Source: Basidiobolus meristosporus CBS 931.73
Taxonomy: Eukaryota; Basidiobolomycota; Basidiobolomycetes; Basidiobolales; Basidiobolaceae
DNA length: 52,763 nucleotides
NCBI GenBank assembly: GCA_002104905.1
Contig: MCFE01000615.1
Location: 1 to 52,763, forward strand
Direction: 5' to 3'
Each line of letters begins with the position of its first letter. Position 1 is the stretch's first letter. The translations under genes were made by a program, and so were the position numbers. Below the pieces are notes generated by a model. The model was not told the DNA's origin. It saw nothing but the letters and a program-made list of their open reading frames with translations, and ran no database searches. Positions 1 to 52,763 of the stretch are shown here, in pieces.

Positions 1-314
1 GACAGGTGTTTCATGGCCAAGAGGCCTGTTATAGTAGTCACATGGATGTCTTCCCCTTCTCTTATGGTGTTGAGTCAAAGAAGTCTTGTCTCTGGGGCAA
101 ATAGCTAGATACTCAACAACATAACACTGTGGTATCACTTTTCAGCAAATACTCATATGAATCTAAGACAGTCTTGTATTTGAGATATTGCTCTTACATA
201 AATGTTAGAATATATAATGCCCCACCATAGTAAGCACTTTAAATGAAATTGTGGCACCTCATGTACATTTATATGTAGCCTATTTTCCTCTGGTTTGACT
301 CACTTTCATTTATT
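1..314. other. AT-rich stretch without recognisable gene
   Basis: No coding region, RNA gene or repeat boundary could be supported here. The base composition and near absence of CpG match the transposon-rich DNA to the right, so it is most likely older repeat sequence flanking the first gypsy element. Confidence 0.5.
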
Positions 315-660
315 TGTTACAAGTCTGGATCTATGAGTTGCAGAGGAAATGGGAGTTTAGCTAGCATTGTATTCACTCAAGCTTGACCTGAATTTTATTG
401 AGGTTCCAGCTGCTCATCACATACATTCTGCCAGATCAATAGCTAAATATTTGTACTTCTAAATGTGGGCTGTGGCAGGTGACTCATATGATTGCATCAT
501 CAGCACCCAGTTGTATGATACATCATACATCTATTTCTGTACAATAAGAATCTGCTAACTCATTTGCTGAATAACACTACTGATCCAATTGATAACACAG
601 ATATACTGATAGGCCAGACCTAAAACTAATTGATCTGATTGGAAACAGTAGATTGTAACA
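315..660 (-). repeat. LTR of gypsy element 1 (3' LTR, left side)
   Basis: Runs from TGTTACAAGTC to GATTGTAACA and aligns along its length with the LTRs at 4229-4594, 4638-5004 and 8450-8817. It is about 20 bp shorter because of small deletions. The adjacent polypurine tract is weak. Confidence 0.8.
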
Positions 661-690
661 TTCTCACCTTCAAAAGCTAAGAGTATACTT

Positions 691-3600
691 CTAAATCTCT
701 TTTCTTGTAATACCAGTATCATGATGGTTCAGTATTGTCAGCAAGTTTTGCAAATTTGAGTCTGTCAATATGAACTTAGTCTTCCCATATATTGCAACGT
801 TTTTGACTAGTTGATAAGTTGCAAATGGACATCCTCTGGTGATCTTGAAAGGTCCTTTCCATTTTGGCTCAAACTTCTTCCATGTGTTATTTCTCAACAG
901 GAAAAAGTTCCAACTGTCAAGGCTTCTGGTGATATAGACATATCAGATCCCTGCTTCATCTGTTCTGCACCTGGAGATTCTTTACCTATACCTCTTGACA
1001 ACTTTGTTCCAGCTGCTGGTGTCTACTTGGCTGACTGTGCTTGTCTTCTAAGGAATCTGTATGCTTTAGTTGTGTGAGATCTCCTGCAATCCCCAGCTCA
1101 CATCCATACACTAAGTGAAATGGCAATTGTGGGTGGAGTTGTGCACACTAACTCTGCAGGAAAGAATTGCTTGGTCTATATGCTCATCCCATCTACTGAC
1201 AGCCCTGTTTGCATATTTGATCAGCTTCTTTTCCAGGTAGGCTTCCAATATCTTTGCAATAAAGCTTGCTCCTCTATTGGATTAATACTCTACAAGGCAT
1301 CCAAACTTCATTAGGACGCCATGGTAGATGAAACTTGCAACTTCTTGTGCATTGGCCCCAGATACTACTCTAGCCACAGGCCATTTAGTGGCATGGCCAA
1401 TTGCTACAAGGATCTAATGGTTGCATTTTCTGGTTGTTGGCAGTCCTCCAATAAAGTTAATTTCCCATCTCTGAAGTGGTCTTACAGCCTCCAAGGGAAG
1501 GTGTTCAGCAACTCTTTGTGGTTCCCCTTGGTTGATTTGGCAATTTGGGCATGTTTTCACCAGCTTCTCAATATCTTGTTTCATCCTGGGCCACTATGCT
1601 CTGGCTTTGATAAGGCTATTGGGTCTTTCAGTTCCAAGATGTCCATATCCATTATGAAGCTTATGTATTAAATCCAGGCAAGCCATATAAGGGCATTAGT
1701 CAATAGGCCTTCCATCAACAATTTGGTAGTGTTTCATCCTGTACCACAAATTATCTAGTTTCATCCTAGAGTATTGTCTTGATTGCTTTAATCAGCTCAT
1801 TAGAAATGACTTGGTCCGTCAAGTACTTTGGTATTAAGCTAGACCAATTTGGCTCATGCACCAGGTTCAGTTGTACAACTTGTTCTATTTTGGATAAGGC
1901 ATCAGTACCTGTGTTGTTTTTCCCAAGGCAATAGACAATTGCAAAGTAGAGTTGCTGAATGTATTCATTCCATCTTGTCATTCTTCTGTATAGTACCTTC
2001 TGAGTAAACATATACTTGAGTGAGGTGTTATCAGTCTTCACAGTGCACTTGACTCCTTCAATGTAGCATTGCCAGGTCTTCAAGCAGTGAATTATAGCAA
2101 GCATCTCCTTCTCATGCACTGGATAGTTGTATTCTACTGAGTTCAATTTCTTGGACTCAAAAGTAACTGGGTAGTCCTCTCCCTCATGCTCTTGGCTCAG
2201 TACTCCACCAATTGCATAAACTGAAGCATCTGTGCACAGAGTAGGCTCTTTTCTGAAGTCTGGGATTCTAAAGCTTGGCAGCTAAGCAAGTTTGTTCTTG
2301 AGAGCCTGAAGGGAAGTCTCCCAGGCTATGTCCCACTTCATGGTGTTGTCTTTCTTGAGAATATCAGTCAAAGGGGCTGCATTACTTGCAAAGCACTTGA
2401 TAAATCTCCAATAATCAGAGACCATTCCAAGGAATGTTCTGAGCTCCAATATGCTATGGGGCTGCTTCAGATTCTTGATGACTTCAAACTCCTTGGGGTC
2501 TAAGGTCACTCCTGTGCTTTCCACTATGTGTCCCATGTTTTCAATATGTTCCATCAAGAATTCATACTTTGCTAGCTTGCCATGCAACTTGTTCTCTGTT
2601 AGCTTCTTCAAGATCTTTCCAATGTGCACCAAGTATTACTCTTCTGTCTTACTCAATATCAATATGTTATCTAGGCAGATTGCTAAAAGCCTGTCTGAGT
2701 ATTCCTGAAAGACTATTTATGTCAGCATCATGAATGTTGCAGGGGCATTGGTAAGGCCAAAACACATGACTAAGTACTTGTAATGTCCATATCTGGTCCT
2801 GAATGCTCCCTTAGGGATGTCTTCTGATTTCACCCTAATATAGTTGTATCCTGACACAAGGTCAATCTTTCTGAATATGATGGCACCGTTGAGCTGGTCC
2901 AAAAGCTCATCAATTCAAGGTATGGGGTCCTTATTCTTTACAGTAGCTGAGTTGAGGGCTCTGTAGTCAATGCACATCCTAAGTGCTCCATCTTTCTTTT
3001 CACAAAAGTACTGGGGCCCTCCAAGGTGACTTACTGGGTCTGATATATCCTTGCTCGAGTAGCTGATCCATTTGACTCTTCATCTCTTCCAACTCCAATG
3101 AACTCACTCTGTAAGGTGTCTTACTCAATGGGAGGCTATCCCAGGTGTCAATGGCATAATCCACATCTCTGACTGGAGGAAGGCTTACAAGTTCTTTTGG
3201 AAACACATCTGTATATTCCTTCAAAAGAGTCTGGACCATCTGAAATACTGGAGTAGAGGAGTCCTCCTGTAATATGTCATGAGGAGCATCTGGGTACCTT
3301 TTCTAAGTGCTCTAATAAGCTGTGTCTTGCTAAATTCACTTGTTGAACGCACACTGGAATTGACCATGTGGAAATCCTGTCTGGCAGGTAAGAGCACATA
3401 GGTCTTGTTGTCCTTCAGCATCTGAGTAGCATGGGTTCTCTGGTTGATTTATGGACTACAACAAAATAGCTAGGTTTTTCCAAGTACAAGGTCAGACTTG
3501 TAGGTCTTCTTTATAGTCATTGATCTTCATTCTTACTGGCTGAGTAATATGGTAAATTATGTGAGAAATCCCATATGCTGTCAAGACTGAGGTTAATTTG

Positions 3601-4171
3601 GTGCATTCCAAGTTGATTCAAGCTTTCAAATCAATTTGCCCTAATTTGTACTCATGCAGTGCTCCAGAGTCAATCATGATATTGGCAGGTATTCAATTGA
3701 TTACTCCTTCCAAGTATAATTGCTTTGCTGAGGTCACTTGGGATAAGTATTCTTCTGTCATATGGAAGGTGAGTTCTGAGTCTTTTTCAAGTTCATCTTC
3801 CATGTTATTATGTTCAAGGGCTTCAATAGGGTCAAAGGTTCCTGATGACTGGTGTCCATTTTTTCTCTGAGGGCAGTACCTTGCAATATGTCCTTGCTGG
3901 TGGCAACTAAATCAAGGTCCATTCTTCTTACATTTTTCTGATGTGGGATTATTCTGCATAACACTTGCATTCTGGAGCAATTCCTTGGCCTTGAAAGCTT
4001 CTTCAATCTGGAAGAGTCAAGTTCCCAGGATTTCATTGACTCTACCGTGGTACCCATGGACCATCACACTAAAGCTGCTCTTGACAGGCTTTGGGCCATG
4101 GTATTCATTCCTTGTTGCTGCTGGGCCAGGACCTGCTTCATAACATTCATTCATTTGTGATATTCTGACAT
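691..4171 (-). pseudogene. Gag-Pol pseudogene of gypsy element 1
   Basis: Reading on the minus strand, a gag start (MSEYHK then a stop) lies at 4171. About 20 further codons are followed by a deletion into the C-terminal part of Gag. The zinc knuckle near 3900 retains CHQQGHIARYC but its first part is disturbed. The protease keeps DSGALHEY near 3670. The reverse transcriptase keeps SGYNY and FGLTNAP (2717-2902), but the catalytic motif near 2660 reads CLDN in place of YLDD, so the enzyme would be dead. RNase H (1766-2632) and the integrase zinc finger and core (about 1000-1700) are recognisable only in pieces. Stops are frequent in every domain. Confidence 0.85.
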
Positions 4172-4228
4172 CTTGAGGGAGGCTTTTTTGTTCTTCAGGG
4201 GGGAGGTTTGGATTATTGCTGCTACCAA

Positions 4229-4594
4229 TGTTATAAGTGTTGATATAAGAGTTGTATAGGAATAGGGAGCTTAGTAGTATTTTATTTACTAAAGCTTAAA
4301 CTGATTTTATTGGGGTTTCATCAGCACCTTATATACATTTTGCCAGATCAATTGCTGACTAATTGCTTTTCATAATGTAGGCTGTGGCTGATGACTCATC
4401 TAGTTGCATAATCATCACCCTATTATATGATACTTAACATATCTATTTCTGTATGATAAGGATATGCTGATTCATCAGCAGACTAGTACTAATGATCTGA
4501 AAGATAATACTGATACATTTGTAAGATGGACATAAACTAATTTATTTGATTAAAAACTGATCCAACTTAAACATTTAAGCAGCAGATCATAACA
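4229..4594 (-). repeat. LTR of gypsy element 1 (5' LTR, right side)
   Basis: Begins TGTTATAAGTG and ends CATAACA. Just inside it on the minus strand is TTGGTAGCAGCAAT, the same primer-binding sequence as in element 2. It shares the central block with the other LTRs but carries many substitutions. Confidence 0.8.
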
Positions 4595-4637
4595 CATATC
4601 CTACCAAAAAATGAAGGAAAGTCATCTGGCTTGCAAC

Positions 4638-5004
4638 TGTTACAAGTCTTGGTATAAGAGTTGTAGAGGAATAGGGAGTTTAGCTAGTACTGTATTCACT
4701 AAAACTTGAACTGATTTTATTGAGGTTCCAGCAGATCCTTATATACATTTTGCCAGATCAATTGCTGACTTATTGTATTTCCTAATGTAGGTTGTGGCTG
4801 ATGACTCATTTGATTGCATCATCATCACCCAATAAGATCCTACTTAATATATCTATTTCTGTCTGATAAGGATCTGCTGATTCATTTGCTGACTAATGCT
4901 ACTGATTTCATAGATAATACTGATATACTGATAACCTAAACATATACTAATTGATTTGACTAAAAACTGATCTAACTTAAACATTCAAGCGGCAGATCAT
5001 AACA
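4638..5004 (-). repeat. LTR of gypsy element 2 (3' LTR)
   Basis: Starts TGTTACAAGTC and ends GATCATAACA; 367 bp. It is nearly identical to 8450-8817, and the same sequence family recurs at 315, 4229, 28839 and 32952. Confidence 0.93.
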
Positions 5005-5018
5005 TTCTCCCCTACTAC
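5005..5018 (-). other. Polypurine tract of gypsy element 2
   Basis: On the minus strand the sequence GTAGTAGGGGAGAA ends exactly at the inner edge of the 3' LTR. This is the expected plus-strand DNA priming site of an LTR retrotransposon. Confidence 0.75.
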
Positions 5019-8000
5019 AGTTGAGAGGGTTCTCCTGAATCTCTTTTCTTGTGATACCAATATCTTGATGGTTCAGTATTTTCAGCAAGTCTTGCAAGCT
5101 TGAGTCTGTCCCTATGCACTAAGTCTTCCCAGATATTGCCTTGTTTGTCCACCAGTTGGTAAGTTGCAAAGGGACATTCTCTGACAATCTTGAATGGTCC
5201 TGTCTGTTGTGGCTCAAACTTCTTCCAAGTGTTGTTTCTTAGCAATACAAAGTTCCCAACTGTCAATGCTTCTGGTGCTATAGTCTTATCAAATCTCTGC
5301 TTCATCTTTTCTGCACTTTGAGATACTTTGGTCTATGCATCTTGACATCTTTGTTCCAGTTGCTGGTGTCTATTTGGCTGACTAAGTTCATCTTCTAAGG
5401 CATCTGTAAGCTTGTGTTGTGTGAGATCTCCTGGAATCCTTGGTTCACATCCATACACTAAGTAAAATGGTGATTGCTGGGTAGTGTTGTGTACTCAGAC
5501 TCTGCATGCAAAGAGTGCTTAGTCTATATACTCATCCCATATACTGACAGCTCAATTTGCATACTGGGTCAGCATTTTTCCAAATAATCCATTAAACCGC
5601 TCAGTGACTCCATTAGTTCTGGGGTGATATGCTAAGGTTTTCAAGTGTCTGATCTGCTGCATTTCCAGGTAAGCCTCTAATGTCTTTGCCATAAAGTTTG
5701 CTCCTCTATCAGATAAGATCCCCACAGGGCATCGAAACTACACCAGGATCTCATGGTAAATGAAACTTGCAACTTCTTGTTCACTGGCTATTGGCACAGC
5801 TTTAGCAACTGGCCATTTAGTGGCATGGTCAATTGCTACTAGGATCCAACGGTTGCATTTCCTGGTAGTTGGCAGTCTTCCAATAAAGTCAATTCCCCAT
5901 CTCTCAAATGGTCTTACAGGCTGTAAAGGGAAGAGTTTGGCAATTCTTTGTGGCTGGCCTTGATTGATTTGGCAGTTTGGGCATGTTTTTACTAGCTTCT
6001 CAATGTTTTGTTTCATTCTGGGCCACTATGCTCTGGCTTTCACAACGCTATAGGTTCCTTCAATCCCAAGATGTCCATATCCATTGTGTAGCTTATGTAT
6101 TAAATCCAGGCAAGCAGCATAAGGACAATAGGCAATAGGGCATCCATCAACAATTTGGTAGAGTGTTTCATCCTGTACAACAAATTTGCTGGCTTCATCA
6201 CGGATTATCTTCTTGGTATCTTCATCCACCTCATTAGGAATGGCTTGGTCCTCCTAGTACTTTGGTAATAGGCTAGGCCAATCTGATTCATGCACCAAGT
6301 TGAGTTGTGCAACTTGATCTAATCTTGATAAGGCACCGGCAACCATGTTGGTTTTTCCAGGGCAGTAGACAATCTCCAGGTCAAATTGCTGAATGTATTC
6401 ACTCCATCTTGTCATTCTTCTAGAGAGTACCTTCTGAGTAAATATATACTTGAGGGAGGCATGATCAGTCTTCACAGTGCATTTGACTCCTTCAATATAG
6501 CATCTCCATGTCTTCAAACAATGTATTATAGCAAGCATCTCCTTCTCATGGACTGGATAGTTTTGTTCTGCTGAGTTCAGTTTCTTGGATTCAAAGGCAA
6601 CAGGGTAGTCCTTTCCCTCATGTTCTTGGCTCAGCACTCCACCAATTGCATAATCTGAAGCATCTGTGCACAGAGTGAACTCTTTTCTGAAGTCTGGTAT
6701 TCTTAAGCTTGACAGCTTAGCAAGTTCATTCTTGAGCGTCTGGAAGGCAGTCTCACAAGCTATGTCCCACTTGTAGGTATTATCTTTCTTGAGGATATCA
6801 GTTAAAGGGGCTGCAATACTTGCAAATGACTTGGCAAAACTCTGATAATAGGAAACCATTCCAAGGAAGGATCTGAGTTCTGATATGCTATGGGGCTGCT
6901 TCTAATTCTTGATTACTTCCACCTTCTTGGGGTCTAAGGTTACTCCCGTGCTAGTCACTATGTGTCCCAGATATTCTACGTGTTCCTTGAAGAACTCACA
7001 CTTGGGTAGCTTGCCATAAAGCTTGTTCTCTCTTAGCTTCTTCAAGACCTTTTCAATGTGCACCAAGTGATCCTCTTCTGTCTTGCTGTATATTAGTATA
7101 TCATCTAGGTAGATTATGACAAACTTGTCTAAGTAATCCTGGAAGACAGTCTGCACCAGGGTCATGAAAGATGCAGGGGCATTGGTGAGACCAAAACTCA
7201 TGACTAAGTACTTGTAATGTCCATATCTGGTCCTAAATGCTGTCTTAGGAATATCTTCTGGTTTCACCTTAATTTGGTTGTATCCTGACATGAGGTCAAT
7301 CTCACTGAAAATAGTGGCTCCATTAAGTTGGTCCAAAAGCTCATCAATCCATGGTATGGGGTACTTATTCTTGACGGTAACTGAGTTCAGGGCTCTGTAG
7401 TCAATGCACATCCTAAGTGTTCCATCCTTCTTTTTCACAAAAAGCACTGGTGCTCCCCAGGGTGACTTGCTGGGCCTGATGTATCCTTGCTGCAATAGCT
7501 GATCAATTTGTCACTTCATTTACTCCAATTCCAATGGACTCATTCTGTAAGGTGCCTTGCTCACTGGAGGGTTATCTCCTGTGTCAATGGCATGATCCAC
7601 GTCTCTGACTGGTGGTAGGCTTACAAGCTCATCTGGAAACACGTCTGAATATTTCTTCAAGAGAGTCTGGACCTGCTGGGGTGCTGGGGTAGAGGAATTC
7701 TCCTGTAATACCGCCATGAGAAACATCTTGGTACCTTTTCTAAGTGCTCTACAGAACTGGGTCTTGCTAAGTTCACTTGTCTCACACACACTGGAATTGA
7801 CCAAGTTGAAATCCAGCCTGACAGGTAATAGCTCACAGGTCTTGTTGTCTTTTTGGATCTGAGTAGCATGGGTTCTCCAGTTGATTGATAGATTACGACA
7901 AAATAGCCAGGTTTCTCCAAGTACAAGGTCAAACTTGCAGTTCCCAAATATATAAGCCTGTAGGTCTTCTTCATAGTCATTGATCGTCATTCTTACTGGC

Positions 8001-8391
8001 TGGGTAATACGGTTGATTATGTGGGAGTTCCCATCAGCTGTGGAGACTGAAGTTGATTTGGTAGGTTCCAAGTTGATTCCAGCTTTCGAAGCAAATTGCT
8101 CTGACATGTACTCATGCAATGCTCCTGAGTCAATCATGATCTTGGCAGGTACTCCATTGATTATTCCATTCAAGTACAATAACTTCCCTGAGTTTGAAGT
8201 CATTTGGGACAAGTACTCTTCTGTCATATGGAATGTGAGTTCCAAGTCTTCTTCAAGCTCATCTTCCACATATCAGTGTTCATGTGTCTCAATATGGTTG
8301 AAGGTTCTTGTTGGCTGAGGATCTGGAGTAACTGTTGCTGTTGGGCCAGGATTTGCTGCATGGCATTCTTCCATTCTTGATTGTCTGACAT
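5015..8391 (-). pseudogene. Gag-Pol pseudogene of gypsy element 2
   Basis: The gag start at 8391 encodes MSDNQEWKNAMQQ and a glutamine-rich stretch. It then jumps out of frame to the linker after the missing zinc knuckle, so most of gag including the knuckle is deleted. Protease (about 8269-7850) has DSGALHEYM and LVLGETW. Reverse transcriptase (7495-6902) has [20 protein letters not shown] and an intact YLDD box. RNase H (6859-6254) has CTDASDYAIGGVL. Integrase follows, with the HHCC finger (LIHKLHNGYGH, then CPNC) and DFIGRLP, and ends with a C-terminal WKKFEPQ..GPFKI segment to 5015. Stops occur between protease and RT (two), RT and RNase H, RNase H and integrase, and within the integrase (a Trp codon changed to a stop). 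Confidence 0.9.
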
Positions 8392-8433
8392 CTTGAGGGT
8401 GGTTTCTTCTTTCTTCAGGAGGGAGGTTTTGGG

Positions 8434-8448
8434 TTATTGCTGCTACCA
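8434..8448 (-). other. Primer-binding site of gypsy element 2 (tRNA-iMet type)
   Basis: On the minus strand the sequence TGGTAGCAGCAATAA lies one base inside the 5' LTR. TGGTAGC is the usual complement of the 3' end (GCTACCA) of eukaryotic initiator tRNA-Met, so this is the expected minus-strand DNA primer site. The tRNA identity is inferred, since the tRNA gene is not in the window. Confidence 0.7.
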
Positions 8449-8449
8449 A

Positions 8450-8817
8450 TGTTACAAGTCTTGGTATAAGAGTTGTAGAGGAATAGGGAGTTTAGCTAGT
8501 ATTGTATTCACTAAAACTTGAACTGATTTTTATTGAGGTTCCTGCAGCTCCTTATATACATTTTGCCAGATCAATTGCTGACTAATTGTATTTCCCAATG
8601 TAGGTTGTGGCTGATGACTCATTTGATTGCATCATCATCACCCAATAAGATCCTACTTAATATATCTATTTCTGTCTGATAAGGATCTGCTGATTCATTT
8701 GCTGACTAATGCTACTGATTTCATAGATAATACTGATATACTGATAACCTAAACATATACTAATTGATTTGACTAAAAACTGATCTAACTTAAACATTCA
8801 AGCTGCAGATCATAACA
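8450..8817 (-). repeat. LTR of gypsy element 2 (5' LTR)
   Basis: 368 bp, TGTTACAAGTC to GATCATAACA, almost identical to 4638-5004. It is followed directly by CAAC, the right copy of the putative target duplication. Confidence 0.93.
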
Positions 8818-8959
8818 CAACTAAACTGCACTGCTGAGAACAGTAGAAAAACAGTAGGACATCAGCTTGCTTTGACAACTGGCACAACAAGTGGGCTACA
8901 ATCAAAAAAGGCCATATTAGCATTGTGCTCACTAAAGGTAATAATGCAGGCCTCTTGGG

Positions 8960-10572
8960 CTCTCAGTCAGGTAATAAATTGTGAATATCTGCAGAGCTAC
9001 AAACTGACTATAATTCTCAGGCAGATGAGCATGTAGCCAATGCTGTAATGTTGGTTGAAGACCAACCAGTGTCTGTCATAACATCACCACTGTTAATATT
9101 AGCAACTACGCTGCAAGCTGATACCAATGCCCAAATAAGGCAATTAGGTGCATTATGCAGTCTTTGAAGCACAACAACATTGCTAAGGATATAGCCCACA
9201 AAAAATGCTATCATTGCATAAGAGGGAGAGACTGTGGTGTTTATACCCATGACTAAGTTAAAAAAAGCTGAAGATCTGTGAAACTGTTGAGTGCAACATA
9301 GAAGAGTAAGCTAATCTTCAAGAGGTTGTTAGAAGTCTAGCACAGCATCACCTCAAGGCCAGTATACTATGGGACAATCAGGAGCTCAAGGCCAATCAGA
9401 ATGTGCTTTACCTGTTCCATGAACATTATTCTTAATGCAAGCAAGGAAATAGGTTGGGCTAGCACTGGTATGCTAACCAGTATCGCAAGAATAGCAGATA
9501 CTGTCATTGGCAAAAGAGTAAGGGTGCTATAGCTAAAAACCAATGTCTTCCTCAAGAGCCTGCTACAAGCAAGGCCAAAAGCTCTAAACAAGCATCAGAG
9601 AAATGTCAGAAAGCTGAAAGAGTGCCATTAAGGGACAAGCAGGTGGACATAGATGCATCAGCAGAGTATTTATCAAGAGAAAAGCATAGTCTCATTCAAG
9701 AAGAACTAATTGAAGGTAGCAGTGAAGGACCTGGCAGTAATAGAAGCCAGCAACTTCCGCAGGAGCTGATCACAGCTCAGGCCAACAGTCAAAACAAATA
9801 GCAAAGAAATGTCAGCTAGCAACAAGTCAGAAACAAGAAGGAAAAAATGGATGTCCCAGTGCAGCATATATCAAGACAAAAATGTAGATCATTACAAGAA
9901 GCACTTGGACAAAGTACTAGTGAAAGACCTGGCAGTGATAAAGGATAGTAGAGAGAGAGAAAGGTCTACACAAGCTGGAGACAGGCAAATGTGAGAAAAT
10001 GCTGTGTTCTCACCAATATATGCCTTCAGCCCAGAACTGTCTGAATCCCAGTATAGGCAATAGCAAGTACCTACAGGACAAAAGCTGTTTTCTCTGGAGT
10101 TGCAAGCCCAACCAGTTGAGTTACACTCCAATGAGGTAGATAAGCTTACAGAGAAGTGCAATTTGTCCACCATTGCCTCTAAATCCATATTTATAGTCAG
10201 AGTTATAATAATGTCAGCAGCTTGAAAGACTATTTTAGTACCTGCAGTGAAGTTTTGGGGCAATAACAAGAACAGTAAAGGTTACAGCACTTAATCAAGA
10301 GCAGCGCTCAAGAATATGTACTAAAATATTGCAAGAATTTATTACAAAGACTGGATAATGAGGTGCTAGCACTTGCAGTGCTGGCTGAAGACCAGGTTAT
10401 ATTGGAGCTGGTGAATGAACAGTGGCATAAAGTAGTGGGGTTCCTGTTAAAGTTATGGAAAAAAGCATTTTGGCACAAATAATTATTGAGTATTAGATTT
10501 GAATGAAGTTACTGGTTGAGTGTGAGGTTGAGCACAATGCTAGTGTTGTGTATAAGGACTTGCATAGGTTAG
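8960..10572 (+). repeat. Dispersed repeat 'X' with remnants of an unidentified protein
   Basis: This block is not recognised as a known element, but parts recur in the window. A plus-strand reading near 9009-9160 (ADEHVANAVMLVEDQPVSVI) resembles a minus-strand reading at 14494-14766 (VDDDFINAVPLVKDQQMSII). DNA at 9990-10560 aligns with 28530-28838 continuing at 33063-33353. Around 9600-9800 one frame is open for about 66 codons and is rich in Gln, Ser and Glu. The block ends at the insertion point of the CACTA element at 10573 and resumes after 13897. It may be a second coding region of a larger transposon family or a separate element; I cannot decide. Confidence 0.5.
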
Positions 10573-13500
10573 CCCTATGCAAAATTATCAAAATGATCCT
10601 GTCAAAAGGCTGTCACAAAGCTAAAGTCCCATGACTAAGAGGCACTGATCCAATCAGGACACTGTCCAGAGACTGTTGAAAATAATAGCACCCCAGATTT
10701 CACAAAAAACTTGTTCAAAACTTCTCATCACATCAATGTAAAAGTGGCTTTTGCTTGGTTCCCTGACAATCTGCTCACTTTCGGATCCCAGATACTCATA
10801 AATGCTTATATACAGGTGTATGTGGCGCCACAACTTTATTGATAATGCATACTATGGCAAGTCATCATTGAATCTTACATATGTGTAGGTGCTATATCTC
10901 AAATGCATGACTGTCTTAAGCTCACATGTGTATTGACCAAAAAAAGATATAATGGCATCACATTGTTGAAGGTCAAACAGTTTGACCCATGGACAAGACT
11001 ACTTTGATTCAATGCTGTAAGTAAAGAGAAAAAGACCATGTAGCTATTGTTGCAAGTCTCTCAGCCATGAAGCATGCAGACAGCATAGGAAGTATTACAA
11101 GGATCATTGCCAGTGTTTTGCCATCCCAGTCATATTTAACCATTCATTAGTCACTACTGTGGCAACATTATTTTGCCAGCCAGTTGATACTTCTATATTA
11201 GCACATAGTTGTCTTTGTCACCTTGCACAAACTGAGTCATGTGAGTTTGTGACACCTTTAGGCCCACCTCAGCCTTCAGTATATGGCATGGAGAGTGATA
11301 GCTCTGATAAAGAGGGCTTACTAATAGATTTTGATCCTATCTCTCCTAACAGCAATACCACATATGAGCCTGGTCAAATCCCTATATGCAAAGAGACATT
11401 ACCAATTGAAACAAATGCCAAGGATACTTTATGGAGCCAAGTGAGCCCAGTAGAGCATCTACTGGTAAATGATGTAATGTTGTGGCTAGAGAAGAGGTGT
11501 GTTCCTACTTATATCAGTAATGGGGGCTTTGAGGACTTATTACTACTTCTTGCCAAAATCATACCGGGATGCAACTTACCATGTACATGGTACAAGTGGA
11601 CAACTATCATGTGGATGGCAACATATGATCCAGAGACTGTACTGTTTCCAGCATGTGTTAACAGTTACATGGCATTCACATCTGAATATGCTACCATTGC
11701 AAACTGTCCAAATTGTTGGGAATTCACCACCATTGAGTGAAAACATTGTTCACACTCCAGATATATTCTGGTCATACCCTGTCTGAGAAAGCTGATGCAG
11801 TCCAACAAATATTGCAAAGCTATACAGTACCACACTCAATATCAATCAACTGCAAACATATCCAATTTATTTGATGGCAAACATTGCAAACAGCTAAGAA
11901 GCAAGGGCAACTTTGAAGGTATGCATGAGCATGCCTTTGCTTTAGCACATGATGGATTCTCAGTAAAGAAGTACTCTACCAGGAAATCCTGCTGGCCACT
12001 GATTCTCATTAATCTGAATCTGCTGCCCATCTTACAGTATCAGAGCAATAATATGATGGTAGTCTCACTGGTATCTGAGCCTAAATCACCATCCAACCTG
12101 GATAACTACTTGTATCCATTGCTGGATGAATTTCTATGCTTTCCAGCAGGATAACAGTGATTGGCTGTCATGTAAAAGCGCATATTATTTTCCTCATTGG
12201 AGATGCCCCAGCCATCAGTACAATAGCATGTTTTCCAGACTCAGTGGATAGTAATGCTGTTAAATGTGTGAGATCCAGGGGATTTTCTCCATAACTCACA
12301 CACATTATTATTACCCAAACACCAGCACTAAGAACATTATCTTTCCACAGAGAGAACGTAAAGAAGTCAGCATGCAATTGCAGCAAAGTTGGCAAGCTAT
12401 ATGCCATTGCGCAGAATATGGAATCAATTGGAAACTGCAGATACTTAAGATAGAGGGTACATGTTAGAACAAAGGCTTAAACTGGGAGCAATGCATTTGC
12501 TATTCAACAATATCTCTATACTGATGACCAAGTTGTACATGGGACATTTCAAGCTAAATGAGCCATTTGAGACACCTGAGAAATTTGAAAAAATTGGGAA
12601 GATATTACCAAGTATCTGTTACCTTAAGTACTTCTCACAAGCCCTAATTAATACTCATATGTATCTACAACAATACAAATGTAAAGACTGGATGAACTGG
12701 ATACGTATTTATTCAAGTGGCATTCTGAAGCCATTCCTACCACAAGTACATTGGAAGCATTGGGAGTCATATGTGGACATTGTAGGAATATTTATCCAGA
12801 AACAGATGATCAATGTCTGCTTGACACATCTACAGCTGTTTTGTGAGGAGTTTGTGATGGGTTTGGAGTGGCTGTACTACAAACATAAAGCTGAACATGG
12901 AGATCTCTGCCACTACTGTTTCCATTCTCTACTCCATCTTGCATGGTGTGTGGATAATATTGGGCCTTGCTTCACCTTTTGTGAGTTTCCTATGGAGCGG
13001 ATATATGAGGAGATAGGAAGACAAGTCAAGTTGCAAGTACTACCCTATTCCAATATGTTCAAGAATATTGCCTTCAAGTCTTTCATGGATGTGACAAGTT
13101 GGCACATGGAGGACCACCAGGGGGAGTTGGAAAGTACTGAGGACAAATGTGCACACTATGGCATTACGCAGCTAAGCAGCCCCAATGCATGGGTATTCAG
13201 TTAAGTAATGCAAAGTTGTATTAGGTGCAACAAGCAACTGATTTTTATCAGGAAAACCCTACCAAGGTATGGCAGATATCTCACAGTCACATGCCAGCTT
13301 CTACACCATTCAATACAGAATTCACACAATTAAAAGCCAGAGCACAGCAATAAGCAAGAGGCCATAGTTCTTTTTGGCTCAAACCATATGTAGAATACCC
13401 AAGGTAGTAGTGGGTAAGCAAATAGAATTAAGGTGATACTACAGAAGAATATTTGAGTTGCACAAAGGGAGGTAGAAAAAGGAAATACCATTTGGTAAAT

Positions 13501-13897
13501 TGGTGCAGTAGCATTATACAGAGCCAGCAGTAGACTGCAATACTGCCAATATATATGCTATTAGAGTCTCACAGTGAGGCTGTTAAAATACTGTCAAGTT
13601 TCTTGCCATATAAGGCAACTGGATGTCCTGACCAATTGGATCCACTTGAAATAGTTGTAGAGCACTAAAAGACCTCACTAATACCATGCAAATATTGTCA
13701 CAGCACCAGTAAAATATTGTCAAGTTTTATCCCTTCATTTTGTTATAAAATTAGCAAAACACTGTCATGATCCTGTCATAAGATAGTTAGGAGGGTCACT
13801 AATTCCAAGCTGCTGGTATTATGACAGTCTCCCAATGGGATCCTGATGGCTGAACTGGATTGGATCCACCTGCGGGACCAAATTATTTTTCATAGGG
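10573..13897 (+). mobile_element. CACTA/TNP2-type DNA transposon, copy A
   Basis: The left end begins CCCTATGCAAAATTAT. The right end, read inverted, begins CCCTATGAAAAATAAT, giving terminal inverted repeats of about 16 bp with two mismatches. TTAG lies directly outside both ends (10569-10572 and 13898-13901). The flanks rejoin to a sequence that also exists uninterrupted near 33340-33400, which serves as a paralogous empty site. Inside is a TNP2-like transposase pseudogene. The element is 3325 bp long, short for a full CACTA element, so sequence has probably been lost. Confidence 0.85.
11020..13204 (+). pseudogene. TNP2-like transposase pseudogene (CACTA copy A)
   Basis: Pieces in several frames follow the order of fungal and plant TNP2-type transposases. 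A zinc-binding stretch near 11650-11730 has a Cys in FPACVNSYMAF followed by CPNCWE. A block at 11795-12154 contains LFDGKHCKQL and HDGFSV and ends with LYPLLDEFLCFPAG. A segment near 12170-12300 includes HVKAHIIFLIGDAPA, matching the conserved 'GDxPA' region. The C-terminal part (12461-13204) has the typical HSLLHLAW and GPCFTFCEFPMER motifs. Stops and frameshifts separate the blocks, so it is inactive. The C-terminal open stretch of 247 codons is the longest reading frame left in the transposon area apart from pol fragments. Confidence 0.85.
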
Positions 13898-13901
13898 TTA
13901 G

Positions 13902-14480
13902 CACAATTTGTAATCAAGCTACCACTGACGTTTCACTGGATATTAACAGATTTGTGGGCCTAAAAGGTAAAATCTTTGGATGGATCATGAAGTAAGGAGT
14001 GGGAACAATAGGCAATGGCAAATCAATGTACACAGGCATAGGATGTGATTGAGTGTCCAGGGTCAGAAAGTGAAAAAATTGGCAGAGAGCAATCTGAAGC
14101 CAATATCTGTTGTTGTGATGAAAGATTTTGACCCAGTTTTTGGGAAGTCTGGGGTATGATTAAGGTGAAACCATGCTAGACTTCTTACAGTCAGTGAGAT
14201 ATTACTCCACTCTTCATCCTTGCACTCAACAGTTTCTCAAATACTTAAGTTCTTGTGACTTTTAGGCTTGAGCATTAAGCTTGCAGTGTTCCCCTCCCAC
14301 ACTCTGATACACTTCTCTTTGTGCTTAGTCTGTGGGAACTTTTGTTTTGCTTAAAGAATATACAGTGTTTCTCTACTATTATATTGTGAAATGGCTCCAA
14401 TCTTGGCTGTGATATTGAGCTACCTAAGTTCTTTCTTTGCAGCCTATATACTGCATTCTCTAACTAGGATACTGATTGCC
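13902..14480 (+). repeat. Continuation of repeat X and CACTA subterminal block
   Basis: Positions 13898-13960 continue repeat X after the copy A insertion and align with 33353-33420. Positions 14035-14170 (GATTGAGTGTCC then CAGAAAGTG) align with 33485-33620 and 39120-39240 and, inverted, with the left end of copy A (10680-10800). The block is therefore a subterminal segment of the CACTA family. The remainder to 14480 holds nothing I can identify. Confidence 0.5.
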
Positions 14481-14493
14481 CCACATTTATTTT

Positions 14494-14830
14494 CTACTCA
14501 ACCTGTTGGTTGACTATTTCCTGATTTTGGTGGCCTATTGCATATATCTCATTAGTCACTGCAACTAATTGCCTCCCTAATGCTTTGGTAAGATGCAACA
14601 ATATAACTGGTAATACAGGAGGTGGTGATGTTATGATGCTCATTTGCTGGTCTTTCACTAGTGGTACTGCATTTATGAAGTCATCATCCACTTGCGCATA
14701 ATGGCAAGCTTGCAGCTTTGCAGAGACTCTAAACTGCCAACTGGACCAAGAGCTTGAAGAGTTCACACTTCCTTTTTTTGAATGTAGCCCTGCTTGCTGC
14801 GCTGAATGTCAGAGCAAGCTATTGTTGAGC
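14494..14830 (-). pseudogene. Fragment of repeat-X protein, minus strand
   Basis: A minus-strand reading of about 90 codons resembles the plus-strand translation at 9009-9160, sharing DD/DE..NAV.LV.DQ..S.ITSP and a downstream RQL.A motif. The family is unknown to me. Sequence upstream of it on the minus strand is serine-rich (SSSSWSSWQ). It shows that repeat X encodes, or once encoded, a protein, because the similarity is visible at the amino-acid level after the DNA has diverged. Confidence 0.45.
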
Positions 14831-14949
14831 AATTCTTCTGCTGCAGTCAGCATTGCTGTATAATTAGGAACAAGACAACTTTGCCTTATTTTTGGCAGCA
14901 CAGATATGGGAATGAGTAGGACTAAATTGGAAATAATGTTACCAATATT

Positions 14950-16925
14950 TGTGTATGTGGTACCACAGCTTTGTTTATAAAGTTTGCTGTGATGGGTCAC
15001 AAATGGGTATTACATTCATGTAGGTGCAATGTCTCAAATACAAACCTGTTTTGAGTTCACATAAGTATTGCCAAAAAAAGTTATATAATAATGTAATGTT
15101 GTTGAGTGTCAAGCTGTTTGCCCTATGGAAAGACTACATGGATTCAGCACCATAAGTAATGGGAATAAACTATGTGGTCACTTTAATAAGCATCTAAGCC
15201 ACAAAGAATACAGATGGCATAGGGTGGATTTAAGGATTATTGTCAGTGCTGTGCTATACAAAATTTCTTTGAGCATTCATAAGTTACACCTATTTCAGGT
15301 ATTTCTTGCCAGTTACATGGTACTACTAAAATGGTACCTAACTTGGTCTTTCACCTTGCAAAAAGTTATTCAGGTAGGTTTGCAATGCAATTTGCCTCAC
15401 CAGAGCCTTATCAACATGGCCTGTGGAGTGATAGCTCTGAAGAAGGATCAATGATGACTTATGGGCCTATCTCCCTACATAGTAGTACTATGCATAAACA
15501 TGACAAAATTCCAGTATGCAAAGATACAGCACCAGTGGAAAAAGATGCCATGAATACCTTATGGAGCCAAGTGAGCCCAGTAGTCCATTTGCTTGTGAAA
15601 GAGCAATGATGTGACTAGAGAAGTGGTGCACTTCACTAACATTGGTAATGGTGGTTTTGAGGAATACTGCCAATTCTTGCCAAAATCACACCAGGTTGCT
15701 ACAAACCATGTACCTGGTACAAATGGCAACTATCATGTAACTGGCAACATACAGCCTGTTGACCTTTGTGATACCAGCAAGCGCTAACAGTGGCATTGTA
15801 GTCACAACAGAAAATGCCAACATTGCAGTTTGTGGGGTATCTGCTAGTACTGGAGTAAAACATCATTTTCACTCCAGATGTACTCCATTATTACCCTGTC
15901 TGAGGAAGCTTATAAACTCTGACCAGTATTGATAAGCTATAAAGTACCACACCGAGTTTCAATCAATGCTTACATTTCAAATATATTTGATGAAAAAAAA
16001 TACAGGCAACTAAGAAACAAGGGCTTCTTTGAAGGTATGGATAACCATGCTGTGCCTTGACACTTGTGGAATTTTCACTGCTCAAGTGCTCTGCCAGCAA
16101 TTCCTGTTGGTAACTGGTTCTCATCAGCCCAAATCTGCTACCAATCTTATGGTATCAGAGCAGAAATATAATGGTGGTTTTACTGATATCTAGGTTAAAA
16201 TGGCCATCTAGCCTGGGTTGCTACATCCATTGTTTTCTTGATGAATGTTGCATGCTAACCAGTAAGATACTTTTAAATGGCATTCTTGTCAAAGTAAATA
16301 CTGCTATAGGCATCAGGGATACCTAGTCATCAGTAAGATAGACAGTTTTTCTGGCTTAAATAGACAGGATTGAAATTGAATGTGTGAGATGCAAGGGATT
16401 TACTCCATAACTCACACACATTGTTACAGTCTAAACATCAACAGTAAGAACATCTTGTTTCCACAGAGAGAGAATATAGAAGTCAGTATGCAATTGCGGA
16501 AAGGCTGTGAAGCCATAATCCATTGGTAGGAATATGAAATTAATCAAAAATTCTATTAGGCCAAAGGTGTAAATCTCTGCTGCTGCTTCATCCATTCTGT
16601 AATCCATCTTGCTAGGTGTGTGGAACATTTTGGAGCTTCCTTAATCTTTTTGAGGTTCCCAATGGAGCCAACATACTGGCAGATAGGAAGGCAAGTCCGG
16701 TTGCAAGTATTCCATACTCCAGCTGTATTAATAATATATTAAGGATGTGATAAGCTGGCACATGGAGGACAGCTAGGAAGGGTTAATGGATACTGACAAC
16801 AAATGTGCATATGGAGGCACCTATGCCTTTGGCATTAAGAAGTTAAGCAGTCCCAATGCATGGGTAGTCAATTAAGTAATGCAAGGTGCCACTGGACACA
16901 ACAAGCAGCTGATTCTCACTTAGAT
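14950..16925 (+). pseudogene. TNP2-like transposase pseudogene (CACTA copy B)
   Basis: Aligns with copy A from about 10830 onward. Recognisable stretches are SSTMHKHDKIPVCKDT and WSQVSPVVHLLV (15420-15605, matching SQVSPVEHLLV of copy A), ISNIFDEKKYRQLRNKG near 15980, and a degraded C-terminal block near 16620-16740 with FWSFLNLFEVP. Stops and frameshifts are more frequent than in copy A, so it is older or less constrained. The copy is cut by a solo LTR at 16950 and by an LTR element at 17537, and its right part continues at 20838. Confidence 0.75.
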
Positions 16926-16949
16926 AACTTTACCCAAGTACACTTGGCC

Positions 16950-17318
16950 TGTTAAAATATTGGACTATTTGGTATCATTCAGCAGCTGAGCAGTTACTTA
17001 ACAATTCTATACTAGTCTTAGTCACTGTAGGACTCATTTACTGCCTTAACTTTGCCACTTTCTCCAGATATATGATCTTATGATTATTCCCCTATAGTCA
17101 GGATCAAATTAGAACCATTACCAAACATTCTGTACTAACCCTGAAACTGTTACAGAATGTTCCTGAATATTGAGAAGCCCTCTCTACTTAGTGTAACAGC
17201 TGTATTACTTCTACAAAGGTATAAATACTGAGCTTCTTTATGAATAAACAACAGTTCAACTATTATCACTATTTCTTGATAAGTTCCTTATATCCAAATC
17301 ACTTCTTAAATTGCAACA
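16950..17318 (+). repeat. Solo LTR (369 bp) inserted in CACTA copy B
   Basis: Starts TGTTAAAATATT and ends TTGCAACA. It is flanked by TGGCC (16945-16949) and TGGTC (17319-17323), a 5-bp target duplication with one C-to-T change. No second LTR or internal region is present, so it is a solo LTR. A GGTATAAATACT motif near 17220 could be its TATA region. The strand is assigned from that motif only. Confidence 0.7.
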
Positions 17319-17536
17319 TGGTCTCTCCTGGGTACCTGCTAATTTCCTCATAATTCACCATTGAATTGAATAAAACAAGAGCTAGAGAGCACCTATAGGG
17401 AGGCCTAGAATCCAACAGGGAGAACCAATGCATAACCAAATGCCTAAATTATTTTGCAGATAGTCAAGAGGTAGCTATGGCAAATGTGGTGACAACCAAG
17501 CATATGTTTCCAAGATATATATGTAACCAGTAATAC

Positions 17537-17885
17537 TGTTGAAATATTAGAGAGATATATTGGAAGTGAATTGGAGAATTAGAAGATTGACATGATATTC
17601 ACTATATGTTTTATTGAGTTGCAACACAGTATTTATACTTATTGCAGAACTACGTAAATGTGACTACTTGGTCATTATTAGGGGAGTCTCAGGAGTACAT
17701 GTGCCAAGTTTCAGCTCATTTGGACAAGTTTCAGATTTTCCTAAAATTCTGTACTTCTCTAATTCCTAATAATTAGTAAATATCATACAAACTAATTTCC
17801 ATGTTGATAATCTGAAATGTATCATTTCACTAAGTGCTAGTTCATAATATATTAATAATTAGGTGGACTTCTAAATATTTCAACA
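17537..17885 (-). repeat. 3' LTR of the 17.5-20.8 kb element
   Basis: 349 bp, TGTTGAAATATT to ATATTTCAACA, with inverted ends TGTTGAAAT/ATTTCAACA. Nearly identical to 20489-20837. Confidence 0.92.
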
Positions 17886-17898
17886 CTCCCACTCACAT
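17886..17898 (-). other. Polypurine tract of the 17.5-20.8 kb element
   Basis: On the minus strand ATGTGAGTGGGAG abuts the 3' LTR, the expected plus-strand priming site. Confidence 0.65.
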
Positions 17899-20476
17899 AA
17901 TATATTCATATACTTATGAACTTGCTGTGGTGTTGTGTATCTTGCGGTTGAAATTAAACCTGCAATTAACCATCTAACCTATTGGACTAATGTATTCTCC
18001 AATATATGTTAAGGATTGCATATTATCTGTAATAACTAAGTATAAGTCCATACTGTTAGTTACATACTTCAGATCAAATTGCTTTGAGTCTGAACTCTGA
18101 TCTCATCACAAATATCTATGAATAAGTATCATCAATTTGATTGAAGTAAAATTTTTAGGTACTGATAGAATCCCAGCATAGTTTGTATCATGAGAGAGCT
18201 GCATTCTCAGGCTATCTGCTGTTTCTTATTTGAGTACAATTGGTCAATAATTGGCAAAGTTAGGAAGTGGTCTTCTCTCCAGTAGATCTGGATCATCCAC
18301 AGTTCCGGTCTACAGCCTAATTCACTTAGACTATCCTCCATATATCCATAACTGGATCTGGATAGTAACTTTCCTCATATACTCCATATATGATCTGCTG
18401 AGACCAACAATTGATTGCATTGTAGTTGCCTTATTCTTCACCGGTTGACCAAGTATTTCCTTTTCCGGACTAGTGCCTTCAATTGTATCTAGCCTAGCTT
18501 TTCTTCATTCCTGATCTGGGATATTGTACTCCCACTGAAGCTATGTCTCCTGGTGCTTCCTGCCTTCTAAAACTGACTGAGATAGATCATATATATCCTT
18601 CTGATCTAGGCATAACTTTCTTGGACTGATATCACTGTTACAGTATTCAGATCTTCCCTTTGCATCTTGATAGACTTGATTTGGTATCACAGCATACCAC
18701 AGCTTGATTGGCAGCTATTCATAGAGGCCTAATCCTAAACAGGATAGATATGGTCTCATATGTACTATTGCGCTTGAACAGTACAACCTGATCTGGCACC
18801 TTCCAATTGCGTAAATCTACCATAATGGCTCTGATAAGCCACTGTTTCTTTTGATAGAACTTTCCAGCATAGAGCTTGGTTGACAGTGCAAATAGACAAG
18901 TCCATGATCTTCTGGACCCATTTTAACCCTTGGGTTGGCCCTTGGTACCACTTCTCTAGCCTCCACTGCAAGTAAGCTGACTTCATTGTTCACCAGAATT
19001 GTGATGTTGCCTCTGAGTACGTAGGTACTCTTGGACTGCTCTGCTGCTTTCCTTTGCAACAATACTCCACTATCCTTGTGTGGTAGGATAACTGGATCAT
19101 ATCTAGAGTACTAGATAGTCCAAATCTGGCCTAGGTATCACCTAACTCCATTTAGAAACTGGCAACTTATTGGCGGTAGGTTTTTGTTCCATATCTGGTC
19201 TTAAAGATGCTGGTTGCTGGAATTTCCTTATTGATCTAGATCTGGACCATACAGGTAGCATATCCACGGTTTGTTAGATCTCCCAGAGTGTTCAGGAACC
19301 TCCTGTCCTCAAAACATATCTATTCTGAGATGTTTCAACCAAATCGGTCATCCATTTGGATCTGGCATAACTTTTCACAGGCTTGATCAAATCTGATCAA
19401 ATAAACTTCCTTAAAAAGCCATTTCTCTCAGCATCTTGTTGGCAGATATCATCATTGCAGTTTGGTCCGTAGCTGGGAGCTATAAGTAACTTGATCTGAT
19501 CAAAATAGCATGATTAACATCTGATCCATATTAATATAAATGATCCTTCATCGCTGTATGTATGTGATATATGTACTAGTGTAGGGCAACTAGTACACTC
19601 CTTGATAGTACTTCATGCATATTCTATAGTGTATATAGAGACTATATGCATATACTTTGGTCAAGGTCTCTGGTAGCACTTTTCTTGATAGCAGTAGAAA
19701 TTCCATGCTTCAACATATATGGATGTATCTCCTCCCACTGTATCTGATACTTGATGAAGACATGTAGCTTGTCTAATAAGTGTCTCACAGAGCCTCAGGA
19801 TCATTGGTACTGGAAATAGTACCACTAATATATATCATGCGTACCACTCCTAAGTTGGCATATCTGAGATCACTGATCTTCGGCCAAATATATAGGTATT
19901 ATATATCATTTTGATCCTCAGAATTTAAGCAAGCTGATCCATATATCTGTTGGCAAATTCAGCTCCAAACCAGGGCAGCAGGCGGCATCAAAGTGTTTGT
20001 GCAACATTTCATTTCAAGTGACTACAGACTTATGTAAATTCACTGCAGCAATGTGGGCACTTCATCAACTGAAATAGTCTAATCCAAACCCAGGTATATG
20101 TGGATCTTCAATATAGATCCATCATGTGGTGATAATAAGGATCATAGCATTAATACATATATCATGTAAGATGCCCCTTATTGATCTTGACTCCATGCTG
20201 GGATTACGCATTTTCTCAAAGCTTCATCCTTCTGCATACTCCATAACTTTTGAAATTTGTCAAACATGATCTCCTTGACATACAACCTTTTTCTTTGCTT
20301 AGTGTCTTCTTTAAGGGCAAAGGCCTCTCTCTCCAAAACAATATATCCCATCTAGCAGTTCTTTGCAGCAGCAGTACTTTTCTGTCTTTTGTAACTTCAG
20401 GTAGACCAGGCGGTCTTTCTCCAGAGTAAAGACACAGCTCTAGAGCAAAGTAGACAACCAAGATAAAGCAAGCTTG

Positions 20477-20488
20477 GGGCTCATAACC
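20477..20488 (-). other. Primer-binding site matching the anticodon arm of initiator tRNA-Met
   Basis: On the minus strand GGTTATGAGCCC starts at the first base after the 5' LTR. It is the exact complement of GGGCTCATAACC, the anticodon stem-loop sequence of fungal initiator tRNA-Met (CAT anticodon inside). Copia of Drosophila is the known precedent for priming by an internally cleaved half of initiator tRNA-Met. The tRNA sequence is from general knowledge. Confidence 0.75.
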
Positions 20489-20837
20489 TGTTGAAATATT
20501 AGAGAGATATATTGGAAGTGAATTGGAGAATTAGAAGATTGACATGATATTCACTATATGTTGTATTGAGTTGCAACACAGTATTTATACTTATTGCAGA
20601 ACTACGTAAATGTGACTACTTGGTCATTATTAGGGGAGTCTCAGGAGTACATGTGCCAAGTTTCAGCTCATTTGGACAAGTTTCAGATTTTCCTAAAATT
20701 CTGTACTTCTCTAATTCCTAATAATTAGTAAATATCTTACAAACTAATTCCCATGTTGATAATCTGAAATGTATCATTTCACTAAGTGCTAGTTCATAAT
20801 ATATTAATAATTAGGTGGACTCCTAATTATTTCAACA
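20489..20837 (-). repeat. 5' LTR of the 17.5-20.8 kb element
   Basis: 349 bp, TGTTGAAATATT to TTATTTCAACA. Differs from the left LTR at about six sites. Confidence 0.92.
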
Positions 20838-21480
20838 AATACAAGGTATTTGGCAACTTTACAAGTATCAAACTGAAAAGCATAAAGTCAAGGAGCTATA
20901 AGTGTATCAAGTGCAGTAGGTGTATGTGCATGCAGTTCATAGTTCAAGGCTGTAGTTTGTTTTTGATTAAATCCATATGTGGAACACCCACAGTTGTAAT
21001 AGGTAGGCAAGTAAAATGGGGAGAGTCTGCAATGGAATATATAAATAGCACTAGGGGAGATAATAACAGGAAATATCAATTGATAAATTGGTAGAGTAGC
21101 ATTATACCTTACTAGCAGTAGGCCACTCTACTACTAATATAATGCCAGTAGATGTCCCCATCAATGCTGTCAGATCATTGTCAGGCATTTTCCATACATG
21201 GCATTTACATTTGTTGGCCAGTTGGGCTTGCACAACTTAATGAAAGCTGCAATAAGACCATCAGAATGACATCTAGATCTCACAAAAGGACTGTGTAAAC
21301 ACCATCAAGTTTACTTACCTATTTAGCAGTAGAATTGGCAAAGCACCATCTCAGTCCTGTCATAAGATAGTGAAAAGGGTCAACAACCCCAAGCCGCCAG
21401 CATTATAAAAGCCTCATTGGATTGTAGCAGCTGAACTGTGCTCTATCCATATGAAACGCATAACAAAACTCTTGAAAGGC
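20838..21480 (+). repeat. Right part of CACTA copy B
   Basis: After the AATAC duplication the sequence continues the CACTA-copy DNA (ACAAGGTATTTGGCAACTTTAC, alignable with 24995 and 40770). It runs to a degenerate right end at about 21420-21475 that resembles the last 60 bp of copy A. No intact CATAGGG terminus remains. Confidence 0.6.
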
Positions 21481-21630
21481 TTGACTACCTCAAAGGGAAA
21501 ATTAAGTGCAGAATCTTAGAATTATCACTGAGTGGCAGAGATTAGGATCATCCAGAGTTCAGTGGAGGGGAGAAATATATGGCAGAATTAGCTTATATAT
21601 GAGGGGATTGTCAGAGATTAGGATGTATTA

Positions 21631-21765
21631 CAGCCCATAGCAAGCCAAGGATTGATGCATTTAGCAGGAAGCAGAAGCTCTACAATAAGATATTTAATCA
21701 TTCCAGAGTGAGAGTGGAGCATACACTTGGATACTAGAGATATTCAGCATACTGGCAGGTTAATA
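21631..21765 (+). pseudogene. PIF/Harbinger-type transposase fragment
   Basis: A plus-strand frame reads HSKPRIDAFSRKQKLYNK, then HSRVRVEHTLGY, then a stop. This resembles the C-terminal part of DDE_Tnp_4/HARBI1-like nucleases, where a conserved xNxxxSxxRxxVEHxxGxxK motif carries the last catalytic acidic residue. Only about 40 codons are readable, so this is a relic. The surrounding 21481-22240 has no other recognisable feature. Confidence 0.45.
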
Positions 21766-22242
21766 CAGAGGAAAGTCATATATAGGAGTAAACAGCAGAA
21801 TCGGTAAAATAGTTAAGATACTTATCACTGCACAGTATATTCATATAACATGACATCCACTGAGAGTAATGTGTCTGGAGAATTATGAATACTAAATGAA
21901 GTAAGAAAAGCACTTTTCTGAGCAACATAATTCAGATTGAGTAAAAATACCAGTGGCTGCATCCTACCACTGCCATTTTGGTAGAAACTGGAGTGCCAGA
22001 TCAATCTGGCACTACAAATAGGCTGTACTATGTGGCATTATCCAACAGTACAAGTCTTTTACCTAAAGAGTCAGGTGCCTTCACAGCATTGACATGGTAA
22101 GCTCAGGAGAATGTGTGGGTTTTGGTCTTCCAGTTGATAGCTGGATATGGTATCTCTGCCAGAAGTTTCCAAGGGCTGTGGAGTAGTGGGGAGAGTTGAC
22201 AATGCTGAAGGCTAGTGTCTTATGGTGACTGGAAATGATCAG

Positions 22243-22680
22243 CTAGTGTATATGTATCTTATGAGTTACAGCACTACAGGAGAGGGGACTTCCATCAATA
22301 ACTTCTACTTGTACAGGGCATGATTCCATGATAGCTGAGATTTTGTGCTTCTGGAAAAAGGACTGGTCAATGAAACAGGAGGGAGTACCAGAGCTTATGA
22401 GGGCAAAGACATGAACAGGGCTTAATTGAGGGATATACATGCTTACAGGCATTCCTAAGGACTGGATGGATATGATTGCATATGATGTCTCTGGTGTGTG
22501 TTGAATTTTCATTGGATGGTCTAGTTGCAAGCCTGTTATTGTGACTGGACTTTGTAGTGTCACAACAACTCAGGAAAAGACTCTTCACTGGATGATGGCA
22601 GGAGCTTGAAGCTGGACTTCTTATTAGGGCAAAACTTGGCAAAGTTGCCTGGCTATACATTGTAAAGTTTTACACTATGC
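22243..22680 (-). pseudogene. Gag zinc knuckle and retropepsin relic of a second gypsy lineage
   Basis: On the minus strand, PGNFAKFCPNKK near 22630 resembles the end of a CCHC zinc knuckle with His replaced by Asn. It is followed in another frame by a protease-like stretch (22563-22243) with FIDQSFFQKHKI, VEVIDG and a trailing AVTH. This pattern (xDSGAx..FIxxxFxxKHxI..PxxVEVIDGxPLxSG) is typical of Ty3/gypsy Gag-Pol proteins in filamentous fungi and differs from the DSGALHEYM protease of the other elements here. The catalytic Asp is replaced (LISSG in place of LIDSG), so it is dead. Confidence 0.6.
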
Positions 22681-22954
22681 TGTTGAATGCTGAAGTTGGA
22701 TCATTTTTTATTCAAATCATTTAGTCTTAGATTTAGTCTATTACTATATCAATATTTCTATCTTATAAGCAGTACTAGTAAGCACAAGCATCAGCAGAGC
22801 CTTATCACGCCAAAAAAAGAATGTTAAAAAGACTTCTTTGGGTGATGATGATTCAATCAAATGAATTAACAGCCTCAACCTGCATCAGGGAATACAACTA
22901 CTCCGCAATTGATCTAGCAAAGTGTATATGAGGTGCCACTTGAACCTCTAAAAA

Positions 22955-23250
22955 AAATCAGTTCAAGTTTTAGTGAATACATGACTAGATAAGTCCCAAT
23001 TCCACTACAACTCCAATAACAATACTTGTAACATTGGAAACAGTAAAAATTAGAAACCTCCATCCTGAAGAAAAAATAAGCCCTCCTCAGGATGCTGGAA
23101 AATGAAGAATTGAGAAATGCCATAAAGTAAATCCTGGCCCAACAGCAGCAGTTACTCCAGATTCTCAGCCAGCAGCAATATGAAATGTTTGCCATGGCTC
23201 AGAGCCTGCATGAATCTTCTGCCAGTCATGTAATATTAGCACTGAACTCT
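22955..23250 (+). mobile_element. 5' end of a gypsy element on the plus strand (LTR tail and gag start)
   Basis: Positions 22958-23032 match the inverted end of the gypsy LTR (AATCAGTTCAAGTTTTAGTGAATAC down to CTTGTAACA). They are followed by TTGGAAACAG, a degenerate primer-binding site. A gag start near 23096 reads MLENEELRNAIK, stop, ILAQQQQLLQILSQQQ and then MFAMAQSLHES. It is homologous to the gag start of elements 1-3 but in the opposite orientation. The rest of the element is missing. Confidence 0.65.
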
Positions 23251-23416
23251 AACAGAAGGCTTACTGCTCTGTGGGCTTAACTTACTGTTTCCATTGCTGG
23301 ATGAATATATTAGACTTGTTCCATTGTGCCATTGATCATAGTGCCAGAGAGTGCTGTATATTTTGTTATTAATTTGAGATTTTAAGGTCATATTCATGTC
23401 AATTTTGATCCCAAAT

Positions 23417-23496
23417 TGGCACTGTATGGCATCATCTGGCACTCTGTGGCATGATCAGGTACCATCTGGCATGCTATGGCACTATTACGCACTATG
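23417..23496. repeat. Degenerate 10-bp tandem repeat (TGGCA units)
   Basis: Eight consecutive units of exactly 10 bp start at 23417: TGGCACTGTA, TGGCATCATC, TGGCACTCTG, TGGCATGATC, AGGTACCATC, TGGCATGCTA, TGGCACTATT, ACGCACTATG. A similar array is at 36907-36984. Confidence 0.7.
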
Positions 23497-23499
23497 ATC

Positions 23500-25290
23500 A
23501 GCTGGAATGATGGAACAAGTTTATTATGCTTTCAGCTGGATACCTTGAGTGGCCATCATATTAAAGCTCATATTTTTAGCAGTATTGTTAAATACCCTTG
23601 CCATCAGCAATATAATCAGCTTTTATAGGCACAATGGACAGTATTGATGCTGAAAGTCTGAGATCTAAGGAATTTATCCATAATTCATGCATATTGTTGC
23701 TATCTAAACACCAATACTAAAACCATTGTCTTTCCATAGTGAGAATATGTAGAAGTAAGTATAAATTGCAGTAAAGTCTACATGCTACCAGCCATGGCTC
23801 CAAGTATGGGACCAACTGAAAACCACAGATACCTCAGATAGAGGGAATGTATTATAGCAAAAGTTTTCAGTCAAGTAGTGAGCTTATTCTTCATCAACAA
23901 CTCTATACTACTGACCAAGTTGCAAATGGAGCATTGCAAACTTAATGAGCCCTTCAAGACACCGTGAAAATCTGAAAGAATTGGCAACTGGCTACAGAGA
24001 ATCTGCTATTCAAAGTATTCCTTACTGTTGTAAAAATTTGTAATTCACCTAAATATTCACCTAACTTAGTTACTTAGATCATTACCTTCAAATCCTAGAG
24101 AATACGGCCCAAATTCCTAGGTTAGGGCTTACTTAGAATATATTCATCATCATGCCAGGTACCCAGAACATGAATATTCTCAAAGTTGTCCAAACAGCCC
24201 CATACTTTGTACACATGTACTTGGGACCTTCCTTAACCTATTCTACTTGCTTGATAAGCCAAGACCATGTAAAGGTATAAGTACTACTGTTACATTCAAT
24301 AAATCATGAAGTGAAAACCACATAATTTACATGTCCTCCCAAATCACTTCCAATATCTCCAAGACTCTTACAATACCCATCAACTCCAATCTACAATCTT
24401 GTTATATTAAATAATAAAATGCAAGAATCAATAAACCAGATACATATTTGTGCAAGTGGCCTTCTGAAGCAATCTCCACCAAAAGTACATTAGAAGCATC
24501 AGGAGTCATATGTTGACATTTCAGGAATATATATATAGAAGTGGACCAATGTCAACATGACATATGTATAGCTTTTGAGCACAAGTATATAGAGGGATGA
24601 GAGCAGATGCACTACAGGCATAAGGCTTAACATGTATATCTCTGTCACTGCTGCATGCATACTCTACTCCATCTTGCTTGGTGTGCAAAGAATATTAGGC
24701 CTTGCTTCCCCTTTTGGGAGTTTTCTATGGAGTAGATGTGTGGGGATCTAGGAAGACAAGTCAGGTTGCAGGTACTATCATATCTCAGTCTCATTAAGAA
24801 TATTACCTTTAATACAAAAATCACACAGGCAAGACCCAGAGCGCACCCACAAGGGGTATTAGAATCAATCAAGGACAAGGAATATGTTGGCGAAGTACCA
24901 AGAGGTTCTTGTTGACATTCAGGAAGTATTTATGGTAAAGTGGTAGCAACCAACCATATGCTTGCAAGATGCATATGTTACCAGCAATACAAGATATATG
25001 GCAACTATGCAAGTATCTCACTGAATATCTGTAAAGTTGAGGTATTTTAAGAGCGTCAATTGCAGCAGGTGTATGTGTATTTCAAGGCTAGAATGCCAAA
25101 AGCCAAATTTTTTTGATTTGAGTCATAAGTGGCATATGCATGGTAGTGGTGGGTAAGCAAATTAAGACTGGTGACTTTTTAGTGAAATATAGGTATGGTG
25201 CCAGGGGGCATCAAGAGGGAATGCCATTTAGTCTATTTGTTCAGTGGCAATGCTCAGAACTAAATCCAAGCCACCATCAAGCCATTATAA
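23500..25290 (+). pseudogene. TNP2-like transposase pseudogene (CACTA copy C)
   Basis: Fragments at 23560-23870 (HIKAHIFSS, matching HVKAHIIFL of copy A) and at 24610-24820 (TLLHLAWCAKNIRPCFPFWEFSME, shown here in part: LLHLAW, WEFSME) follow the transposase order. A solo LTR at 24026-24375 interrupts it. The part after 24830 aligns with the DNA following the transposase in copies A and E. Heavily mutated. Confidence 0.65.
24026..24375 (+). repeat. Solo LTR of the copia-associated family, in CACTA copy C
   Basis: Starts TGTTGTAAAAATTTG and ends near CTCTTACAATA. It matches 36282-36631, 38233-38579, 35801-36144 and 42291-42605 along its length (shared AAAGTTGTCCAAA, CATTCAATAAATCAT and CCAATATCTCCAAGACTC). 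No clean target duplication is visible. The strand is assigned relative to the copia coding direction. Confidence 0.7.
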
Positions 25291-25317
25291 TGCCTGCTGA
25301 GGTTTTTGGCTCTGTGG

Positions 25318-26617
25318 GTGCTCCTGAGATCCTTAGTTCACATCCATACACTGAATAAAATGGCTATAGTTAAATAATGCTTACACTCTGACTCTGCAGG
25401 CATATAATGCTGGGTTATACACTCATCTCATCTACTAATAGCTTTTTGTGCATACTTGGTTGGCATTTTCCTGGCAATTTATTAGCCTTTTAGTTCTCTA
25501 TTGGCTCTGGAGTAGTATGCTAGACTTTTCAACTTGTAGCTGCTTGTTGACTGGCTACTTGTACACTTTGGTAATGGGCCATTTGGTAGCATGGTCCATT
25601 GCTACTAGGATCCAGTGGTTGCATATCCTACAGGCTATCAGTCTTCCAATACAGTCAATTCCCCATCACTCATACGGTATTATATACTTTGAGGGAGAGA
25701 GTTCAGCAATTCAATGTGCTTGGCCTTGTTTGATCTGGCAACTTGGGCCAGTTTGCACTGGCTTCTCAATTTCTTGTTTCATTCTGGACCACAGTGCTCT
25801 GGCTTTCACTAGGCTATAGGTTCCTTCAATTCTAAGATGTCCAAGCTCATGGTGTACCATCCAAGAGTATCCTCTTGATATCATCATCTACCTGACTAGC
25901 AATGGCTTTGTCCTCCAAGTACCTTGATAATAAGCTGGATCAATGTAAATCATACACCAAGCTGAGTGGTGCAACTTGTCCTAGTCTTGATAAGGCATCA
26001 GCCACTGTAATGTTTTTCTCAGGGCCAAAGATAATCTTTAAGTCAAATTGCTACATTTATTCACTTTGGGTTGTCATTCTTTTGTGCAATCCCTTCTGAG
26101 TTAAAAGCACTTGAGCAATGCATTATTAGTTTTCTTGTTATGCTTGATTCCCTGAATGCAGTATCCAATGTCTTTAAGCATTATATTATGGCAAGCATCA
26201 CCTCTTCATGCACTGGGTAGTCTTGTTCCACTACATTTAGTTTTTTAAACTTAAAGCTATGTGTGCTTCTTTTTTTGATGGTGTGGACTCAGTACTCCAC
26301 CAGTTACATAATCTGATTCACTTGCATTGAGAGCAAGCTCCTTCCTGAGGTCAGATAATCTTGAGCTTGGCCAATTGGCAAGTATAGTCTTAAGTGTGCA
26401 CAAGACACTCTCAAAAGCTCTGTCCTACTTCAAGGTGTTGTCTTTGTTAAGGATATCAGTCAAAGGGGCTGCAATACTGGCAAAATGGCTGGAAAGTCTG
26501 CAAGAATAGGATACTATTCCAAGAAAAGATATGCACTATGATATGCTATGGAGCGTCCTTAGATTCTTGAGAGCTATTACTTTCCTAGGTTCTAAGATCA
26601 CTTGTGTGCTTAGATAA
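25318..26617 (-). pseudogene. Gypsy element 4, LTR-less pol fragment
   Basis: The DNA aligns with 5440-6960 of element 2, covering part of integrase, RNase H and the end of reverse transcriptase on the minus strand. It has large internal deletions and many stops. It is interrupted at 26618 by the inverted relative of the 529-bp LTR. It is the most decayed of the four gypsy copies. Confidence 0.7.
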
Positions 26618-26980
26618 TGTTGTACAATGGATCATTCTATGGAAGCTTCGCATTAGAGTTTATGTATTTTGATGCCATATATGATGTTCATATGTAACAT
26701 GACCTAATTGCATGATCAGCTGACCTTTTGCATATCCCATGTGACATTAGAGTCTGCTCTTTAAAATATTTTTATGTTGGCCCACTTGCTGCACCGTACC
26801 CCAGAACCTCATTACTGTCAGCAAGTATATCTTGGCATCCATGTTCCCAAAAAGGGTATATAGTGCTTTCCCCCCTTATGTATTCCATAGTCTGATAAGC
26901 TTGGTCTTGAATAAACAGCCTTGCCTTGTGGATTTGCACCTAAGTCCTTTCCTGGTCCTGCCTTGTGTCTACTGATAACA
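26618..26980 (-). repeat. Diverged partial LTR related to 29020-29548
   Basis: Read inverted it matches the 529-bp solo LTR in many blocks, for example TATTCCATAGTCTGATAAGCTTGGTCTTGAATAAA against the complement of TTTATTCAAGACC..TCAGACTGAGGAATA in shorter shared words. About 100 bp of one end are missing. It ends in ATAACA at 26980. Confidence 0.6.
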
Positions 26981-26984
26981 CCCA

Positions 26985-28480
26985 GAATGAGCCTGGCAAA
27001 ATCTCAATGTGTAGTGAGACAACACCCATGGAAAAAGTGTCATGGATGCCTTATGGAGCCAAGTGATCATAGTAATTGATTTACTGTTGAATGATGCAAA
27101 GTTGTGCCCAGAGAAGTGGCTTACTTTCCCCAATATTGGTAATGGAGACTTTGAGAATCTGCTGCTACTTCTTTTCATAATCATTCCAGGATACAACTTA
27201 CCATGTACTTAGTACAAATGGAAAGCCATCATGCAGCTGATGACATATGACCCAGAGATTGTCCTTATACCAGCATATTTTAATAGTTGTATGGCATTCA
27301 CATTAGAAATGCTACTATTGCAAGGTATCCAACTTGTCAAGGACTCACCACCATAGGAGGAAAGTATTGTTCACACTCCAGATATATTCCAGAATTATCA
27401 CATCACAAGAAGCTCATGCACTCTCACAAATATTGTGAAGCTATAGAGTTCTGCATTTGGTATCAATCAAGCACAAATATTTCTGCTATATATGATTGCA
27501 AGTGTTACAAACAACTAAGAAGCAAGGGCTACTTTAATGGCATGTATGACTATACCTTCTCCTTGTCACTTGAGGGATTCTGACTGAACATGTACTCTGC
27601 CAGCAAATCTAGCTGTCTACAGATTTGCATTTACATGAATTGACACCAATATTATAGTATCAAAGCAGAAATCTGATGGCAGACTAACTGAAATATGGGC
27701 CTAAATCTCCCTTTAGCCTAGATAGCGACCTGTATTCATTGCTGGATGAGTTTTGCATGCTATCCAGCAGAACACTAGTATATGACCCTCATGTTAAAGC
27801 TCATATTATGCTCTGCATCTGAGGTACCCCAGCATCAGCTATATAGATGGCTTTTCTGGTCACAATTGGCAGTATTGCTGGCAAATATGTGAGATGTAGG
27901 GGATTTTCCCCATAACTCACACACATTACTATTTTCTAAGCACCAACATCAAGTACTTCTTCTTCCCACAAAGAGAACATTCAGAAGCTAGTAGGCAATT
28001 GCAGCAAAGCTGTCAAGTTAAAAGTCATTGACCAGAATGTGAATTAATCTTAAATTGAAGATTGTCAAGATTGTGCCAATCTGTTGGAGCAAAGTCTGTC
28101 CACTGTTGGCAATGTATCTGCTCTTCAACAATATTCCTATGCCATTGACCAAGCTGTGCATGGCACATTTCAAGCTAAATGAGCACTTTGAGATACTGGA
28201 GAAATTTAAAAGATAAGCAAGATATTACAGAGAAACCAATATACAAAGTGTTTCTTACAAGCTCAAATCAATACTTATATGCATATGTAGCAATACAACT
28301 GAGAGAACTGCATGTCCTAAATATGTATTTATTCAAGTGGCCTTCTGAGGCAATTTCTATTTTAGTACATTGGAAGCATTGGGAGCCATATGCTGACATT
28401 ATACAAATATTTATTCTGAAGTGGATTACCTATGCCAACTTGATGCATATGCAGCTTTTATGCATTGAGTTGGTTTGAAG
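26985..28480 (+). pseudogene. TNP2-like transposase pseudogene (CACTA copy D)
   Basis: Recognisable blocks are the KTYHVLSTN-like region before 27290, ISAIYDCKCYKQLRSKGYFNG (27480-27545, in part), the GIFP..THTHY-equivalent DNA near 27900, and the C-terminal start with LNEHFE near 28185 and PYADIIQIF near 28390. The conserved HLLHLA and EFPME block is lost. Instead the sequence runs directly into repeat X at about 28480. Confidence 0.65.
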
Positions 28481-28838
28481 AATGCTATAGATTTTGGCAG
28501 ATCTCAAGAACATGAGCATGCTTAGTAAGTGGCTGCTCATGCAAATTAATGCCCTAAGCCCAGAACTAGCAGAGTCCCATCATAGCTAAGAAGATCTGCC
28601 AGCAAGATAAAAGCTGCGTTCTCAAGAGTTGGAAGCACAGGCAGTTGAGCTACACTGCTATGAGGTATATGAGCTTGCAGAGAAAGGCAATCCAACTACC
28701 ACAGTCTGCACATTGTCCATTGCTGACCAAGTTGAGATCCAACTGATAGATAAAGCCACAGCATCAAGAACCATAAAGTCTATTGCAATGCCTGTAGTGG
28801 AGTTATGGGGCAATTATAGGAACAGCAAAAGGTTGCGG
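28480..28838 (+). repeat. Repeat X, left part (split by gypsy element 3)
   Basis: Aligns with 9990-10310 (shared GCCCAGAACT, AAAAGCTG, CAGTTGAGCTACACT-type blocks). It is interrupted at 28839 by gypsy element 3 and resumes at 33063. Confidence 0.6.
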
Positions 28839-28949
28839 TGTTAAAAGTCCTGGTAAAAGAGTTGTAGAGGAATAGGGAGTTTAGCTAGTATTGTATTCAC
28901 CAAAACTTGAACTGATTTAACTTCAACATTCAAGCGGCAGATCATAACA
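28839..28949 (-). repeat. Short LTR of gypsy element 3 (3' LTR)
   Basis: 111 bp. It equals the first and last parts of the 367-bp LTR joined where AACTGAT occurs twice in the long form. Followed inside by TTCTCCCC, the complement of the polypurine tract. Confidence 0.88.
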
Positions 28950-29019
28950 TTCTCCCCTGTTAAAGTTGAGAGGGTTCTCCTGGATCTCTTTTCTTGTGAT
29001 ACCAATATCTTGATGGTTC

Positions 29020-29548
29020 TGTTATGAATAGACACATGGCAGGAGAGTAGGGCTAGGCAAGGCAGGACCAGGAAAGGACTTAGGTGTGGATCAACAAGGC
29101 AAGACTGATTTCCTAGGCAAGGATATTTATTCAAGACCTGTGTTTATCAGACTGAGGAATACTTAAGGGGGGATAGGACTATATATACTTCTTGGCTATA
29201 CCAATGCCAAGAGATATTAGCTAATACTAATGGGGTTGTTGGGTGAGGCACAGCAGCAGTGCTGGGGATAATAATATAGAAGGCAAGGCACTGAGACAGG
29301 ATGAGGAAATGGATTGGGTCACCTGATCATGTGACTAGGTCATGTGACCTGGTATTTCCATATATGGTACTGGACTATGAAAAATACAATGGGAAGCTTC
29401 CATGGAGTGCTCCATTGTGTAACAATGGTTTGGAATGGTCAGGAACTTTCTGGAAGGTGGTAGAAGGTTCCAGAAGGAATCTCTTAGAATTTGAGCTAGG
29501 AAGCTGAAACTTGGCATGGGTGCTCATGGTTGTCATGTGATCATGACA
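29020..29548 (+). repeat. Solo LTR (529 bp) inside gypsy element 3
   Basis: The insert begins TGTTATGAATAG and ends GATCATGACA. It is flanked by perfect GGTTC duplications (29015-29019 and 29549-29553). Removing it and one GGTTC restores the continuous sequence seen in element 2 near 5070 (GATGGTTCAGTATTTTC). Related, inverted sequence lies at 26618-26980. No coding potential; strand arbitrary. Confidence 0.9.
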
Positions 29549-32500
29549 GGTTCAGTATTTTCAGCAAGTCTTGCAAGCTTGAGTCTGTGTCCCTATGCAC
29601 TAAGTCTTCCTGGATGTTGCCTTGTTTGTCCACTAGTTGGTAAGTTGCAAATAGACATTCTCTGATGATCTTGAATGGTCCTGTCCATTGTGGCTCAAAC
29701 TTCTTCCAAGTGTTGTTTCTTAGCAATACAAAGTTCCCAACTGTCAATGCTTCTGGTGCTATAGTTTTATCAAATCTCTGCTTCATCATTTCTGCACTTT
29801 GAGATACTTTTGTCTGTGCCTCTTGACATCTATATTCCAGTTGCTGGTGTCTACTTGGCTGACTGGGTTCATCTTCATCATCTAAGGTGTCTGTAAGCTT
29901 TGGTTACGTGAGATTTTCTGGAATCCTTGGTTCACATCCATACACTAAGTAAAGTGGCAACTGCTAGGTGGTGTTGTGTACTCTGACTCTGCATGCAAAG
30001 AGTGCTTGGTCTATATACTTGTCCCATACACTGACAACTCCATTTGCATACTTGGTCAGCATTTTTCCAAATAATCCATTAAACCATTCAGTACTCCATT
30101 AGTTCTGGGGTGATATGCTAAGGTTTTCAAGTGTTTGATCTGCTGCATTTCCAGGTAAGCTTCCAGTGTCTTTGCCATAAAGTTTGCACCTCTATTGGAT
30201 AGAGTCTCTACAGGGCATCCAAACTTCATAAAGATCTCATGGTAGATGAAACTTGCAACTTCCTGCTCACTGGCTATAGGTACAGCTTTAGCCACTGGCC
30301 ACTTAGTGGCATGGTCAATTGCTACTAGGATTCAACAGTTGCATTTCCTGGTGGTTGCCAGTCTTCCAATAAAGTCAATCCCCCATCTTTCAAATGGTCT
30401 TACAGGCTCCAAGGGAATGAGTTCAGCAATTCTCTGTGGTTGGCCTTGGTTGATTTGGCAATTTGGGCATGCTTTCACTAGCTTCTCAATGTCATGTTTC
30501 ATTCTGGGCCACCATGCTCTGACTTTCACAAGGCTATAGGTTCCTTCAATTCCAGGATGTCTATATCCATTGTGTAGCTTATGAATTAAAATCAGGTGTG
30601 AAACATAAGGGTAATAGGCAATAGGGCTTCCATCAACAATTTGGTAGAGTTTTTCATCCTGTACTACAAATTTGCTGGCTTCATCCCAGATTAACTTCTT
30701 GATATCTTGATCCACCTCATTAGGAATGGCTTGGTCCTCCAAGTACTTTGGTAATAGGCTAGGCCAATCAATTCATGCACCAAGTTGGGTTGTGCAACTT
30801 AATCTAATCTTGATAAGGCATCAGAAACCATGTTGTTTTTGCAGGGCAGTAGACAATCTCCAAGTCAAATTGCTGAATGTATTCACTCCATCTTGTCATT
30901 CTTCTAGAGAGTACCTTCTGAGTAAATATATACTTGATGGAGGCATGATCAGTCTCTACCATGCATTTGGCTCCTTCAATTAGCATCTCCATGTCTTCAA
31001 GTAGTGTATTACAGCAAGCATCTCCTTCTCATGCACTGGATAGTTTTTTTCTGCTGAGTTCAGTTTCTTGGATTCAAAGGCAACAGGGTAGTCCTTTCCC
31101 TCATGTTCTTGGCTCAACACTCCACCAATTGCATAATCTGAAGCATATGTGCACAGAGTAAACTCTCTTCTGAAGTCAAGTATTCTTAAACTTGACAGCT
31201 TTGCAAGTTCATTCTTGAGCATCTGGAAGGCAGTTTCACAAGCTATGTCCCACTTGTAGGTATTGTCTTTCTTGAGGATATCAGTTAAAGGGGCTGCAAT
31301 ACTTGCAAAGGACTTGACAAATCTCCAATAATAGGAAACCATTCCAAGGAATGATCTGAGCTCTGATATGTTATGGGGCTGCTTCAGATTTTTGATAACT
31401 TCACCTTCTTAGGGTCTAAGGTTACTCCTATACTAGTCACTGTATGTCCCAGATATTCAACATGTTCCTTGAAGAATTCACACTTAGGTAGCTTGCCATG
31501 AACCTTGTTCTCTCTTAGCTTCTTCAAGACCTTTTTCAATGTGCACCAAGTGATCCTCTTCTGTCTTGCTGTATATCAATATATCATCTAGGTGGATTAT
31601 GACAAACCTGTCTAAGTACTCCTGAAAGATAGTCTGCATCAGGGTCATGAATGTTGCAGGGTCATTGATGAGGCTAAAACTCATGACTAAGTACTTGTAA
31701 AGTCCATATCTGGTCCTGAAGGCTGTCTTAGGGATGTCTTCTGGCTTCACCCTAATCTGGTTGTATCCTGACATGAGGTCAATCTTGCTGAAAATAGTGG
31801 CTCCATTGAATTGGTCCAAGAGCTCATCAATCCAAGGAATGGGGTACTTATTCTGCACAGTACCTGAGTTGAGGGCTCTGTAGTCAATGCACATCCCAAG
31901 TGCTCCATCCTTCTTCTTCACAAAAAGTACTGGTGCTCCCCAAGGTGACTTACTGGGTCTGATATATCCTTGCTCCAGTAACTGATCTATTTGTCTCTTC
32001 ATCTCTTCCAACTCCAATGGACTCATTCTGTAAGGTGTCTTACTCACTGGAGAGCTATCTCCTGTTTCAATGGCATGATCCATGTCTCTGACTGGTGGTA
32101 AGCTTACAAGCTCTTCTGGAAATACATCTGAATACTCCTTCAAAAGAGTCTGGACCTTTTGGGGTACTGGGGTAGTGGAATCCTCCTGTAATACTGCCAT
32201 GAGGAACATCTGGGTGCCTTTTTGTAGTGCTCTACAGAACTGTGTCTTGCTAAGTTCACCTGTTTCACACACACTGGAATTGACCAAGTTAAAATCCAGT
32301 CTGGCAGGTAATAGCTCATAGATCTTGTTGCCTTTCTGGATCTGAGTAGTATGGGTTCTCCAGCTGATTGATGGATTACAACAAAATAGCCAGGTTTTCC
32401 CAAGTACAAGGTCAAACTTGCAGCTCCAAATATAAAGGCCTGTAGATCTTCTTCATAGTCATTGATCTTCATCCTAACTGGCTGAGTAATATGGTTGATT

Positions 32501-32893
32501 ATGAGAGAGTTCTCATCAGTTGTTGAGACTGAAGTTGATTTGGTGGGTTCTAAGTTGATTTCAGCTGTCAAAGCAAATTGCTCTAACATGTACTCATGCA
32601 ATGCTCCTGAGTCAATCATGATCATGGCAGGTGCTCCATTGATTACTCCATTCAAGTATAATAGCTTTCCTGAGTTTGAGGTCATCTGGGATAGGTATTC
32701 TTCTATAATATGGAAGGTGAGTTCTGAGTCTTCTTCAAGTTCATCCACCATGTTACTATGCTCCATGGCCTCAATATGGTTAAAGGTTCCTGCTGGCTGG
32801 TGTCCATTTCTTCTCTGAGGGCAGTACTTTGCAATATGTCCCTGCTGGTGGCAATTTTTGCATAGCATTCTTCCATTCTTGATTTTTGGACAT
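29549..32893 (-). pseudogene. Gag-Pol pseudogene of gypsy element 3
   Basis: The start at 32893 gives MSKNQEWKNAMQK, followed by a jump directly into the zinc knuckle in another frame (CKNCHQQGHIAKYCPQ, a CX2CX4HX4C knuckle that is still intact). Protease has DSGALHEYM (near 32600). Reverse transcriptase (about 32050-31490) has [13 protein letters not shown] and a HLDD box in place of YLDD. RNase H is at 31342-30980, and the integrase finger and core at 30742-30056 (CPNCQINQGQ, DFIGRLA). The integrase C-terminus ends near 29560. A frameshift separates RT from RNase H and several other lesions are present. Confidence 0.9.
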
Positions 32894-32951
32894 CTTGAGG
32901 GAGGCTTCTTCTTTCTTCAGGAGGGATGTTTCTGGTTATTGCTGCTACTAA

Positions 32952-33062
32952 TGTTCAAAGTCTTGGTATAAGAGTTGTAGAGGAATAGGGAGTTTAGCTA
33001 GTATTGTATTCACTAAAACTTGAACTGATCTAACTTAAATATTCAAGCAACAGATCATAACA
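32952..33062 (-). repeat. Short LTR of gypsy element 3 (5' LTR)
   Basis: 111 bp, TGTTCAAAGTC to GATCATAACA, with the same internal junction as 28839-28949. A primer-binding sequence TAGTAGCAGCAAT lies just inside on the minus strand. Confidence 0.88.
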
Positions 33063-33690
33063 GTGGTACTACCTCATGAGCAGTGCTCAAGAGAACACAC
33101 TTGAATATTACAAGCGTATATTGCCAAGATTGGCAGATGATGTGCCAGACCTTTCAGGGCTAGATGAAAACCAAGACATATGAGAACAGTGAATGAGCAA
33201 AAGCATCAAGCTGTGTAGTTCCTGCTATAGTCATGGAAAAAAGGTGTTACAGTAGAAATACTTATTGAGTAGTGGATTTTAAGGGCGCTATATGTTGAGT
33301 GTGAGGCTTGGCATAATGTTTGTGTTGGGTTTAGGGCCCTATTTAGGTTGGTACAAGTAAAAATTGAGTTACAGCTGAAGATTGAAAGGATATAAATCAA
33401 CTTGTATGCATGAGAAGTAAGAGCATTGTTTAGTCAGGAAGTAATTGGTGGGAGAAAGAGGCAATAGCCAACCAATGTAATCAAATGTAGGAGGTGATTG
33501 AGCATCCAGGTTCAGAAAGTGAGAGAATTAGCACAGAACCAGTTCAAAGAACCTTTGCATTGTTGTGATGAAAATTTTGGCTATTTTTTTGTGAAATTTG
33601 AAGTGCAACTTTTTCTGAATAATTGTTATATAGTGACCCAATGGCTGCAATACCCCATTGTCACAGGATGCAAGTTTGGTGACATCTGTT
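33063..33690 (+). repeat. Repeat X, right part, with uninterrupted CACTA target site
   Basis: Continues repeat X from 28838 and aligns with 10320-10568 and then, without a break, with 13898-13960. Position about 33353 (TTAGGTTGGTACAAG) is thus the empty-site counterpart of the copy A insertion. Positions 33485-33690 are the CACTA subterminal block also seen at 14035 and 39120. Confidence 0.65.
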
Positions 33691-33699
33691 GATTGGGAT

Positions 33700-34680
33700 C
33701 ATCACAATTATTTCTCACATGGGAATGTGTGGAATTTCTGGGACTCACTCTATAGTTTATACACATTTTTTATCCTCATACCAACACTGAAATGATCTTC
33801 TTTTCACTGCAACAGTATCCAGAAGTCAGCATTCAATTGCAGCAAAGCTGGCAAACCATAAGGCATTTATTAGGATAAAAACTAACTCAGCCTAAAGGTA
33901 CTTGAGTTGAAAGGAATAAGCTTTCAATAGTAAATATTTGCAGAAAAGAGTTGCAGTGCACCAATAGGAGGGAGAGGTGTCCAAGATTGAGAAGAAATAC
34001 ATTTGGTAAGACCAAGTGGTTTTTTGCATATATTCAGGAGGTATTCATAATCACAATGGGGGCAACCATGTCCCTGCTTGCAAGACCAATATACTACTGG
34101 CAATTCAAGGCAAATGGCAACTTTGTAAGCTTTGTACTGAAAAGCCAGAATTTTGATTAATCCAAATTTCATGTACACAACCCATGGTAGTGGCAGGTAT
34201 GCCTTGAAGAAGTATAGTTCTCAAGTACAACATCTGAAATGCACAAGTGGAGTTAGAGAAATGAAACACCATGGGGTAAACTGTTGCACAGCATTATACA
34301 GGAGCTGCAGTATGCTCTTGCACTACCATTACAAAGCAATCAGAGGTCCATTTGAGGACACTAAGACACCATCATGTATTTTAATATGCAAGGCAATCAA
34401 ATGTATTGGGCAGTTTGGCCCTGTCAAAGAAATGTAGGCCAAAGTAGAACTATTATTATATCTTCAAAAATGTGCCAAATGATCATCAAAAATCATCTGG
34501 TCTATTTATATATTATGCAGTCTAGACAGCATACCACAATCTTATTCCATCATAACTATGTTTATAGGGCCAAGAATTCAATGTTGCTGGTATTATAATG
34601 GCTTCATGTTTGGATCCTAAAAGCTGATCTATATCAGACTCACCTGCAGTGCAAAACTATCTTTTATATGGTCAAGCAGT
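33700..34680 (+). mobile_element. Internally deleted CACTA remnant (copy F)
   Basis: Positions 33720-33890 align with 12260-12420 of copy A (AATTGCAGCAAAG..GGCAA region). Positions 33950-34670 align with the DNA after the transposase in copies A and E and end in a degraded right terminus near 34660. The catalytic part of the transposase is missing. Confidence 0.5.
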
Positions 34681-35114
34681 ATCCAAGACTAATATTAGAC
34701 CAGAACCTTGCTGCTAATATCTCCACCTCTCACTTGAGAGCTTAAAGATTTTGCAATTTATTGTGCTTTGAGCTGAGCACACCCATTCTATAAGAAACTA
34801 AAGTTCAACTTGTTGTTACAGCACTTTGGTAAGTATATTGGTTCAATACTCCAAACTGGTGTAGGTTGTGTACTTACAGCAAAATAATCAAGCTTAGAAC
34901 ACATACTCTTGATGCATTTCTCAAAATACTCAATAAGTATAACTTGTCAAGATAATATAATAGTATAAATACTTCTGCAACAATTAAATCAGTAAGCAAA
35001 AGCCTCATAATCTACTTTTCCTTCCAGTCACTCCTAATATGTCCAAAGCCCATAGAGCAGGCTATTGTTGCAAGCAGTCACTCCCTGAAGTGTACTACAT
35101 CACTACCAAAATCT

Positions 35115-35790
35115 TCTCTGTACTGAAAAGTTGGATGAATCTAGCATCCAAATTAGGAAGGTGAAGATGAAGATGCCTCCAAAAAATAGGGACCTTTGGG
35201 CTATTTTGATGGGAGAATAATTCCCTCAAAAAGTGTAGAACAAGAAGTGTTAAAGTATTAGAAGAAAATCAAAGTGTCAACTGCATTTGCTATAATGATA
35301 AATGCAACATGCTAATCAAATGCTTAAGAGCAAAACCAGCAAAAAACTCCTGGAAGGCATTGTATGATACCTCCTGGTTGTGGTCAGCTGCTATGAAGAT
35401 TTATTTTAAATAAAGTTCTTTACTGCGTTGATGCAGCCAGTAGTTGATATGCAAATCTTATTAAAACATTACTTCATTGGATAATGCAATGGGATCAATA
35501 GGCATATTAGATATATATTTATATAGCATATAAATATTACCTTCTGGTATGGCTTTACAGACTTCAGGGCCTTATATTGGCCTCAGACCTGATTTTAAAA
35601 TTTGATCTGAAATCATGTAGATGGAAGGCTTGTGGATGAGGAATTAAGAAAATCAGGTGCCACTGAGAAGGAAGAAGAAAATACTTAAATAAGCAATGAT
35701 AACCACCAAAAGAGGTACCCTAGGCCCTTTAAAGGCATTTGCAACCACACATGCAATTAGAGCAAATGAAAAGGACATATGTTAGACCAT
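35115..35790 (+). pseudogene. Copia gag relic
   Basis: A plus-strand frame reads KLDESSIQIRKVKMKM and then NRDLWAILMGE, resembling the copia Gag pattern LxGxNYxxWKxxMxxxL..LWxxIxG. A second block near 35325 reads AKPAKNSWKALYDT, matching the conserved xTAKExWxxLxxxY. Many stops. Confidence 0.65.
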
Positions 35791-35800
35791 CACTTCAAAA

Positions 35801-36144
35801 TGTTATAAAAATTGGAACTGCCCTTTATCATTAAACCAAGCTTAGTCAGTGAGGTTGTTATCCAAAGGCTCTAGAGAGCTCTACCAGATTCCTTGTTGAG
35901 ACCTGCTTGAAATATCTTTGCCAAAATGTCAGGTACTCACAATCTGAATTTTCTCAGAGTTGTCCAAAGAGCCCCAAAAATTGCATGTATGCTCATGGGA
36001 CTTTTCTAAGCATATTCTATATGTTTTTTCTGTCAAGCCCATGTAAAAGTATAAATACTGCTTTTACACCCAATAAATCATCAAGTGAGAACTGCATAGT
36101 CCACCATTTCCAGTCACCTCTAGTATTTCCCAACTCTTGCAACA
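35801..36144 (+). repeat. Solo LTR of the copia-associated family
   Basis: Starts TGTTATAAAAATTGG and ends CTCTTGCAACA. Flanks CAAAA and CCAAA are a possible degenerate duplication. Similar throughout to 36282-36631 and 24026-24375. Confidence 0.65.
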
Positions 36145-36281
36145 CCAAAAGAGTGATAATGAGCAGAAAATGGCTGATTAAGTAAATGTTGCAACAACTA
36201 GTATTAGACTACTCTTATCTGTAAAAGAGATGACCACAGGCAAAGATTCTTAGATGTGGTGCACTCACTATTAAGGATCTA

Positions 36282-36631
36282 TGTTGTAAAAATTCATAAC
36301 TTCACCTAAATATTCACCTAGCTTAGTCACCTGGATCATCACCTTCAAACCCTAGAGAATATTGACCAAATTCCTTGATGGGGTTTACTGAGAATATTTT
36401 CACCTAAATATCAGATACCCAGAACATGAAAATTCTCAAAGTTGTCCAAGCAGCCCCAAATGTTTCACACATGTTCTTGGAGCCATCCCAAGCCTATCCC
36501 ATATGCTTTTTATGCCATGATCATGTGATAAGTATAAACACTACTCTTACATTCAATAAACCATTAACTGAAAGCAACCTAATTTACTTGTTCTCCCCAT
36601 CATATCCAATATCTCCAAGACTCTTACAACA
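36282..36631 (+). repeat. LTR of the copia-associated family
   Basis: 350 bp with inverted ends TGTTGTAA and TTACAACA, the best-preserved member of the family. No target duplication and no primer-binding site follows it, so it is a solo LTR or a rearranged end. Contains GTATAAACACT and a CATTCAATAAACCAT region resembling promoter and poly(A) signals. Confidence 0.75.
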
Positions 36632-36906
36632 GAAATTACTTGGCATATTTCACCATGATTACAGGTAGTACCAGTGGTCCAAAATAGTGCCATGCATTTT
36701 TGAAACATGTTACAAGCCACAGGAGCTGGATTCAGAGTGCCATGGGTATTGGGTATCAGATGCATCTCTTTAATCCTTTTGTGCTCTTACACATCCTCTA
36801 CAACATTGACTTAAAAAAAAGGTCAAAAAATGGATTTTCTCCAACACAATGGGTGAAACACAGGGGCAGCTTTGCATGAGGATGCAGAGCTATGCTGTAC
36901 ACTCTG

Positions 36907-36984
36907 TGGCCAGGTATAGGCTCACTTGGCCTCCCTGGCACACTATGGTATCATTTGGCACTCATGGCTCAATGTGGCACTATC
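36907..36984. repeat. Degenerate 9-10-bp tandem repeat (TGGCA units)
   Basis: Units such as TGGCCAGGTA, TGGCCTCCC, TGGCACACTA, TGGTATCATT, TGGCACTCA, TGGCTCAATG and TGGCACTATC follow each other every 9-10 bp. Comparable to 23417-23496. Confidence 0.6.
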
Positions 36985-38790
36985 CAATGAAACAAGTCTT
37001 GTGACTATAGTGGGGAATATACCTCAAAACACCTTGCACTTCTGCAAAATTTATGGGATAAAGTAAGAGACTACTGTACCATTCTCCCCACAGCAAAATG
37101 GATCAGCAGAACATGCAAACAGCTCAAAAATTGATAAGGCAAGAACTATGATCCATGATCAGAAATTATCCTGTGATTTTTGGATAGAATCAGCTACCAC
37201 AGGTATATACCTTAAAAATAGAAGTTATAACAGAATACTTTGTGATACTACTCCATCTGAAACATGGTGTGAATACAGGCCAAGTACAGGATATCTTGGA
37301 ATATCAGGGTGTACAGTATATGCCAATAAACTGCCAAGAAGTCAGTCAAAATATGAGCCAAAAAGTGTAATATGCATATTTTTGGGCTACTGCAATGAGA
37401 ATAAGTCATAGAGACTCTACAATACCAAAACAAAGAAGCTGATCAAGACCAGGGATGTGTTGTTTGATGAAAATCAAAAATTTTACAATAAACAACATCA
37501 GATGAAGATAATTTGATCTCAAGTCCACCAATAATCTGGATTAAATCAGAGCAAAACATTGAAAGTTTTTTCACTCCAGAGCAGTGTACAACCATGCTTT
37601 AGCCTGATTCAGAACCTTGGAATATCCCAGAAGTGATCATTCCTGTATCAAATACCTGGAGATCCAATTGCACAAGAAATGGCCCAGATTATTATATCAA
37701 TGAGGGTACAAACTTAGCCCATGCCTATTCACTCCATATGAAAGAACCCCAGACTGTAAAAGAGACCCTTAGTAGTCCCCAGATAAAGTTTTGGAGATCT
37801 GCAATGACTCAGGAATATCAGGCCCAGATGGAAAATCAATATCTGGGACTTAGTCAAATTACCAATCACCCAAATTCAATTGGATGCAGATGGGTCTTCA
37901 AGACAAAATACAAGGCTGATGGTACAACTGAAAGACACAAAGCAAGACTTATGGCCAAAGGATACTCTAAAACAAAAGGACTTGACTATACTGAGACCTT
38001 TGCACTTGCAGCCAAGTTTAATTCCATCAGATAAATATTGGCTATTGCAGCCAAATATAAGCTTCTTATACATTGAATGGATGTAAAAGCTGCAGTTTTG
38101 AGTGAAGATCTCCATGAGGACATGTATACTGACCAGCCTGATGGGTTTGTTTACCAGAATAACCCTCACTTGGTCTGCAAGCTTGAAAAGTCTCCAAATA
38201 GACTCAAGCAATCACTGAGAGCCTGTAAATGCTGTTGTAATTATGAAGTTGTAACCTAAATATTCATGCTAACTTAGTCACATGGATCTTATTCTTTGAT
38301 TAGCATTCTGTCTGACTAAATTTCTTGTCAGTACTTTCCTAGATTATTTTCACCAAATCATGAGGTACTCAGATTAGGATCTTTCTCAAAGTTTACCAAC
38401 AGCCCTCAAACATTGCACACATATACTGTGACCTTCCTTCACATACTCTACATGTTTATTTGCTCTACTTTATCAAAAGTATGAATACCATACTTTTGAT
38501 CAATAAATCTGCAAGTGAATAACATATAGATCTTGAAGTTCTCCACTTCACTTCCAATACTCCTCAGAATATTGCAACAATTGCAAGTTAGATTCTTATT
38601 TGGAATCTTTGAGTTTCAAAAGGAGTAATACTGTCTATAGTAAATATTATAAGCCAGATAGAGCAAATCCATTTCTATTAGCTCTATATGCGGATCATCT
38701 TATTTTAGACACCAATAACCCCAAAATATTGAAGCATTGGAACAGACTAAATTCAGCCTATCCAAAGAGTTTAAGAGGTCCAATCTAAGA
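36985..38790 (+). pseudogene. Copia integrase and reverse transcriptase pseudogene
   Basis: Integrase: PFSPQQNGSAEHAN near 37085, then FWIESATTGIYLKNR (37180) and ISGCTVYANKLP with FLGYCNENKS (37300-37410), the typical end of the copia integrase region. Reverse transcriptase: GCRWVFKTKYKADGT and RHKARLMAKGYSK (37880-37975), then MDVKAAVLSEDLHEDMYTDQ (38077-38136). After the solo LTR, ESLSFKRSNTVYSKYYKP and LALYADHLILDTNN continue it. The catalytic box reads YADH where copia has YVDD, so one metal ligand is lost. Stops separate the blocks. Confidence 0.85.
38233..38579 (+). repeat. Solo LTR splitting the copia reverse transcriptase
   Basis: Starts TGTTGTAATTATG and ends ATTGCAACA. It is flanked by AATGC (38228-38232) and ATTGC (38580-38584), a 5-bp duplication with one mismatch. 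Removing it joins the two parts of the RT coding region in order. Confidence 0.8.
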
Positions 38791-39059
38791 GAGCTCAGTT
38801 ACCACTTAGCAATAAAGTTCTTCATATACAGATGTACCCAGACTATCACCCTAAGCCAATCCAAGTATATTCCAGAAATACTAAAGGAGTACCAAATGGA
38901 AGACTGTTAACTGATAGCTACTCCAATGGAGATAAACCTTAACTTGATCAAAACTCAACCAAATCAATAGAGCATGGTGCCATATGAAAGCATGGAGCTT
39001 CCTTGTCAATCTATGGTCAGTAGTCTGATCTATATTACTGAGATATGCCCAGATGACTC

Positions 39060-39345
39060 ATATTCATGTGAAAAAGAGGCATTAGCCAATCAATGCACAC
39101 AAAATATAGGATGCAATTGAGTGTCTGGGCTCAGAAAGTAAGTAAATTGGCAGGGAACCAATCAAAAGCCACTCATGTATTGTTGCAATGAAAATTTTTG
39201 ACCAAGTTTTTTGTGAAATCTAGGGTGCAATTATTTTTCAACAGTCTCTGCCCAGTGTCCTGACAGAATCTATACCTCTTAGTTATAAGACTTTGAATTT
39301 GTGACAGCCTTTTGATGGGATAATTACAATAAATTTTCATAGGGT
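39060..39345 (-). repeat. Inverted left end of a CACTA element
   Basis: Read on the minus strand from 39345 it begins CCCTATGAAAATTTAT and continues with the subterminal block of copy A (AAAAGGCTGTCACAAA, GGACACTG, AGACTGTTGAAAAATAAT). It borders the transposase copy E in an arrangement that indicates rearrangement or two different elements. Confidence 0.65.
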
Positions 39346-41402
39346 ATATCACTGTCAAGCCTGGATAGCTACCTGTATCCATTGCTGGATATATTTGTAT
39401 GTTATCCAGCAGAACACTAGTATGTGACCATCAAGTTAAAGCTCATATTATGCTCTACATTTAGATACCCCAGCATCAGCTAAATAGCTGGCTTTTCTGG
39501 GCACAATTGGCAGTATTGCTGGCAAATGTGTGGGATCTAGGGAATTTTCCCCATAACTTATACACAATACTATTGTCTGAACACCAACACCAAGAACATC
39601 ATCTTCCCACAGAGAGAACATGCAGAAGTCTGCATGCAATTGCAGCAAAGTTGGCAAGCTATAAGCCATTGGCCAGAGTATGGAATAAACTGGAAACTGA
39701 ATATACTTAAGATAGAGGGTATCTGTAGGAGCAAAAGCTTTCTACTAGGAGCAATGCACTTGCTTTTAAACAATATCCCTATACTGATGGCTAAGTCATA
39801 CATGGGGCATTTCAAGCTAAATGAGCCCTTTGAGATACTAGAGAAATTTGAAAGAATTGGCAAGATATTGCAGAGTATCCACTACCATAAGTACTTCTCA
39901 CAGGGTCCAATCAATATTCATATGCATATGCAACTATACAAATGCAAAAACTGGATGAACTGGATGTGTACTTATTTTAGTGGCATTCTGAAGCCATTCC
40001 TACCAAGAGTACATTGGAAGCATTGGGAGTCATATGTGGATGTTTTAGGAATATTTATCCAGAAGTGGATCACCAATGCCAACTTGCACATCTACAGCTG
40101 CTGTTCAAGGAGTTTGTAACAGGACTTGAGCAGCTATACTACAAGCATAAAGCTGAGCATGTAGATCTCTGCTGCTACTGTATCCATTCACTACTCCATC
40201 TTGCTTGGTGTGTGGAGAGTATTGGTCCTTGCTTCATCTTGTGGGAGTTTCCTATGGAGCAGATGTGTGGGGAGAAAGGAAGACCAGTCAAGTTGCAGGT
40301 ACTACCATATCCCAATCTCATCAAGAATATTACTTTCAAGTCCATGATGGATGTGATGAGTTGGTACATGGAGAACAGTCAGGAAGAGTTGGAAAATACT
40401 GAGGACAGATGTGCACATGGAGACACCTATGCCTATGGAATCAAGAAGCTAAGCAGCCCCAATGCACTGGTAATCAGTGAAGTAATGCAAAGCTGGGTTG
40501 AGTGCAACAAGCAACTGATTTTTATTAGGAAAGCTCTACCATAGTATGCCAGGTTTCTCTTGGTGACAAGCCAACTTCTACACCATTCAATACAGAATTT
40601 GCACAAACAAGAGCCAGAGCATACCTATAAGGGGGACTAGAGTCCAGCAGGGAGAAGGAATATATTGGCTAAATACCAAAAAGTTCTTTGCAGATATTCA
40701 GGAGGTATTCATAGCAGAAGTGGTGGCAACCAAGCATGTGTTTGCAAGATGTATATGTTACCAGCAGTGCAAGGTATATGACAACTTTGCAATTACCACT
40801 CTAAAAAGCTGTAAAGTTGAGGTGATAAAAGTATGTCAGTTGTGGCAGGTGTGCATATTTGTAGAGGTTAGTAAGCAGGAGGCCATAGTTTTGTTTATTT
40901 GAACTATATGTGGAATGCCCAAGATAGTAGTGGGTAAGCTAATAAAGTATTCTAGAGTGAAATATATGAATTACACAAGGGGAGGTAGAAAAAGGAAATA
41001 CCATTTGGTAACTTGGTATGGTATCATTGTACAGAACTAGCTGTAAGCTGCAATACTGCCATGATAATGCCATCAAAGACTTGCAATGAGGCTGTCAAAA
41101 CACTGTCAAGTTTTTTGTCATATAAAGCAACTGCATGTACTGGCTGGTTAGATCCATTTAAAATAGTTGTAGAGTGCATTAAGACCACAACTATGCCACA
41201 CAATTATTGCTACAGCACCAATTAAACTTTGTCAAGTTTTTTAACTTTATTTGGCAGTAAAATTAGCCAAACACTGTTGAGATCCCATCATAAGATTGTT
41301 AAGAGAGTCACTAATTCCAAGCTGCTGGTATTATGACAGTCTCCAAGCTGGATCCTGACAGCTGATCTGGATTGGATCCAGCCATGGGACCAAATTATTT
41401 TT
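39346..41402 (+). mobile_element. CACTA/TNP2-type transposon, copy E (5' truncated)
   Basis: Begins in the middle of the transposase (equivalent to about 12090 of copy A) and reaches an intact right end, ATTATTTTTCATAGGG at about 41394-41409, identical in the last bases to copy A. A run of LTR-end sequence (CCAATATCTCCAAGACTC) follows directly, so it sits within or next to a copia-associated LTR. The left terminus is missing unless the inverted end at 39345 belongs to it. Confidence 0.7.
39500..40544 (+). pseudogene. TNP2-like transposase pseudogene (CACTA copy E)
   Basis: Two overlapping frames give a long, well-preserved C-terminal half. NNIPILMAKSYMGHFKLNEP, then KNWMNWMCTYFSGILKPFLP (frame 39634-40119), are followed by QLYYKHKAEHVDLC, HSLLHLAWCVESIGPC and WEFPMEQMCGEKG (frame 40014-40544). 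These match the DUF4218-like C-terminal part of TNP2 transposases, with the conserved HxLLHLA and GPxxxxxEFPMEx motifs. One frameshift near 40100 separates them. Best-preserved transposase segment besides copy A. Confidence 0.82.
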
Positions 41403-42605
41403 CATAGGGTTCCAATATCTCCAAGACTCTTGCAACAGTGTATTGATGATCACATAAGATATACTTGGGACTGCTGCATGGAGAGAAAGGAAGAAGCTCT
41501 ATCTATATGCTGGGAGTTTAAAGCCATGGCAAAGATAGAAACTGGGGAAAAAAATCTAGAAAATGCACTCTGACAATGGTGGCAAATGTACCTCAGTACT
41601 TTCCATCCACTTCTGCTAAATTCATGGGATAATGCAGGAGACTGCTCTACCATACTCCCCACAGCAAAAAGAAGTGTTGGAACATGCAAACAGATCAATG
41701 GTTAACATGGCAAGATCTATGATCCCTGATCCAACATTATCCTATGAACTCTGGGCAGAATCAGTTCCTACATCTGTGTAACCTAGAAATAGAAGATATG
41801 GCAGAATACTTTGTGATTCTACCCTATTTGTGGCACAGTATGGATATAAACCAACTGCAGAGCACCTAAAAACATCTGGTTGCACAGCATATGCCAAGAA
41901 ACTGCTTGAAATAATTCAAATTTTGTGCCAAAAAGTGTAATGCACATATTCTTGTATTACAAAAACTGGAGTAAGGCATACAGACTCTATTAAGCCAAAG
42001 CAAAGAAGCTGGTCAAGTCCAGGGATGTGCTGTTTGGCAACAATTCAATCTCAAGTCTGCCAGTAGTGTGGACTGAATCTGAGCTAAAACAAAAGCTTGT
42101 TCACTCCACACAACTCCACAACTGTGCTTCAGCCTGAATTAGTGTATACAAATATGCCAGAAGTGGTCATTCCAGTATCCTAAGGCAAAAGATCTAACTA
42201 GATTAGAAATAGCCCAACTTACTATATTGATGAGGGTTCAAACTTGGCCTATGCTTATCCAGTCCATATTAATGTGCCCTAGACAGTAAAAGCAGCCCTA
42301 AATACTCACCTAACTTAGTCACTTATGGCATTACCTACCAGCTCTAACCAAATCCCTTGGCAGAATTTGCTTGGAATATTCTCACCAAAACATCAAATTT
42401 CTGAGAGTTGTCCAAACCACCCCAAACTTTGCACACATATTTGTTAGACCTTTCTAAGCATATTTTATGGGTTTATTTTGCCAAACTATGTAGAAGTATA
42501 ACTACTACCTTTGCATTCAATAAATCATTAAGTGAAAACCACATAGTCTGCTTGTTCTTCAAATCACTTCCAATCAACTCCAATATCTCCAAAACTCTAA
42601 CAACA
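41403..42605 (+). mobile_element. Second Ty1/copia fragment with 3' LTR
   Basis: From about 41438 the plus strand reads FIDDHIRYTWDCC and KEEALSICWEFKAMAKIETG, the start of the copia integrase core with its first Asp, then SDNGGKC with the second. QETALPYSPQQK and the WAES and SGCTAYAKK blocks follow up to about 41930. RT is represented only by its leading part (NLAYAYPVH, 42240-42290). An LTR of the copia-associated family without its first bases follows at 42291-42605 (ends CTCTAACAACA). All frames are broken. Confidence 0.75.
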
Positions 42606-43585
42606 ATTCTAATAAAAATTCTTATATAGATCCCAACTAACACCTTGAGTGGGCTGTAGCAAAGCTCATAAGCCTCAATCCAAATGACTGAGTGAATAGA
42701 GTATTTATGATTGAGTGCAAAATTCACAACACAAAGTTTGTGGGTTCCCTGGAGGTGGTTGTATAAGTTTGATAGCATCAAGGGCTACCAGTTTAAAGAG
42801 TTAAGTGTTAGTTTATGAGCTGGCTCTAATGACCACAGTTCATATTCCATATTTCACCCTAGCATAGAATCTGGTTTATTGCCACCAAGAGTAAATGTTA
42901 TGTATTCCACCAAGTAATTGGAATAGCCACCTTTGACTCAATGGCCTAAACACCGGCCAGCTCCAGGTCCTGCTTGCATTATATGGCACGAATGCTAATA
43001 CAAAACAAGATAGATCAATATTTCATACAGAGCTGTAAGACAAGTTGCCCACCGTAGCAATTTCCAAGCAATTCGAATTACTTAACAACCGTGCAGAGGT
43101 ACGTTCTATGGGACGAACTCATATGATGCTAATGTATTATGAAAACCACCATTCCAGAAGAGTATTCATCAGGGATATTAGTACACAGGGGTGCTGTTTT
43201 TTGGGATTTTGTGTCTATTCCAATCGATGCCATTTGAGCCAAGCGCTTGGGCCTTTTCGCGCATTCAAGTTGGTAACCTCAGTACCATAGCCTGTGCGAT
43301 TGATAATAGCAAGTGACTTCTAGTGTAGGCAATCCTGGTTTAGCCATTTAATGATATCATAAATTTATATAAATATGGACAGTATAGCCGATATATGTAA
43401 GTTAGATGAGATTCCTTGGAAGCCAATAGCATGGTTGAGCGCTAATTTAAATTCACATGTTAAATCAACATTACCAGAGTTTCCATCTCTTCAAGGGACC
43501 ACTCCCTTTTGGTTGTCTATTATCAACACAACACACCACACCACACCGCAGCCCAACGATCGTCTCCTCCCAGAACACCCACCAA
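42606..43585. other. Transition between transposon DNA and gene-rich DNA
   Basis: No gene recognised. CpG becomes frequent from about 42950, marking the edge of the repeat compartment. A TATA-like TTTATATAAAT lies at 43364-43374 and a CACAACACACCACACC-type CA-rich run at about 43530-43550. Both are upstream of the next gene and could belong to its promoter and 5' leader. Confidence 0.5.
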
Positions 43586-44338
43586 ATGCCAGTTAGTGAG
43601 CCGCGAAAACTTACGGTGTGGTTTGTCCGCCACGGGGAGCGCACGGATTTCGTCGACCCGAACTGGAGATATACCACCACCACTCCATACGACCCCCCTT
43701 TAACCGAGCTAGGAGCCAAACAAGCGACCAAGACCGGCTACTACTTACGAGATCTTGCCCAGGAAAATTTCGACTCTTTCGTGAGGCCACATAGTAAAAC
43801 ACGGTACCTCCTCTACGCCTCACCTTTCCTGCGCTGCATTCAAACGGCGGAGGGGATCATACGTGGCATCGGGACCAGCCGTTACTCGGAAATCGTGGGC
43901 GGGATCCGACTGGAGCCTGCTCTATCGGAATGGATGAGCGAGGAGTATTTCACGGAGCAGATTCCGGACTCCCTCATCTCCTCCTGTAAGGAGGCTTGCC
44001 TCGTCAACCGGGTTCCGTTGGAACTCGCTTACAAACCTCAGCTCAATCACCTGCCGGAGTTCCCTGAAACCCTGGACCAGTTGGCAGCAAGGTTCCGGGA
44101 CTTTTTGGAGCGCACGGTGCAGCAGCTTGAACAAGATACCCCTGAAAACGAGCCCTTCCCCACGGTGATTCTAGTGACGCACGGAGCAGGAGTCAACTCC
44201 TTGTTGGAGGCCTGCTTCAAAGAACGCACTCTAGTGGAGGTAAACTATTGTAGTCTGTCCAGGGCGCACTTGAATCTGAAAAAGAAGGAGGAAGGCTGGC
44301 TCGTGGACAAGCAGGCCACGACCATCCATTTGAGATGA
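43586..44338 (+). CDS. Histidine phosphatase (phosphoglycerate mutase-like) family protein
   Basis: A 250-residue intronless protein of the histidine phosphatase superfamily, closest in layout to the UBASH3/ecdysteroid-phosphate phosphatase branch. The signature RHGER is at residues 15-19, with His16 as the expected phospho-acceptor. SPFLRC at 79-84 supplies the conserved second Arg, Glu115 is a candidate proton donor, and THG at 198-200 holds the second catalytic His. These enzymes remove phosphate through a phosphohistidine intermediate; the substrate cannot be told from sequence. No signal peptide or membrane segment is seen, so cytosol is likely. An upstream in-frame ATG at 43457 would add 43 residues. 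I prefer 43586 because the conserved fold starts right after it and the upstream part looks like a CA-rich leader. It is the first host gene right of the repeat block and converges with NFU1. Confidence 0.88.
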   Translation: MPVSEPRKLTVWFVRHGERTDFVDPNWRYTTTTPYDPPLTELGAKQATKTGYYLRDLAQENFDSFVRPHSKTRYLLYASPFLRCIQTAEGIIRGIGTSRYSEIVGGIRLEPALSEWMSEEYFTEQIPDSLISSCKEACLVNRVPLELAYKPQLNHLPEFPETLDQLAARFRDFLERTVQQLEQDTPENEPFPTVILVTHGAGVNSLLEACFKERTLVEVNYCSLSRAHLNLKKKEEGWLVDKQATTIHLR

Positions 44339-44553
44339 AGCTCGGCCGGGAGCGAACCTTTTTCTGTACTATTACCTCGACCACCCTTGATCCCACCCAC
44401 ATGTATGTTTTAATGCCAATATATAAAAGGTTTGCCAAACGAAGGTTTATTTGAAGGAAAGGCGGGATGCGGGAGATGAAGATGAATATACTACAGAAAA
44501 GGTGCCAACAGGCGACGAAACATCGCTGGCTTGGTTGATGCTACTTACACAAC

Positions 44554-45418
44554 TCAATTCTTCTTCTCCGCCAATTTCTTCTCAAGCTTCTCGAACTCTT
44601 GTTGGGCAATCTTCTCCTCTTCATCCAGCACCTGTTCGACTGCGGTCACCTCTGGGATGTAGTGCATGAGCATATTCTCGATTCCATTCTTGAGTGTGAT
44701 GACACTCGAATCGCACGTACGACAGGCTCCCTTGAGCTTCAACTTCACCACACCATCATCGAACCCGCGGTACTCGATATCGCCGCCGTCCTCCTGGATG
44801 GAGGGTCTTATACGGGTGTCCAACAGCTCCTTGATCATTTGAACCGCCTCCGAATCGTCCGGTAGGATAGTGGTATCTGAAAGGGCGTTTTGGTCATATA
44901 GGATCGGTTCCCCAGAATCCACGAAGTCGGTGATGGAGCCGTAGATGTCGGGCTTCATGAGCTGCCAAGGGGTGTCGGTATCTTTGGTAATGGTGATGAA
45001 ATCGGGGCCGAAGAACACACTTCTTACGCCCTCGATGTTGAGCAATTTCTTGGCCAGTCCGGAGTTCATGGCGTCCCGGAAATTCAAGAACTCCGCAGTC
45101 CCTTGCTCCCCCATCACGGGAACCCCAGGAATGAACTTGAGGGAATCTTGGTTGGGCGTTACTTCGGTTTGAATGAACAGGGTACGAGCTAGATTCGGTG
45201 TAGAGGTTGAGTTTCCTTGCACAGGTTGCGAGAAGTATTGTGGAAGATCTACCTTGGTTGAAGCTACCGAGCTGCTTGCTTCCCAGAATTCTGCTCTGGA
45301 AGGGAGTTACGTTGCTCTGGTTCGTCAGCGCCGTGAAGGCACGGCTGGTGGGTCTTAGGCTAGCCCTGTACGTCGAGACTGCCTTGAAATTGCTAAATAA
45401 ACCTCTAGCGAAAGACAT
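44554..45418 (-). CDS. NFU1: NFU1-like mitochondrial iron-sulfur cluster scaffold/carrier
   Basis: Two exons: 45418-45268 and 45215-44554 (270 aa with a 52-nt intron). Nfu1 passes [4Fe-4S] clusters to mitochondrial targets such as lipoate synthase and respiratory complexes. The N-terminal 60 residues are rich in Arg and Ser and lack acids, as in a mitochondrial presequence. The Nfu N-terminal domain (about 63-148) starts with LFIQTEVTPNQDSLKFIPG and includes VFFGPDFITITK. The NifU-type C-terminal domain (about 176-243) has IRPSIQEDGGDIEYRGF and the cluster-binding CRTC (Cys215, Cys218). A second donor 15 nt downstream (45252) would give a 37-nt intron and 275 aa in the same frame. The tail is charged (EKLEKKLAEKKN). 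Close match to the family over its whole length. Confidence 0.93.
45216..45267 (-). other. NFU1 intron (52 nt, or 37 nt with the alternative donor)
   Basis: The donor GTAGCT at 45267 or GTAGAT at 45252 pairs with the acceptor GCAAG at 45216. Both keep the frame. The longer form agrees with the other introns here (52-82 nt). Confidence 0.7.
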
Positions 45419-45712
45419 GATTGCTACTTCAAAAGAGTCGGTATGGAGGGGAAAAGTAACCAACGTGTATATCCAACACCTGTCCAGCCCGGCCAATTTT
45501 AAATGAAGGGACAAAAATTTCTTTAGGCATACATTACAAATATATCCCGAAGTAGGTCACACGAGCTCCGCAATATTCTCCCCCCCCCCCAATCCATTAC
45601 TTCAGGATCAGTGAAATCACCGTGTGTGAGATGTCAGACTTTAAACACGTGGATTTATTAATGCTACCTGCGAAAGTGCCATTCAGCGGGAATTGTACAT
45701 TTACATTCTATT
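45419..45712. other. Intergenic region between NFU1 and the RRM gene
   Basis: Presumed NFU1 promoter and RRM-gene 3' end. Contains a run of 11 C at 45580-45590. No gene seen. Confidence 0.6.
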
Positions 45713-47107
45713 CTACTCAAAGACAATCTTCTTTCCTTCGAAAGGAACCGGTGCTTCGGACTTTTTGGGTGGCGGTAAATGGCTGGTGCTCTTTTGTGGC
45801 TGTTCTCTCCTTCTTCTTCTACGTGGCTTGAGATCGTCCCCTGCATCGTTCTTTTGATAGCGCTGGAATCCACCCTCCTCGCCGTTTCTACGATAGCCTC
45901 TGTAGTGACCTTCGCCCCCTTCTTGGCTCTCACCCTCACCCTCACCTTCGCCATCCTCACCCTCACCATACCTTCTTGGTTTTTTATCATGCAGCCAGGG
46001 AGCACCACGCTTGGTGGCTTCGGCCGATCCATACTCTATTCTGAGCTTTCTGCCATCCAGCCACTGCTTGGATCTGTCGTTGATGGCTTTGGTAGCACTT
46101 TCGGCTTCTTCAAAATCGACATATGCGAATCTAACCACGAGCGAAAGTCAATACCTCTCCTGGAACATCACCGTAGAAAGCCGAGACTTACCCTTTGCAT
46201 TTGCCGGAATCCTCAAAGGTCGCCAGTCTTACCTTGATGATCTTGCCACAATCCTCGAAAAGAGACTTGATACCGTCTCTAGTGGTGTTGAATGAAAGAT
46301 TGCCAAGGAAAAGAGTGGGGCTAGGCTCGTGCTTTTGCTTTTGCTTGGATGCTTTCAGGGACGACTCGGTGGTTGGGAAGGTAGAAGGTCTACCAGTTTT
46401 GGCGAAATCTTGCGAGTTCTTGATAAGGACTTGCCGGCCGTCTAGTTCTTGCTCACTCAAGGTAATGGCAGCCTCGACCTCTTCAGCGCAGGTGAAATCC
46501 ACATAAGCAAAACTATCAGTTGATAAGGTTAGGATACCCAGCGCCAAACACTCTCGTATATAGTATATTGGTAATACCCTCTGTTGCCATTGTTCCCCAT
46601 GGGGAGGTGTACGCGAGTGATTTCTCCGCAAGTAGAGAAGAACTTATGGAGACTTCCTCTAGTGGTTTTGAAGGAGAGATTTCCAATCCAGACACCATGT
46701 TTAGATCTTTCCTTATCTTTTGCGGGCTTTTCCTCCGCCTTCTTCTTCTTCTTCTTTGGTGGTTGGGTATCAGGGTCGTCTTCAAGCTCACGTTCTGATT
46801 CAGACTCTGACTCCGACTCTGACTCCGATTCAGAGTCGGATTCGGAGTCAGCTTTCTCGGCTTCCGCACTTTCCTCCTTCTCCTCCTCTTTCTCCTCTTC
46901 TTCCTCGACATTCTTTTTTCTCTTCTTCGATTTGTCCTTCTTCTCCTTCTTTTCCTTCTTCTCTTTCTTCTCCTTTTTCTCCTTCTTCTCCTTCTTGGCC
47001 TTCTTCTTCTTTGGCGGTGCTACCGGGACATCCTCGTGCCACTTGGCGAAATCGTAAGTGTCATCTTCGACAGCCTCCGGCGTTTTGGTCTTTCCCTCGA
47101 TACTCAT
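45713..47107 (-). CDS. Nucleolin-like protein with two RRM domains (Nsr1/Gar2 type)
   Basis: Three exons: 47107-46578, 46512-46192 and 46130-45713, giving 422 aa. The introns are 65 and 61 nt, both GT-AG, the first with a CTAAC branch-like sequence. Residues 32-67 are almost pure Lys/Glu (KKEKKEKK repeats). Residues 68-110 are acidic and Ser/Glu-Asp rich, a likely casein-kinase-type target. RRM1 (about 137-215) has RNP2 VWIGNL and RNP1 RGFAYVDF; RRM2 (about 242-325) has LFLGNL and KGFAYVDF. The tail is Gly/Arg/Glu-rich with RRRRRR. This order (acidic-serine N-terminus, two RRMs, basic Gly/Arg tail) is that of yeast Nsr1 and fission yeast Gar2, nucleolar proteins of pre-rRNA processing. Both introns interrupt the RNP1 motif at the same Gly codon, suggesting that the RRMs arose by duplication. 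The tail has few RGG triplets. Confidence 0.85.
46131..46577 (-). other. Two introns of the RRM gene at equivalent positions
   Basis: Intron 1 is 46513-46577 and intron 2 is 46131-46191; exon 2 lies between. Each splits the Gly codon before FAYVDF in RNP1 after its second base. Confidence 0.85.
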
Positions 47108-47858
47108 GGTTTCCTAGGAACAACAAGTCACCGTGCGAGAGATGAATGCAACCATCCGGTGGTTTTTTTCTTTTTTTTCGTGGGTTTTCCTAATCCGAAC
47201 ATGCTGAGGAATCCGGGCCAAATTATTATGGGATAAGGTGTTACGGAACAAGCTCGTGACCGTGACCGTGACTGTAAACCTTCCATCCCCATCTCCTCCC
47301 CTAACCCTGGTCCTCATCGTCAGCCTGACCAACGACATAATACATACGCCAAAACTTGTTTCATCTCCCAAAATCCCAATGGCCTATTGTGTTCCAAAGA
47401 ATCCCTCATACCTCTGGCTCACCACCATATAGCATCATAATGCCAGGTCAAAAGAATGATGCAGCCATTGAGTAGAACAATCAACGCTGGCCAGAATCCA
47501 TTTACTGCTGGGATTGCATAGATTGTTCCTGGAGCGAAATCTCCATTTTAAGAATTGCAAACGGTACCGTTTGATCTCTCATTTGTAATTCGCTTCCAAA
47601 TATATATCGTGCTTAATTATCGCCAGTGATCTTAATGAACTAAATGTACTACTGTAACTTAGTTTCTAATCTGTCTCTCTGCCTTTGTGTCACCTTTTGA
47701 GCCCTGCCCTTATTTATAAGCGTGGCCCGTTTAAGAAACCAAGCGCTGGTTTTCCTAGAATCCAGGTTGTCTGCCCGCTACTTCCCTGATACCTGCTTCC
47801 CCACTCTCCCCATCGACTGTCATTCCACATAGAAGCGTTGAACAGCCTTGAACTGTGT
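47108..47858. promoter_or_regulatory. Divergent promoter region between the RRM gene and GRR1
   Basis: About 750 bp separate two genes transcribed away from each other. Contains a T-run near 47163-47178, a GTGACC tandem triple near 47254-47270 and a TATTTATAAG motif near 47710 that could be a TATA element for GRR1. No further gene seen. Assignment rests on position. Confidence 0.5.
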
Positions 47859-49438
47859 ATGATGACCCTAGTTTCGCCACCGTGTCCGGCACTTGTTATT
47901 CAGGACCTGCCGAACGAGATATTGGTCCATATTTTCCAACTGTTCCGTTCGCGTAACACTCACCTTTCCTGTCTTCTGGTGTGTAGGAGATGGCACGATT
48001 TGTGTGTGGAACACGTTTGGCACAGACTATCCTTCTCCTCTCTAACCGGCTTCCTCCAGATGTCGGAGGTGCTCCGACCCCCGTATTCCAACTACGTGCG
48101 TCGGATCAACCTGTCCCTTCTTGGCGGGGAGCTTGCAGGTGAGGAGGCCATTGCCAAGCTGTCTTTATGCAACCGGGTGGAGAAAGTGTCTTTCGGGGGG
48201 TGCAAAAGTATCCCCAGTCCCCTGGTCACCCAACTCGTACAGCAGTGGCCCAATTTGCTGAGCATCGATCTGAGCGAGCTGGTGCTCGACAATCAGTGTC
48301 TTTTGGCGCTGTCGGCGTGTTGTCGACAACTGCAATCTCTGAACATCAGTGGGTCCCAGAATGTCGAGGACGAGGCGTTGCTTAGCTTTAGGGAGCACCT
48401 GGGTATTAAAAGGGTACGTTCTCACCAGTTCGCAGTTCCACGCCTAACCCCAATATTATTCAATGGAGCATTAATGGATCTCTATGTTGTTAGCTGAAAT
48501 GTGCTGGTTGCTTGCGACTGGGCGACGCTTCCGTGCAAATGATTTCCTCTTTTAGGGGTCTGACTGAGCTGGATCTGGCTCAGTGTGGAGAGGTGACGGA
48601 TGCCTCCGTCAGCCAGATACTGGAGCATTGCATAACGCTTCGTGAGCTGAGGTTGGCTGCCTGCGTGCGGATTACCGATCTTTCTTTCGCAAGGATCCAC
48701 CCCGACTTCAACCAACTTCGGATCTTGGATCTGACCTCATGCTCCCAGATTACCGACGCCACCATCGGCAATCTAATCCAGCGATGCCCACGGTTACGCC
48801 ACCTCGTACTAGCGAAATGTGTCAACCTGACCGACGAGGCCATCTCCCACATCGCCAAGCTTGGAAAGCAACTCCACAACCTGGTCCTGGGACATTGTGC
48901 GCGGATCACTGACAAGGGGGTGGCCACCCTTACGCGCCACTGCACCAGGATACGTTACTTGGATCTTGCTTGCTGCAACCAGTTAACGGACGCCTCCATG
49001 TACGAGTTGGGAACGTTGCCGAAGCTTCGGAGAGTCGGTCTGGTCAAGTGTGCCAGCATCACTGACCGGGGGATCTATGGATTCATGTGTGGGATAGTGG
49101 CGTGTCAATCGTTGGAGCGACTGCATCTGTCGTACTGCGTTCAAATCACCGTACCGGGCATCCTGAGATTGCTGAACATCACGCCGCAGCTAACCCATAT
49201 CACCCTGACCGGGATCCCCGCCTTTCTACGGGCCGACCTACAGAAGTTCTCCCGCGCCCCGCCGAAGGACTTTTCCATCACCCAGCTGCCGATGTTCTGC
49301 GTGTTTAGTGGGGATGGGGTGCGGGCGATACGGGACTACATCGAGTCCTTGCCGATAGCGGCGCGAACCACTTACCACGGGGATGGACCACTCTCGATGA
49401 GACAGCTATGGGAGCTACTGAATTTGAGATTTGAGTAA
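47859..49438 (+). CDS. GRR1: F-box and leucine-rich repeat protein, GRR1 type
   Basis: Two exons, 47859-48413 and 48494-49438, encode 499 aa. The 80-nt intron is GT-AG with a CCTAACC branch-like sequence. The F-box is at about residues 13-56 (IQDLPNEILVHIFQLF, CRRWHDL). Cysteine-containing leucine-rich repeats (LxxLxLxxCxxITDxxI) run from about 100 to 440. The C-terminus has RAPPKDF and MFCVFSGDGVRAIRDYI, which I recognise as the Grr1/Pof2-type tail, so I favour Grr1 over the shorter Amn1. Grr1 is a substrate receptor of SCF ubiquitin ligase: the F-box binds Skp1 and the repeats bind phosphorylated targets such as G1 cyclins and glucose-signalling factors in yeast. It is much shorter than yeast Grr1, lacking the long N-terminal extension. 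Start chosen at the first ATG of a Met-Met pair directly before the F-box. Confidence 0.88.
48414..48493 (+). other. GRR1 intron (80 nt)
   Basis: GTACGT donor and TTAG acceptor. Joins HLGIKR to LKCAGC in phase 0, restoring the repeat pattern. Confidence 0.88.
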
Positions 49439-49699
49439 TGTTAAGCATCCACTAGAGCCGTGAATGATTGTATTATTTAGCACCTTCCCCTGCCTACCAC
49501 CACCACTACCACCCCCTGTATCCTATAGCAAACCTAGTTTGGGCAAGCCTCCGCACCCGCTATCTCTTGATGCTGCCTCGCCCCTTATTTTGTACACAAT
49601 CGAGATTATCAAGTTGAAAAGCCCATTATCAGTGTTTATTGACATGGCATGAATAGATGGTATGGCTGCGATAACATGGTGTAGCGGAGTCGTATGTAC
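49439..49699. other. Short intergenic region between convergent genes
   Basis: Shared 3' region of GRR1 and TRAPPC10. Contains pyrimidine-rich stretches and an ACACAATCGAGATTATC region; no gene seen. Confidence 0.6.
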
Positions 49700-52600
49700 C
49701 TAATCAGAGTCATCCGACGCAGAGTCGGAATCAGAGCCATACATGGAGATGTCGGCATCAAGGGACTCGCGTCGCCATATATTGTTGATGATGGGACGTG
49801 GGTTCTCCAGGAAGATGGTTGTGGTGTTCTCCTTGGGGACCACGAACAGCTGCTTACCTCCGTTGACGTAGCACATGCCGACCTGCTCGAGTGAATCGGA
49901 GGTGATCTCCACCGATGGGTACGGAAGAAAGCCTGTCTTGAGTGGAACCAGCATAAAGTGGATCTCCATCGTTGAGTCCATCTGTGAAGCAGGTTGGTTG
50001 GGGTTTGTTGTTCGGTCAGTGGGATAGGCTACTTACGTCCAATGTGAAGTGGGCACGTTTCCTTCCGGAGAGCAGCCATTGCTCACCATCAATCCCGATG
50101 TCGTATTGCAACTCCACCGGTAAACGGTCTTGCCGGGGCTTCCAATAATCCGCCAGCTTGAGGACCATCTTGAACGGACACGCGCTCCCAATGTTGACAA
50201 CCCCCTCCTCGAGATGATGAAGCTGCACCTGGCATAAAAGCTGATCCACTAGGTCAGAAACGGCACTTATTGGTTAATAAATTGGGCCAACCTCATATAC
50301 TGGCGCACTCATGGGGATGTTCAACGTTTGCTGATACGGGCCTAGATCTGGCTCGATCTCCTCCATATCTATGGTTTGATACATCTACATGAAGTGAGGT
50401 TAGGGAATCCGAGTCACGATGTTGGCCAACCAGAGCGGCTTACTTCAAAGAATTGGCCCATGGTCTCCAACAACGTTTTGGCTGTGCTCTCTTCGTCATG
50501 CATCAGCAGCTTCTCTAGGGAGGTCGAGTCGAATTCGCCAAGGGTCACGGTGTTGGTCATCCCGTACGAAAATAGATCGACCTTCTGCCGGATATGCTGC
50601 TTCATGTATGGAATGAGGAAGGAGGCGTGCTGAACAAGCTGCTCTTTCTTGAGGAGATCGTGCAGCCGGCGAATGATGGTGGATTCGATCTCTAGGGTGG
50701 CAAAGTGATGGTTATTTGGAGAGCGATACAATGAAACTTTCCATGGAATCCCAAACCATCCTGAAGAGTGCAGTAGGCGAGCTCCAAATCAAAATGATGA
50801 CTAGTTTTTCTCGATTCATATTCTACGGGAAACATGAGTAAATAAATGAAACTTAATGATAGTCGTACAGGTTATCGAGAACAAACCTGCTCCTCTCTTG
50901 AGCTTGTATAACACAGTCATGTCTTGTCGTGGGAACAAAAGCTGGAAACACGGTGACCGTTAATCTCTTGCTAAATCAGCGCCTATCCAACTACATTACC
51001 GTGTTCAACTGGTTTAGCTTAGAAGCTTGGGCTAGCTCGAATTCCGCGGTGGTGTTGAGTGATGTGGTTTGAATACGGATAGGGGCCGTAGAACGACATT
51101 CCAAATGGACTTTGAAGAAGGCGCTACGACGGTTTAGCGAATGATGGCTATTAGGATAAATATGTACCGGCCTACCAGTTCTCTTGGAAATACACTTTGT
51201 GGGACCAGGTTAGTGGGATGGAAAGGTCCACTTCTTGCGTTGTGGAGTACGTGCGATTCTGACCCTTCTTGGTAGTGTATTCAACAACGATTCCAATCTG
51301 GAGTGTAGGGGCTTGGGTGAGTGCTGACTGGATATTCAACCTGAGAGGTGATGAGTCCCAACCTTGCCATGACTGGTACTAAATTCCTCGCAGGGTACCG
51401 TAAACCTAAGTAAAGATTGCTCGGGCAAAGATGGCAATTTGTAGTCTTCGCCCACACGGTCAAGTGTGACGGTAGACTCATCCTCCTGCGGGGTAGATTC
51501 AAGAAAAGCTAGGTTTGCCAAGATTAGTTTGGAACGTATGGTGCATGCGTGCGTGCTGTATGGCTTACTTTCTTGACGATAAAGTATCTTGCCTGTGGTG
51601 TTGTCGCAGGGTTTGAGGGTGAGGAGATCAGTTAGACTTTTGACTCGAATTACCCCATTTTCGATAGAGTCCTGGCGCGTCAATATTTGAACAAGGATCG
51701 TATCTTGACCCCCGATGTGAACTGGAACCCGAGTCAGTGAGAGCAGGGAGAGAGTAGGACTATGTCTGGATATTACCTATCTTGGGTAGAGACGCCTGGA
51801 TCTTGATGGTCGATGGATGCTCGTTGATCCGGAAGGTTCTCTTCTTGGTTTCCCGGAGTAAGTAATGAGTGAATACCAGCTTCCCAACATTCATTCGTAT
51901 GTTGTCAAGAACGTAATTGCCCGGTGCGGATGTCTAGAAGGAAATATACAATAGGTCAGGATGGTGGTCGTGGGAGAAACTGCCCGGCTCCAACATTACT
52001 TCACAGATCAACCGGCACATGTTGGACCCAGGCTTGAGTAGTTGGTTTTCACAGTAAAATTCGATCTCATTAGTGATATCCCCAGCGAGTTTCAGGCTAA
52101 GTTTGGAAGCAGTGAATTCCTAAACAGGTCGAAGATGTCAATCGTGCGGAGAATATAGCATACTAGGCGGATTACTGACTATGGGGAGTGAGTTGTTTAC
52201 AAGCATTTCGATTGCCAACTCCGTGGCAGAATCCTTCTTACTCAGGACAGTGACCTCAAACAATGGTTCAACGTTGCGCGAGATCTCTAAAGTTTGCTTG
52301 GGTTTAGTTCAGTTGATTTGACTAATGCGCGCGGGAAGAGGCAACCTTCTTCAAGCTCTGTGGACACTTTGATCAGCTCCTGCGAGTAGAGTAAGACTTG
52401 CTCCGCACTTAACAGGAATCTTGTTGTGGTGAGTAGAACAAGACACGACTCTGCATACGTAAGCATGGTTAAGGGCGTCAAGAAGTTTTGAGAGATGGAT
52501 TAGTAATCTGGAGATCGTCAAGGATATTGGCTGTATTGCTGCAGATGTTTCTGAGATTCAGCAAGTTTGGTCATCAAATGATTCTCAATCGTAAACCAGC

Positions 52601-52763
52601 CAGCTTCGATGTATTTCGCACAGATAGGCTTCAGTATCTGGCTGCTTCGGCATACTGCTGGTTGTGGCATAGTGCAAGGCCGAGTTAATACCACTGAGTC
52701 TCACTATGGATAGAAGGCAGCGATGCTTACAAATGCAGGATGCAATATCCCCCTGGAGTTGGT
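49700..52763 (-). CDS. TRS130: TRAPPC10/Trs130, TRAPP II complex subunit (3' part, cut by the window edge)
   Basis: Sixteen exons join in one frame to 712 codons plus stop: 52763-52731, 52657-52528, 52458-52346, 52286-52180, 52119-52000, 51933-51777, 51721-51569, 51508-51363, 51297-51176, 51123-51000, 50941-50887, 50822-50757, 50691-50444, 50384-50292, 50228-50037 and 49981-49700. Trs130/TRAPPC10 is a TRAPP II subunit, the complex that activates Ypt31/Rab11 at the trans-Golgi. Diagnostic stretches are YIEAGWF with LAESQKHL and a helical segment after it, then GNYVLDNIRMNVGKLVF, then beta-rich repeats with LLFPRQDM. The C-terminal EIHFMLVPLKTGFLPYPSVEI leads to an acidic Ser/Asp tail. Fourteen introns are GT-AG (52-73 nt) and one is AT-AC. 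The 5' part of the gene lies beyond 52763. The alternative large TRAPP subunit (TRAPPC9/Trs120) fits less well. Confidence 0.85.
52459..52527 (-). other. U12-type AT-AC intron in TRAPPC10 (69 nt)
   Basis: On the minus strand the intron starts ATATCCTTG, has a branch-site match GCCCTTAAC ending 9 nt before the 3' end, and stops at TTAC. The exons join as CA plus G to give QYSQYAESCLVLL, which keeps the frame and matches the TRAPPC10 family. No GT donor is available for this gap. AG acceptors just downstream (ATGCAG, CAGAG) break the frame. Confidence 0.85.

Follow-up and report, generated by a model that had tools for sequence, protein, structure and literature searches.

The window analysed here, a stretch of 52,763 nucleotides of Basidiobolus meristosporus CBS 931.73 (contig MCFE01000615.1, positions 1 to 52,763), carried at one end a gene for the TRAPP II subunit TRAPPC10. 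Only the 3' part of this gene was present because the gene ran into the end of the contig. One of its introns had AT and AC ends and the internal motifs of a U12-type intron (Table 1). F-box and LRR reading frames at 47790-49438 (+), probably belonging to one gene, were convergent with the 3' end of TRAPPC10 and about 260 bases away from it. The stretch 43451-47113 encoded a histidine phosphatase (His_Phos_1), an NFU scaffold (Nfu_N and NifU) and an RRM protein with a lysine/glutamate-rich N-terminus. Fragments at 1766-8272 and 31484-32916 (-) resembled, by reading, the pol of Ty3-type retroelements; the only one of these stretches confirmed by Pfam was a reverse transcriptase at 6905-7510 (RVT_1). 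Similar open stretches at 11021-13204 and 39541-40544 (+) looked by eye like a single repeated element, two pieces of which gave no Pfam match.

Table 1. Features of the TRAPPC10 locus, in positions of the window
Feature	Position	Strand	Remark
3' part of TRAPPC10 (TRAPP II subunit) gene	49700..52763	-	15 introns here; contig end cuts gene
Exon 5' of the AT-AC intron	52528..52667	-	one base short of the C421 copy at 52642, intact there
U12-type AT-AC intron	52459..52527	-	69 nt, phase 2, splits CA/G of residue 522 (full-length model)
5' splice site ATATCCTT	52520..52527	-	+4..+8 UCCUU matches U11 5' end AAAAAGGG
Branch-site motif CCCTTAAC	52468..52475	-	CCUU(A)AC complements GUAAGG of this genome's U12
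3' splice site AC	52459..52460	-	
Exon 3' of the AT-AC intron	52346..52458	-	YAESCLVLLTTTRFLLSAEQVLLYSQELIKVSTELEE

The product of the gene matched six Pfam families including TRAPPC10_1st (334.7 bits), NTS_TR130 and TRAPPC10 (59.5 bits), and its N- and C-terminal TRAPPC10 domains exceeded the curated cut-off. The identity given to the gene by the initial annotation was thus borne out by the TRAPPC10_1st and TRAPPC10 domains. In a PDB sequence search the product matched the yeast Trs130 chains 7u05_B (E 6e-21) and 7e2c_I (E 7e-21). Three distinct yeast Trs130 sequences were found in this way, at a distance too great to date the intron site in animals.

The first 20 bases of the AT-AC intron occurred twice in the assembly of this genome (89.0 Mb, 1311 contigs), namely on the window contig (C886) and on a contig that we call C421. 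The C421 copy was a whole gene, for which a model was made by hand. Of its 23 introns, 22 were GT-AG and one was AT-AC; the model had 1,180 codons plus a stop, was open throughout and contained an identical AT-AC intron. In the public annotation the window copy was K493DRAFT_341931 and the C421 copy K493DRAFT_301887. Our model lacked the residues LLCQ (12 bases, owing to a later GT-AG acceptor), which were present in K493DRAFT_341931 and in part (ELLC) in B. ranarum. The acceptor 12 bases further upstream was probably the likelier one, giving a full protein of 1,184 rather than 1,180 residues; this flaw left the AT-AC intron unaffected.

The two copies were 99.6% identical over 4,374 aligned columns, which extended to the end of the C421 stretch used. 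Six one-base gaps separated them, five of which fell within 52642-52737, near the contig end; these disturbed the TRAPPC10 frame in the window. One of the five lay in the exon before the AT-AC intron and another altered the AG of the preceding intron. Accordingly, the claim that the other 14 introns in the window were ordinary GT-AG introns held for 13 as they stood and failed in our model for the first, which read GT...TATG in the window and GT...CTAG in the C421 copy owing to a one-base difference. The gaps could be taken to mean that the window copy was decayed or mis-assembled and its intron unused. We considered this highly unlikely, since the gaps clustered at the contig end and the C421 copy was open over the whole model with the same intron.

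On a minus-strand reading, the coordinates, strand, length, donor, branch site and AC end in the initial annotation were all exact. The intron started with ATATCCTTGACG and ended with CCCTTAACCATGCTTAC. Its 5' splice site agreed with the U12-type donor [AG]TATCCTT. The branch sites of U12-type introns lie about 10-20 nt before the 3' end, and here GCCCTTAACC, close to the typical TTCCTTAAC, placed the likely branch A 10 nt before the last base of the intron. The CATGCTTAC end was one of the two found in U12-type introns (AC or AG). Across the junction, the upstream AGC CA and the downstream G TAT GCA GAG together encoded S-Q-Y-A-E. The borders could not slide because the bases flanking both junctions differed. 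The strict combination of donor, branch site and AC occurred once in the window and was contained in 2 of 200 first-order shuffles. A chance motif was ruled out by these shuffles together with the genome-wide controls described below.

The initial annotation held that no other borders would close the reading frame. For introns of 40-139 nt we found 32 pairs of borders that kept the frame open, namely the proposed pair and 31 other AT-AC or GC-AG pairs. No GT-AG pair was among them, and a GT-AG reading of the junction was therefore rejected. Among the 32 pairs, only the proposed one gave SQ/YAESC as in B. ranarum. Thus, the claim about the frame was worded too strongly and the conclusion drawn from it stood. 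One of the open alternatives kept the donor and moved the AC upstream by 9 nt, which would make a 60-nt intron ending at 52468 with the branch-like motif TCTTGAC before the AC, and would yield SHMLTYAESC. This form stayed in frame and had a U12-like branch motif, and as such it counts against our reading. We regarded it as extremely improbable because both B. ranarum and K493DRAFT_341931 had SQYAESC without the three extra residues, and because the 60-nt intron would end in CCCTTAAC, the better of the two branch motifs.

The public protein model of the window copy, K493DRAFT_341931, read HLQQYSQYAESCLV and joined exactly the two exons flanking the AT-AC intron. Therefore, the borders of this intron were already in the public annotation. 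The model of the C421 copy, K493DRAFT_301887, read ASLHLLLIHLSKLLDALNHAYQTLEISRN instead and left the AT-AC intron unused, which is a further point against our reading. Its residues LLIHLSKLLDALNHAY resulted from translating the final 48 intron bases, which the model took for exon. Between ASLH and EISRN this model had 20 residues compared to 85 in the spliced model; B. ranarum had the long form.

Patterns of the same kind were abundant in the genome. ATATCCTT..CCTTRAY..AC matched 117 times against 13 for the reversed pattern and GTATCCTT..CCTTRAY..AG 75 times against 10, where these figures were pattern counts and not a classification, some donors counting twice through other 3' ends and some hits being near-identical on two contigs. 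The excess over the controls was 104 for AT-AC and 65 for GT-AG, which suggests that AT-AC introns made up about 62% of the strict U12-type patterns in this genome. When the donor was left open after ATAT and the strict TCCTTAACT branch was kept, 74 matches were found against 55 in the control, so most of these open-donor matches were background. Nevertheless, 24 of the 74 had CCTT at +5..+8, where 0.3 were expected.

The initial annotation had concluded that this lineage keeps the minor spliceosome and had named its four snRNAs and its specific proteins as the genes to look for. We compared the four Rfam models with this genome and set the scores against their gathering scores. U11 (76.8 bits, gathering score 39) was found in two copies that were identical over the match, and U6atac (63.2 bits, gathering score 33) was matched over model positions 1-126 of 126. 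U12 (46.9 bits) and U4atac (43.4 bits) were found below their gathering scores of 53 each, which weighs against our reading. The U11 began with AAAAAGGGC and could pair with the donor of the intron; the U12 contained GAGUAAGGA and was predicted to pair with the branch motif. U4atac and U6atac were predicted to form a stem II of 13 continuous pairs plus two (-24.1 kcal/mol) and a stem I of seven pairs (-10.0 kcal/mol), and this predicted pairing supported both RNAs as partners.

Two minor-specific proteins, U11-25K and U11-48K, were searched out of the seven named in PMC4892727, and homologues of both were found. The U11-25K homologue matched PF18036 with 34.9 bits; its best PDB match was 1v2y_A (3300001G02Rik protein, E 0.0009) and its second the U11/U12 25K chain 8r7n_B (E 0.006). 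The U11-48K homologue matched PF05253 with 30 bits; at a single locus, two exons matched 8r7n_F (E 1.5e-5 and 4.2e-8). Since one control genome out of 14 also had a PF05253 match and GTSF1 was the best PDB match of the zinc-finger exon (E 3e-8), it was the second exon that carried the 48K assignment. Since the genome has all four minor snRNAs as well as two of the proteins specific to U11/U12, the conclusion that the lineage keeps the minor spliceosome was upheld. AT-AC ends are also known outside U12-type introns, according to PMC3584512, and this intron could in principle be removed by the major (U2) spliceosome like some other AT-AC introns. The presence of both internal motifs, with CCCTTAAC at 10 nt, and of all four minor snRNAs left hardly any room for such a route.

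The U6atac of this genome was unusual in the box that pairs with the donor. Its sole match, in a single copy by both the Rfam and the DNA search, was at C779:39963-40096 (-) and had GAUACGAGUCGAGAGAAAGUUAGCA in place of the UAUGAAAGGAGAGAAGGUUAGCA of the Rfam consensus. A canonical U6atac has an AAGGA box complementary to UCCUU, written in capitals in the Rfam consensus. The box found here was GUCGA, which speaks against our reading, and the donors still had UCCUU. Against this donor, GUCGA paired at +4 and +5, left +6 and +7 unpaired and formed a wobble at +8, compared to five pairs of five for the consensus box. The predicted duplex with AUAUCCUUUU weakened from -6.8 kcal/mol for the consensus to -2.5 kcal/mol for the Basidiobolus U6atac. 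With the TRAPPC10 donor AUAUCCUUGA the values were -5.0 against -5.5 kcal/mol by a different pairing, so the energy argument was weak for this particular intron. Donors adapted to the variant box were not found, since none of the 74 open-donor hits had CGAC at +5..+8. A second, canonical copy in the assembly was also rejected. When up to two mismatches to the canonical box were allowed, 26 hits were found compared to 12 for the reversed pattern; none of the 26 continued as U6atac, and all had at least five mismatches to the 19-base U6atac core versus none in C779:39963-40096. It is possible that the variant box was an assembly error or that the true U6atac copy was missing from the assembly.

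In the predicted fold, the box lay in a long helix with the 3' part of U6atac itself (z-score -1.76, with 12 of 200 shuffles folding as stably, which was not striking). The GUCGA box may extend this helix instead of pairing with the donor. U6atac-donor pairing is reportedly required in vivo, to judge from the title of a 1998 report by Incorvaia and Padgett. We put forward only tentatively, at somewhat less than even odds, that the U6atac with which Basidiobolus splices many canonical U12-type introns has lost Watson-Crick pairs to +6 and +7. If true, the U6atac-donor pairing would be dispensable or replaced by proteins, by the hand-over from U11 or by U6atac pairing in another register, and it would be U11 that keeps the donors of this lineage conserved. 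Moreover, if the mismatched U6atac is the expressed RNA, it would be a natural test of whether this pairing is essential. The passages of PMC10639083 consulted do not describe the box.

The site of the intron was then compared among fungal relatives, using 120 matches listed of 462 and fungal groups assigned from organism names; the large alignment excluded five of the 122 proteins, all of at least 1,350 residues. The proteins of B. ranarum and R. irregularis ran on across the AT-AC junction. Around model residue 522, nine of the 12 Glomeromycotina models examined lacked at least three of 12 residues, while at the other 18 Basidiobolus junctions tested none to three of the 12 were broken likewise (the first 19 of 23 junctions were tested, including residue 522). 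At residue 148, three of 12 were broken in the first alignment and one of 12 in the larger one, whereas the count at residue 522 was nine in both. Among the matches listed, the site was intact in 26 of 26 Mortierellomycota models and broken in two of 28 from Mucorales and Umbelopsis. The intact Mortierellomycota sites would fit loss of the intron or correct annotation equally well. Residue 739 was gapped in 24 of 26 Mortierellomycota and 28 of 28 Mucorales and Umbelopsis models among the same matches, which marked a lineage indel; a gap alone was therefore no proof.

Read-through was the more telling signal of a shared intron, as judged from these protein models. After the phase-2 codon, Dentiscutata read KQYPLIF, Ambispora gerdemannii KKYPFPV and Fennellomyces DQYPFSLLFS, and Y-P-[FL] is the translation of a ATATCCTTT donor, x/A TAT CCT TTN. 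Among the matches listed, these were the only three of 108 aligned rows with a residue there in which P came next. The protein models thus point to an AT-AC intron in both Glomeromycotina and Mucorales, at a codon and phase identical to those in Basidiobolus. Given the three Mucoromycota read-throughs and the nine of 12 Glomeromycotina breaks, the intron looks ancestral. If site and phase are shared, a U12 intron would have been present at the base of these fungal groups. In the public models, TRAPPC10 was broken here in one B. meristosporus copy of two as well as in the Glomeromycotina proteins just mentioned. Such breaks are expected from predictors that accept GT-AG introns only, and fungal gene finders can thus readily be tested on this site.

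Taken together, TRAPPC10 of B. meristosporus has a genuine and apparently conserved U12-type AT-AC intron. From the motifs, frame, homology and machinery genes observed, we infer splicing and, by way of protein models, common ancestry, and give a probability of roughly 0.95 to a functional intron of old origin. In the proposed mechanism, pairs would form between U11 and the donor UCCUU and between U12 and the branch site CCUUAAC. Next, U6atac would replace U11, and the branch A would attack the donor. The exons would then join as CA/G and restore SQ/YAESC. The ancestor shared by Basidiobolus (Zoopagomycota) and the Mucoromycota, including arbuscular mycorrhizal fungi, would already have had an intron at this codon and phase. 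Specialists may wish to pursue the U6atac box in particular, besides the mis-annotation and the site shared among fungi. The mis-annotation of the C421 copy, the shared fungal site and the U6atac box were not found in the literature searched; neither was TRAPPC10 together with minor introns, and TRAPPC10 was absent among the matches listed there.

The kind of intron is already known, and the species has been published as rich in minor introns. Larue and Roy (2023; PMC10639083) classed the introns of public annotations, used the four Rfam models applied here to look for snRNAs, and reported for B. meristosporus 249 minor introns, or 0.554% of its introns, the highest density in fungi. Their catalogue concerns the same species as the TRAPPC10 intron described here. 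TRAPPC10 had no occurrence in the main text of that paper; given the public model, the intron is likely to be in their list. Yeast Trs130, also a TRAPP II subunit, has TRAPPC10_1st, NTS_TR130 and the C-terminal TRAPPC10 domain in common with the Basidiobolus protein; the Basidiobolus gene differs from the Trs130 entry in being intron-rich, with its 23 introns in the hand-made model. The AT-AC share of human minor introns is about 26% (as quoted in PMC10639083), in contrast to our pattern-based figure of about 62% in B. meristosporus. U12-type introns together with minor snRNAs are reported, in PMC10639083 and PMC2846911, for Rhizophagus irregularis, Phycomyces and Rhizopus, and these fungi have both AT-AC and GT-AG minor introns, as Basidiobolus does.
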